This document shows, in pieces, positions 1 to 64,000 of a stretch of DNA of 64,000 nt; the first letter of the stretch is position 1, and every line of letters begins with the position of its first letter. Below the pieces are notes generated by a model that saw only the letters and a program-made list of their open reading frames with translations, ran no database searches and was not told the DNA's origin. The stretch is from NCBI GenBank assembly GCA_020055645.1, contig CM034546.1, forward strand, positions 125,013,875-125,077,874, in the 5' to 3' direction. The stretch is from Tomocerus qinae (taxonomy: Eukaryota; Arthropoda; Collembola; Entomobryomorpha; Tomoceridae). Both the position numbers and the translations under genes were made by a program.

Positions 1-253
1 ACTTTATCGATTTTCCTATGCTGACTCGCCAACTTCAATAGTATGTTGTCAGATTGTCACGATTTAAAATTGGGTTTAATTTGAAAACATTTTATTCATT
101 TAGTACTTAATGACAAAAACAATGGTAGCATACGTAAATAGCACCAGTAAAGCTTAAAGTATCAATTGTGACATGGATAATGTTATTTTCAATTACAGAA
201 TTAAAGGTCATCCAATGACATCGAGATATTATGACCGACAACCTGTCCACTTG

Positions 254-442
254 TTATTTTCCGGGACTAAATTTCATGTCTCTGGGAATACACCGGTTTG
301 ATCGCCAAGAATGAACAAAACTTAGCCAACATATTTTGTCCATTTCGAAAAAAGCCAGTTTCCCTCCTTCGATTGCACAAATCAGCATTAAGACAGAGAG
401 TAGAAAAATAATAAAGATTTTGAGACTTGATCGATTGGCCAT
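254..442 (-). CDS. Small secreted peptide, diverged duplicate
   Basis: A 62-residue ORF with an N-terminal signal peptide (MANRSSLKIFIIFLLSVLML and onward) that is nearly identical to the one at 3819-4010. The mature part has diverged strongly: the first mature cysteine of the sister copy is gone, and only two remain, in a block ending SNRCIP. The reading frame is open, but the difference in conservation between signal and mature part suggests either relaxed constraint or fast evolution of the mature peptide. The family is not recognised. A nearby minus-strand stretch (about 905-700) also resembles the matching region of the other copy and has a short cysteine-rich frame (CGDCYY) that could be a further exon; I could not join it. 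Confidence 0.45.
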   Translation of the reverse strand: MANRSSLKIFIIFLLSVLMLICAIEGGKLAFFEMDKICWLSFVHSWRSNRCIPRDMKFSPGK

Positions 443-1092
443 GATTCACAAAATACAATAATAGATTTTCACTGAATATTGAAGGTCAATTTAGTGTAAG
501 TGTTCTTTAACAGTTGTTTTATACTTACAATACGAGCCATAGGTTTTTGCTGTTGCTTTAAGCTCAACTTATAGATTGTAATAAGCTTTAGAAAATATTT
601 GAAATAAAGTGTTAGAAATTATTATGAATAAGTATTATGAATAGTGCATTGCATATCAAATATACATTATTATTATATACCTATCTACAAACATATATAT
701 ATAGTATACTACAGATAATAGCAGTCGCCACAGGCAAACACAACCGCAGATAGTCGTATGAAATTATAATTAGTGCACAAATGATACTGATAATTTGATT
801 TTGGCCACCGCAGCTACTACTATACTTATTGCTGAAATAATTTAACCAACCATTAGCAAGACGTTTTATTTCCTGCACTGCTCTTCCTAGTGTCAAAACC
901 CATTCCATAATGTATGGAGTTGTTTAGAATATTATTGGATGGCTATCAGATCAAGTTTTTAATGATGAATGAAAAAATTGATACCAATACAGATTATGGC
1001 GAAATTATTTAATTTTATAACGGTTGCGGTTATTTTTGTATAATTTTGAATGACATTTTACACACTCACATGAGTTATTTAAAGAACACTAT

Positions 1093-1182
1093 TTAAACTT
1101 TAATGTAAACAATTTTAAACGCCTTGTCTTCTCCCTGCCATGTTGGGAACCCCTTAGGACCATTCCAAAAGTCAGCATTAGC
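1093..1182 (-). pseudogene. Orphan last exon of a GH16 glucanase (duplicated fragment)
   Basis: The minus strand here has an acceptor (ccatag) followed by 29 sense codons and a stop, reading ANADFWNGPKGFPTWQGEDK and onward. It is the duplicate of the last exon of the GH16 gene at 4660-4761 (AFGDFWNGRSGWLPTWQGED and onward). No preceding exons lie upstream: the similarity breaks off within the adjoining intron. The frame is still open but the C-terminus is shortened and altered. A gene fragment left by the segmental duplication is the best explanation. Confidence 0.75.
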
Positions 1183-1248
1183 CTATGGATTGAAATATAA
1201 TTTAATTATTATGTGGTGGAATATATTTACAAAACCACTTTTTAATAT

Positions 1249-3730
1249 ACGAACATGGCGCTTAGTCTATTCCGTACACAAGACAAAAAAGGGTTTAGGC
1301 TATTTCGTGTACAAAATGAAAAGTGGATTTAGGCTAAGTGGTTCCTTAAAGAACGATATCAAGAAGAAAATCAATAAAATAATTTTTTTTAAATCTTATC
1401 AGGGTAAGCTAATCCTCGAAACATAAACTTTGACCTACAGGGTTCCAGTAACCACTAACAGAACGAGTAAGGTGTCAATAAGTTACCATAAAGGTATCAA
1501 CTCGGTAGCAGAATAATAGCCATTATTTGTCTAACAAATTTATTTTTATATACTATTATGGTATACAATTTAATAGTTGACATTTAGGCAAAGGACAATG
1601 TAGACAGAAAATGTTCGCTCATATGTTTCCCAATTTAAAAAAAAGATTTGAACAGTTTGTGATAGCAAAAAAGAAAATCAATAAAAGAAAATTTGGAAAT
1701 TGTGTATAAATGAAATATTAGTATTATCTCATTGGCGTCCACCTCAGAATTGCATGAAAACTTTCGACAAAGATCAGGTTTCAACGCTAAATAAGATGTA
1801 GAAGGATTTAGGGTGGAACATTTAATTGAAAATTCTTAATTAATATTTTAGTACAAGAAAAAATAATTTAGGAAATATTTTGGGGTAATATGATACTCGA
1901 AACTTAACCTTTGGCATTTTTTGTATTTTAAATCTTTGATACCTAAACGTTTTGAAATTCAATAGCAATACTGTGACCTAGTGTTAATAATCTAAACCTA
2001 GAAAATTCTCATTTGGAGTGCATTGTATATTAGAATTGGCACGAAAATTTCCTGATACATCCACACTAACCGGATGCCGACACAGGTATACATACGTAAG
2101 TATTTACGCGCATGTCCGACTTCGCATTTATATTATAGGATAAGGATAGACATAAATAGATATATATCAGTAACATTTGTACTTCTCAATCTGTATAATT
2201 ATGTTGAACATATATTAGAGTATTCATATAAGTTTGGACAATAAGATTGAAGAACAATAAAACCGATAAGTAAATATAATAGACGAGTTCGTGCTTCAGT
2301 GAGCATGAACAAAGGTGCTCACTGATTCGCGAACTCGTCTATTGTTCGTGCTCACTGATGCGCGAACTCGTCTATTATATTTTCTTATCGGTTTTATTGT
2401 TCTTCAATCTTATTGTCCAAACTTGTATGAATATTCTAATACAGGATGGCCGGGAATGATGTATACACGAACTTTGACCTTAATAACTGACTATCTGTTA
2501 GGTGTATTACAATGATATTCACACCGTGTGAAAGAGAATGCGTTTTTAATGAGATTTCTGAATTTGAAGACCCTCCATTTATAAGGGATAAATATAATAT
2601 AAAATATAAGGGATATCTATAAGGGACGAAAAACGTACCCTATACAGATATTCACGCGAAGTGCCTAGCAGGGGTCAAAAGGCACTTAGTGAATCTGAAT
2701 CTTATAAGGGACAAATACTATCATGTCATTGCCAACTGGTAGTGTTAAAAACGTTCACGCAAAGTGCCTAGCTGAACCCTCTGGATAAAGCTGAAACCGA
2801 AAGAGAAACGAAAGGAATAACAGACTAGTTGAAGTTCCGGATTAACGTAGACCTTAAATCGACTTGAAGTGAGACAGAGATACTTGATTTAAATAAATAA
2901 ACAGAACTCCAAATCCAAAAACGGTTTAATTTGTGTTTATTCACTTCATGTCAGATTGGGCGACCGGTTTCGTATTCGTTTTCAAGCCCTTGATTAAGTA
3001 CATTTACAATATCATTAAACTTTAGTCAGTAGTGTGAAGGGTAGATGATTCATTTTAAAAGCTTTAAAATGTAGTGTTTGCACCTTTAGAATAACTCCAC
3101 TACATACAGTTGAAATTAAATTTTAATTAAAAAAATTTTTTATAATGTGTTACATTTTAGACTCTACCGCATTATTTGAAGTCGGAGTCTAAAAACATTC
3201 TGGAAGAATTCTCAAGGCTTTGAAAAGCCAGACTTTAGGGTAAATTAATTGAGTCTGGCTTTTGTACACATTGAGGATCTGTGTCCTGGAAGATGTTGAA
3301 GAAATTAAATTCGTTGTCTATTCCCTAATGATGACAAGTTGACAAGTACTAAAAAAGTACAATACCAAAGAATATTTCAACGACGTATGTATGTTTTGCA
3401 GCGGAATGCTTAAGTATAACATTAAATAAAAATTATTAAAAACTGTTTAAAAAGATGTAGCTTTCTATACACTTGTTTTTGTAGGAAAACCCATAAACTT
3501 TTGCCTACCACATAAAATTGAAAATGTGGAGCAATCTTATAAAAATAAATGGGAGAAATCCAAATTAGATCTAGTGCAAATATTACGATTCGGTACAAAA
3601 ACTCATAGATGTTACGTTTTAAAAATCCTTTTTGTTCCACTACATACAAATGTGGACGCTTTCTGGGTATTTATTGCTCTCTTTTCCTGTAATCATACAA
3701 TTTCTGTACTTCTAATAACGTTTGACGCTC
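1249..3730. other. Spacer between the two duplicated blocks; no gene seen
   Basis: I find no supported coding gene here. The stretch holds one foldback element (separate entry) and a region at 2520-2990 where a phrase around AAGTGCCTAGC occurs twice (about 2656 and 2761), close to an AATAAA and a motif GGGCGACCGG. That region could be a worn transposon remnant, but it has no clear ends. The remainder is AT-rich with no recognisable structure. Confidence 0.5.
2213..2441. repeat. Foldback element with about 70-bp inverted arms
   Basis: The left arm (from TATTAGAGTATTCATA) and the right arm (ending ATGAATATTCTAATA) are inverted copies over roughly 75 bp with few mismatches. Between them the phrase CGAACTCGTCTATT occurs twice and a GTGAGCA/TGCTCAC pair is present, so the centre is itself repetitive. 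No coding capacity. It is probably a MITE-like or foldback element; I see no convincing target-site duplication. Confidence 0.75.
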
Positions 3731-4842
3731 ACAGTTAAGCTTAAAGTATCAATTTGATGTATGGAGTATATGATAATTACAAAATTTAAGGTCCTCCAAT
3801 GACATCATGATAGACAACCTATCCGCTTGTTATTTTCCGGGACTTCATGCTGGGAATACACCGGTTGGATCGCTCAGAATAAACAAAACCTGGCCGACAT
3901 TTATTTCTCTTAATTTCTTTAGTAACAGAACATCCTTCGATTGTGCAAATCAGCATCAAGACAGAGAGTAGAAAAATAATAAAGATTTTGAGACTTGATC
4001 GATTGGCCATGATTCACAAAATACGACAATAGATTTTCACTGAATATTGAAGGATCAATTAAGTGTTATTCATGGTTGTTTTATACTCACACAATACGAG
4101 CCTTAGGTTTTTGGTGTTGCTTTAAGCTCAACTTAATGATTGATTGATTGTAATAAGCTTTAGAAAATGTTTGAAATAAAGCGTTGGAAATAAAATTATT
4201 ATGAATAAGGTAATCTATATAAATGCATATCAATGGAAAAAACTATTCTGATTTAGATACAAATTACCTACAAAACTACATATAGAATACTAGTAGCAGT
4301 CGCCGCAGGAAAACGCAACCGCAGATAGTCGTAGGAAATTACCATGATAGTTAGTCCACTGATACTGATAAATTTTATTTTGGCCACCGCAGCTATTATT
4401 GTACTTATTGCTGACATAATCTTAGCCAAACATTAGCATGACATTTTATTCATTGCACTGCTCTTTCTGGTGTCAAAACCCATTCTATAATGTATGAAGT
4501 TGCCAAGAATATTATTGGTTGGCTAATAGATCAAGTTGTTGAGAATGAATAAATTGATACCAGTACAGATTAGGGCGAAATTATTTAATTTTATAAAATT
4601 TCGGTTGAGGTTATTTTTGCATAATTTTGAATGACATTTTGCATAATCGTATGATTTATTTAAAGAGCAGTAACTCTGATGTAATCAATTTTAAAAGCCT
4701 TGTCTTCTCCTTGCCATGTTGGCAACCAACCACTACGGCCATTCCAAAAGTCACCAAAAGCCTACGGATTAAATTACAATTTAATTATTATGTGCTGCAA
4801 TTAAATCAATACATGTATATACAAAACCACTTTTTAATATCT
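3731..4842. repeat. Segmental duplication, copy B (parent block)
   Basis: Counterpart of 148-1248. It begins at a shared phrase (AAGCTTAAAGTATCAATT), contains the intact secreted peptide ORF and the last exon of the GH16 gene, and ends inside the last GH16 intron. Because the GH16 gene is complete on this side, this is the source side or the better-kept copy. Confidence 0.85.
3819..4010 (-). CDS. Small secreted cysteine-containing peptide
   Basis: A 63-residue ORF. Residues 1-26 form a clear signal peptide with a hydrophobic core (IFIIFLLSVLMLIC) before EGC. The short mature part contains three cysteines, in EGC and in KCRPGFVYSERSNRCIP, and several basic residues. The CxxGFVYS...NRC phrase is of a kind seen in small secreted arthropod peptides, but I do not recognise a family and claim no function. 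It lies about 650 bp downstream of the GH16 stop codon on the same strand and was duplicated together with that gene's 3' end. An odd cysteine number suggests a missing exon or a dimer. Confidence 0.55.
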   Translation of the reverse strand: MANRSSLKIFIIFLLSVLMLICTIEGCSVTKEIKRNKCRPGFVYSERSNRCIPSMKSRKITSG

Positions 4843-7045
4843 TACATTTCCTCCGCTGTTAGACCAAGGTTTGGGGGGAGTGTTAGTTGCATCATCAGGG
4901 AAGAAGTTGTTGGTACCTCCAACAGCCAAGTTGATAAGGAAGTAGAACTACAATTCATTCATGAATAACATCACGCGTTAAAATTACTTCAATATGTTTT
5001 AGATTATGAGAAATGATAATTAATGTCAATTAAAGGCATACAGGCTGGTCAAATGGAGCCATTCTTGGATTGGGAGCACCAGTCCATGGATTTTCGATAG
5101 TAGAGGGGAAACCTCCTAATTCCCAGAAACCTCCAGCTGGTGGAGTAACGGTTCCAACTTCAGCTCCTAATCAAGAAATTTCAAAATTTAAATTATATTA
5201 CATAAAATTATGAAACGTAAAGAATGTAGATAGAAAGTAATTAATAATTTTACCATCCAAAAGGAATTTCATGTGCTCTAAAATGGAAAAAAAAGAAATC
5301 ATTAATATTTCAATGATTAACCAGTATGTCAAAAATGGTTTAATTTTTATACATAAATATTTCTTACGTTCAGTCCATTCAATTCCATAAGTATGGAAAT
5401 CTCGGTCGAATCCTTGGTCAAAAGGTGTATTTCTTTCAAAGTGGGCATTTTCATATCCATTGTATGGCCAATATGGACCGTAGTGCAAAGTGTTAGAAAT
5501 TTGTTCAGAGCCGATATTAGTTCCAGCAGGATTGAACAGTTTGCGGTTTCCACGAGATTCCATGATATCAACTTCTCCAGAAGCAGGCCAGACTCCGTAA
5601 GCATTGTGTCTCGGCAACATCCAGATAGCTATACCCCAATACAAATCCATCAATCGTGAAATTACACAACAATTATATTATTGGTATAGACTATATAGAA
5701 AATTCTAAAATAAGGGTGTGTAATATCGGGGTAACTTGAACATACACTTTAATGTGTGTATTACTTACGATTAGAGTGCAGCTCGTATTTATTTACCAAA
5801 AGTCTTCAAAATTTCCAAAAAGTTGCGGAAGGTGAACACCTTGGACTTGTGGTTCAGAGGAATTTGAAATTAGTTTTGAATTATAGCGTTGGCGGGAAAT
5901 CATGTTTTCCCACTAACGCTATAATTCAAAATGTGTTACATTTTTTTAATATTTTGGAGGTATTGACCTTCCGCCGCTTTTTGAAAGTTTTGAAGACTTT
6001 TGGTAAATAAATACGAGCTGCACTCTAATCGTAAGTAATACACACATTAAAGTGTATGTTCAAGTTGCCCCGCTATTAACCACCCTTAATTCCAAGCCAA
6101 ATTAACCTACCAGGCCATAACCAATCTCCGGCGGGGAGTTGGGCGCGAACTTCGACCTTTCCATAAGTGAATGAAAAGCTGTTGACTGTACGGAGACGGG
6201 CTGACATAACTGGATTGATGATGTTTCCACCAGCCCCACTTCGCTCGCATCCATAGAAAGAGGGATTGGTGCACCTTTTTCAAAATTAATTGAAATTTGA
6301 AAGATTATTCAGAATCGTATAACCAATATCGAACCATAACAAAGAAATTGAATTGTTAAAAGTTAAGATTTGCAAACATGCACTCACTCGTCAGCAGGAG
6401 AACCTCCCAAAAGACTCAAAGTTCCAGTTTCAACAAAGTTTTCTCCATAACGGTCATTAGTCAATGTAGGGAGGATGTAAAGAACTCCATTTTTAGTGTA
6501 GGAGTTTGTCCGGCTATTGTGATACACTTGAAATTCCCAATTCTATAGGAAATGGTACATTTTTAGACAAATAATTATATTTCCATTATGATAACTACAT
6601 TTATGAATATAATTAGTAATATAATACTTACACCTCCACCGCTCATTGTAATTTCATGTCCCCACTTCGTGAAATCAAGAAAATCGAAATTATCCTCAAA
6701 GAGAACATCCCCTTTTTAAAATTAAAATTCATTATTATATTATTATCTCTTAATTGATTACCAATATGCAATGACAAAGCGGATAATTTAAACTATATTA
6801 CATATAGCAGGGATACTGTTAATTATATTATAGCTTACCTGGAGCATAGGTCTCCCCATTTGGTCCTCTGGTGATGGAAACATCTAAGAAAAAGGAAAGC
6901 AGATTTGGATGTAGTAATTGATAAAAATTACTGATTATATTTACATGTAATTGGTTATTTTTGGAAATTATTGAAAAGACTTACTTGCGGAGAAGGCAGA
7001 TCCAGCCAAGCAGGCAAGAAATGCTAGTTTTAAAGACATGGCCAT
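4660..7045 (-). CDS. GH16 beta-1,3-glucanase (laminarinase-like), secreted
   Basis: Ten exons (7045-6985, 6883-6839, 6711-6632, 6542-6388, 6274-6111, 5628-5368, 5277-5254, 5166-5042, 4947-4846, 4761-4660) join in frame to give 372 residues. Residues 1-19 are a signal peptide (MAMSLKLAFLACLAGSAFS). The fold signatures run in order: EDNFDFLDFTKWGHEITMSG, NWEFQ, the catalytic block GEVDIMES (E187, D189, E192, the ExDxxE triad of GH16), HTYGIEW, FLINLAVGG and a terminal YIRV. Active GH16 enzymes cleave beta-1,3-glucans such as laminarin or fungal wall glucan. The insect GNBP relatives have usually lost the catalytic glutamates, whereas here all three acids are present, so activity is expected. 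A MITE sits in intron 5. The 3' end of the gene is duplicated at 148-1248. Confidence 0.93.
5713..6086. mobile_element. TA-target foldback MITE, copy 1 (GH16 intron 5)
   Basis: An element of 374 bp, largely palindromic, with ends AGGGTG/CACCCT flanked by TA on both sides. The arms share motifs such as GTAACTTGAACATACACTTT and TACCAAAAGTCTTCAAAA. A second copy lies at 24185-24570. It has no coding capacity, and the TA target suggests mobilisation by a Tc1/mariner-type transposase. It lies wholly inside an intron. Confidence 0.85.
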
Positions 7046-7074
7046 TGTAACGTTTGGAATCGGAGAATTCAGCC

Positions 7075-7114
7075 AACTGATAAGTTGTCCATTGTCACAA
7101 TCCTCTTATTTATA
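7075..7114 (-). promoter_or_regulatory. TATA box and initiator of the GH16 gene
   Basis: On the minus strand TATAAATA (7114-7107) is followed about 35 bp downstream by TCAGTT (7080-7075), the arthropod initiator consensus, and the start codon lies 30 bp further on. The spacing is slightly long but fits a focused TATA-Inr promoter, as expected for a strongly expressed secreted enzyme. Confidence 0.6.
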
Positions 7115-7120
7115 GACACT

Positions 7121-9130
7121 CTTCCAATCAATAATCAATAGAATGTCACATTTTGATTTTTAATGATGGATTAGTTAAGTTGAGGATGCTTATCAATCCC
7201 CACTTGACATTTTGACTCGAAATCAATTTGCACCCTAAAGAAGGACGATGAACGAATAACGAGATAAAGGTTTGTAAGGCGCTTATGAAAATGTTCAAGT
7301 GCATGCAAATGTTTGACCGAAACAATGTACCAAATATTTAATTATGTCTGTAGTTTAGTACAATCATCTTAAATCTAGTGCACGTTTCAAATACAATCTC
7401 ATTGTTGTTATATCATGTTTTTAAATTGTATCATATTCTCCATACTGCTTTTATTGAAACTCTTTGGAAGTACTACGAAAACAATTTAAATTAAAACTTG
7501 CACTTTAAGTATGCATATCCCCGTTTTAATTAAAATGACACGATAACATTCCATTATAAATGATTCTAGGTATAAAAGTAATTAACAGCATCAATAATAG
7601 ATCCATCGTGATCATTTGCATATTGCACTCTCACTCAAGAGACGGTCTTGGTATGAATGTAAATAATTTTGTGATCGATATCATTTTTGCAAACTAAGGT
7701 TGGCGCTTAGGGAATATAATATATATATTTGATACAGTTTATTTTAAGCACGATAATTTTAATCCTCAGAGATAGGTTCAAATCGGAAAATGAGACTGAT
7801 GAGATTGGATGTCACATTTACCTTTTTAAAAATCGATTACAGAGTGATTGATTGAGTGAACGCACTTAATAATTGTTCGAGATAGTAATTTTTGCACATT
7901 ATTCGCACATGACAGAATAGAAAATAACACCCATCTGGGTAATTAGTGCAAAAAAATGCAAACTTCAGATATTATATTAAAGCTACATTACAATTTCACA
8001 AACTATATTAATTTCCTGCTTACCGCGATCCTCCTTGCATAATATACATACTTTTATAGTAATCTGTTATCACATCATCATTTGCTCTTCCTTTGAGAAC
8101 GACAATCAAATACGTGTAAGGAATTATTGTTAATCAAGCAATTCTTTTTATTAAAATCACTAAAATGTCTTTCATTCTAATCTCTATCACACTCACACTA
8201 GAAAGACGACCCCAGAAACATTTGCTTTCACCTAACAATTATTATGATCATCCTATATTATTGGAAATATTATATTACGACGTAATTTAATATCGCTTTT
8301 GTATATCAACCAGAATTGTAATTGTAACAACTGTTAGGAATCAAGATTTTGAAAGGAAATGTCTGAAAGTGTATTTTTCAAATTGAATGAACATTATGCA
8401 ATTTCATGTAAATGAAGTGAATACAATCTGTAAACTAATGATGACTTGATGATGCTGACTGACTGTCAACAAGACTTATGTTTATAATAATGCAAGGCTC
8501 TGATAATAACTTGATCCATCGAAAAACAAATCAGAGCAGTCTTTAAATTATTGTTTACAATAAGTTGAAGCAATTAATCTCTCGTGTTATCTGCACCTGC
8601 TTAATATTTTGAATAAGTACTACGCAATGCTTTTCCTGGTTACTGGCGTATTTAATTACTAATCTTGCACCCACCGCAAATACCCTACAAATTCAGGGGC
8701 ATCGAAAATCGAAACCCATGGTTATCTCAACTGACATATTTTATTTTGGTCTACTCTTACAAAGGAAATATTCACGAACGAATTACGAAAGATTAAAATT
8801 TTTTATATTGGGTGATTTCCAAAGCTTGAATTTCGAACCCTTGGTGTACAATGACTAATGACGAGTAACAAAATAGCAATCCATTAGCTACAGATTAACA
8901 AAAAACGTCAATACTTAAGCAGATTAATCTGTTTACGTCCGAATTCTGTCAGATATTGGTCACTAGACGTCAGTTATGACGATAAGTTGGATTAGGATTT
9001 GTTTGAACGGTCTCAAACTACATTTCATATCATATCAGTTATAAGTGTTTGGGAAATGTGTAAAAATGATGATGTAGAGTAGAGCGTAGGGAGAAATAGA
9101 TCTTATATCGTCGTCATTTCCTAAATGCAC
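7121..9130. other. Intergenic stretch between divergent GH16 and trypsin genes
   Basis: About 2 kb between two divergently transcribed secreted-hydrolase genes. I see no ORF of note, RNA gene or clear repeat. It should hold the upstream control regions of both genes. Confidence 0.5.
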
Positions 9131-9132
9131 TG

Positions 9133-9168
9133 TATATAAATTAGCATCCCATTGACACGCTTTTCATT
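9133..9168 (+). promoter_or_regulatory. TATA box and possible start of the trypsin gene
   Basis: TATATAAA at 9133-9140 is followed by a TCATT initiator-like phrase near 9164-9168, roughly 33 bp downstream and 50 bp before the start codon at 9218. The initiator match is modest. Confidence 0.5.
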
Positions 9169-9217
9169 TGAGTATTATCAATTCAACGAAATCATTTTTT
9201 ACTCGAGATTTTCGAAA

Positions 9218-11312
9218 ATGGGCAGATTTTTTGTTCTTTTTTCTTTGGTAGCTACTGCCACTGGTAATTACACTACTAACCTTTTTACAGTTTTTTTCTA
9301 CACGAACTATATAAATTTCCAGTGTTTTGTATTTTCTAGCTTTTCCACGTTTTTACGGTGGTCGATATTCTCACAGAATTATTGGAGGAGAAGATGCAGC
9401 TCCACATGAATTTCCGTATCAAGCCAGTTTGCTTTTCTTTTCCTCGCATTTCTGTGGGGCCACAATACTTAATCAAAACTCAGCCATTACTGCTGCCCAT
9501 TGTGGTGAGTTTGTATAACTTATGTAATCTTTAATTTCCTTAATTTGGCAAGTTTCTATAATGTATAAAAATATACATGAGTATAAATAATCATTAAAGT
9601 TGATATTTTTACAGTGGACGTTCCTGGAATGACCGATGATAAATGGAGTATTCTTGCCGGAAAACACAGCATGGATACAGAGGAGTCTTCTCAGCAATTG
9701 AGAGTAGTTTCAGCCAGAATTATTCATCCAGGTAAACCGAAAATTAATACTCGTGATAATTGCTAAACCTTTCTAACTTTATTTTGCTTGACTTCTTCGT
9801 AGATTTTTATTTCTCGTTCGTAGCATAACAGCAATAATACTGACATTTATTTATTTTTGGATCTTTAACCTTTTTAATAAAAAATCCTTTTCAAGTAATT
9901 TACGGAGGTATGCCTCCCCGGCCCCCTCTGGGTGCTTTCCTGCTGAATTATTATTGAATTATTACGAATGCTTTAGGCTACCCTGGAGCTACTGTTTTCT
10001 CCAATGACATTGCAATAGTGAAATTTTCTGAGCCCCTGGAATTTAACAATGAAGTTTGGTCAGTTAATCTTCCACCACCGGGACATACAGCCACTGGAGA
10101 AGCTACAATCCTTGGATGGGTTAGTTTTAGTATGATGCATGGAAATGGTCTGAACCAATTAACAAAAAAGCAATGCCTTTTTACTTAAAAGGTACCTTTT
10201 TAAAAAAAGATACCCTTTTCAAAAAAGGTACCCTTTTCAAAAAAGGTACCCTTTTCAAAAAAGGTACCCTTTTCAAAAAAGGTACCCTTTTCAAAAACGA
10301 TACCCTTTTCAAAAAAGGTACCCTTTTTACCTTTTTGCTTTTTCACCTATGCATAAAGATGTAGTCAGTCTAAAACTACTACGCAAACCAATCAAATATA
10401 AAACATTTATAGTGTGAAATAATGTTTTAAATCAATAGAACACTAATCTAGAAATGTCGGACTACAAAATAAGACATTTTATTTATTTTTTATTGCAACT
10501 TTTAGCAAAGCAAAAAGGTAACCTTTTTTACGATTATGCACTTACCTTTTTTACAAAAAAGCAATAAAAGGTCCTTATTTGTTCCTTGGTCTGAACACCT
10601 TTCCCATTAAACATTTAATTATTGGTTCTATGTTTTGTTGTGTAACTGTGTAAGTAATATAGTGTAAGTAAATAAAATGTTTAGGGGATCACTGAGGTAA
10701 ATGGAAGCTATGCAGATATTTTACAAAAGGCTGTTGTTCCAATTGTTACGGATGAAGCCTGTAGGGAATCTTACGGAAATGATATGATTGATGATTCCGT
10801 CATTTGTGGTGGCTTGCCAGAAGGAGGAATAGGTAAGCATTAGTAGTTCATACCTCGGACAAGTTAAAAGTGGAAATACTATATTTTATTTGAGTATGCA
10901 AACAAATTACACAATTTGCTGTAAGTTTAATTTGGCAAAAATTATTTTTTTACTCGCAGATACATGCCAAGGAGATTCGGGTAAAACTTTGGAAACTTTT
11001 ACCAGTACATAGACTAGCTTTATTTTAATGAGATTATATTATGGCATTTTATATTTTCAAAGGTGGACCATTTTTAGCAAATGACTTGGGGACTGGATAT
11101 TACTTAGCAGGTGTAACTTCAGGTGGAAGCGGTTGTGCGCTACCTGGCTATCCAGGTCAGTATACTTAAATTACTGGAATTAATAGTTGTCACTAAATAC
11201 CAATGCTAAAATCAACTTTCGAGATTCAAATATTCTTAAAATATCATTTTTTTCAGGAATTTACGTAGAAATATCCTACTTTATGGATTTCATTGGACAA
11301 AACTTAAATTAG
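9218..11312 (+). CDS. Trypsin-like serine protease (S1A), secreted
   Basis: Eight exons (9218-9263, 9340-9504, 9615-9731, 9977-10119, 10685-10832, 10960-10980, 11063-11155, 11257-11312) join to 262 residues. A signal peptide (MGRFFVLFSLVATATA) is followed by a short propeptide and the activation site HR/IIGGED (cut before I29). The catalytic triad is complete: H69 in TAAHC, D120 in NDIAIVKF and S213 in CQGDSGGP. D207, six residues before the serine, is the S1-pocket aspartate (position 189) and indicates cleavage after Lys or Arg. Cysteine pairs C42-C58, C168-C182 and C191-C220 (chymotrypsin numbering) can be matched. It is probably a digestive enzyme. Exon 6 is only 21 bp. Intron 4 carries a small transposon. 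Confidence 0.94.
10155..10587. mobile_element. Non-autonomous hAT-like element in trypsin intron 4
   Basis: Both sides carry the 8-bp phrase GGTCTGAA (10147-10154 and 10588-10595), as expected of a hAT target duplication. The inner ends (CCAATTAACAAAAAAGCAAT and the reverse of TTATTTGTTCCTT) are worn relatives of the ends of the element at 30097-30312. The interior is a tandem array followed by AT-rich filler. No coding capacity. Confidence 0.65.
10191..10328. repeat. 18-bp tandem array (about 7.7 units)
   Basis: Near-perfect copies of GGTACCCTTTTCAAAAAA lie head to tail inside the small transposon of trypsin intron 4. The unit resembles the subterminal phrase of that element family, so the array probably grew from it by slippage. 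Confidence 0.9.
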
Positions 11313-11583
11313 ATCTCTCTCAGACATCAATGAAGCAATCAAGAAGAAGTGAGACATTCATGACTGTTTTAGATTTAATTTCTGTGCTAAACTAAAGCTT
11401 TTTGTGTTAACATCAATATATATTTTTGTGAATTGTGAGCTATAGGCTTTTATTTAAGTTAAAAAATAATATTATTTATTGTGATTTAGAAATAGGAAAT
11501 AATTGATGTAAAAAGAATCATAAATAAAATCACTCACACTTAAACTTGCCACATAGTATGAATGTTATGATAAACTGAATAAA

Positions 11584-14347
11584 CTAATTGAGTTTATCAA
11601 TTGGGCATTTTACTGGACCGTTATGCAATATATCAGCTATTTCTGCCAAGCCGGGACGTATTCCTTGTCCTTTTTGTCCTTTATGAACTTTTTTAGAATC
11701 TTCAATGTATTGCAAACATAAAGCCAACCCTCCCCAGATTTTATATCCGTTTATATTCGTTTGAAACGGTGGCCTGAAATAAAGAGAATCTTATTTTAGT
11801 TTAAATTTTTAGGAGAATAAATAATATGTTTTTTTCTTAAGATAAATTTGAATTTTTGTTACAATTAAAATTATTTAACTCATTAACTGACAAATTCCAC
11901 CATAAAAACAATTATAAAGCTTGAAGTACAGTAGCTTAAATTAGAATATGCCATCCTACCTGTTTTTGGCATCATCTTCCGCTTTAGCGAGATCTAGAAC
12001 GGGTTTTTTGAGCCAGTTGTCATAAACGTTATTTAAGTGAGAGCTGCCAACAATAAAGTCGAGATTTTCCATTACTGTGGTATTCAATTTTGGAAGGATG
12101 GGGCCATAAAGTTTCATTCCAGCTGGAATATTTCGATTCCTTAAAAAATTTCACTTATTTAAAGTATGCAGATTAACAAAACAAATGATTAAAAAGGAAA
12201 TTGTATTTTACCATCGGTACTGGATGGCTTCCATCAAAAATAATTTCTCCATTTGATTTTCAAAATAATGGTGCAAATTGGAATGAAATTCAAACTGACC
12301 AAAGCACTGTGCATGAGTAAAATCCACTGCCTTCCACATTATTTCAACAATTGCGTCATTTTTTAAAGGGTCAAATTTACGATCAGCTGGCATTTCAGAT
12401 TTATCATAAGACATGTTCACACCTTTGGCTGATATCGAACTGTAACTGTCTAACTACAAAATAAAAAAAACAATTCATAAGGATTTATTAAAAATGAGGA
12501 TTGAAATTCGGTTTTTTGTATTAAAAATTGCCAAATGCACTTTAAGCTGTAAATCTTTTCGATTCTAAATTAATATCCCATTTTCTATCTTACTGTGGCA
12601 GGACATCCAGATTTTCCAAAATTTATCGGCTGCATATTATAAAGACATTGTTCCAAGGTATAAATAATTTTTTTGTACTCCAAGTCCTCCAGCTCACTTT
12701 CAGTGTCTACATCGAAGTACAAGTAATGAAAAAGTCTGAAGGCAGTTTCAATTAGAGAGGAGGGAATGACATCAGCTGCTCCTTTCTGCAGAATTCGTTT
12801 GGTCATGTTGACTATTTCTATCCGATGGGAGTAGTACGGAATGACAACCTTCGCTCCTTGATGTTCCATTCGCATTCGATATTCCACCAAGTGAATATTT
12901 TCATGGTGAAGAAGATCTTTTCTGTCTACTTCCGACATTATTGCCCAGTCAGATTTAGGAGGTTCGTAGTCAGAATAAACGGCATAAGTATCCGAATGTT
13001 CAACACAATTGGGAGACAAATCGCAAAACAGCTCTGCAGAAAATAAGAATTTATTTTAATTATGGAATATAAATGGTATAAATAATAATAGCATGGATAA
13101 ACTGACCGGTAACTCCTCCAGTGGATATTACTTGTGCTGGAGATACTTTTTTATCTTCACCACTTGAACACGTTTTCTCTGCCGTATTCGATTCTGTTTT
13201 TGTGATCGCTGAAAATAATACAAGAAAATACACAAGAATATTCTTTACATATCCAAAGGAAAAGTATAACAGATCTAATATGGGAATTTCAACTCAATTT
13301 TTATTAAATAAAATTTTTCGGTGCTAAAAATTGCTAAATAACACTCATTTAGACATTTAGGGACAACATACCCTTTAAATTATACAAAAATATGATTTTA
13401 TCTTCAAAAACTTCCACATTTCGAAAAAAATCTTATTCGAATTATTTCGAATTATTTCGAATTTATTCCCTCTACCTTCGGTCTACCCTGATGGTAGGGA
13501 ATTACAACTTAACTTGTGATTAAGACCTTACTCATTTCATTGAAGATAAATATTTGTCCGCCTGAATTATCCACCTTGAAGCATTTTCCTCCAATTTGTA
13601 CCTGTGTCAGATCTGAACCATTGGATTTAATGACTCCAACGTGTCCCGAGTAGGAATTGCCACTTCCAAACAGAAGTTTATTACTGAATTTACTTAAAGG
13701 AAACCTTTTAAAGTTTTTGAATTCCCCAAGTTTTGACGGGTCTGACCAAAAGGCTAGCCAATCTTCAGTAACGGGACCAGAATCCGTCAGAGGTATAATG
13801 TGCCATCTCTAAAGTACAAATTGCAATAAAATCTTTGAGTAAATGCACTGATAATATGAGACTGGATTATTGAAAAAATTAGTAAAAATGTTATTACTGC
13901 AAGGTCAGATGTTTCAGCACATGCGTATTTAGTGCTAGATCCGTTATTAACCGCTACATTATTATTTCCGTTGAAAGTTAAACATTTTTCTTTTCCCGAC
14001 AATATCGAATAATCGACTCCGTACTCAGCTCCAACTGTTATGAATCTAAATAGACAATTGTTGGGTAGAAAATCAAAAATATGGTACTATTTAAATTAAA
14101 AAAATTAATACATTTAAATTTCAAATGATACATACGTTCCACTTGTACAAAAACAATCGTCTACCGGTTTTACCGGACTTTTAATAAATCGCACTCCTCC
14201 TGGACAAACTTTTGAGGAAAACGCATAAAGTTTATTTTCGTGGCAAAATTCTATTACCGAGTATGTTTTTTTCTCTTCTTGTGCTATAATTGAAATACTA
14301 GCAAGCGACCACAATATTATTAACTTGAATAAATTCACCGAGTTCAT
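11584..14347 (-). CDS. Secreted protein of 596 residues, family not recognised
   Basis: Eight exons (14347-14136, 14045-13898, 13808-13532, 13208-13107, 13033-12594, 12453-12212, 12139-11960, 11773-11584) join in frame with consistent phases to 596 residues. Residues 1-22 are a signal peptide (MNSVNLFKLIILWSLASISI). The N-terminal third is cysteine-bearing and glycine/serine-rich (for example SGHVGVIKSNGSDL and GGKCFKVDN). The C-terminal half looks largely helical, with SDWAIMSEVDRKD, AAFRLFHYLYFD-like and QKGQGIRPGLAEIADILHNG segments. The ORF ends in CPIDKLN and a stop codon. I see no catalytic motif that I can name, no transmembrane anchor and no repeat domain. It converges tail to tail with the trypsin gene (271 bp between stop codons). 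Function unknown. Confidence 0.82.
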
Positions 14348-16050
14348 TCTTTATGAAAAATCTTGACTGTTATAACACCGAAAAAAATAAAAGTCCAAAT
14401 CTTTCCATTAAAACGTGGTATAGATGATTATTTCTTTAATGTTTGAGTGTATTGGCCAACGTTCTTGTTTAATACTCAAAAATGGGTAACCTAAATTAAT
14501 AATTTTCTACGCTGGGCTATTAACAATGGGTATTATGATATCATTGTCTCTGACTCAGTATTTACTAATTGTGTTTCTGCAGCAAATATAATTAATTGGT
14601 GCAATATGAAAGTATGTACACCTTGCTTGTAATAAATAGACACCTACACTGGACAATAACCATTGCATTTGACCTGCTTTTTGTTAGAAGGTTAAGGTTA
14701 TTATATTCTAATAACCCAATTGGAGATTTTCATTAATAATGTAAACATTTTCAGAGATTAATTTTAAATAATGTCATTAAATCGAAAATCGCTATACTGC
14801 TACAGAATGAGATAATCAATGTTACCTACCTTTCTCTGTCTGGTAGGATTCTATATTATAACCACAGTATTAGATAGAGCAATAAAGATGGGTAACTGGA
14901 ATAGGACTCACTTGGCCCCATTTTTTCTATGTGAGGGCATTTGCCCACGTAGAAAATGTTATTGGGATTAGAATTAACCAAAAATTAAGTGTATCTCTGG
15001 TTTAGAATATATGGTACTTTATTGGACCGAATTGGACTTTCTTGGACCGAATTGGACTTTCTTGGACCGAATTGGACTTTATTGAACCGAATTGGACTTT
15101 ATTGGACCGAAATGAACTTTATTGGACCGAATTGGACTTTATTGGACCGAATTGGACTTTATTGGACCGAATTGGACTTTATTGGACCGAATTGGACTTT
15201 ATTGGACCGAATTGGACTTTATTGGACCGAATTGGACTTTATTTGACTGAATTTAACCAAAATGGTGTAAAATACATTTTTTGCATGAAAAACTAAATTT
15301 AGTAAATGTGCCCTGCTTAAAAGGGTGTTATTTTATAATCATGTTTTTACTGGATGTCTACATAGTGCTAGTTATAAAATAAGGTAGCTAATTTTACTTC
15401 TGGAAATTATAAGAAATGAGTTTTAAGTTGAAATGAATATTTCGGAAAAATTAAGGTTAAAAACTGTATATAGAATGTTAATTCGAGGAACTGTTGAAAA
15501 TATATAACGAACTGCAAGGAGTTTTCCTAGTTTTACAAATAGGACTTTTTTGTAATTTCAGCCTTACTATAACTATCCGGTTATATAATCGCTGAAATTG
15601 AACAGAAACGGCTGAGTAAACACTAAATATAAATTGTCCATTTAAAGAATTAGTACATTCCGTTCCGACATGTCTATTACTTAACTTGCTGCAATTTATT
15701 CTTGTAATAAAAGGTGACATTGGAAAAACTTATTTATCTAACGTCTCAAATATTATAATGGTTTGCTTCAAAGTCCACCTCCTATCCCGATACCAATGTC
15801 AGAATCCCAAAATGAGTATTTTTATCCGCTCAAAGTGTTAAAGCAGTATAAGGTTTAATACACCAAAATGCCGTGACCGTGAGCCTATACGTAAAATCTT
15901 GCAAAGTCAATGGAGGGAATAATTTTATAGTAATAATCATTCATAGAAGTTCAAATTCAAAATTCATTTGGCTAAGTGATACCTAATGACACCGTGTAGC
16001 TAATAACCATTACATTTTAGCAGTTTGCTGCACTTTATGATGTACCTACA
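14348..16050. other. Intergenic stretch with a 20-bp tandem array
   Basis: Apart from the tandem array (separate entry) I see no gene. It separates the divergent 596-residue protein gene and the ionotropic receptor gene and should contain both promoters; no TATA box stands out. Confidence 0.5.
15021..15240. repeat. 20-bp tandem array, 11 units
   Basis: Eleven head-to-tail copies of a 20-bp unit (ATTGGACCGAATTGGACTTT) with only a few substitutions. The unit is itself a near-duplicate of a 10-bp half (TTGGACcgaa/TTGGACttta). It produces long open frames in more than one frame, but these are only repeat translation and not genes. Confidence 0.95.
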
Positions 16051-18948
16051 ATGGAAAAAGTATTTTCCAAGATCTTGAGATCATTCTATCTTGCGATTTT
16101 GCTTTTTATTTGTCAAATTCCAACATTAAAATCAGAATTAAATATTTTAAATTTATTTAAAAGTGAATCTTTATTTCCTACAAATATTTACATGCAACGT
16201 ATGCATTTTTTAAACGATTTTTCAAAACATCAGACAGTAATTGAATTTCAAAATAAAAGTCTGTACAATTTATTCTGTAGAAATTTACCTAAAGAAATTG
16301 ACTCAGCTAACTCTATCGTTATTTATTACGTCACCATTGTGTCCGAATTAGTGAAAATACTTGACGAAGTAAGTAAATGTGTTTTCATCAACCAATTACA
16401 ACTTTAATTCCGATAATTGTTTTAATTAATTGTAAGGAAAATATTAATATAAGCAACTTAAAATAATTTTATTCCATTCAGATAGCAAAATTTTATAAAG
16501 ATGCGGCAGACCAAAGACGAACGACTTGTTGGCATCCATATATATTTGTTTATTACGAAACAAAAACTCAAGATGTCGAAGATTTTAAGATTTCTGGCCT
16601 GTTTTGCAATTATTCAAAAGCATTTCCATTATATTCCGATGTTTTCGTAATCACAGCTTCCACAAATAACGACGCTAACTCACGATGGAACTTTTCCGTT
16701 TGGGAATTGTATTTTGTAAAGAGTAAAAACTTTTGCAGGCGAATAGAATTGCAGAATGGAAAAATTGATTTGGACAAACTTTCGCAAAAAGTTTTCAGAA
16801 GACAGGATTTTTATGGCGTCCCAATTCTAGCAATAGCAATTGTAAGTTCAATACATAAAAAATTAATTACGGAAATATTTTTTTATTATTTTATTTTTCA
16901 GAAAAGTACGGTGTACACTTTAGAAGTTAGTTTTCAAGTGAACGAGGAAGGAAAAGAGGAATTTAAAAGCGGAGGTGCAGTCACTTTGCTGCGGGATTTT
17001 GCACAAACTCTCAATTTCACGTAAATATTTAAAATATTTAAAATGAGCAATTACAAAACAATATTGTTTGGATTTTAATTCTTTAAATGTAGAGAAGTAG
17101 CATTGGTCGGTTCGTGGACTGAGGAAAATGGAGTGGATGGAAAAATTATGGATATTTACAGTCAGATAGGACAAGGACTAGCTGACATCTGCATTTCACA
17201 ATCAGTTATAAAAGAGGAGTCTGCAAATGTCACTTTTCTTCAACCAACATACAACGATGGGTAATTAAGTTATTTCAATCACCTGCCTTTTTAAGTGATC
17301 TTTAATTGAATTTTCTTGGGATTGAATTTTGAATGTGCAGGGTCGTCGTATTTTTTAAGCAACCATCCACAAATACGTTGAGAGATATTTATGCTTCAGC
17401 ATTTGATACAAATCTATGGATTTACATGGGCCTAACTTGGATTCTTGTCATTGTCGCTCTCAAAACTGCTACTTGGTTGAAAATAAAAATTGGTGACATT
17501 GATGAACTTGATTTGGCGGTTTCTGAAGACAGTTTTCTCTGGGCTTTAGGCACCAGCACACAACAGGTACAACAATTACCAACCCTAAAATAGGTTGAAG
17601 TAATGCAGTGGTTCCTCAAATACCTATCAATGTTATTGCTTTAATTAGGTTAAGTCCCTCAAAAGTGGGTCCTGGTATATCCAGTGTATTTAATGGCGCG
17701 ATTTTTAAAATGTGTAACCACTGTCTTACTTCAATCCTAAAATAACTATTCGAAGTTGAAAGCTATGAAATTTTAGTACTGAAATATATCTTATCGACAA
17801 TCTTTATTTCATCGTCAATTTGTTGTTTAATTCCCGTAATTTTCACTGTATTTTCTATAAAAGGGTATAATTTAAAATTAAATCACCACCATGTTTGTCA
17901 ATTACTAAATGATACAGGGTTGGTACATTTACCCAAGCAGTATTTCCTTGAAAACAATATTTCTTATTGGCTACATGACCGGCCTATTGTGTTTCATCGC
18001 CTACTCTGCTGCTATTGTGTCTACACTCAGTGTCAAAGTTGTTCCCATAAAAAAGTTCGAAGACTTGTCATCTTTTAAAGTATTGCTCGATGCTGAAAAT
18101 GTCAACATTTCTACTCTTGTAAGTACAAACCTTTTAATATTATGATGTGAGTTTGCATTTAACTCTGGTAATGGATTGAATGCTGTGTAACAGAAATTGA
18201 CTGAGGAAATGAAGCGGAACGTAATTAACTGTCCCACGAGTGACTCACTTCCTTTGTTGAAAAATGGCAACAGTTTTCTGATTGCTTGGACTGAAGACTT
18301 TTACTATGCTACGAGAAAAAATGGAATGAAGGACAAGGACGTGTGTCACATATTTAGCAAAATGGCTCTTAGTAAAACACCGTCTAGAAGTAGCATGCTT
18401 GTTGCAAAGGGATCTGAATTCACGGAATTTTTTAATTACAAGTATGCAATTTAATTTCGACTTTCATCCCTGAAATGAATTGCTTGGACAGAAAATTTAA
18501 TTTTTATTCTTGAATAAAAAATCCTAATTTTAATTAATACAGATTTATGCTTGTGAAAGAAAGAGGGATGAACTACCGGACGATGAAGAATTACTTTACC
18601 GAGTCCGGAGTGAATTGTCTTCAAGACGATCAAGCAGTTCAAATTTCTCTGGGACTCAACGATGTTTTTACAGCCTTTCTAGTTTTCTTGACTGGCTACG
18701 TCATCAGTTTTGGAATTTTTATCGTTGAACTAGGAATTAATTTTTTATGCGAAAATAATAACACAATTTTTAGTAGAGGAAAATTAAATGAAGAAAATTC
18801 AAAAGATAGTTATGCAAAGAGTCTGATAAGAAAATTGTATTCGCGAAAATTATTCGTAAGACGGAAGAAGTTATTGCGAAGAAATACTATTGGTACTTTA
18901 TGGAAAAATATCACTTTGCTTTACCCTTGTCATAAAAATATGGATTAA
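16051..18948 (+). CDS. Divergent ionotropic receptor (IR, iGluR-related)
   Basis: Eight exons (16051-16368, 16482-16841, 16902-17020, 17093-17260, 17341-17566, 17918-18118, 18194-18441, 18543-18948) join to 681 residues. The order is that of insect and other protostome IRs: a signal peptide and divergent N-terminal region; ligand-binding lobe S1 (GGAVTLLRDFAQTLNFT); TM1 (IYMGLTWILVIVAL); a pore loop (SFLWALGTSTQQGWYIYPSS); TM2 (AYSAAIVSTLSV, in the place of iGluR SYTANLAAFL); lobe S2; TM3 (VFTAFLVFLTGYVISFGIFI); and a basic cytoplasmic tail of about 70 residues. IRs are ligand-gated cation channels in chemosensory neurons. Sequence divergence points to a lineage-specific tuning receptor and not a co-receptor. 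The intron between the pore loop and TM2 carries a hAT-like MITE. Confidence 0.88.
17593..17736. mobile_element. hAT-like MITE family 1, copy 1 (IR intron)
   Basis: A 144-bp element with ends GGTTGAAGTAA.GCAGTGG and their inverted counterpart CCACTG.CTTACTTCAA, flanked by the 8-bp duplication CTAAAATA. It shares its interior (GTCCTGGTAT, GTGTATTTAATGGCGCGATT) with the copies at 19904, 20963 and 22518. Confidence 0.88.
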
Positions 18949-19903
18949 ATAGCCATAAATTTAAGAACATGCTAAATAATGAAGGATGGTATTTACTAAT
19001 TTATAAACCACAAAATTCTTTATCATTCTACAGATTTGTTTGACAATTTCATGCATAACAATGAATAAGATGTGTAATGAATAAAACGCAGCAAGAAGTT
19101 GTTACAAATATTAGTAACCGAAAAGGTCGTATGAAATAATAATGCATTTATTATGTTAGATTGTTGGCAATTTAACCAAAAAATCGACATCCTACACCGA
19201 CAGATTACAAATATTGAGAGGTTGACATAGTTGTACAAGAACATTGCCATACATTATGTCACTTTTCCCCGTTTCAATGTAAGTTTAAAGATATTTACGT
19301 AGTGCGATGTGTTAAAAGTGAATTGAGTCATACTAATTGAAAGGAGACTACCTGTGACGACTAGTTGTAACAATTCCACTCGAGCAACATTGCGGAAGGA
19401 AAATAGCTCCGTCTCGGCATGACATTATTATTCTAAGTTAAGTAGATATTTGGAATTCTGGCATTATGTAGGTTACAATTAATAAGTACATGAACACGAG
19501 CTGAGCTATGACAGTGCCATATACAGCCACAAAATAATAATACCCATACAGTTACATACATACTATGTCTATCTATCTGTCACTTTATTTCAATGTACGT
19601 ACTATCTCTACTCTCATTTTCATCTGATACAGTAAAAAGCATTGTGCACCTAACTATGCATACAAACTCCTTATTTATATGCATTTATTATTGAATGAAC
19701 ACGTATTACATATTATAGCTACTGTTAAAATGGATCATATTATTGTGTAGTGTCACTTATTTAGTAGTAACAGTATAACATTATACCTATTGTAGGTGGG
19801 AACGAAAAAGAATAATAAATTCCAATATTTTAGTATAGGTAGTCGATAATCGATAATGAAAAATTTTAGCTCGGAAATTTTATTATATTTTGTCTGTATT
19901 TTT

Positions 19904-20108
19904 GGTTGAAGTAAGGCAGTGGGTACACAAATATCTATCAATGTTATTTTTTTAATTGAAGTAAGGCAGTGGGTACGCAAATATCTATCAATGTTATTTT
20001 TTTAATTAGGTCAGGTTATGTCTCTCAAAAGAGGGTGAGGGTCCTGGTATGCCCTGTGTATTTCGTGGCGCGATTTTTAAAATATGCAACCACTGTCTTA
20101 CTCCAACC
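19904..20108. mobile_element. hAT-like MITE family 1, copy 2 (internally duplicated)
   Basis: Same ends as the other copies, flanked by the 8-bp duplication GTATTTTT. At 205 bp it is longer because a terminal 50-bp segment (19906-19955) is repeated in tandem at 19956-20005, so the left end occurs twice. Confidence 0.88.
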
Positions 20109-20962
20109 GTATTTTTTAGCCATTAATATTTCAATCGCCAAAAATTGTTTATGAATTTAATAATCTGAATTATGACTAAGATTTAAGTTGTTTTCATAAA
20201 GTATTGAAGGCTGTATGAAATAAATTCGTTAACTACAGAATAAAAATAAATAATTTTTTGTGGAGTAAACCTATTATATAGTATATAATATAGAGTAATA
20301 AAGTAAGAGTAATAAATACTACTTCTAGATAAATTGGCATAAATTTGCATTCAGTAGAAAATGTTGTCGATTTAATTAAACTTTTGGTTAATGATCCCAC
20401 CTCTAAAGAGTTTTGGTTTACAATGAAAAAGTGAAGCTTATGTTCAAGTGTTGTTAGTGTAGACATAACGCACTAATGAATTATGGACTTCTACTTAGAA
20501 TTTAACAATGAAACTCCTTACAGTTGGTTTCACGTAGGTAGATTTCCTGAGACTTTTGTCAACAGAAACTTTTATAATAATAAAAGAGAAATAGCAAAGT
20601 GTGTAAGATTTTTATTTATAAACACTTGGCTTAACTATGATTAGATGTTGGTTTTTCGTGATTTGGTTCTGTTGTGGTGCACTGCATTGCACTCATTTTT
20701 CTTTTCCTTCGTGTCATTTGGTTTTTATCGACTATAGCTTTAAATCGAGTCATGCATGCGCTTATATAATTCCCAGAGAGCTGGGAAACTAATTCTCACT
20801 GTCATTCTATACAAAAAATTATACTTTAACGAGGTAGACATTTAATTACTGTTCTATTTTCAGTTGACCACCTTCGACCTCCTCTAGAGAAATAAACGGG
20901 CAAGTATTGTTAATTACTATTGAATATTATCGACCATATCGTCATGTCTGAGCCAAGTATGT

Positions 20963-21102
20963 GGTTGAAGTAAGGCAGAGGTCTCACAGTTTAAAAATCG
21001 CGCCATGAAATACACTGGGGATATCAAGACCCGCTTGGGACTTAACCTAATTAAAACAATAACATTGACAAGTATTTGTGCAACCACTGCCTTACTTCAA
21101 CC
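20963..21102. mobile_element. hAT-like MITE family 1, copy 3 (inverted)
   Basis: A 140-bp copy in the opposite orientation with perfect ends (GGTTGAAGTAAGGCAG and CTGCCTTACTTCAACC) and the 8-bp duplication AAGTATGT on both sides. Confidence 0.92.
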
Positions 21103-22136
21103 AAGTATGTATATAGTAAACCATGAAAATAATTTAGTTTTGGTCAGCATAAAATAGGAAACTGGTAATTCTTTAACTACGCGCATAAAATATACCCATT
21201 TCTTAGTATCCCCCACTGATAAATAGCATAGAAAAGGGAGATAGTATTAAAACTAATTCAAGCAGTCATTATAGTATATACGGTATCTAAAATAGAGAAG
21301 GTAATATATTTTATTAGTGCATTGCAGAGGGTGCCGGAAAAAAAGTAGATTTACGTTTTTTGGGATAGTGCAGTTTTCTGTCTGGTTTGTGGGATGAAGG
21401 CGAAGTTTTTTATTGTTGGTTTGGTAAGGAGTATTGGTCGAGGTTTCACAACAAGGCAAAAAAGCGTAGTGCATTCACATCTTTGGAAGGATACGCTCAT
21501 CAATTGACTAAACGGTTTCCCTGGGTTGGTCTGATTTTGTCTTTCTTGCTACGATGAACTATTTTCTATTTCAGACTTGACTTAACTCCTTTTGTCTCCA
21601 TAATAGAGATACACACTTCAGTTAGTTCAGTCTTAGGTATGGAGTAATGCACTATAAGCAAAGTCACAATTGGAAAATGCATGAATCGTTACTTTCTGTG
21701 ACTTCTCAACTGTTACAACGCTTTCAACAATATTGTACCGAATATTATATACTTACTATTATACCCTAATTATAAAGAGATGAAGCATTGGCGTATTTAA
21801 CATGACATTTTGGGAGGCCATGAATTCAACACCCAAAAACTCACCCCCTAAAAATATACCCAAGATATAAATTTGCACACCTAGTTAATGCATCCCTTGT
21901 CTATAAAATGTCCCCCTTGTCGCCCCTTGTTGCTTAAAATTTCCAAAAGTTATTGTAAAGCTAAGTTTTTGTATTTGTGTACAATCATTCGAGTGTTTGA
22001 AGCTTGATCGCATTTGTAGTTGACTGATTAACGCAATTCCATCATGCTTTGCTTCACTTGCAAATTTGGAATTGTCTATTGAACTCATTCTGAATCCAGA
22101 TGCCTCCTCTACAACTTGAACAGTCCAAGTCCCACT

Positions 22137-24888
22137 ATGAACCTCTTCCTCCACCTACTTACTATATGTTCTAGTGTTATTATTGCAGGTCAGTTTCATT
22201 CTCATCCCATTTATCTCTAATTACTACATCTCTAAGTGTTTCTATTGTGTCTCCCTTTAGGAGGAAAAAAAGAATGCAGTCAAAGTGGACTTGGACCTCA
22301 GGACTTGGTCCAGTCGGGAACTATGAACCCCAAATATATGTGGTACCAAGTCGGCAGTCAGATTCACGTTCCTATTGTCATGGACCAAAGTTACAGTAAG
22401 AAAATTTTCTATAACTCTGTAATAGTAAATAATAGTAGATTCTGGTACCAGGTGAGTTAATTGGGTACCTATAATAAATGCAGTTACCTAATTACTTTCA
22501 TACTTAATACAATTTTCGGTTGAAGTAAGGCAGTGGTTACACAAATACCAATCAATGGTATTGTTTTAATTAGGTTAGGTCCCTCCAAGGCGGGTACTGG
22601 TATACCCTGTGTATTTTATGCTGCGACTTTTAAAATGTGCAACCACTGCCTTACTTCAACCCAATTTTCAAATAATTTTGTGAATTTTCAATCTTTTTAA
22701 AATTTCACTTTGTCAATTATATTTTTTTTTGCTAAGAGAAGAGTTAATTCAAGTTTTCTCATTACGTGCGTATATAGCAAGTTCTTTTAGTTTTGTTGAA
22801 AAGAAAAATGTCAATGAGTAATGATGTAAAAAGTTGTTTACCTGTGATGCATGAAATTAGATAATCAAATGATATTACCTAAGCTTTTGTTTTTGTGGTG
22901 TAATTTGAAATGTTGGTGCCTTGCACTTTGTATACTGCACTTCGTCGTCTCGTTCTAATGCACTAAATGAATGCATCTCTAATTGATGTGACTGATGAAA
23001 TGAATATTGTTTTTAGGCTCAAAAGAGAGATCTACAATTCTGAATGGGCTACATGAAATTCAGTCAAAGACTTGCATTGAGTTTTTCATCTTCAAGAGTA
23101 ATCATAGCTTACGAGGCTATGATCACGTTCATATCACACGTGCAAAGAAAGGGTGTTGGTCTTACGTGGGACGAGTTGGAGGAGGACAGGTTAGCATCCA
23201 TGAAATCCCATGAAATATTATTTCCTAATTATTTATCTGTAACTCAGCTTTTTTTAAACTTAAGCTTAAGAGTTTTTTAAGATGCAGAACTTTTCTAATT
23301 TCTATTTTCATGTCTACAGGAGCTGAGTCTTCCTCCTGGTTGCATAAATCATCGAACAGCTGTTCACGAAGTACCCATTGATCAACTTTTATTGATACAT
23401 TATTGTTTACCATCATTAAAACATTGTTTTGATGTTATTTAGATGATGCACGCACTTGGCTTTGTCCACGAACACGTTCGCTCTGATCGAGATCAGTATA
23501 TTCTCATTCTCTGGGGAAATATTGAAAGAGGTAATTCATCTCATCCAAATACTTATTGGGAGCTATTTTATATGCTTATATAAATGTGTCTTACTTAACT
23601 TTTATATTTAGTTGATAGTTAAATTGTTGAAGAATTTTTAATTATGTGGATCTATATGAGTTTTTCCTCGTAATGCATTCTATTTCCTTTTTTTGCTTCT
23701 AAGCATGTTTTCAATTTATTTTAATACTAATGGTCAAGTATTTATCAAAGTCACAAAACGAAAGTGTTTGTACTAATAGGATTATTAATCTTAATTAGTA
23801 AATTGAGTTATTAATGGTAAAAATAGGTCGGGAACACAATTTTGAGAAGAGGAGAGGGTCAGGTGCAAACGGAAGTCCATTCGGTCCCTACGATTACAAG
23901 AGTATCATGCATTACGAGAAAAATGCATTTTCCAAGAATAAACGAGACACAATTAGACCATTGGTAAGTATTTTGCATTTATTTATCGGTCTGAACCAAT
24001 TTTATCGGGTCATTAAATAGCAATAGCACTCAACTTATATTTCTTTTGATTTTACCGACATAATAATATTCTGTCCTAATTTAATACTGTAGCAAACCCA
24101 AATACCATACGTAGTGTATTAAATGGATAGAAATTTGAATGAGTACCAATTTATGTTTATGTATTTTATAGATTACTTTATTTAAGGGTGGTTAGTATAG
24201 GGGTAACTTGAATATACACTTTGTTTATTATTATTTAGGATTAGAATATAGCCCGTATTTATTTACCCAAAGTCTTCAAAATTTCCTATAAGTTGCGGAA
24301 GGTGAACACCTCGGACTTGTGGCTCAGAAAAATTTGAGAAATCTAATTAGTTTTGAATTATAACGTTGCCGGGAAATCATGTTTTTCCGCTAACGTTATA
24401 ATTCAAAACGTATTAACTTTTAAATATTTCTGAGCCACAAGCTCCAGATATTCACCTTTCGCCACTTTTTGGAAATTTTGAAGACTTTTGGTAAATAAAT
24501 ACGGGCTACATTCTAATTCTAAGAAATACATTTAAAGTGTAGCTCAAGTTACCCCAATGTTAATAACCCTTAACGCCTTTTCCATTGCATGTTGAATGCT
24601 AAAATGTTTTTAATGTGTTCTAAACAGAAAGATGGAGTGAGGATCGGAGTTTACAAAACGATGAGTGACTGGGATGTGATAAAATTGAACCGGATGTACA
24701 AATGTCAAGGTACATATTCTTCCCCTGGGTATTCCAGCATTAACTCAAATTATTTACCACCGGCAGCAGCTCCAGCAGAAGAGGATGAGGTGGAGGAAGA
24801 AGTCTACCACGAGGATTACGCTGCTCCCCAACAAGTACAGAACTCGGCTCCCAGAAACGACTACTACGATTATTATGATTACAAATAA
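22137..24888 (+). CDS. Astacin-family zinc metalloprotease (M12A), secreted
   Basis: Seven exons (22137-22188, 22261-22395, 23017-23189, 23320-23370, 23443-23530, 23827-23963, 24628-24888) join to 298 residues. Exon 1 is a signal peptide (MNLFLHLLTICSSVIIA). The protease domain shows VHITRAKKGCWSYVGRVGGG, the zinc site HEMMHALGFVHEH (H136, E137, H140, H146, with the motif split by an intron after HE), and the Met-turn SIMHY (M194). Two cysteines that normally close the astacin fold are in CIEFF and GCINH. The C-terminus is an acidic, Tyr-rich tail (EEDEVEEEVYHEDY and DYYDYYDYK) with no CUB or ShK domain. The propeptide is short. All zinc ligands are present, so it should be active, for example in digestion, moulting or matrix processing. 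Introns 2 and 6 each contain a MITE. Confidence 0.9.
22518..22661. mobile_element. hAT-like MITE family 1, copy 4 (astacin intron 2)
   Basis: A 144-bp element with ends GGTTGAAGTAAGGCAGTGG and CCACTGCCTTACTTCAACC and a perfect 8-bp target duplication CAATTTTC at 22510-22517 and 22662-22669. Confidence 0.92.
24185..24570. mobile_element. TA-target foldback MITE, copy 2 (astacin intron 6)
   Basis: 386 bp, the same palindromic architecture and arm motifs as the copy in GH16 intron 5, with TA on both sides of AGGGTG...ACCCT. The element lies wholly within an intron. Confidence 0.85.
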
Positions 24889-26476
24889 AATCTGTAATGA
24901 AATTGACAATAAATTGTTTATTCCTTGTTATTAACTTTTGCTCTGCTCTACTTTATTCACTCAAATCATAAGTTTAACTAAATTAGATCTTGCCAAAATG
25001 CATTAACTCTAGTAAAAGCAAAATTAGATACTTTTAGCAATCGTGGTGCACGATTTTCTCATTTTCATCGCATGTTTTCATTGATTATTATTTAATTAGG
25101 ATATTGTTGTAGCACGCAAACAAAACTTGTAAAGAAAAGTGTCGATTGCGGAAATTAACAAGTAATATGTAATATAGAAATAAATTAACCTGAGTTATCC
25201 TAGTTTATGGTTTATTACTGATTACATGGAAAATTAAAGGTTTACATTGTAAACGAACTCTGTCCGCCAAAAATCTTATAATTTCACTCTCTTACTACTA
25301 CATTCTTATTGCAGAGGAATACACTGGGTTTTATAAGCACCATTCTGGAGAAATGCCAGTAATTGCTAATTGAATAGAAACATCTAACAACATACTAATA
25401 CAAATTGTCACTCCATGATTTTAATTAGTAATCAAATCAGCTGAACGAATGCAGAGTCATGAGTTTTCTTGTTTTTATTCGGCAATTGATTACTACGTAA
25501 TTTTTATTTACCCATGGTAAGTTTTTAATATGAATTATGCATATTTTTTACTTTATATCAATATTTATTGAAGTCCACACTGCGACTGCTGTAATAGCTT
25601 TTATTATAACAGATTTTATTTTTGGCAAAACATTTTATTGTAACGGCCAGATTATTATAACCAGTAAAAAATCATTTTAGTAAGAACAGCAGAACAGCAC
25701 AGCAGATTATGCTATATTCATAAAATGCAAATGCCTCTTTGCAGTTGTTTTCTAGTTTACCATTTAATTCCAGAGGTTAGATAACACTCAAATGTTGATT
25801 TTATATTAACTGAATATCTGAGTAAATATATCGTTCAACGGAGTTGTTGACATCAATATTTACTGCGTATCTGTGAGCTGCATGCCGTAAAAATGTACAC
25901 AGAAATCCACATCTTTAGTGAAGCTAATAATACGTAGTAATATTTTATGACATATTTAAAGTCATCATTGTTTATTTTCCATGTCTACTTTCCTAAAATT
26001 ATGTGTGTAAAGTGTAAACTACATATACGTAAATATAACCCTTAAACGAATTTGATCTTTTGTTGACCTACAAGTTAAAATATTATTATTTAAAGGCAAT
26101 AAAGCTAGTTTCCTACTAACTTATTAATATACAATAACGTTTTCATCGAATTGTGTATCACTACAAACATTTTACAATATTTATTATCGATTCTTCGTAG
26201 CTTGCAACCGATATACATTATTCATTACTACTTGTTGACGAGTTACAAAATACGTAGAACGTCCGAGTGCATAAATTATAGCGAATTACGCACATTCGAT
26301 CTGATCATGGATAATGTGATGCTAATTAGTTGAGGATTGATCTTCAGGTATATAAATGGATTGCTGAAAACTCAAAAGTTAACTTACTAGTAAACTATCT
26401 ATCTACACAACAAGCTTGTATTTCTCCTTTTCCGTTTCTGGAAATCACAACAAATCAGCTTTAATCGACATTTGAC
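24889..26476. other. Intergenic stretch between astacin and the defensin-like gene
   Basis: An AATAAA for the astacin transcript lies at about 24910. Beyond it I see no gene, repeat or RNA. The distal end holds the TATA promoter of the next gene. Confidence 0.5.
26349..26356 (+). promoter_or_regulatory. TATA box of the defensin-like gene
   Basis: TATATAAA lies about 125 bp before the start codon at 26477, leaving room for a 5' leader of roughly 95 bases. Confidence 0.55.
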
Positions 26477-26758
26477 ATGAAGAGTGGAATTCTGTTAACC
26501 TTTTCTGCCCTCCTGCTTTTCATTGCAGTAGCAAATGTTGAAGGTACTATTTTGTTGCATTTTTATTTTAAACAATTTTAAAATACGTTTTTTGAATTCC
26601 TAGGTCAATGTTCTCGGTTTGCATGCTTGGGTGGACCAGCCAACTGCAATTCGGTATGCAGAAATCGGTGCGGATGCAATAGTGGATTTTGTTCAGGATT
26701 AACATGTGTCTGCAGAGGGCCTTATCCAAAATGTGGACGTAATCCTAGTGAAGGGTAA
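26477..26758 (+). CDS. Defensin-like cysteine-rich secreted peptide
   Basis: Two exons (26477-26543, 26604-26758) give 73 residues. Exon 1 is a signal peptide (MKSGILLTFSALLLFIAVAN). The mature part starts near GQCSRF and has ten cysteines, including C-NSV-C (CxxxC), GFC and CVC (CxC), the spacing of a cysteine-stabilised alpha-beta core, plus two further pairs. Glycines, arginines and a basic tail (PKCGRNPSEG) fit a cationic antimicrobial peptide, though a toxin-like channel blocker or protease inhibitor would share this spacing. A TATA box upstream and AATAAA at about 26840 bracket a compact gene. The role is inferred from cysteine pattern alone. Confidence 0.75.
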
Positions 26759-27364
26759 ACCATAGAACAAACTCTTCCGCTCCAATTTTGTCTCGCAACT
26801 ACAAATTCTTATTATATTAATTTACAATTTGCTGCTAATAAATAATTTTGTTTTATTTTGAAATTACATTACCGGAGGAGAAATCATTTTTTTGTCAATT
26901 TTCTAACATTTGCATGCTAGTCATTCAATTCAACAACCAACACAACTATAATAGCTACGAATAGCTACATAGCTACTACTCTAGATCTATACATTAATAA
27001 ATGCCTATAATGAGTTTCCTATAGAAACTAACTTTTGCAGTGCTAAGTTTTAAAATTGTATTTATTGAGGTTCGTTTTGATTTTGTGATTATGAGTTCGG
27101 TGATTGCCATTTTTCATAACCTCCATAATCAAGACTTATAATTGAGTAACCTCCATTGAATTTGAAATTCGTCATTTTTGAAAAACTGGTTACATCCGGC
27201 TTAATTGCTGCCATAAATACTTAAAAAGAGCTTCCGTTTCTTTCGTTTGTAGAATTTTTGAAAGTATCAAAGACTCCAATAACAAAAAACCAATCTTAAC
27301 CTTTTGTTCCTGATTAGTTCACAATTTACAGTAAGCACCATGAAAATCGAATAATGCAGATAAA
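26759..27364. other. Short intergenic stretch
   Basis: Holds the polyadenylation region of the peptide gene (AATAAA near 26840) and the leader of the fucosyltransferase gene. Nothing else seen. Confidence 0.5.
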
Positions 27365-28768
27365 ATGCGAATTTCTAGACGTTTGAAAATTGCATTTGCA
27401 ATATTAATAATAATAGCGTTCATAGAGAATAGTTATTACATTTACACGTTTTCGAGAGACGAATACGAATTTCCTGAGATATATACTGAGTATCTACATG
27501 AGGAGGGCAATATTAGTTCTCATTCTTCTCATGAACTTGATTTGGCATATTTGTGGAGACCCAACCTTACCACAGAGTTTCAGAACACCAGTGACAATAT
27601 AGTGGCTCAACTGGCATGGACTGAACAGCAGTTTGCAAGCAAAGAAATTGAAAATATGCGCGGTAAAAATATTCTTTTGGTGTTTGGAAGAAACAATTGG
27701 AAGTTTTGGCACACAAATAATGAAATAAGCTGTCCGGGCTTCTCTATAAATTCCAACAAGTGCAAATTGAAATTTTCGATAAATCTAGAAGAAACGAATT
27801 TGTCACCAGCTGACTTCGACGGCGTGATTTACTCTCAAGCTACGAATCGTCATAATGTATCGATACCCGACTATGTGAAGCAAATAACATACACTCAAGA
27901 GAGTCCTTACACATTTCCAATGAAGATTCCCAAAAATAATCTATTGGCATCCTATTACCGAGGTTCGGATATAGTGCTCCCTTATTCCAAATGGATCCCC
28001 TACAATAGTGAAGAGTCGAAATATTTTAATGTGAATCCGTCTCCTTCCGATTTGGCGCCACTGAAAGATTATTCAAAAGGGAAAACGGGTTTTGCAGTTA
28101 TATTTAGTTCAAAGTGTCGTAATATTCCATCTGGTCGTTTCAAATTCATCGACGAATTAAAGAAATACATCTCTGTGGATATTTTTGGAAACTGTGGAGC
28201 CCGGCCTCCCTGTCCTAAAAGTAGTGACAAAAAGGAATGCCTTAATAGTGTGGTGAGAAAATACAAATTTTATTTGGCATTTGAGAATTCTAATTGTCGA
28301 GATTACATCACTGAGAAGTTCTTTGTCAACGCTTTGGAAAACGATGTTGTGCCCGTTGTTTTGGGAGCCCACCCCGATGACTACGCCTATGCTGCTCCTC
28401 CAAATTCTTACATTAGCACTCAGGACTTCAAGTCTCCTAAGGAGTTAGCTGAATATTTGATTACTCTGGATAGAAATAGTACAATGTATAACGAATACTT
28501 CCGTTGGAAAGGAACTGGGACTTTTTACGATGCCTGGAAGGATTTATTTTGCCGAGTTTGTGGTCTCCTTTTCTATGCTGATTTGGTTCCACCGCCTTCT
28601 TGGAAAGAAAATACTAAATGGGCCAAAGTCAATCCATGTTTACCAAGAGGGCAATGGTATTGGGACAAAAATAAACAAAAGCAATTACTTTGGTCTTATT
28701 GGAATGAGATAATCGGCCAGACTAAAAGGCCACATCCTAGAATTATCCGCCCCATTTTACGAACCTAA
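27365..28768 (+). CDS. Alpha-1,3-fucosyltransferase (GT10), intronless
   Basis: A single uninterrupted frame of 467 residues. Residues 8-28 form a signal anchor (LKIAFAILIIIAFI) after a basic start, the type II topology of Golgi glycosyltransferases. A stem of about 60 residues follows. The GT10 catalytic domain ends with the family's donor-binding block, YKFYLAFENSNCRDYITEKF followed by VPVVLGAHP, which binds GDP-fucose. Cysteine-rich stretches (CGARPPCP and a terminal FCRVCGLLF) match the disulphide-bonded parts of core alpha-1,3-fucosyltransferases. It probably fucosylates N-glycans in the Golgi lumen. Absence of introns, in a window where most other genes have several, suggests an origin by retroposition or descent from an intronless subfamily. 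Confidence 0.92.
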   Translation: MRISRRLKIAFAILIIIAFIENSYYIYTFSRDEYEFPEIYTEYLHEEGNISSHSSHELDLAYLWRPNLTTEFQNTSDNIVAQLAWTEQQFASKEIENMRGKNILLVFGRNNWKFWHTNNEISCPGFSINSNKCKLKFSINLEETNLSPADFDGVIYSQATNRHNVSIPDYVKQITYTQESPYTFPMKIPKNNLLASYYRGSDIVLPYSKWIPYNSEESKYFNVNPSPSDLAPLKDYSKGKTGFAVIFSSKCRNIPSGRFKFIDELKKYISVDIFGNCGARPPCPKSSDKKECLNSVVRKYKFYLAFENSNCRDYITEKFFVNALENDVVPVVLGAHPDDYAYAAPPNSYISTQDFKSPKELAEYLITLDRNSTMYNEYFRWKGTGTFYDAWKDLFCRVCGLLFYADLVPPPSWKENTKWAKVNPCLPRGQWYWDKNKQKQLLWSYWNEIIGQTKRPHPRIIRPILRT

Positions 28769-29602
28769 CCTAATTTATCATAATCTAGTCTAATGAGAAA
28801 ATATAAAAATTTTTAGAGAAAACTCGTAATATTGTTACATACATCCTTTTTATAATTTTTAATATCCCAAACAAATTTTTCGATTTTCCAAATTAAAGAG
28901 TAATCTCGTAATAATTTTATTTTCAGTGATGTATAGTTAATGTTAAATTGTAGTCTCTTGATCAAGGTTTCGTGTAGTTCTTTGATTTAATCAAAGCTGT
29001 CCATCTGCTTTGTATACGAATACTATTTCTGTCTGTCTGTCCATGATAATTTGCTAATAATGATAATGATAATTTTCTAATATTTTTACTCTTCAGGTAT
29101 TGACTAGCATTGAGAATATTTAAATCCTAGTTGAATATAATTAAATATATAGTTACAATACAAAGATCACTCAAGGCAATCAGAATATAAATCCATATGA
29201 ACATTTAAAGAGTTCAGCAATCAGCAAACTTCAATGATGTCATTATTTGACTAATTATACTAAATAAATACTGCAACTGCACTCACTAATTATACAACTT
29301 ATCAACTTTTAGACATGATATTACATTAACAATTTACCTCAATCTATTGTAAACATAACCTTGGCTTTCATATAATAGTTTATAAGGACACATAATAACT
29401 CTCAAGCATAATAATATTGACTTCCTTGTTTCATTCCTATGCAAGGCAAAGTAATTACAAAGATACAAGATAGATAGCAAACATTTAGACATCTCTTCTG
29501 CTGTTCCTTGTATCTATTTGCTCGTATCACAATTATTAATTGTTATTTCAAAGGTAAACTTAGCTCAAAGATTATTCAAAAATAATGGCATTATTTATTC
29601 TT
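28769..29602. other. Intergenic stretch between convergent genes
   Basis: Separates the 3' ends of the fucosyltransferase (plus) and Rab-like (minus) genes. AT-rich; no feature supported. Confidence 0.5.
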
Positions 29603-32600
29603 TCAGTTGAAATCTTTTCGTGGACGTAGAAAGCAACAGCAAAAGATTTTCATGCAGCAGCTTTGTAAAAATGTATAATTAGGTTCCTCCTCCCCCTTCT
29701 CTTGCTTCTCATATCTATTAGAATAAACCTTGTCATATTGCAATTTCATGTCATAAATCATCATTTGAAAAGCTGAAGTAATTTCTTTGGCATTCTGTGC
29801 TTTGGCCGATGTTTCAAAAAATCTGAAATTAAAATTAAAACATCTACTCAAAGTCATACAACTTAATATAACTTAAATATAATTATAATTACTAGAATGA
29901 TGAAAGATACAAAAAAACATGCCTCATTTTTTCTTCTAGTGACAATGATGTTCCTTCGTTGCGAGTCACTTCCCGTTCTTTAACCAAGTCACTTTTGTTC
30001 CCAATAAGGCACTGTTGAACTCTTACATCTATTGATTCCAAATATTGAAAAATGAAAAGTAACTATATTATGATAACATTGTAAGACCTGAGGAATCAGG
30101 GAACAAAAAAGGACCTTTTTTGCCTTTTTTATAAAAAAGGTAAGAGCAAGTTTTTAAAAAAGCAGTCCTTTTTGCCTTTTTTGATGTAGCAGCGTGCCCC
30201 ATTTACTTCCACTTCACATGTAAATAAGGTAAAAAATGTAAAAATGACTGCTTTTTTAGCAAAGTATTTTTTACCTTTTTTTGTAAAAAAGAAGTACCTT
30301 TTATGTTCCCTGTGAGGAATTTGTAAGCAGGCAGGGATGGATTATACAGACACAAGTGTTGACTTAAGTAGTGGCAGGAGTGGAAAAGACTAATTGAAAA
30401 TAATCCCCAACTTTGTTTCAATCACTCACCTTTATGATTTTCCAAGGTTTTAATCCATTTCGATATATCTAAGAATGATTGCTTATTAGAAATATCGTAA
30501 ACAAAAAAGATCCCAGTAGCAACCTCTGCATACTTTTTTACTTTCTCCAAATTTGAGGGCGCCAACAATAAAAATTTTCCACTTATATCCCTGCAAAAAA
30601 TTACGTGTTAAAGTATTTAAATTACTTTACTGTAGGAATAAGGACAAATATATAAATTGTATAACCACAGAGTTATTCCAGAAAAAATACAAAAATTTGT
30701 CTTTCAGAAGGATCAGTAGCGTCAGTAGGACGTGCATACGATATTGTTGTACTATCATTGTCAATAATAATTAAAACTTTGAGGAAGTTTCTTTAAGAGG
30801 GACGTACTGTAGGGATTCATGGATTTGGGCTATAGGGATAGCTTGTAAGGTTGAGTTACAACTCAAGGAACAGTAGTTTTAGTGTAATGTTAAGTTTAAG
30901 TTGTATTTGTAAGCTCTGGGATTGAGCTTACGGGAAATAAACATAGTTTTAAGTGATAAAGTTAATTATAAGATATTTGCAATGACATTTTGGTCATTGT
31001 GAATGCAAAATCAAAAAGAGCTTTAAGGCCTGATTCTGATAGTATATCTTAAGTTGATCCTAGGTCAAGGATCAACGGAGCTAATTACCGTAATAGTTGA
31101 AGGTCGTTGGTGAATAAACGGCTGCAATGGTGTAGTTGTAGCTAAAATAGGTTAAGTGGGTAATTCTAATTCTAGTCGTGATTGGGATTCCTGGGACTTG
31201 CTTGCTTCTTGTTGCCGTGGTTCCTGCCCTGTTCCTGTTGACTGGTGACGTCAGGGGTTAGTTGTGTATGTCTAGTTGGACTCTGAGTTCGGAGCCAATT
31301 AGCGGGTAAGAGTTTAGTCGCCGAATCGGTGCTTTACTCAACACGTGGTTTCTGAGTTCAGGGTCACGTGTGGGTTCCTGCCGGGTAATCGAGTCCGATT
31401 CCCTGTAGAGTCTCAACGTGTCTCGAGTTCGGTCCTTTGTGTTGTCCTCCTTGACATCTGAGTTCAGGGTCGAGGCTCTACGTTCCCTCTTACGTTTTCG
31501 GGGTTAACTATTGTGGGCGATTCCCTTTTAACCTCTCAGTACTTTGCTGAGGGTTCCCTCCACTGTTTACACTGTTGTAATTCTTAAAGGTTATCTGGCA
31601 GTTTATGGTATTGTGAGTTTGCTTAATGTAAGTTGTTTGGATATTGGTCAAAGCTCTTAGATATATTTGTATTGTATTTCTATTGCGTTCTTTGTCTATT
31701 TATTATCCGAAGTTATTTGGCATTCATTCTTTATTGTAAAAAGGACTCGTGTGAGGGTTAGCGATAACCCAATAGTGACGCTCTCCGTGTTGGGTTGCTT
31801 TTAACCACTTAGCATTTAGCACAGCAGCCAGGTTAAGAGCATTTGCGCGAAAAATAGCCTTATACCTTACATCAGTCGTTACAAAATGGAGGCACTGACG
31901 AGATACATTTCCCTTTAAATTTTGTTTAGTTTCCTTTGTTTATATTTTCGAACTCTATTGCCAATCATGTTTGGAACAAATAATGTAGATGGTGCTGGTG
32001 TTGTTAATCCTCGGTCATCAGTAGAAAGTCCAATGAGTGCTATGGCAATAGATCTCATGCACGCATTTAGAGAAGAATTACACTTATTTAAATCTGAGTT
32101 ATCTAGGGAGAGGAATAGAGACCGTGAGGATATGCGAACTGAGTTTGAGCAGCGCTTACATAAAAGTCAGGTGTTTGAAAATACAATTTCACGGCAGTTG
32201 CCCAGTCACTAGTAGAGGGTATCGGAGACATCCGACGGAATTCGGGTGAAAGAATTCAAAATGATACTTCGGTAGGTGGCGCTAAAACCCATCACCTTAG
32301 ATCAGCTAATTTGAAGTTACCACAGTATGGTGGATCGTATGAGCAGAAAACCCCCTATGACTTTATCTTGGAACTTGAGAAATATCGAGTAGCACTGGGC
32401 TACACAGAACATGATATGATATCTCAGATAATTCCTTTAGCATTAACAGATGAAGCTTATAGATGGTACTGCTATGAAAAATTTACTATTTTAGACTGGG
32501 ACTCATTTAAGCAAGGATTTCGTAAAGAATTTCAACCAATAGGATACGAAAGGGAGCTTAGAAAAATGTTAGACGATCGGTTCCAGGGTCCAGAAGAATC

Positions 32601-35600
32601 TTTGACAAGCTTTATCCGTACAATAAGTGATCTATGTGATCGACTAAGCGAGAAAATTACGGAAGCCCAAAGAATTGAAATTATAATGCGTAATTTGCAC
32701 CCCCAGTATAGACAAAAATTACTTCTAAGCGGCAAGGCTTTTGTTACATTACAGGAATTAACAGAACAGGCTTATAAAGCACAGGAAAGTATTAAGGTGG
32801 ATCGAGATTATAGGGAACCTAGTACTACGAGTGCAGTCGAGCCGGGCTTAGCATATAGACCTTTGCAAAATTTGCCCTTACAAACTACAGCGTTTATAAG
32901 TCCACATAGTCTCTCTAGTAATCAACTGCCAGACTTACAACTAGGCTCTTATGATGCATATAGACATTACCATCCAGTAGATGGTGGTAGTCGTATTTCT
33001 AAAAGGAGTCTGTATTCCCAAAATCTGGTTTTGTTACACATCAGAATAGATCTTCATCCTCTAACTCCAGTCGGCAGTATGAAACGGAATATGTTCCTCC
33101 CAAATATTTTGAGCGTGGACCATCTATACGAAATGATGAAAACTTTCACCAAATGGCGCCAATAATAAATAGAGGCTTAGCACAAAGTCTTATCTCTAAG
33201 CAAAGTTATGATGAAAGACAGCAAAATACCACACATAGTTTTGTTGTTGATGCTCCTGAGACTGTACTTCTCAGAATTTGTGGCAAAACCTTTTTGCGCA
33301 GCTTGACGTGTCTTCTCCCATTTCATTTGTTAACGATGAAGTTATCAATGTTATTAAGATTAGACGTGTTCCAATTCATCCATATTTATGTCAAAATATC
33401 ATGGCGCAGGGAAAGAGTTCAGCCAGAGAGTTTGCTAGAATTTTGATTGAATGGGAATCTGGTTTCTAAATTTTGGGATTTTGTGCTCTTACCGGATTCA
33501 AAAGTCCAGGTGGTTTTGGGAACGGTTTTTCTAAGTTATGCTAAACTGGCAGGTTCAAATACAGTTGGTGTGTCAAACCTTGATTGCCTCATCGGAAACT
33601 TCCTCATAGCCAACCCAGAACTCCTTCCTTATCTATTTCTCGTGGGGTCCCTTTGGTATCGGTGATTAACCATGCCGACAACCCTCTGGATATGGTGAAG
33701 GCTGACTCTTCTATACAGGATCTGTTTGTTATTCCTCACATTGCACAGATTCAGGTATCAGTTGAGGACACTGGTAATCTACCCAGCAGTCCCGTCATAC
33801 CAAAGGTAGTAAAAAATGAGGTTATTCAGCAGCCTAGCCAGGTGTCTTCCTCTTCGTTCCTTATTCCTACTGAAACTTGCACTGTCAAGGATCCTGAACT
33901 TAACAAGAGGCTGTCTGTATGTAAAAGCTTACCTGGCATGAATTTCAGTACTTATCGTGTTAAAGTACAACTTTATAATGGCTTGAATATACCCCAGAGA
34001 GAAATATCTAATATCGCCGCGTTCTTTGAACCACCGTTCAACTCCAAGCCGACAGTTTCTCCCTTACCTGAGCTAATCATAGATACAGGCAATGTATTTC
34101 CTGAGAAATCTATGGCTCTTCCTATGGCTCCAACTAAGCGCGCCAATTGTGAGAATTTGTCTAATGCAATTTTGGAGAATGATGTAGTTCCATCCTCCAA
34201 AAATTCCAAGGACTTGAATCCGCTGGAGTCGCAGGGTTCCAATGGTAGATGGGTTTCCCGTTCTAATGATAAACGTTTGAGTGAGATTTATGTTGCTGAT
34301 TTATTTCCTTCCGCCGTAATTGATGACAAATTAGTTTCTGCCCGTAAAGTCAAGTACATCCTTTCTGTTAAAATCCTAACGTTGATTTACTTCATTGCGT
34401 CATTCTGTTTTGTTGCGCTGACTTGTTTTGTCACACCTTCAGAGGGGTCTAAACGGGCTGTAGAGACTTTGTGCGGCGATTGCTTATATTGGTTTTATGT
34501 TGCCATTATATTTCCCATAATTCACGTAATTCTGGAGCAACAGATATGTATTATCGTTAAGTTAGTTTGCCAAGAGGTATGTAACTTGCTGTTTAATTTC
34601 GATCCTGGAATAGTCACACGTCATGAGTCCTTTACTACTATTTCTATTTGCTATAGTAATGAAAATGAGCTAAATGAACCACTATCCAATCAACGAGTAA
34701 GTATTAGTATTATTATTCATGGTAAACTATATGCTAGCTTTATTTATAAAGAAATACAGCTAAAGATGAGAGTCCCTTTACGTTCTTCAAAGAAGACATC
34801 TACTCATTCCGAACTCTTTCATGAGACTGAGAGTTCGTCATCTCCTTCTGCACTCTTTCACGAGACTGAGAGTTGCACACCACAGTTTGAGCCCCACGCA
34901 CTATTTCATGAGACTGAGAGTCGTTCTACGATGTCAACTGCCTATTGATGTCCTCTTGAATATATCAAAAATATTTTTAGATTTATTAGTTAATATCGAG
35001 ATATTATGTAGTAAAAGTACAATATTTATATGTAATAATAGTTCCTAGGCATGTGATATCGGTATGTGAAAACATGGTTATGTGTGTGGTATAGAAAATA
35101 AATTGTTGTATCTCAAGGTTAGGCCAATATCCAAGATAAGTTAGATTGAGCTGCTGTCAATATGGTATTTTAAATTTAAGTTACCACGGTAATTTGAGGG
35201 GGGGGATATGTAGGGATTCATGGATTTGGGCTATAGGGATAGCTTGTAAGGTTGAGTTACAACTCAAGGAACAGTAGTTTTAGTGTAATGTTAAGTTTAA
35301 GTTGTATTTGTAAGCTCTGGGATTGAGCTTACGGGAAATAAACATAGTTTTAAGTGATAAAGTTAATTATAAGATATTTGCAATGACATTTTGGTCATTG
35401 TGAATGCAAAATCAAAAAGAGCTTTAAGGCCTGATTCTGATAGTATATCTTAAGTTGATCCTAGGTCAAGGATCAACGGAGCTAATTACCGTAATAGTTG
35501 AAGGTCGTTGGTGAATAAACGGCTGCAATGGTGTAGTTGTAGCTAAAATAGGTTAAGTGGGTAATTCTAATTCTAGTCGTGATTGGGATTCCTGGGACTT

Positions 35601-36853
35601 GCTTGCTTCTTGTTGCCGTGGTTCCTGCCCTGTTCCTGTTGACTGGTGACGTCAGGGGTTAGTTGTGTATGTCTAGTTGGACTCTGAGTTCGGAGCCAAT
35701 TAGCGGGTAAGAGTTTAGTCGCCGAATCGGTGCTTTACTCAACACGTGGTTTCTGAGTTCAGGGTCACGTGTGGGTTCCTGCCGGGTAATCGAGTCCGAT
35801 TCCCTGTAGAGTCTCAACGTGTCTCGAGTTCGGTCCTTTGTGTTGTCCTCCTTGACATCTGAGTTCAGGGTCGAGGCTCTACGTTCCCTCTTACGTTTTC
35901 GGGGTTAACTATTGTGGGCGATTCCCTTTTAACCTCTCAGTACTTTGCTGAGGGTTCCCTCCACTGTTTACACTGTTGTAATTCTTAAAGGTTATCTGGC
36001 AGTTTATGGTATTGTGAGTTTGCTTAATGTAAGTTGTTTGGATATTGGTCAAAGCTCTTAGATATATTTGTATTGTATTTCTATTGCGTTCTTTGTCTAT
36101 TTATTATCCGAAGTTATTTGGCATTCATTCTTTATTGTAAAAAGGACTCGTGTGAGGGTTAGCGATAACCCAATAGTGACGCTCTCCGTGTTGGGTTGCT
36201 TTTAACCACTTAGCATTTAGCACAGCAGCCAGGTTAAGAGCATTTGCGCGAAAAATAGCCTTATACCTTACATCAGTCGTTACAGTACCCAGCACAGAAA
36301 TTTGATCAAGGGAGCATCAGGGAAGGAATTTCAAAAGACATGTAAACAATGTTCACGGGGAAATTAAGCATGCTGAATGTCAATTGAATGTCATTGTTTA
36401 ATTTATAAACATACCATAAGGTAAGTTTCAATTTTTTCTGCAAAGTAGTAACATACTTGACCTTGTATTCCATTCCTAGAAATAACAAAGCAATTTTTTA
36501 ATTTGAGACTTTAAATTGTAAGCGTCCAAAGTTTTCAGTTTTACTCTATATTATGAGATGTACAGGGTTCGGAATTTAGGGGTTAAATTATTCTGTCATT
36601 GGATTTGCATACCATAATATTATCAATATTATCATGATACTAAACCGCACTACAAAGAAAACTAATTATTTATACAGATGAGATATAGACGACTTAAATA
36701 GCACATACCATCTGTTTGAATATAAGTAGCACTAAATTCATTTTCACAATAGCGATTAACTATACAACTTTTGCCCACTTTACAATTGCCTACCAATAGA
36801 ACTTTATATGCAGGATCATTGTTGGAAATCTCGGATAACTCAATGGATTCCAT
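29603..36853 (-). CDS. Atypical Rab-like small GTPase
   Basis: Five exons (36853-36709, 36475-36415, 30590-30430, 30028-29923, 29822-29603) join in frame to 230 residues. The GTP-binding motifs are present: G1 GNCKVGKS (22-29), a switch I Thr in YIQTDGMEYKVK, G4 NKSD (133-136) and G5 ETSAK (161-165). The G3 motif is DISGKF (70-75) where Rabs have DTAGQE, so the catalytic glutamine is missing and switch II is about five residues longer. Slow intrinsic GTP hydrolysis is therefore expected. The tail carries two cysteine clusters (SCCMKIFCCCF) followed by RPRKDFN, unlike a terminal CC or CxC prenylation signal. Exon 4 ends at a GC donor (ATGAG/gcatgt). Intron 2 (36414-30591) contains an LTR retroelement and intron 3 a small MITE. 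Confidence 0.85.
30097..30312. mobile_element. Non-autonomous hAT-like element (CAGGG ends) in Rab intron 3
   Basis: 216 bp with inverted ends CAGGGAACAAAAAAGG and its reverse (TTTTATGTTCCCTG), flanked by a perfect 8-bp duplication TGAGGAAT (30089-30096 and 30313-30320). The interior repeats CCTTTTTTG-like phrases in both orientations. An older relative is at 10155-10587. Confidence 0.88.
30808..31883 (+). repeat. 5' LTR of the retroelement
   Basis: 1076 bp, TGTAGGGATT...GTCGTTACA, offset by exactly 4401 bp from the 3' LTR. It is clearly less AT-rich than the surrounding genome in its middle part. Confidence 0.93.
35209..36284 (+). repeat. 3' LTR of the retroelement
   Basis: 1076 bp, the same ends and length as the 5' LTR, with a polypurine tract immediately before it and the GTAC target duplication after it. 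Confidence 0.93.
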
Positions 36854-38958
36854 TACATGGAGAGAATACCTTGTAATTTATGTGTACTAAACTGAAAAGA
36901 ATCTTTTGTTGCAGTTGGATTTAGAAAAAAAACGATTTTTTAAATTAGCTATCTCAATAATTAGGATGGTGAATCCGAAAGTTTGAATTCCGATAATCCA
37001 CGTAGTCACTGCATGCATGTTTCTCAACTAATGACCAAAATCTATGATGATAGGTTTCCAACCTTAAATTAATTGAATTATGAAACCCCTCCTGACTACT
37101 GGTAGTATGCTAAAGTTCGCTGATAGCAATTCCACTCCACATGAGTGTGTTCCCTTATGAGACTTCTATCCTCCACCCCCGCGCTGTAAATAGCTCCTTT
37201 AATGCACATGCATTCTCAGTGCGTAGACGATTATTCGTTAACAAACTTCCCATTACCATTATCGAATCTACTTTTCCATTATCGGAATCACCTTTGTGAT
37301 TATATAAACCACCATTGTAATTAAAGAGATCACTATTGTAATTATTTGTCACATTAAGAGATAACTTGTCAATTGTCGAAAAACTTTTAGACGAGTCCAC
37401 CGAATACCATGTTTAGGCATCGCATATCTTTTGGTTATGCTTGGTGGTTTACTTATTTTTATGGTCGAAATTGTATTTAATATCCATTCATATTCACAAT
37501 CCCATTCCCATTTAACGTTAGTCTTCGAATTTACTTGCTTTGTATTATTTCAATTTAGTCAACGTCAAACAGAAGCTGTCTTATTGTAAAGAAATATAAA
37601 ATTCTGTTACTCATTGACACATGTTTGTATACATAACATTATGAATCTTTTCTTTTCTGTGTTTTGGGAGCAGAGAATTGACTTCATCCTGCCTGAGTGG
37701 TTTAATTTTAACTTTCTAACCAAGCAAGTTCTTTCTGCATTTTATTTAGCATCACTTATATATACATTAACAAATTCTAAATGACTCTTATTAATTTATA
37801 GTTGTTTATAGTATAGAGAATGATTGGAAATCGGAAAATCGGAATGAATGGTATGCAATGATGTATGCTCGTGTATGTTTTATGTGTGGGGTAGCTGTAA
37901 AAGTAAGTTGTGAAAGTCTCAGTCTCAAGTTTTGTTTGCAACAGAAAGAATAAGCAAATCTCGATCGATCTACTAAATTCTGTGTCAGTCTTTCGCCCAC
38001 ACATACTTTTCTGTCAATGTGATATGCCCGTATGTTTCGAATAGACTCATCCTAACTGACTCCACAAGCTCCAAGTCCAACAGGCGTCCTGTAAATTCAG
38101 TTTTATTGATTAAATAATTAACTATAAATAGAAACTAATAAGATGTAGATTGCTGGAAGCAACAAATTATTAGTTAACGTATCAAAGTATAAATCCATAG
38201 TGTAAAGAACTAAGAACAGTCTCCAAATCGGATGCTGGCATTGGCAGCTATTTTACTGTATAAATATCACAGTTTTGTAGACTGAAGCTGAAAGAAATAA
38301 TAAATCTTAAGAATGATCTATGTACAAATCTAAGTAGCGCATACTCAATGAAAATTGATGAGCATTCATAATAGTGACAGTACGCAACAAGCCATGACTC
38401 ATCACATCAATCACACAGACTCCGACCAACACCGAAACTCCGAAGAATCTCTATAAAGTTACTATTGCACAATACGAGATTATCACTGTCTGTGTGTACA
38501 TTGTACAACAAATTTAAGGTACGTCATTATCAATGTAATTAAAAAGTATAATTTTGAATTGAACCTATCGCATTTGAGAAGATACAATTTATTTAATTAT
38601 TGATTGTATTTACGTCTATAATTTAAAATATAGCTATGTATGTATCATTTCTTTTTTGTGCTTAAATATATTGAGTACCTATCGTCGCTATAGTCACTAG
38701 TTAGTTTAGTAATTAGTAATACACTGATGACGGATGGTGTACACTAATGCGGTGCACTTTGCACTTCACAATATGTTAAATTCAAAATCAGAAATTCAAA
38801 ACGCGGAATTCTTTCAAACTAAATATTAATTTGATTTCATTTTCTTCATTCCTACAAATATAAACATTTTGGGTGATGGAATAATTTTCGTAGGAATCTA
38901 ATAATATTGTTGCAAATTCACAGGTGCGTTGTTAAACATTCCATTCTGAGCGAGGAAA
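36854..38958. other. Intergenic stretch between divergent Rab-like and F-box genes
   Basis: Some open frames exist (for example 37400-37155 minus, Asn/Gly/Ser-rich, with no ATG start), but none has a recognisable motif or splice partner. No RNA gene or repeat seen. Confidence 0.45.
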
Positions 38959-40248
38959 ATGAATTTTGAGGCTTTGTCCTTAAATTGCGATGCAGACAAT
39001 GCAGAGGAAGAGGAAGCAGTGCATACCGCTTTGATGATAGAAGATGTAATTGATTTAATTATTATTATTATAAAAATTCTCCAAGCATAATTAATAAGAT
39101 TCATGCCAATTAATATGAAAATATGATTGTTTTAGATTGTGGAGCACTTGTTTGGTTTTCTAACTGTGAACGAGATCAAAGTATGTCGTAAAGTAAATCG
39201 GAACTGGAAAGCAGTGGGGGCCAAGATGTTAAGGAAAAGTTGTCACATAACATTTGATTTCACAAAAGGCACAACCGGACATAACGAAACGGAGGATAAA
39301 TCAGCTGTTTTCAGTTCACCGTGTCTTCCTTATGCAGACAAATCTTCACCTTTCTCTGCTTTCTCCTTTTTTGGAACGCTGTTGTATCCCACCATCAACA
39401 CAATTTTGAATAATGTTCAGGAATCGATTAGAGAATTGATTCTGCACGGGGACCTGAAATTAAATTTTCCTGGAGGTGCTTTGGATTTGGACTCTTTGAT
39501 TTCTCCCTATTTGAAGAAATTGCATATTGTTCAACGTTCTTCATCTTCTGTGAGCAACTTGTCATTTGACAAAATTCTTGGAGTCAAGGATCTTCTCCTG
39601 TATAACTGCACTTTAGTCGTGGGAGAAAATAACACTCGCATCTGCCCGACGAAGCTTAACTTGAAGAATTGTAAATACACCAAGAATGGAGTGAATTTGG
39701 AATTATTTCGCGTACACAATTACTTTGATCTCGACGCAGCTAAATATATAGCTCTGGATGGCGAAAATTTATCTTTGAATCTTGGCAAATTTGGCAACGA
39801 CAAAATAGTCAGAGAAGTATGTCTGACCAAACTTGGATCTGTAAAATGGAAGAAATGCAAATGGTTCATCTCAAGTCTATTTTTAGACGGAGTGTCTCTC
39901 GTCGACAAGAATCGAATGACCATCAAGGAAATTGTTTGCACCAATTCCACTGTTGACATAACTGTCATTCAAAATCGAACAATTTGCGACGCTGAAGAAT
40001 GCATCAAGGCTTTTCTCGAAATGTACAACCCCTTCAATTCTCCAGACGTCACTTGCGTCCAGATGAATGAAGAGTGCGTTGCGATGCTCCCCTTCTGCTA
40101 TCATATGAATAACTTGAGGGAAATTGAAATCGCTACTGAAGATGCCAGTTTGGAAGAGCGAGCCCGAGTGGAGCTCACCATTGATCACTTACCAGTAAAT
40201 GCCAAACTTCGAGTTAAAAATTACATTCTGGTTATGAAGATTGATTAG
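38959..40248 (+). CDS. F-box protein
   Basis: Two exons (38959-39045 and 39136-40248) join in phase 0 to 399 residues. Exon 1 gives an acidic lead (MNFEALSLNCDADNAEEEEA). The F-box spans about residues 27-65 (IEDIVEHLFGFLTVNEIKVC followed by RKVNRNWKAVG), the segment that binds Skp1 in SCF ubiquitin ligases. The rest has irregular leucine-rich stretches (IRELILHGDLKL, LDSLISPYLKKLHIV) that may form degenerate LRRs for substrate binding. The substrate is unknown. Its 3' flank is duplicated in tandem. Confidence 0.8.
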
Positions 40249-40720
40249 ATTTAGAGATTCCAACATATGTTTGTGTTTCTAGACTGTATTTCTTCATAAA
40301 TTAGATGAAAATAGTCATTTTGACTACCATCTCCTATTTTGTTTACCAATTTACTTATTTTTGATGGAGAAAATAATTATTTTGTAGTTCTTATCCTAAC
40401 ATCTGTTTCTGATTTTCTATTTTCATTTCTTTGTTTTATATTATAGATTTTTGTCATTTCAGAAATAACTTTGTAGATTAATTAGATTTAGAGATTCTAA
40501 CATATGTTTGTTGTTTCTAGACTGTATTTTTACAAAGTATAGGTGAAAAGAGTCATTTTGACTACCATCTCCTATTTTGGTTACCAATTTACTTATTTTT
40601 GATGGAGAAAATAATTATTTTGTAAAGATTTTTTAAGTTTCGTATCCTAACATCTGCTTCTGACTTTCTATTTCATTTCTTTGTATGTTTTGTATACATT
40701 TTTGTCATTTCAGAAATAAG
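40245..40720. repeat. Tandem duplication of the F-box gene 3' flank
   Basis: Units of about 230-240 bp at 40245-40472 and 40481-40720 share long phrases (TTAGATTTAGAGATTC, GTCATTTTGACTACCATCTC, TTTTTGTCATTTCAGAAATA). The first unit starts at the stop codon, so the 3' UTR itself was doubled. Differences are mainly a few substitutions and short indels. Confidence 0.9.
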
Positions 40721-41488
40721 TTTATCCTAGTCTAGTAAATATTGTCATTCAACAACCGAGGATCCCGGTTGTCTCAATTTTAATTTTTCTCATCATTGCT
40801 CTCGTGAGTGTTTGATTTTGTTTAACCATTCCATAATTTGTTTACATTTACATGTTAATAATCTATTCGTTAAAACGAAGCTGTAGAGATTAAGATAAAT
40901 GTGCTTTATAGTCAGTCAGCTTTATTCGTATTCAGATTAAGTAAACTACAAGGCTAGTCTCAGTAGTCTCCTTTACTTGAGACAGGTTGTAATACTAAAC
41001 TGATTTGTGGATTCCTGGAACTGAAGTATCATCAAAAATAGTATTAGGTGTGATAAATGTGTGGTACCTCAAAATTAAATTTACCTATTAAATAGCATCA
41101 ATATTGAAAAGTATATAATGCAAAAAATATATGTAATGACTATATATTGTCTCTTCTGAGTTTATAAATGTCAATAAAATATTATATCCAATATTGTTAT
41201 TCTTCGGCTAATACTTTTATTGTGGCTTCTGTATAAGTAGTATATTTTGAGAATGCATAACTTCAGGTTATTTACATACAGAACAGGAATGGGCTTATTG
41301 ATAACAGTTAATTAAAAATAAGTAGTCATAAAATCCAGAAGAAAATGTGAACGCAAGACGATTTTTGGCAATAACATAAATTTTATTTTATTCAATTTTG
41401 AGAAGTGCTCAAAATGGTATCAATCTTGTCAATAGTGAACAAATTTTGTTTTTTTCCTATTTATTAAATTATTTCTTCAAGGAATAGT
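40721..41488. other. Intergenic stretch between convergent genes
   Basis: Lies between the F-box gene (plus) and the methyltransferase gene (minus). No feature supported. Confidence 0.5.
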
Positions 41489-42423
41489 TTAAGATTTATT
41501 TTGTAACAAAAAGAAAGATTCGTAAGGATCTCCCGAAATGACACGGTTGAAACGATCTCCTACATTCCTGCAAGGATGGCTTTCGGGCATCAATTTTTTC
41601 TCAAGTAATTTGACGCCAGCCCAACTCTTGAAGTATTTTTGCATATCTATAATTTTAATGTGGACATAAATATTGAACTATTTTTTAGAACATCCAAGAA
41701 TAAAAAGAAAAAGAAGATTGACAAAAACGTACCTTCATCAGTAACGCATTGCGGTGGTCCAGCGTACAGGTTTTTGTCATACTCGACCGTTTGGAGAAGA
41801 AACCGAAAATCATTATGACCTTTAAAAAACATAATTATTATTTTTTTTAAACAACTATTTGTTTTGTTTCAGATTGTTAGCGATTGTGTACCTTGAACGC
41901 TTCTTCTTAATAATTCAGCATACTGAGATCGTAATGAGTAGTCGATAGCAATGAAAGCAGCTCTATCCCAAATGACATCAAAAGGTCCCCACTCCTCAAT
42001 CGGGCAATCCAAGAAGTCTCCACAGAAAATAGTCAGCCGCCCATCTTCAGATTTGTAGAGGGAAGTGTCCTTGTCGAATTTCAGTCCAAGAGAATGCTCT
42101 TCATTCCATTCTTCAATTGTAGCAGCTACGAACTCAATCGCAAATACTTGGTGACCCAAACTGACAAGGTAAGGAATATCGATCGTTTTTCCACTCAGAG
42201 GAATGAAAAACTTTTTCGGTTTGTTAGCATCTGCTAGCATTGGCAAATATTCCAATAATTTAGGATGCACATCTTGCAACTGCCAACTGATATTTTTACT
42301 TTGGTAGCGGCTTCCCCAAAATTCTTGAGTGTAGACCATTTTAGAAGAGATCTGGAAGAAGAGATCCGCAGAAGGGAAATGATCAACTGACAATGAACTG
42401 GCAGATGCTAGATCAATATACAT
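41489..42423 (-). CDS. Thiopurine S-methyltransferase-like SAM methyltransferase
   Basis: Three exons (to 41892; 41819-41733; 41646-41489) join in frame. With the start at 42339 (MVYTQEFWGSRY) the product has 230 residues, close to the usual TPMT length of about 245; the upstream ATG at 42423 would give 258 and adds an unremarkable leader. I prefer 42339. TPMT features are in order: EFWGSRYQS at the N-terminus, FFIPLSGKTIDIPYL (the SAM-binding glycine region), GHQVFAIEF, the DRAAFIAID segment, and LLQTVEYDKNLYAGPPQCVT near the C-terminus (family: TLEYD....GPPFSV). Such enzymes methylate small thiols, selenols or tellurols using S-adenosylmethionine; in arthropods a detoxification role is probable. 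Confidence 0.88.
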
Positions 42424-43779
42424 TTATGTCCAGGCTTCTGTATCTTCCGTGAAATTTAACGAGCGTATTTAATCAATCCAATTTGGAGGGGCTTTAAAAG
42501 ATAGGTGAGTACTTTAGCTTTTAAAACCGGTCCACAGTCGTCCATCAAGGACAAAACTAAAACTAATGGCCAATGTACCAAGGTAGGTTGCTATATTATT
42601 GCTATATCTAGCAGAATTTGACATTTCATGAGAGATAATTCTAGTTTTAGTATAAAAATACTAAATCATCTAATCACTATTATAGTATAATCGTGTTGTT
42701 CGAGTTGCGCAGTGAAAAATTCCGTAGGTATGTTTTTTTTATATCATCGTGTGTTAATTTACCGCTCTGATAACGCAGCTAAAGCAGAAAAGGCTATATA
42801 CATCTTCTTTCTTATCATCGTACAATATTGCCCCCAGAATACACACTAGCTTTATTTATAACAGGGCCCAGGTTCTGGGACCGGCTAGTTATAAGTATAA
42901 TGCAAGAAGGTACACCTGTGAATAGATACTAAGATCATTGCACGTGCGTTTTGGATGGATAAATAGTAATTTGAATATTTCTACAATAAAAATTATCGTC
43001 TCAATCAACTGAGATGCATAAAAATAATTTATTTGCATTTCTTTAATAAAACCGGTTACATTTGATGGCTAAAGAACGAGTCTCTACTTATCCGGACTAG
43101 TTTAAGCTGGATAAATTTTTACTACCCTTTACGATATGTCTTTTCCTAATTGGAGACAGTCAAGTCACAGCAGATGTGTTTACTAAAGGGATCATTGAAT
43201 CCAAAACCCGAATAGAAGAGAAAAATGTCTTGCTATTTTAAGTAGTTTGCTTTGAAGTTGTCCCGAGTTTATTTACCTTCCTACAATATACGCCAACGAG
43301 TTTATCTTGTCCTTGAAATGTCAACAGGTGTCTTTTAATTAGATGATGGTCCTAACTAACAAGTGAGAATATTCTCATTGTTGCATTCGTCCTCCTAATT
43401 GTACTACGCAATTCTTACACAAGTCCTTTTTAGGTAAATAGACATTTACATAATTTACAAATGCAGCTGCAGACATTGATTAATTTTCGTTGATTGACAC
43501 GACAAACTATTTTCATTTAATGTTTATCTGGGGCGAAATAAATTTTATTACTAGATATAGCATTATTTATGAATTGCTCGCAATGTTAATTATGACGTTA
43601 AGAAAATGAATATTGATTATGATTTTTTGTAGGACGGAATATTGCGTTTATTTAAATTCCAATCCATGCAGCTATTTAAGTATTTATAATTTATTATGCC
43701 CAGTATGTTTGTTTCATGGTAAAAGTATAATAATTTTTAATTAGATCAATATTTAATTGTCAATTTTTATTTGTAGGAG
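42424..43779. other. Intergenic stretch
   Basis: Contains the methyltransferase promoter at its left end and the 3' flank of the acetyltransferase gene at its right end. No repeat or RNA gene recognised. Confidence 0.5.
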
Positions 43780-44715
43780 TCAATGTAATTTTAAACACAT
43801 AAAGGCAACAAATTCATCATCTTTACATCCATTTAGGAGCGTTTTTCCGTTTTTATCTCTGAAATCGTTATAATATTCTCTGCAAAGCTCCTGAAATCCA
43901 AGCTTGTGACAAATTATTCTTGTGTATGGACTAGTAAGGTTGCTTTTAACTACTTTGAAATTTTCATTGGATCTAACAAATCTCAAAGCTCTTTCGTACA
44001 TTTCCGTGGCTAGTCCTTGACCTCGATATTTAGGGTCGACACATGCACTGTAGAAATTGACAAAGGAGTCTATGCCAAATCTCTCGTAGATTTTTGAATT
44101 TCTATTAACAGTCCCCATTACTTTGTTCATGATTTCCATCTGCTTTGTTTTAAATCCTAGATTTTGGAATTGCTCCTCCAGGGATTTATTTTGTACATGT
44201 GTAATCCTTAGTCCTGCTATCTATAAAATATTATGCAAATTTTAATGGCTAAAGTTCGATTTAGAGTGTCACTTCCTTTTCACTTGAGGCACTAAGGAAC
44301 ATTCATAAATAAAACATTGCCGTTGCTCCAGGTATTTGGAATCTTAGAATGGTTCTTTTCCACAGGAAGTGAAAGGGAAAGTGATACTCAAAACCTAGCT
44401 TAAATTGGTATTTAATATTTTTAATATTTAATTGTATTGTTTAGGTAATAAAAATTCCATTACCTCATTAGTTTCCATATCCAAAGCATAAAAACTAAGA
44501 TTTTGGGGCAGAATTATCAAATAGATTTTGTCAAATTCAACAAAATATTCTTTGGAGTATTCCAATCCTCTTAATAAAGGTGTACTAAGGAAAAAATTCT
44601 TGTGCAGATGATCTAACACTCTGGGGTAGTCTTCTGGTTTAATCATTCGGAATTCGAAGTTTTTCCATACTCCTTCAACATGGCAAGTCATTTTCACTAA
44701 ACTCGTCTTCAACAA
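43780..44715 (-). CDS. GNAT acetyltransferase, arylalkylamine N-acetyltransferase-like
   Basis: Two exons (44715-44464, 44220-43780) join in phase 0 to 230 residues. Residues near the start (FEFRMIKPEDYPRVLDHLHK followed by FFLSTPLL) match the beginning of insect arylalkylamine N-acetyltransferases. The acetyl-CoA site, motif A, is CVDPKYRGQGLATEMYERAL (RGxGxA). Motif B follows, ending ICHKLGFQELCREYY. Enzymes of this group acetylate dopamine, serotonin or other amines and serve in sclerotisation, neurotransmitter inactivation or melatonin synthesis. ATGs at codon 1 and codon 9 are both possible starts. Confidence 0.87.
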
Positions 44716-46033
44716 ATGAATTAAAGAGTATTAGTTCTTGCTACTTTTATACACACACAAATAACAGTCGACTGTTTAAAAGTACATTTCAGCAGGTAAA
44801 TAATTCCAGTTTAGCTAAAATGTTGTTAACCTTTAGAAGTAACCCATAATTAACCTCTGCCTGCATTTAAATATAAACGGACAACTAAAATGTCAACTTA
44901 TTCTGTAAGATTGTTCACCCTAAATTTTTTATGATTCATAGCATTTATAAGAAGGTACACTATTATCATAGCTAACTTTTTCCCAGCAGCCTACTTTTCT
45001 ATTGCAAAAAATGTTTAAATTAATTAAACTTTACAGTGTCCAATTACTAAGATATTCACAAAGCAAAAAACTTCACAAACTAGAAATAGGTACATTAGAT
45101 TTGAATAAAAACCTTATTTCTACTTTTAGCTAGGATATAATAAAATTAAGAAAATATTATTAGATTAAATAAAGCAAGCAAATAATTATACTTTTAATTT
45201 AGGGTTAAGTTCAAATTGTTTAAATGAATTCATTGATGTGTACATATTTTCATTACAATTTTCTGTTGCAGTTTATTTGTGACACCAGCGGTAAAATACA
45301 TTTTTACTATTAATTTATTTTTTATGCTTAAAGGTTTGGCAATGTCACAATATTATTTTATTGTAAACGCAGTTCTCCTTCCTAAGTTGCAATTTCCTAT
45401 TTATTTCTACTCGGTGTTACCTTGCTGCAATGTTTTTGGAGAAAATGTATTCTATAATAATATGAATATAGAAGTTATATAGGTACCTAGTCTATGAATA
45501 CCTGAGTATATAGTTTGTTGTTAGATTATGCATGGCTGACTTTTACTGGAAGAAACTAATTAAAGTTTATCATTTTCCTGTTTTCCAAGATAAAAACTCA
45601 ATTTTTGTGGCAGGTACTGAGTAAGGTAATCTGTCTTCAGCCAACAAGACTAATCTATGTCTTAATACTAGATCTATTCATTTAGCACGCATTTATTAAT
45701 GAAGAACCGGTTTCGGTGAAATAAAAATCTGGAAGATATGGAAATTAACAAGGTTGCTGTTAGAGGGGATCATACATCATTGATATTGATAAAACTAATA
45801 CTTTTCTCAGTGACCTTGTTGATAGTGCATAACTTGTGTCTTACTTGTGCATGGTCACGGTCAGTTGCACTTCAGAAAAGTGAACTATATTGTAATTCTA
45901 AGAAAACATTATTTGTATGCCATAATTGAGCACTACGTAAGAGATCAAGAGATGATTATTCCGAAATGCATTTATGGATGTAATCTTTTTAGATTGGCAA
46001 TACCTTGGAAATTCATTCAAGCTTCAACTGTGA
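44716..46033. other. Intergenic stretch between divergent genes
   Basis: Two short ORFs at 45279-45482 and 45738-45929 have no supporting motif or splice structure. I treat the stretch as non-coding apart from the promoter of the Kazal gene at its right end. Confidence 0.45.
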
Positions 46034-46042
46034 TATATAAAG
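46034..46042 (+). promoter_or_regulatory. TATA box of the Kazal inhibitor gene
   Basis: TATATAAAG lies about 90 bp before the start codon at 46123, with no other TATA-like sequence nearer the gene. Confidence 0.5.
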
Positions 46043-46122
46043 ATGAGTTCTTAGGGGAAAGTTTCCAGAAAATATTCAGAAAATAGAAGCAGAACAACGT
46101 AGACGAATCCACACAGAGAAAA

Positions 46123-46668
46123 ATGTACAAAGTCGTATTGATTGTTGGTTTTGCTGCATTTCTGGGTCTAGCATCCTCTCAATCCCTACTCGTATATCAA
46201 ACTGAAGCAGTAAGTTCAGTTCAAGTAAGTCAAATATAAAAAATTGACCGCATTTACAATTTCTAAAGATTTTCCTAAAAAAAGAACTTGAAAGTTTGTT
46301 TGTTTTTCAAAATGTAGTCCATTAAATACTTCTGGAAGAAAGTATCATTTAAAATATTATTTATTATTGTATAAAATAGTGTCCAGGAGTATGTCCAGCT
46401 GTGTATGCCCCAGTTTGTGCTGGGTGGGGAAGATCAAATAGAGTACAAACATTTTCTAACCTCTGCATGCTTGAAAATGCCCGAAGATGCAACAGTGGCA
46501 GTAGTAAGTGATTACGGAGACCTATATTACTTAATGCATAATCAATAAATCAGATTATTTCGAATATTACTAAACTTCTTTTTTGTTGTAGGTTGGAATT
46601 GGATTTACAATGGGCCCTGCACTCAAAATTATTTGAACTATGTGTTCAGATACAGATATGTGAAATGA
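46123..46668 (+). CDS. Kazal-type serine protease inhibitor, secreted
   Basis: Three exons give 100 residues when exon 1 ends at 46224 (SSVQ/gtaagt), or 95 when it ends at 46209 (TEA/gtaagt). Both donors are in phase 0, so alternative splicing is possible. Exons 2 and 3 are 46380-46503 and 46592-46668. Residues 1-19 are a signal peptide (MYKVVLIVGFAAFLGLASS). The single Kazal domain has six cysteines: CPGVCPAVYAPVCAG, the SNLC segment, RRCNSG and GPC. The usual P1 site is the second residue after the second Kazal cysteine (CPAVY), giving Ala, so an elastase- or subtilisin-type target is more probable than trypsin. It may act in gut, saliva or defence. Confidence 0.85.
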
Positions 46669-47217
46669 ATTCAACGAGTTAAAATAAACGTCCTATTCAC
46701 AGTAAATTAGAAGTCTTTTTTACTATTTTGACCTCATTTAGAAATATATTTTTGTCAATCTGAGACATTATTATTGTTATCTAGATATTAATTACATGAA
46801 TAAAAATACCAAAAGTATCTACCGTATTGTATTCTACCGTATTTTTTTATTTTACATCAGGAACATGAAGTCATGCAATATTCACCATTTTAATATTCCA
46901 ACTTTTAAAAGGAATAAAAATATTCTGGGTCATAAAAATTGGAATTTTTTCTCTAATTTAGAATTGTTATAATAACATGCCCATCAAAAATAATAAAATA
47001 AAAAATAAAATTGTCCCATTGATTGTGTGAGTGAATAAGGAAGAGAATAATTCCATTTAAAAAGGGTACAAAAGTCAAATTTTAATATTTAGGTTAATTT
47101 TTAAATGCTTAAAAATTGACAATAAAAACATTAAAAATAATTATCAAAATTCAGTTACTTTAATTCAGTTAATTTAATGCATTAATTGAAGTGGGAATTG
47201 TTTAAAACTTTCTACAT
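46669..47217. other. Intergenic stretch between Kazal gene and the FLYWCH/BED locus
   Basis: AT-rich. It contains an AATAAA on the minus strand near 47125 that could end the last module of the locus. No other feature. Confidence 0.5.
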
Positions 47218-47765
47218 TCAAATTTTTGGTTCCGAATGTTCGTCTTCATTTTCTACCAAATTGATATTTTTTACTTGAGGAGACTCATCTGTCTTGCCAC
47301 CAGATTCATTTGATAAAGATTGTTTTCTTTTATAGTAGGATAGAAAATTGGCTAATTTCAATTTCTCTGGAGGTGAAGTATCAGGACAATTTTCAGTGAG
47401 ATAGTCAATAATCTGTTGAGGCTTATTGACTCCCCTTTTAAGTAGAGCAATTATTTGTGTCTTCGTTTCCTTACTCATCGACCGCTGTCCAATATGAGTA
47501 TGATTGTGTTCTGCATTATTCGACCATAGATTCACATGAGTGTTTCTGAAATATTGCAATTTCATCCGAAATGGACATTTCTTGCGGCCTTCGTTACACA
47601 AATAATATTCGACTTTTCCATCTACAGTCACGTTTGTGCTCTTCAAACTATATCCATTCTCCCTCATAGTTCCCTCAGCTTCTTTTGGAGACCCGAACGT
47701 TCTCAGCAATGTCCAGCCATTCGCTTTTCTCCCTTTCGAAGAAGAAATCAGCTTTGATTCGCCAC
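47218..47765 (-). CDS. FLYWCH/WRKY-GCM-like module 1 (type I)
   Basis: One exon opening at a strong acceptor (ttaatattatag/GTGGCG, phase 1) and encoding about 182 residues. The upstream ATG frame (from 47826) reads through intron-like sequence and I discount it. The zinc-binding core is VEYYLCNEGRKKCPF (Cx6C), then LKLQYF, LWSNNAEHNHTH (HxH), the fold shared by FLYWCH, WRKY and GCM domains. A helical segment follows (KETKTQIIALLKRGVNKPQQ and so on) and an acidic tail. It is closely related to the modules at 48146 and 49210. Confidence 0.75.
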
Positions 47766-48145
47766 CTATAATATTAAACGAAAATAAAATAATACAAAAT
47801 AAAAAAAGTGTAAAATCAGGCATCATTAAATTTCGCAGTTATTTGTATATTCCATATCCAAGGTGGAATTTCTATCTAATATCTCATCTCCTCTTTCACG
47901 AGAAAAAGATTTTGGCAAGAAGAAGCTCAAGCAGAAGATTATGGACGAAAATATTAAAATTCTATGTGCTTCTAAAGTATGGATATAAATTAAATAAATT
48001 CTATTGGTGCATTAATGATTGCGGAAAATTAAAAAAAACAAAGGAATGATACAAAAACTTTTAAAAATGCATGTTTTATTTAAAAATCCCTTATTTTTTG
48101 GGAAAAATCATCAGCTGGTACAACATTTTGCAAATAGTTTTAATT

Positions 48146-48727
48146 TTAAAGACTCAAAGGTTCTTCTTTGGTATTTTCAAGTTTAAGGTTATCTCCTGGC
48201 TGATCGGGAAAATTTTCAGTAGCTCCAATTTCTCCAGATGAAGAATTCTTTTTGCGGTGGTACTGCAGAAAATTGATTAATTTGCCTTTCTCGGGGGCTG
48301 GGATGGTTGGGCAATTTTCATTGAAGTATTTTATGATCTGCTGAGGTTTGTTGATGCCTCTGTTCAGTAGAGAGATGATTTCGTCTTTCGTTTCTTTAGG
48401 TATAGAGCGTTGAGACCCGTGTTCGTGGTTGTGCTCTGCATCATTCGACCACAAATTCTGAGTTGTATTTCTAAAGTACTGCAGCTTGAGGCGAAACGGA
48501 CATTTCTTGCGACCTTCTCTACAGTTGTAGTACTCCACTTTCCCATCCAAATTGATATTCGTGTAGAGCAAAGAATATCCTCCTTCCCTCACGCTTTCTT
48601 CTGCTTCTTTGGCATTCGTAAACGTCTTGAGTAATGTCCACGCCCATTTTATCTTCATCTTCTTAGGTCTTGAACTCCCTTTCGATGAGGAAACACGACC
48701 GGCACCTTCATTTCCATAATGAACCAT
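48146..48727 (-). CDS. FLYWCH/WRKY-GCM-like module 2 (type I)
   Basis: It could open at an acceptor-like AG at 48706 (AATGAAG/GTGCCG, phase 1, weak pyrimidine tract) or start at the ATG 48727 (MVHYGNEGAG). The conserved GNEG lead shared with module 3 argues for coding sequence across that point. The core is VEYYNCREGRKKCPF, LKLQYF, LWSNDAEHNHEH, followed by KETKDEIISLLNRGINKPQQ. The Lys/Arg-rich start (SSRPKKMKIKWAW) looks like a nuclear signal. An AATAAA follows at about 48075. Confidence 0.72.
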   Translation of the reverse strand: MVHYGNEGAGRVSSSKGSSRPKKMKIKWAWTLLKTFTNAKEAEESVREGGYSLLYTNINLDGKVEYYNCREGRKKCPFRLKLQYFRNTTQNLWSNDAEHNHEHGSQRSIPKETKDEIISLLNRGINKPQQIIKYFNENCPTIPAPEKGKLINFLQYHRKKNSSSGEIGATENFPDQPGDNLKLENTKEEPLSL

Positions 48728-49209
48728 CAGTAAAAATAAATACCCGAAATAATAATAGACAACAAATTATTTACTACTAGTCCCTGGTCATTAGTATTTT
48801 AGACGTAATTTTAGTCCTCTACGGAGTATTTTAAAAACAAATGCTACATAATAAAAAATGTGTGATTGGAATTTTTCAGTCAATGGAATTGATTTCTATT
48901 AGATTTCCTAGTATGCATCTATCAAATCAAGGTAACATTTTTGAAAGAAAACTGCAACCCTTCTTGGGATGTACGATATTCCTAATAAATAATTCACTAT
49001 TTCCGGAAAATGAATTAAAATTATGTAATAAATATGAATTGGCTTTGGTCAATCTGATTTACAAGGAGAAATAAAAGATTAATAGAACTTAAATAATTAT
49101 TTAATTCTGAAGTATCAGCTGATTTATTATGCTTGTACATTACAATCCACTACATTTCATTTTGAAGTTGTCTATCTCCATTTATATGTATAATTTGTAA
49201 TGTTTAGGT

Positions 49210-49784
49210 TTACAAAATGTCTGTTTTATGTATAAACTTGACATTTTTTGTTTCAGTAGGTGGTTCGTCTTCATCTTCTTCCAAATTAACATTTTTCGTT
49301 TCAGAAGGTTCGTCTTTCTTCCCAGATTCACTCCGTGAAGATTTTTTCTTTCTGTAGTAGGATAGAAAATTGGCTAATTTTAATTTCTCCGGAGGTGAAA
49401 TATCAGGACAATTTTCAGTGAGATAGTCAAGAATCTGCTGAGGCTTTTTGATTCCTCTGTTGAGTAGAGCGATTATTTCGTTCTTCAATGCTTTACTCAT
49501 CAAATCAGGTTTCAAATGGGCGTGATTGTGTTCAGCATTGTTCGTCCATAGATTCACAGCAGTGGTTCTGAAATACTGCAACTTCAATCGAAATGGACAT
49601 TTCTTGCGGCCTTCGTTGCACAAGTAGTACTCCACTTTTCCATCCAGATTAATATTTGTGCTCATTAAGGTGTACCCATCTTCTCTCAACGATCTCTCAG
49701 CTTCTTGTGCAGTCGTAAACGTTTTCAGCAATGTCCAGTTCCATCTTTTCTTCCCTTGTGAAGAAGTCATCTTAGTTACGGCAC
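49210..49784 (-). CDS. FLYWCH/WRKY-GCM-like module 3 (type I)
   Basis: Third member of the type I set: VEYYLCNEGRKKCPF, LKLQYF, LWTNNAEHNHAH, a helical segment (LLNRGIKKPQQILDYLTENC) and an acidic tail. It opens at a phase-1 AG at 49785 (AATGAAG/GTGCCG). There is no ATG at the spot where module 2 has one; the first ATG in frame is at MTSSQGKK, still ahead of the domain. A start there or splicing from the shared exon are both possible. Confidence 0.72.
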
Positions 49785-49800
49785 CTTCATTCCCAAACAA

Positions 49801-50266
49801 TGCACGAAGTATGAAAATATTAGAAATAATAATAATTAATGAATATCGTATACTGATCTAATTATTTAGAATAATTATTTGCCATTTCTCTATTTCCAAC
49901 TCATCCCTTTTAAAATGATCTAGAAAAATAACACTTCTGTTACAAAATTGACAAAAAGTAACAAAAGGTAAATCGATATAAATCTGATATGTCTGTAATG
50001 AATTTCTATATTTTCTAGTAGAATCAGTTATTTTACCCAAACCTATCTTATAATTGTTATAATAAGACTATTATAGTTAGTGGAGTCTTAAAAACAAACA
50101 ACGGTGTCAACATTTGTTTTCTGTCTCAAAATTTTAATTATATATTTGCAATCCAAATCATAAATACACAATTTTTCCAACATTATTTTCCAATATAACT
50201 ACATAATAAATGCTAAATAACATATTACAAATTTACTCAGCTTAGATTAGAATACGACTGGAAGGA
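49801..50266. other. Spacer between modules 3 and 4
   Basis: AT-rich intron-like or intergenic DNA with no feature and no candidate first exon for module 3. Confidence 0.5.
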
Positions 50267-51060
50267 TTAGCCTACAGTTTCATCTTTTGAAAGTATTTTA
50301 GCTTCTTTAATTTTCTTTTCTTCGCTTGAGGATGAATGTACTTGTATAAATCCTTTAGGGGTAAAGTCTTTTACAAGGTTAGAAGTTAGTATCGGACTTT
50401 CTGCAGGAATAGGAACAGCAGAAATGTTTCCCCTTGCTCGTGCTCTAATTCGCTGCATGTTTCTTCTGCACGATACTATATTCAATTTCGCAGTAGCAGT
50501 TTCACTAGCACCTGCCATCACTGTGGCAAATATTTCAGAAGGAGGAGTATCACTATTTTCTGCTTCTTGTCTCATTCTGTTAAGCAACTCTAGAATTTCT
50601 ACCCTGAAACAAAAAAAATGACATTAGAAAGGTTTTAGTAGCATTAATATAAATGTAGCAGCAAATAATGCCAATATAGCCTCAAAATGGAATTCGTCAA
50701 AATACAAAAGCCTTTGGTAATTAAATGTCAACATACTTTGTGGGATTAGGAGGATGATCATGCTCACAAGTTAATTTCAAGCGTCCATCGGTGTAACAGT
50801 AAACCGCTTTCCCTTTACAATGATTTTCAGCCATTTCTCCCTTCCTTTTCTCGCAACATCGCCAATAAGAAACATTTCTAACAGTTTTGGTCTTCATATA
50901 CACATATCCCTGATTTTCAAGCTTATCACCTTTAATTTATGGAGTCATTATCAGTATGATACTTATTATGACATTAAATCATAATATTATTCTAAGATTA
51001 TTCTATTACCTCCCCTTTGCGTCCCAAGAAACCTTATAGGTCCATAATCTTCAATGATAT
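50267..51060 (-). CDS. FLYWCH module 4 (type II, with helical tail)
   Basis: Three exons (51060-51010, 50929-50737, 50603-50267). The first opens at a phase-1 AG (GTAAAAG/ATATC) and reads DIIEDYGPIRFLGTQRG. The second carries the FLYWCH finger: NQGYVYMKTKTVRNVSYWRC, a second Cys in ENHCKGKAV, and CEHDHPPNP (HxH). The third encodes the helix shared by all type II modules (VEILELLNRMRQEAENSDTP, then IFATVMAGAS and CRRNMQRIR). FLYWCH fingers bind DNA or RNA. The helical tail after HPPxP is the arrangement I know from FLYWCH-MULE transposase proteins, but no transposase domain is present here. Confidence 0.7.
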
Positions 51061-51200
51061 CTTTTACGTTAAATAAACAAACATTTAAATAGTATATAAA
51101 CACTTTAGGAACAAATTATTGACTAACATGAACAACAGATCTAATTTGACTACAGTAAAAAATAATTCCTGACCTTGGAAATTCTACTGCATATTGAATA

Positions 51201-51799
51201 CAGTGTACAAAATTTACCACTTTTTAGCCTTTTTTACCATCACAGTGGTAAAAATGCACTTAATGGTAAAAATGCATTTAATGGTAAAAATGGTAAATTT
51301 TAGCGATTGATTAGACAGCTGAGTACAGATATACTAGACTTCCTAAAATGTAAGTTTTAAAATTTTATTTTCTATGAAATATTTCCAATTAGCCCCTTAA
51401 TCAATTAAATTAATTATATTTATTTGATTGTACACCAAAAGTTATAAAAAAATGAAGAAAGAAAGATTGTATTTGGTATCGCCCATTTAAAATTGATGCT
51501 AATTTAATTGCAATTAATTTCTCAATCGGCAAGGGTTGTTAGCTCCCCCATTTGTTGAATTCTACTCTGATTGATGAACACTTATCAATTTGTGACAACA
51601 ATGATCATCTGCTAAGCTATTTCATACTTTGGCACCGAATTTTATTCAAAATTCAAACAGGAAATTTAAATGAAACTATTTTTTACCATTTATACCATTT
51701 ATACCACTTACCACTGCTTTTTAGGTAGTGGTATTTAACGTTAAATACCATTAAAAACCACTTACCACTGGTAAGTGGTAAATGGTATTTTGTACACTG
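51201..51799. mobile_element. Non-autonomous hAT-like element, 599 bp
   Basis: Ends CAGTGTACAAAATTTACCAC and the inverse (GGTATTTTGTACACTG), flanked by a perfect 8-bp duplication ATTGAATA (51193-51200, 51800-51807). Subterminal phrases around TGGTAAAAATGCA and ACCACTTACCACT repeat in both orientations, a usual arrangement of transposase-binding sites. No coding capacity. It lies between modules 4 and 5. Confidence 0.88.
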
Positions 51800-51950
51800 A
51801 TTGAATATCCTATTCATTCAGTCTAAATTCTAATGCTATTAATCATGGGAATTCTATGTCAATAAAATTAATAAATGTCGACTGTCTCAGTAATTATTGT
51901 ACCCAATCAAAAAGTCCTAGAGTAAAACATTTAAATCAAACATTGTAAAA

Positions 51951-52548
51951 CTATGGTAGAATTTGAGTATTTTCAGAATTCCCCGCCGTATCTGGCAGTA
52001 TATTTTCTTCCATTTTAACAGTTTCACTTTGAGCAGTTGGCTTTTTAGACTTGGCTTGCTTAAGTTGTCTGAATCGTCTCATATTTCTTTTGCACATGTT
52101 TTCAGAGACATTGGCGACAGCTAGATCTGAGGCTCCTTCCATGACCATAGTAAAAATGAGTGCTGCTGATATGTCTGTCGTTTCAGCTAGCTCCTTCATC
52201 CTTCGCATCAACTCTATGATTTCCAAGCTACAAATCAAAAGGTTTTAGTAATTTTCTTACGTACAATTTCCAAAAAATAATAACTAAAGGCATACCGAGC
52301 AGGTTCTGGAGGATGGCTGTGATCAGCAGTGACAACAAATGCATGAGTTTCTCTGTTGAAATTTGCTCTTGCTTTGCATTTGGTTCGTCTTTCACAACTC
52401 AGGTATAAGACATTCTTTTCCTCACTTCGTCTGTTGTACAAATATCCACCGCTTTCGAATTTTTCATTTCCTTTGAGTGACTCCAGGATTTGAACTGGAA
52501 TGGGTGGTGCATTATCTTTCGGTAACTTACATCGTGAACCGCGATTAA
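51951..52548 (-). CDS. FLYWCH module 5 (type II, with helical tail)
   Basis: Two exons (52548-52296 and 52227-51951), phase 2 between them. It opens at a phase-1 acceptor (GACTTAG/TTAATC). Exon 1 has a lead (PPIPVQILESLKGNEKFESG), the FLYWCH core GYLYNRRS, YLSCERRTKCKARAN and TADHSHPPEPAR. Exon 2 gives LEIIELMRRMKELAETTDIS, IFTMVMEGAS and CKRNMRRFRQ. The tryptophan of the consensus YW is replaced (VLYLSC). Confidence 0.7.
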
Positions 52549-52922
52549 CTAAGTCAGTGAAAACAAACTGTCAATTTTGGGTTACTTAAAATCTAGAGCT
52601 ATTTAATTGATATGGTGCAACACAAAAAATGCTCGTTAAATATCTGTAAACAGATGTTTATTCGTCATAACAAGTAACATTTCATTGGTAAATTAATTAT
52701 GTCGAATCCGCACGTAAGCAACTCTAAAGTATCACGAATACTATTTAATTGTTAATAAATAATTGTAATGCAAGCGATTTTCTAACATATATATCGTTCT
52801 AAATAATTTTTCAATGTACCTATAAATAATAAACTATTATATTGTGCTGAATTATGCGAATAATAACTATATAGGCTTCACTGGGTATTTCCATCGATCA
52901 GCTGATCTACAGAATTTAGTGA

Positions 52923-53551
52923 CTATTGTGACGTCAGAGTTAAATCTAGAGTAGAGAGAGCACCCAAATTTGTTTCTGTTGAGTCTGAAATGTGAATTAA
53001 GTCTTCTAGCATGTGCGCTGCATTTTCAGTTTCATCGACAATTTGTTCTTCCCCGAAATGAGGTTTTATTTGTGCTGATGATTCATTTCCTTCTGTATTA
53101 TCAGATTTTGGTTTTCGAGACTGTTTATTAGAATGAATGCCATGTCTTTCCTTAAATCTGGCCAACCAGCCATTTGTAGCTGTCCATTGTCCGTCTGGAT
53201 TCAATTGCTTGTAAATCTCGTCAGCCTTCGTTTGTAACATGGCACTGGTCACTTCTTGTTTCTCCAGAGATACATTCGTCAGCCATTCATACAAAGCTTT
53301 GTCTACTTGTGGCTGTGAGCCAGTTTTCAACCGCTTCCGGGCATTTTGGCCTGAACAAACTGCATCTTCGATATTGTGCTTGGAATTCTTTATTCTACTG
53401 ACTATAGAAGGTGATAGTTTGTACAGTTTACTCACTTCACTAGCCTTTTTAACACTTAACTGCTGGAGAATTTCCAGTTTTTTCTCGTAAGTTAAAACAT
53501 TTCTCCGCATTTTTACGCCTTGTTGTTTGGCGCGACTAATGGTAATAAGCC
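52923..53551 (-). CDS. CENP-B/pogo-type DNA-binding protein module, no DDE domain
   Basis: A single exon of about 210 residues. It can open at a strong phase-1 acceptor (gtttgttgtccacag/GGCTT), or start at the ATG 53510 (MRRNVLTYEKK). The N-terminal half has two HTH domains typical of CENP-B and Tigger/pogo transposases: a psq-type HTH (TYEKKLEILQQLSVKKASEV, SKLYKLSPSIVSRIKN) and a CENPB-type HTH (VDKALYEWLTNVS, TNGWLARFKERHGI). The acidic tail (ETENAAHMLEDLIHISD) ends without any DDE catalytic domain. It looks like a host-adopted DNA-binding part of a pogo-like transposase that uses the same splice phase as the FLYWCH modules around it. Confidence 0.75.
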
Positions 53552-53960
53552 CTGTGGACAACAAACGAAAAGTAAATGAACTACTTAAAGATACATTTGC
53601 AAATCAGCTTCCAAGATGTGTACATCTCTATGCAAATGCAACAAGAATGTATTCTACCTAAGCCTAAACATAAAAAAATGCTTAAAATTTTGTATACACA
53701 TGTTTATCAATTGAATGCCCTTAATTTTATTATACTTGCTTACATTAATTATTCTCCAGTGCAAACTTAGAGTACCTACGTGCGGATTTGATCATAGTAT
53801 AATATATAATTATAAAATATTATCAATATATATTTAATTAAAACCTATTTAATTGATTTTTGAAATAATACCTAACCCTAAAATTAAACTGGTCTCATTA
53901 TACGAGTAATTGTACCTAAACGATCCATCCATTTAAACCAATAGATACAAACAGCTATTT

Positions 53961-54623
53961 TTATAACAAAATTTTATTTCTATCTATCTGGGACAAATTA
54001 GGTAGAGTGGGACCAATTAGTTCAGCATCTGATGTAGAAGGTGTTGTTATATTTGACTCTGGTATAATTTTTTCTGTTTTTGGTGACTTTTTTGGCAAAC
54101 GTGGTGGTTTGCTTTTTCCTCCTATGCCCTTTGACTTCCTAAAGTTCAGTATGTTTCGTTTGCACGATTCTTCAGATAAGCTGCCTTTGGCCACATCACT
54201 AGCTCCAATCATAACTCTAGCAAATATATCTCCAGGCTTATCTTCACTAATTTCTGCTGCTACACGCATTTGATACAACAACTTCAAAATTTCGAATCTA
54301 GTATAAGAAATATATTAATTAGAATAATTAATTCCATTTAAATTAAATTAAATTATTTTTAATTGTTTAAAATTGGTACCTTCCGGGATCTGGTGCATGA
54401 CTATGTTCCTGAGTCTTGACAAAGCCGTCATTTCTGTTATACGTTCCTCTACCTCTGCATTTATCTCGTTTTTCACAAGACCAGAAGGACATAGACAAGG
54501 AATCATTCTTCGTAAAAACATGGCAGTACAGATAATTTTCGCATTCTAATTTTTGCTTTCCACGTTGTGATTCAACAAACTGGGCGACTTTTCCTTTAGG
54601 TGATAGATCTGCAGCTACTACAG
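53961..54623 (-). CDS. FLYWCH module 6 (type II, with helical tail)
   Basis: Two exons (54623-54380, 54297-53961), phase 2 between. It opens at a phase-1 acceptor (AAATCAG/CTGTAG). Exon 1: GKVAQFVESQRGKQKLECEN, the finger SFWSCEKRDKCRGRGTY and EHSHAPDPG. Exon 2: FEILKLLYQMRVAAEISEDK, IFARVMIGAS and CKRNILNFRKS, then a Pro/Lys-rich tail (GGKSKPPRLPKKSPK) that may be a nuclear signal. Confidence 0.7.
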
Positions 54624-54978
54624 CTGATTTATAATTAATTCAGATAATTAGTTCCATAGATATTAACAATGTAATCCTGCTTTGCTTTACTATCCGCCTA
54701 GCTTACTACTTTGGAGGATTACCATTGTATGTTTTCCTATTCAAAGCTATATTTTCTTCTATTGGTCTATGTAATTGTACCAAAAAATTAACTTCGATGT
54801 TAATTTATATAAAATAAATAGGAAACAATAATTAGAGCCTAATTATAAATGAAAATCATATTCAACTAGTTTGATGCGCAGTTGTTACCTATTAGTATGC
54901 ATGGCAAAATAAATCCTACCAAATGTAGATCTAACGCTTCAAAACTAAATAATTTAACTGCTTTAAAGTTAAAGAGCA

Positions 54979-55549
54979 TTAAACTATTGGTTGAAGTTTA
55001 TCTGTATCTTTTTTCTTATTTCGTATCCTTCTTATATTTCGTTTGCAACCATCTTCAGAAAATCTTGGAAGGACGTCTGCACTTGCTTCAGCCATTACTG
55101 ATGCAAATATACTTGCAGGCGTATTGTCTGAATTTTCCGCTTCCATTCGCATTTTTTTCAACAATTCCAAAATCTCCAACCTGTCAAAAGAAAATGAATT
55201 TATTATTAGAGCTAGAAAGATAATTAGGCAATAAATTCTTTTACTTGTAATTTAGAATAAAGAATAGTTAAGAATTGTCTTTATTGTCTTACCTGTGAGG
55301 ATCTGGTGGATGATTGTGTTCACATTTGACTCGAAGACCTGTGTCCCTTAATATTGCTCTTCCTTTACATTTTTTATTGCCTTTTTCACAACGCCAATGT
55401 GATACGCCATTTTTCTCGGGTTTTATTTTGTAATAGAAAAACCCTGAACTTTCAATTTTATCCTTGCCTCTTCTCGTCTCCAAAACGCGAACGGGTTCTC
55501 CGTCCTCGTATTCAATTTCTTTATCATAAGCAACATACACAGGATTCAT
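54979..55549 (-). CDS. FLYWCH module 7 (type II, with helical tail)
   Basis: Two exons (to 55293; 55180-54979), phase 2 between. Exon 1 can start at the ATG 55549 (MNPVYVAYDKEIEYEDGE) or be spliced at a phase-1 AG at 55519 (GATAAAG/AAATTG); the second option is weaker than in other modules. The finger reads GFFYYKIKPEKNGVSHWRCE, KCKGRA and CEHNHPPDP. The tail has LEILELLKKMRMEAENSDNT, IFASVMAEAS and CKRNIRRIRNK. Confidence 0.7.
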
Positions 55550-56295
55550 AATGGAAAAACCGCTTTGCAAAGTGTGCACATTAATGATCACAAAACGAAC
55601 TTTTATGCCTAATATGACATGCTAAACGTATCCTTCCATAATACCTCCACAGGGTAATTACTGACTAATTACATGATCAAATGGATTCTAAGATGGTTAA
55701 AGGCATAAGTAATATACCCTGCTAAAGTATTATTATGTCTATTTGGAATTTCAACCATTTTGGTTATGCATATTGAAAATCACCATAAACTTTTTTCAAT
55801 TATTTACCATACAGCTAAACGTGAGTAGTTCCATTACATTAGAATATTATTTTACACAGGCTAAACTTAAATTGGTCACAGTAATTGCACCATGAACATT
55901 TTATTTTTCTCTTTTATGTAATTAACAACGTAGCAATTCAAAATTCAAATAGTAATTATTAGATTTTAAATTAATTGTCTATAAATTAAGAACTGATAAC
56001 ATTAAAAATTATTCGGCATTTTGAAAAACGGAAATAATTTAAAATCCACAAAAGATAAAAATGAACTACAAAGTTACTACTCTAATATTCCTCCCTACTT
56101 AGAAACAACATTATTACTATTCCTAATTTCTACTTAGGGAAGCATATTTAGAAAATCAAATTAAGCTTAGTTCAGAAGCAACAATGTTTGCAATAATTAA
56201 ATTACATCACAATCTAATGACACTTGGTACAATGCTAACAATCGTATGAACACAGTTTTAAGACGAAATCAGCTGATAGCAAAGATTCTTAATAA

Positions 56296-56880
56296 TTACA
56301 GCACAACATTTAGATTTTGTTCGGTTTCAATTCTATCTCCTGAGCCTGAGACATTCATTTTACTGGCTTTACGTACATAGGAAATCTGTCTTTTCCATGA
56401 TTTAGTACATATTACAGCAGCTGCTTGTTCACTGGCTTGCTGCATCACAAACTTAAATATCTCTTTGGACGACTTATTTGTTTGTTCTGCCTCAACCCGC
56501 ATTTTTCTCATTAATTCCAAAACTTCATATCTAAAAATGTAACAAATTATTTTTATTATTTGAAGATATTCAAATTTTAAGGAAGATAATGATAAATATA
56601 TGGATCTTGGACATTCTAACAAAATATAGTTAAACTAACCTGCAATTATCTGGAGGATGATTATGCACTTGTTTTACTTCAAATACTTTCCCCTCTCTGT
56701 AAACAGCTTTTGCGTCACAAAATTTTGTTTTTCCTCGTCTCTCACACCGCCAGTAGGAATCTCCTTTTAAAGCTTTTGTCATACAGTAGAGGTAACCTCC
56801 ATACTCAATCTTTTCTTTTCCTTTTTGAGACTCAACGTAGCGAACTGCCTCAGTCCCTAGTACTGTTTTCTTTTCTTTCG
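56296..56880 (-). CDS. FLYWCH module 8 (type II, with helical tail)
   Basis: Two exons (56880-56640, 56530-56296), phase 2 between. It opens at a phase-1 acceptor (GAATTAAG/CGAAAG). Finger: GGYLYCMTKALKGDSYWRCE, FCDAKAVY and QVHNHPPDN. Tail: YEVLELMRKMRVEAEQTNKS, IFKFVMQQAS and SWKRQISYVRKA, where the otherwise conserved cysteine of CKRN has been replaced. Confidence 0.7.
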
Positions 56881-57136
56881 CTTAATTCATAAAAAAGTAT
56901 CTCTATCAAAGACTGCACAAGAGATACATTCTATTTCAAAAATATTTCCAATGTTGTCCTAAATATCTAATGCCATTTAGTATGCTGCACTAAAATCTAA
57001 CGAAGAACTGTCTAATCAATATTAAATAATGTAAACAACCATCGCGTAATTACTAATACATTATAATATGAATTTTTGAAGTCAAAATTGCTTGAATATT
57101 GTGAATTAGGATTTTTTGGTGGTTCAGGATATCTTT

Positions 57137-57639
57137 TCACTTTTGATTTTCGTTGTGGATGAGTTTTTGTTGTTTTTCTCTGAATGTTTTCAAGACTGAG
57201 TTCAGTTGACTAGTAGTTGGAAGGTCAAATTGTTCTTGTTCTAAAACTTGCATGATCTTCATAGGTTTGTAGTGTAATTGAAGCAATTCGAAAATTCTCT
57301 GTTTGATAGGAGGAGGGAGCCCCTTTTCAACATGATTACAATGATCCATGGCGTTTGTGTATAAACCAACTTCCGTACGATTTTTGTAGAAGAAAAGATA
57401 CACTTTGGCAGGACAGCGTCTTTGGCAGTAATAAAATGTCTTTTTCCCTTTCTTCTGAAATTTTGTGCCGTGAACCTTCCACCCTTCATCCACTAAGCTC
57501 TTTCTCGCAACTTCTTCATTTTCAAAGTTCTTCACGAAATCCCATAGCACGCTGGGACCGCGGGTAATTTTAGTCCGCGACTCTTTCTGACCTTCGCTTC
57601 GATGTCCTATCTTTTTTTTGCTATTATTCCTCACATCAC
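57137..57639 (-). CDS. FLYWCH/WRKY-GCM-like module 9 (type III)
   Basis: One exon of about 167 residues opening at a phase-1 acceptor (ACTAATGTAG/GTGATG). The frame has no ATG before the domain, only a GTG, so splicing from an upstream exon is required. Basic start (NNSKKKIGHRSEG). Core: KTFYYCQRRCPAKVYLFF (Cx3C), LYTNAMDHCNHVE (Hx2H), then a helical tail (KQRIFELLQLHYKPMKIMQV). It is related to module 10 at 60472 and more distantly to the type I set. Confidence 0.75.
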
Positions 57640-58327
57640 CTACATTAGTTAAGAACCATAATAAAAATTATGCGCTAACAGATGCTCGCGTTAAATGTCC
57701 AATATTTATTTACTTTTTAAAATATATAAAAAAGGGAGCACAAAGAATTACTGAAAATTCAATCTTTTGACAAGTTCTAACATTATCAAACTTAGTTTTC
57801 TCCTCAGTCTCGTTTGAATTTAAATGTAATATTTCCAATTCTCCTATTCTTCAATTTAATACTAAGCCTTTTGACTTTACTAAACTACGTATATTTGTTT
57901 TTATGAATAAAAACTAGTCCAACACAAGTTAAAAAATTCAAAAACAAAAACCGTGACAGAAAGAAAACGGTAATATTTATTAAGCTTAACAGCTGATTGT
58001 AAATATTATTAGCATATTGTAGTTTTGATCTGAATTATTAATATTCACCAGTCCAATACTGTCTTTAATTAATTTTATGTTACAGATTTTAATTGTGGCA
58101 TTTTAATTTCATCCACTTGGAAATACAATTCTTTTCTAAAGGGGAACTAACCACTGCAGTGACAGTTAATAAAATTTATTCTAAGTCTCACTTAAGGAGT
58201 AGGCAAGTGATAGCATAGTACACTAGTAAGAAGTAAATAAGGTTATTTCGCTCAAATAAATTAGCAGTTTGAAATATTGTATACTACTCTGACAAAATGT
58301 ATAAAAATGACTATTAATTACAACGTC
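57640..58327. other. Spacer between module 9 and BED module 1
   Basis: AT-rich, no coding feature. No candidate first exon for module 9 was found here. Confidence 0.5.
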
Positions 58328-58749
58328 TTAGAACAAGGACTTTTTCTTAGAGCCTGTTTTTTCTAGTGATATCTCCGGATGCTTATTTCGCATATGTTTG
58401 AGAACAGTAGATGTACTGGAAATGGCTGCATTAGACCAACTGGAATGAAATATTATATTTTAAATGACATATTTTGAAGCCTTTGCTAGAATATCATTAA
58501 AAGTAATTTGAAACCCTAAGAAATGTGGGACTATTTCATGTTGCAACTACCTGCAATATTTGCACTGAACACGATTTCCAATTATTGGATTGAGATGCAG
58601 GTGGATAGCCGATCTTTTCTTCCGAGTCCTTTTAGGAACACTTGCACTTGTACTCCCTTCAACTGCAACTATAGCGTTTGAAGATCCTGCAACTACTGTC
58701 TCGATAGTCTCGAATGTGATGTAGCCACCACCCCAGCTTTCTATACTCA
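58328..58749 (-). CDS. BED zinc-finger module 1
   Basis: Two exons (58749-58551, 58439-58328), phase 2 between. It opens at a phase-1 acceptor (ATTTGTAACAG/TGAGTATAG) and has no ATG. A Ser/Ala-rich lead (VVAGSSNAIVAVEGSTSASV) and a basic patch (PKRTRKKRSAIH) precede a BED finger split by the intron: RVQCKYC, WSNAAISSTSTVLKHMRNKH (CxxC...Hx4H), and a short basic end. BED fingers are DNA-binding domains of many hAT transposases and of host proteins derived from them. No dimerisation or catalytic domain follows. Confidence 0.75.
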
Positions 58750-59421
58750 CTGTTACAAATAAAAATCAGAATAACTATAAGCATAATCCATAATCTACCC
58801 GTATGTACAGGTATCTAACACATTCAATATCCAGAAAACCATCACTACTATAATCATAGTGCGAATGGAATAGAAATAGAATCATAGCACGGCCTTATGT
58901 ATAAAACCCTTCTTTTGAATTCTCAGCTGTTTGTCAATGAATAGCCTCTAAAACTGCTAAATATTTTTGATAATAAATATTACTATCCAAGAAAACATGA
59001 ATCTAAGAAAACTTTTGATTCGTAATTCCTTAAGAAGAGCGAAATATTAACTTTATTAACTGTTACGAATAGAATACCTTTCGGACAAGAAAACTGACTT
59101 CATCTATAATAATGCCAACCACCTAAGATACGGAAATATTGCTTGAAGTTCCCTACTCACATACTTTTGAACTCAGAGTAATTATTTAAAACGAGTTAGC
59201 TAAGGTTAACTACATGGGGACTTAATTAAATTATCGTGATTTACTAGGGACACTAGGTAGTGCCCCAAACGATTTTCTTGCAATATTTTGGAAACGCTTT
59301 GCTGATTGAGAGTTACAACAGCAACATAAAAATGCAATTGGTTTTAATCTTCATAGTCGCTGTAAGTAAAATTGTTGTCACTTGTTAATAATTTGAAAGA
59401 GTCACAAATTCTGTTATTGCT

Positions 59422-59800
59422 TCAGCGTTTGTCCATTGAAATCTCCGGATGTTTATTTCGAATATGTTTGCAGACATTAGATGTACTGGTAGTTTTCGAA
59501 AAGGACAAACTGGAAAGAAATATTTTAAATTGAGATATTTTGAAGCATTATATAAATAAAGGAGGACTATCAATTCAGTTTCAAATATAGAGTAAACAGA
59601 TTTTTATATTGCTTTTACCTGCAATAATTACAATAAACACGATTGCCAACTGGAGTGACGTGCCTGTGTACAACTGCTGTTTTCTTCCGAGTCCTTTTAA
59701 CAACACTCATTTCAACTACAATATTTGAAGGTCCTGCAACTATTGTCTGTGCCTCGTTTGTGATGTAGCCATAGTCATCGTCATCGTATTCTAAGCCCAT
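59422..59800 (-). CDS. BED zinc-finger module 2
   Basis: Paralogue of BED module 1 with the same intron (59800-59619, 59509-59422; phase 2). Lead MGLEYDDDDYGYITNEAQTI, basic patch VKRTRKK, finger RVYCNYC, then TSTSNVCKHIRNKH. At the point where module 1 has the acceptor ACAG/TGAGTATAG this copy reads ACAATGGGCTTAG: the AG is lost and an ATG has appeared. It may therefore use its own start, or be unable to join the shared exon. About 93 residues. Confidence 0.72.
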
Positions 59801-60471
59801 TGTTACAAATAAAAGTCAATTTTTGTAAAATTGATTTACCTACATATATATAACCCATATTCTACTCTGCCTAAGACTAAGCAAGGAAACAACTAATACA
59901 CAATCACAACACGATTATAATATGGTCATTATAATGTTTGACAGTTAAAAACTTATTTAGTTTGAATCTCCTATCCCATTCTTAAAGGAAACTAAGTAAA
60001 TTTTGCCACTGATCTAGTTTCTAAATTATGATTATTGTTGATACAGGCGATAGTACAAAAAAACCAGAAAATAATTTAGGAAATTATCGGAATCTTTCTA
60101 AGAATGTTGAACAAAGCTTCTAAATAAAACTTCTACCATTTTCATAAGATTGAAACACCGAAGCCTAAGTTTTGACGCAATAATTACGGAAAAATTGACC
60201 TCATTGATAACTGCCTTCGCAAATATTATTGAACCAAGACTAATCTTGTTTATAATTTAAAATAGGTTAAAGATGTGGAGTTATTTTACAGGTACACTTG
60301 CTGCTTAATAAATTTCTTTTTCTTGGAGAGGACTAGTCTTGATTTTGCTATAAGCTGTACGCTATCGATTTGTTTTTCATGTTTTGAAACTTCATTTTCT
60401 TAAATGCTTGAGTGAGAGGAACGAGGTATATTGATTTTCATTTTGCTAATTCACTGCGAATTAAGATACTG

Positions 60472-60794
60472 TCACTTGAAAATTTTGTTGTATAAGTTGA
60501 CCAACTCGGACGAATTACAAGCTCCATGAAGCGGATATTCATGATTGCTGTGATCAAAGTTATTTGAAAATAATTCAACTTCCACTTCGTTTTTGAAAGT
60601 CAACAAGTACAATTTTGCTGGACATGACTTTTGGCAATGATAATAGATTCTTTTGGCATTGTTAGCTTTAATCTCTCTTGTGTAGTCAACTTTCCATCCT
60701 GCCAGAGATAACTTTTCTTTCGCACTTTTTTCATTATCCAATTTGGTAGCAAAATAATACTTGGTCCGCTCTTTTCTTTTTCGTACTATTGTCA
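60472..60794 (-). CDS. FLYWCH/WRKY-GCM-like module 10 (type III)
   Basis: One exon of about 107 residues opening at a phase-1 acceptor (TTTGTTACAG/TGACAATAG), nearly the same acceptor sequence as BED module 1. No in-frame ATG precedes the domain. Basic start (VRKRKERTKYY). Core: KRIYYHCQKSCPAKLYLL (Cx3C), LFSNNFDHSNHE (Hx2H). It ends shortly after the domain. It is the module nearest to the shared 5' exons. Confidence 0.72.
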
Positions 60795-62560
60795 CTGTAA
60801 CAAATCCAAAACACAAACCATTGATATACAATACATAAATATATTGAAATTATTTTCTACTTATGTTTTTAAATTAAAATTACCTGTTGTTTATTTTCCG
60901 AAATTCACAAAATTTTGACTTTTGTCGATGTCTTGAACGTCAGATGTAAATCAAACTCAAAGGACAATAAAAATGTTTCGACTTCCGATCACAATTTACA
61001 AAATATCTGTAGACTTTTCTCGGGAAGTAGTTAATTTTACAAACTAATCAGTAATGCCAGAAAAGTCGAAAACGAGGTCTAATATAATTTTTCTTAGATG
61101 AAATATTATTCAAATAAGCAGTTTTCATTTGGATGAAAAAATAGTAATTGAATGGACTCCACTAAATATGCAAAGATGAACCTTCTCTCAAATAATCAGT
61201 GGCGGAAATGTTTGATGATGTAGTTATCTATTCAAACTAATCTCAAAGCCAATCAACGAATTCAGATCTAAAAGTACAGGAGGACCATCATATACCAAAT
61301 AGCAGTACAACTGACATCTATTAATTGTATATAAGATACCAAAAGCATTACCACTAGGAGAATGAAATACTATTTAAATAAAAAATTACACCTTCAACTA
61401 ATTTAATATTTAATGCAACACTATCATTGTATTTTCAGCTTTGACGTGGCAAAATTCAATTTAAACGGATATCTAAGATGGATTCACCCCCTTTTTGTCA
61501 ACACTAAAATGTCAACAGAGCCAAAAAAATCAAAAAACCTTTTTGTCAACACCGCTTTCTTTTTTGTCAACACCACTTTCTTTTTTGTCAACAGCAATGT
61601 CCCTTTTTGTCAACACCACTTCTATAGAGGTTTATTTCTGGCATATTAAATAAATAGTCAAATAAATATGAGGTAATCAATCAGATAAGCACTTGGAAAA
61701 TGTTCTGTTCATAATAAATAGTTAAATAACCAGATGAGATAATAACAAGACTGTAAGAACGTAATTGTACGTACCTATCATTAGCTAAATTCAAGGGAGA
61801 TAGCGGTGTATTTTTTTAAGTCCCGTATTGATCCATACAGAGAAAGACATTTTAGATCAGTTTTGTATAATCTTTTTTAACATTTTTGAATAATACTGTG
61901 GAGTTTCAAGATTATTTTTGTTAGGAAAAGTGTTTTGTACATAGATGCGGATTAATATAGTCTCGGTTAGGTGCTGCTCTGTTTAAACCAGGAACTTTAC
62001 TCCATAAACTTGCATCTGCTAGGCCGAGTGGCAAGGGTAGTGAGTAGCTTAGTTAAAACTATACATCTTGTCTCATAATGTACAACTTAAATTGGAAGTT
62101 GTGCTACATATATAGACAATCTGTTGACAAAAAGGGTGTTACGTGTTGACAAAAAGGGATCTCAAAAATAATTTGTTGACAAAAAGGTGTTGACTAAAAG
62201 GTGTTGACAAATAGGGGTCCTTCCCTAAGATGGACCAAAAACTTCAAAATTCTACAGTTAATACACACAGTACATTTAAAGTAACAACTAGCTAAAAATG
62301 CGTCAGTCGATAAAAAATAGATGCATTATAAAATTATGAACGGCATAATGTTCTCAATTTTTTAATCTAAATTGCTGATTTTACAAGAATGCATAGTGAA
62401 TATAGAAAATTATTGATACAACAGACAGACTAACTTTTTTTTGAATTTTTGTATTTGCATCGGACTAGTTGTTTCATTTAATCGCGAAACTATCCCATTA
62501 GGAAAAACAATTATTTTGGATTTTTGAATGGCAGCTAAAAATACATTTTTGATTAGGTAC
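60795..62560. other. Intron-like stretch between the shared exons and the first module
   Basis: Carries one 744-bp foldback transposon (separate entry). Otherwise no feature seen. Confidence 0.5.
61481..62224. mobile_element. Foldback element with repeated GTTGACAAAAAGG sites
   Basis: 744 bp. The left part contains several CTTTTTGTCAACAC phrases and the right part the reverse (GTGTTGACAAAAAGG), so the ends fold on each other. Flanking direct repeats CTAAGATG (61473-61480 and 62225-62232; identity extends to CTAAGATGGA if the element's end is shifted by two bases) indicate an 8- to 10-bp target duplication, as in hAT or MULE families. No coding capacity. Confidence 0.8.
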
Positions 62561-62602
62561 AATTACTGAGACCAATTTTTCGTAGTAGAGATTCCTTATA
62601 AA
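62561..62602 (-). CDS. Possible small optional exon of the shared 5' part
   Basis: A 42-bp segment between a good acceptor (TTGATGCAG) and a donor (gtacct). It is phase 1 on both sides and encodes VYKESLLRKIGLSN. It could be a fifth shared exon or an optional one; because both phases are 1, its presence or absence would not change frame. Weakly supported. Confidence 0.3.
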
Positions 62603-62817
62603 CTGCATCAATACAACAGATGTTCTGTAAAACTACCCTAGCTCACCAAATGGTATTCATTTTTAATTAAGCTATATATAAAGAGCATTTTTCTTAATGC
62701 TCAGAAGAGTTGCCTATTTTTACTAACTGTTACTATTTGATAGATGTACGCATCCTGTCTGATTGTGTTGCTGGCTATGCTAGTAATATTATAAAACATT
62801 TTGAATACGGGGCTCAC

Positions 62818-63730
62818 CTTTCTCTTGAGATGGGCGCTGTCCTTCTGTTTCTGCTGAGGGTAAGAAATCAGGATCCTTTTCTATTGAGTCATTGGGGTCT
62901 TCGTCATCGTCACTTTTGTCGTTTAAGAAATCATCATTTCCGTCTGAGTCATCATAGTCTCTTTGTATAGTTTCATCCTCTGTGGATGTTTTAAATGTTT
63001 TCAATCGAAATTAATTATTATACATTTAAATATTTACATCATACATTTATTTAGGGATTTTAATCTAATTTATAGCTTACTAGGAATTAACAGTTGATCG
63101 CTGTCGCTTATTTGAATATCTTTTGGTTCGATTTGAATACCAATACTTAATGGATCGATGTCCATTCCAGAATCATGTGTGAGATGATGTGTGCCAGTCT
63201 TTTCAGTTTTTTGCATTTTATCGCTTCGCCCGCCCATTTCACTACCACTTGTGCTAGCTGTATTACCAGCTTTCCTTCCTTTCATTATTCAAAAATTAAA
63301 CGAAAAAATTAATATAAACGTTAAGTTTTATTCTATTAATATATATAACAGTAAATATGACCCTAATCCGTAAACATCACCTACTTTTTCGTCCTCGGCG
63401 TGTACGGGATGAAATATTTGCTCCTTCAACTGTTTGTTCTGACGAAGTGTGTGGAACAGATGGACCGGCAACTGGCGAGCCTGGTTTTGAATAGCCACTC
63501 GGACCAAGAACTTCTCCTACGAATGATAAAATAAAGAAGGCATTAAAAAATAATATCAAAACAATTAAGACATTTTTATATCTAGCTACATTATTATTGT
63601 CTTTCTTACCAAATCTTTCCGCAATAAAATCTTCAAGAAGATATACTCGAGTGGTCAATCTCCAAACAGCATCTTTCAGAGAATCCACTTCTACGTCCGA
63701 ATCAAAGTCGATATTTCGATTTCGTTCCAT
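62818..63730 (-). CDS. Shared acidic N-terminal region of the FLYWCH/BED locus
   Basis: Four exons (63730-63610, 63516-63385, 63278-63081, 62979-62818), all joined in phase 1, give 204 residues and end in AAAG/gtgagc, again phase 1, with no stop codon. The start is MERNRNIDFDSDVEVDSLKD. A short helical or coiled-coil stretch (LTTRVYLLEDFIAERFG) is followed by a Pro/Ser-rich linker (GPSGYSKPGSPVAGPSVP), a basic nuclear-signal-like patch (RTRRGRKRRK) and an acidic end (YDDSDGNDDFLNDKSDDDED ... DPDFLPS). No BTB domain is visible. Since the coding sequence needs a further exon to end, and all downstream modules begin in the matching phase, it probably supplies the N-terminus for one or many of them. 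Confidence 0.72.
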
Positions 63731-64000
63731 ATTTAATTTTGATAGACACTTATAGAATGTAGAAATACTTAAAAAAACTACCAAACTGTATATATTTATT
63801 TCTTATTTCTTCAGCTGTTTGTTTTGTGACGTTACTACACGTCTTACTTTAAAAACCTGACTGTAAACAGGTAATTCAGCTGGGGTGGTGGGCTCACAGG
63901 TGACTGATTGTGATCACTGCGGTCAAAATTCTCGTCAAAGACGGCTTCAAAATTCTTGACGACTTAACGATGTCAAAATAAATTATTTATGGTGCTGGCA
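63731..64000. other. 5' flank of the FLYWCH/BED locus
   Basis: Short upstream flank at the window edge. No further exon seen, but an upstream non-coding or coding exon beyond the window cannot be excluded. Confidence 0.45.

Follow-up and report, generated by a model that had tools for sequence, protein, structure and literature searches.

The genes mod(mdg4) and lola are rare cases in which one N-terminus is combined with many DNA-binding ends, and both are BTB-based. In mod(mdg4), one N-terminal part is joined to many alternative 3' exons that mostly encode FLYWCH domains, and lola attaches many alternative DNA-binding 3' ends to a common N-terminus. A locus of the springtail Tomocerus qinae resembles both. 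Within the window, by which we mean the whole 64,000-nucleotide stretch of DNA that was analyzed, four shared exons are followed by 13 candidate alternative 3' modules. Unlike mod(mdg4), however, the locus has a zipper-like helix in place of BTB, mixes several folds among its modules, and lies at a separate position; unlike lola, it has neither BTB nor, among the 11 modules scanned, C2H2 fingers.

Transposon-derived factors offer a second comparison. In KRABINER (Cosby et al. 2021, as cited in the accessible part of PMC12062965), a transposase DNA-binding domain is spliced to a host domain. The window locus would combine the same two elements by splicing, judging from reading frames and two fused paralogues, but here a single donor would be shared by 13 modules of four kinds, with a host part common to about 30 loci. 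Metazoan transcription factors of the FLYWCH, CENPB, ZBED and THAP types derive from transposons and show species-specific expansions, as far as the available portion of PMC10027918 describes them; there they are independent genes, whereas here the loci have an N-terminal cassette in common and one of them is an array.

The shared N-terminal part is encoded by the following exons:

63610..63730, minus strand: shared exon 1, with the ATG and a leucine-zipper-like helix (VDSLKDAVWRLTTRVYLLEDFI); phase-1 donor
63385..63516, minus strand: shared exon 2, with a GEVLGPSGYSK... motif; phase 1 at both ends
63081..63278, minus strand: shared exon 3 (...LLIP); phase 1 at both ends
62818..62979, minus strand: shared exon 4, with an acidic stretch (DDFLNDKSDDDEDPNDSIEKDPDFLP) and a phase-1 donor (AAAG/gtgagc); without a stop

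When joined (63730-63610, 63516-63385, 63278-63081 and 62979-62818), they give a stop-free frame of 204 codons plus one G, and all four donors are in phase 1, which agrees with the original prediction of four stop-free exons at 63730-62818 that end in a phase-1 donor. The seven a/d heptad positions of the exon 1 helix are hydrophobic in 29-30 of 30 copies. BTB was not found by a Pfam scan of the 204 shared residues.

Downstream of exon 4 lie 13 intact modules, the last ending at 47218, and all are on the same strand as the shared exons, as had been proposed:

60472..60794, minus strand: M1, WRKY-like relative of M4, without an ATG before the domain (WRKY 0.0094, below cut-off)
59619..59790, minus strand: M2 first exon, BED finger (zf-BED 7e-06); phase-1 acceptor at 59790, not 59800
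59422..59509, minus strand: M2 second exon and stop
58551..58749, minus strand: M3 first exon, BED finger (zf-BED 2.6e-4); duplicate of M2
58328..58439, minus strand: M3 second exon and stop
57137..57639, minus strand: M4, WRKY-like; matches N-termini of MULE transposases
56640..56880, minus strand: M5 first exon, FLYWCH (3.2e-12)
56296..56530, minus strand: M5 second exon and stop
55293..55518, minus strand: M6 first exon, FLYWCH (1.1e-08); start uncertain (phase-1 AG also at 55608, ATG at 55549)
54979..55180, minus strand: M6 second exon and stop
54380..54623, minus strand: M7 first exon, FLYWCH (1.4e-06)
53961..54297, minus strand: M7 second exon and stop
52923..53551, minus strand: M8, Tc5/CENPB-type HTH (HTH_Tnp_Tc5 2.4e-15)
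52296..52548, minus strand: M9 first exon, FLYWCH (8.1e-07)
51951..52227, minus strand: M9 second exon and stop
51010..51060, minus strand: M10 first exon, start of FLYWCH
50737..50929, minus strand: M10 second exon, FLYWCH (9.8e-10)
50267..50603, minus strand: M10 third exon and stop
49210..49784, minus strand: M11, WRKY-like; phase-1 acceptor alternatively at 49754
48146..48705, minus strand: M12, WRKY-like; phase-1 acceptor alternatively at 48678
47218..47765, minus strand: M13, WRKY-like; WRKY domains rank first for the predicted model

As in mod(mdg4), FLYWCH domains occur among the variable 3' ends: M5, M6, M7, M9 and M10 pass the PF04500 cut-off. The same Pfam scan, which covered M1-M10 and M13, gave no FLYWCH match in M1, M2, M3, M4, M8 or M13; none of the 11 modules scanned passed the zf-C2H2 cut-off, and none contained the MULE catalytic core (PF10551). 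Nine of the 13 modules (M4, M5, M6, M7, M9, M10, M11, M12 and M13) match the N-termini of MULE-type transposases in the same genome, and the MULE core was confirmed in three of these elements (L007, L079 and L080). For the FLYWCH modules, the counterpart is the N-terminus, FLYWCH plus a helical part, of L007 and of a similar repeat, L002 (E 1e-15 to 1e-25). Against MULE N-termini, M11-M13 score 1e-12 to 1e-23 and M4 scores 1e-5 to 1e-8. M1, M2 and M3 found no transposase match in a comparison set that contained no hAT element, and M1 matched M4 only. Similarity thus traces all five FLYWCH modules, and four WRKY-like modules out of five, to the DNA-binding domains of transposases, and such an origin is likely for the Tc5-HTH (M8) and BED (M2, M3) modules. 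This kinship of most modules, like the gene family described below, was missed by the original prediction.

The genome also holds a mod(mdg4)-like BTB/FLYWCH locus 18 Mb away (C1:106.976-107.011 Mb), with a BTB exon (PF00651, 1.1e-11) and a FLYWCH array, and it too uses a phase-1 junction. The window FLYWCH modules are far closer to MULE transposases than to the 8 BTB-locus FLYWCH domains compared, only one of which is matched, by M10 alone (1e-4), and we rejected derivation from that locus. The separate BTB locus, together with the negative BTB scan and the several module folds, supports the earlier view of an independent locus with mixed folds and no BTB. Judged by its sequence, the window locus works like mod(mdg4) yet is not mod(mdg4).

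In module trees of 12 and 11 rows with few strong forks, a weakly supported branch (62/83) has all five window FLYWCH modules on the same side. Separate capture of each of them is therefore disfavored, and local duplication seems likelier. Elsewhere in the family, several captures are suggested by the FLYWCH modules of L026-L028, which form a clade of their own (100/100), and by the WRKY-like module of L024, which falls within MULEs (90/96, 87/86). Repeats with a related FLYWCH are present as 98-99% identical copies, and their existence would suit a reading in which the array is a graveyard of unused transposon fragments or of tandem family genes stripped of their N-terminal exons. We regard this as highly improbable, given that all 13 modules are open to their stop, introns are consistent in the multi-exon modules, dN/dS for M11-M13 is 0.13-0.39, and the transposase core is absent from the 11 modules scanned. 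Moreover, the best matches outside the window are only 43% identical for M13 and 49% for M8, whose closest relative is found 3.2 kb downstream of a further exon-1 copy.

The shared donor and the variable acceptors of the window locus can keep a single phase, as in mod(mdg4) and in the BTB/FLYWCH locus of this genome. A phase-1 AG had been listed for 12 of the 13 modules, and these 12 sit as described; the supposed exception at 59800 has such an AG 10 nt further on, at 59790, so that M2 joins the others and a phase-1 acceptor is present in 13/13. When AGs in the open frame ahead of the domain are ranked by pyrimidine tract, the top one is in phase 1 in 12 of the 13 modules (P 1.7e-5 for equal phases; 0.004 for the observed phase-1 AG share, 45/84). 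By a PWM trained on 11 internal introns only, and applied to a slightly different stretch, the best AG is in phase 1 in nine modules and in phase 0 in four (P 0.009 for equal phases; 0.20 for the observed phase-1 AG share, the stricter null). The 13 first acceptors are middling by PWM: compared with all AGs, their median falls in the top 25%, and 4 reach the top 10%. The two acceptors flagged as weak, 48705 and 49784, have better-scoring phase-1 AGs downstream (48678 and 49754, respectively), and 55518 has another phase-1 AG with a better tract upstream (55608). Because of that AG and the local ATG at 55549, which precedes 55518, the start of M6 stays uncertain. Since the two scores differ, and the PWM result gives little against the stricter null, the phase signal of the window on its own is suggestive, not decisive.

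If the modules were instead separate small genes, the shared exons would belong to M1 alone or to a handful of modules, and each of the others would be an independent gene of transposase origin with its own promoter and start. An in-frame ATG lies near or before the domain in M2, M6, M8, M11, M12 and M13, and the acceptors of M6, M11 and M12 are weak, both of which fit that arrangement. Nevertheless, we think it quite unlikely. Seven of the 13 modules (M1, M3, M4, M5, M7, M9 and M10) have no ATG before their domain, where several had been anticipated, and the gap between M4 and M5 is just 256 nt. The earlier observation that no separate first exons are visible also holds up: in none of the 13 gaps does a frame from an ATG to a phase-1 donor exceed the 95% level of shuffled sequence, the longest being 35 codons, before M10. 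Finally, the same N-terminus occurs with like modules in paralogues, two of which are fused. Poly(A) signals (AATAAA/ATTAAA) were found in 10 of the 13 gaps and are missing from those of M1, M4 and M6; we rejected them as evidence, as this is about chance in AT-rich sequence by our own estimate.

On present sequence comparisons, the decisive support for the shared-head design comes from paralogues elsewhere in the genome, not from the window alone. Exon 1, with its zipper-like helix, has about 30 genome copies, nearly always on one contig; 31 matches were found at E<=0.001, of which 22 are 76-100% identical, the window copy included, and only the copy at 63730 lies within the window. Pooled pS among the copies is 0.65 and pN 0.096 over 231 pairs, with flanks 30% identical, and exon 1 is under strong purifying selection. 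The copies are usually accompanied by an acidic exon, a phase-1 donor and DNA-binding modules downstream, which were assigned to the exon-1 copy upstream of them by position and frame. A GT in phase 1 immediately 3' of exon 1 is present in 30/30 rows (29 distinct copies), and a pattern search located the exon 2 motif at 16 of the 30 exon-1 loci.

The motif was found at 19 of the 30 loci read (exon 3 in two), and the best donor after the acidic or third exon is in phase 1 in 18, the sole exception being a fused gene; the phase-1 donors of L063 and L064 score only 5/9. Among 19 modules from 14 other family loci, 18 offer a phase-1 AG, which ranks best in 15 (P 6e-5 for equal phases; 8.5e-4 for the observed AG share). 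The exceptions are L087 (BED), which lacks a phase-1 AG, and three more with a better AG in another phase. The acidic exon continues without an intron into a WRKY-like module at L068, in a 251-codon frame, and into an integrase-like module at L070. Together, the paralogue donors, acceptors and fused genes support the original prediction of one N-terminus with a phase-1 donor and many alternative 3' ends.

Exon-1 copies at L088 and L090 are followed downstream by C2H2 frames, recognized by Pfam and by eye, respectively. Five exon-1 loci were read through to their modules and the others in part; sister loci range from single modules to small sets and fused forms, in contrast to the 13-module array, and among the members seen of this family of about 30 genes, the window locus is the most elaborate. 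When the shared part and M10 were compared with a set of 5.8 billion proteins, none of 3754 candidates was a homologue at E<=0.001. No FLYWCH relative was found either, so the set may not cover such animals and the search is silent on rarity. No such family appears among the papers listed, the top-ranked ones where matches were many, from a literature set with few subscription papers, or in the accessible parts of PMC4667647, PMC10027918, PMC12062965 and PMC5225508.

We consider it likely that the window holds one gene for up to 13 proteins, each with the common 204-residue N-terminus and one of 13 DNA-binding ends. We infer splicing, dimer formation, DNA binding and the mechanism of capture as follows. 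The N-terminus would provide a leucine-zipper-like helix for pairing, plus an acidic stretch, and the phase-1 donor of exon 4 would join one of the 13 terminal modules at a time, each contributing a DNA-binding domain and its own stop. Transposase DNA-binding domains would have been captured via the phase-1 donor, without the catalytic core, and later partly duplicated locally. Because the first exon of the family is nearly invariant, isoforms and paralogues can probably pair mutually or bind one common partner. The shared head could also be reached by trans-splicing, with shared exons and modules transcribed from separate promoters and the two RNAs joined. The layout is that of mod(mdg4), where variable exons come from independent transcripts according to the accessible text of PMC4667647, and modules could do without a start codon of their own. 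We judge this special case unlikely: the modules are all on one strand within 16.5 kb, ordinary alternative splicing is enough, and the same portion of that paper describes cis-splicing for mod(mdg4)-like genes in Daphnia, a beetle and two hymenopterans.

The preferred reading, one gene with a shared N-terminus, would make the window locus a mod(mdg4)/lola design built on an unrelated helix, and for that reason such a design may arise independently. Since sister loci vary and related transposases are present, the path from transposon to module to array may be traceable in one genome. The origin of genes with alternative 3' modules thus becomes testable, as does the possibility that captured domains have kept their affinity for the ends of the transposons they came from. 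More speculatively, and with considerable doubt, the phase-1 donor behind an invariant zipper could act as a standing trap that catches DNA-binding domains of transposases, and the roughly 30 loci, with the 13 modules of this one, could form a dimerizing repertoire that recognizes and represses its source transposons. If true, this would be an arthropod counterpart to the KRAB zinc-finger repertoire, one that grows via exon capture and not by finger duplication.

In agreement with the original prediction of four shared exons ending in a stop-free phase-1 donor, the exons listed here join into 204 codons plus one base with no stop, and all four donors are phase 1. A stop in the same frame precedes the exon 1 ATG by 75 nt.

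63730-63610, minus strand: shared exon 1, phase-1 donor
63516-63385, minus strand: shared exon 2, phase-1 donor
63278-63081, minus strand: shared exon 3, phase-1 donor
62979-62818, minus strand: shared exon 4, phase-1 donor

Thirteen modules predicted to bind DNA (M1 to M13) follow downstream and reach 47218. Seven of them (M2, M3, M5, M6, M7, M9, and M10) have two or three exons and the remainder are single-exon, with only 256 nt separating M4 from M5. A foldback-like element of TTTTTGTCAACA repeats in inverted arms lies between shared exon 4 and M1 (window 61484-62217), and the M9-M10 gap (51244-51780) contains another set of inverted repeats, of the TGGTAAAAATG type. Elsewhere, the window holds a retrotransposon gag frame (32179-33162; PF03732, 1.9e-07) inside a G+C-richer stretch at 30-36 kb, and a minisatellite at 15016-15253 (20-nt units, 11.9 copies, 95% matches).

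An AG was present at each of the twelve acceptors predicted originally. The thirteenth module had been set aside as an exception, which did not hold: with an in-frame phase-1 AG at 59790, it brings the modules that have a phase-1 acceptor to 13/13. When the AGs in the open frame ahead of each domain were ranked by pyrimidine tract, the top one was phase 1 in 12/13 modules (P = 1.7e-5 for equal phases; P = 0.004 for the observed phase-1 AG share, 45/84). A PWM built from 11 internal introns, and scored over a slightly different stretch, placed the best AG in phase 1 in 9/13 (P = 0.009 and 0.20, respectively). From the window alone, a phase-1 signal beyond chance is suggestive. Several modules had been noted to lack an ATG before their domain, and seven do (M1, M3, M4, M5, M7, M9, and M10). 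Nor were separate first exons visible: ATG-to-phase-1-donor frames exceeding the 95% level set by 300 single-base shuffles were sought in the gap before every module and found in 0/13.

Paralogues of the shared exons served as natural controls. Five loci read through (L024 to L028) carry the same four exons followed by one to three modules each, with a phase-1 exon-4 donor in 5/5 and a phase-1 AG in 9/9 modules. The acidic or third exon was located by motif at 19 of 30 exon-1 loci (including two exon-3 matches, L055 and L056), and the best donor was phase 1 in 18 of these 19, those of L063 and L064 being weak. The exception, L070, lacks a good donor because its acidic exon continues directly into an integrase-like module. 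At L068 the acidic exon and a WRKY-like module share a single 251-codon frame, and GGTAAG remains at the former donor place. Another 14 loci contributed 19 modules, 18 of which have a phase-1 AG (the exception is at L087); the best AG was in phase 1 for 15 modules, in phase 2 for three, and in phase 0 for one (P = 6e-5 for equal phases; 8.5e-4 for the observed AG share of phase 1).

Searches with exon 1 returned 34 matches at E<=0.1, the final three marginal, and 22 of the 34, counting the window's own copy, are 76-100% identical. The family is dispersed yet almost confined to contig C1 (140 of 334 Mb), which holds 33 matches, the other being on C5. At E<=0.001, 31 matches fall into 30 loci, and GT immediately follows the same exon-1 codon position, in phase 1, in 30/30 rows; because row L055 repeats its neighbour, these represent 29 distinct copies. 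Among the 22 close copies, pooled pS was 0.65 and pN 0.096 (231 pairs, 69 of them saturated at silent sites), with pN falling to 0.05 in codons 15-40, and the flanks (57 nt upstream and 60 intron nt) were 30% identical ungapped. These genes are old, and selection maintains their first exon. L064 (C1:129654191) and L063 (C1:129708717), which lie 54.5 kb apart, do not differ in their exon-2 and exon-4 peptides where these were matched and are a recent duplicate pair within this otherwise old family. An a/d heptad, mostly V/I and L, runs through positions 15, 18, 22, 25, 29, 32, and 36, each of which is hydrophobic in at least 29 of the 30 copies; the heptad is broken at position 39 (0/30). By coiled-coil rules, this pattern would give a parallel dimer.

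The same genome has a separate mod(mdg4)-like locus:

C1:106976730-107011220 (L011 to L015): BTB and FLYWCH array

Its BTB exon at 106.977 Mb (PF00651, 1.1e-11) is followed by a phase-1 donor, GCATTAG/GTAAGA, and then by FLYWCH modules up to 107.011 Mb. All 13 FLYWCH-like module starts, among 17 starts picked by eye, lie at a phase-1 AG, and 11 of the 13 modules are Pfam matches, making this locus a positive control for the shared-N-terminus design. Its existence rules out that the window locus is the genome's mod(mdg4) gene and bears out the proposed independence of the two; their FLYWCH domains barely match (one match at 1e-4, with eight BTB-locus domains entered). At several BTB-locus acceptors the intronic sequence ahead of GTGG is alike and follows the pattern TTTTGNTTTGNTTGATAG, and C2H2-, BED-, and integrase-like open frames were also seen by eye inside the interval.

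FLYWCH and M13-type matches lying no more than 25 kb downstream from a copy of exon 1 were counted among those entered (97/133 FLYWCH matches, C1 only, and 32/55 M13-type matches). The window has nine, and every other locus has two or fewer, these counts being lower bounds. Twelve of the 97 FLYWCH matches entered lie in such positions and the others elsewhere. In module trees, whose rows are short and whose support is mostly weak, M11 to M13 form one group (99/99) and M1 and M4 another (92/92), the WRKY-like module of L024 groups with MULE transposases (90/96), a second FLYWCH clade occurs at L026 to L028 (100/100), and the FLYWCH modules of the window may stem from a single local expansion (62/83). 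Given the window's four kinds of module, no fewer than four captures would be implied if transposons rather than sister genes were the source. Downstream of the exon-1 copy at L086 (C1:47.92 Mb), a Tc5-type HTH precedes a DDE_1 transposase core; this may be either a capture retaining the catalytic part or a plain insertion. A protein search for homologues matched 0 of 3,754 candidates, a result that says little.

In the proposed working of the locus, a single promoter upstream of 63730 would drive the shared exons, and each transcript would have exon 4 spliced to one module. The analysis established the frames, the exon family, its selection, the module kinds, and the similarity to transposases; splicing, pairing, binding, and capture of modules by the phase-1 donor are proposed. 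Trans-splicing is less likely than alternative splicing in cis, since the whole locus lies on one strand within 16.5 kb. Each protein would then carry, besides its acidic region, a helix for pairing and a single DNA-binding domain. The exon-1 helix is near-invariant among paralogues that have diverged in other parts, suggesting that family members share one partner or pair freely with one another.
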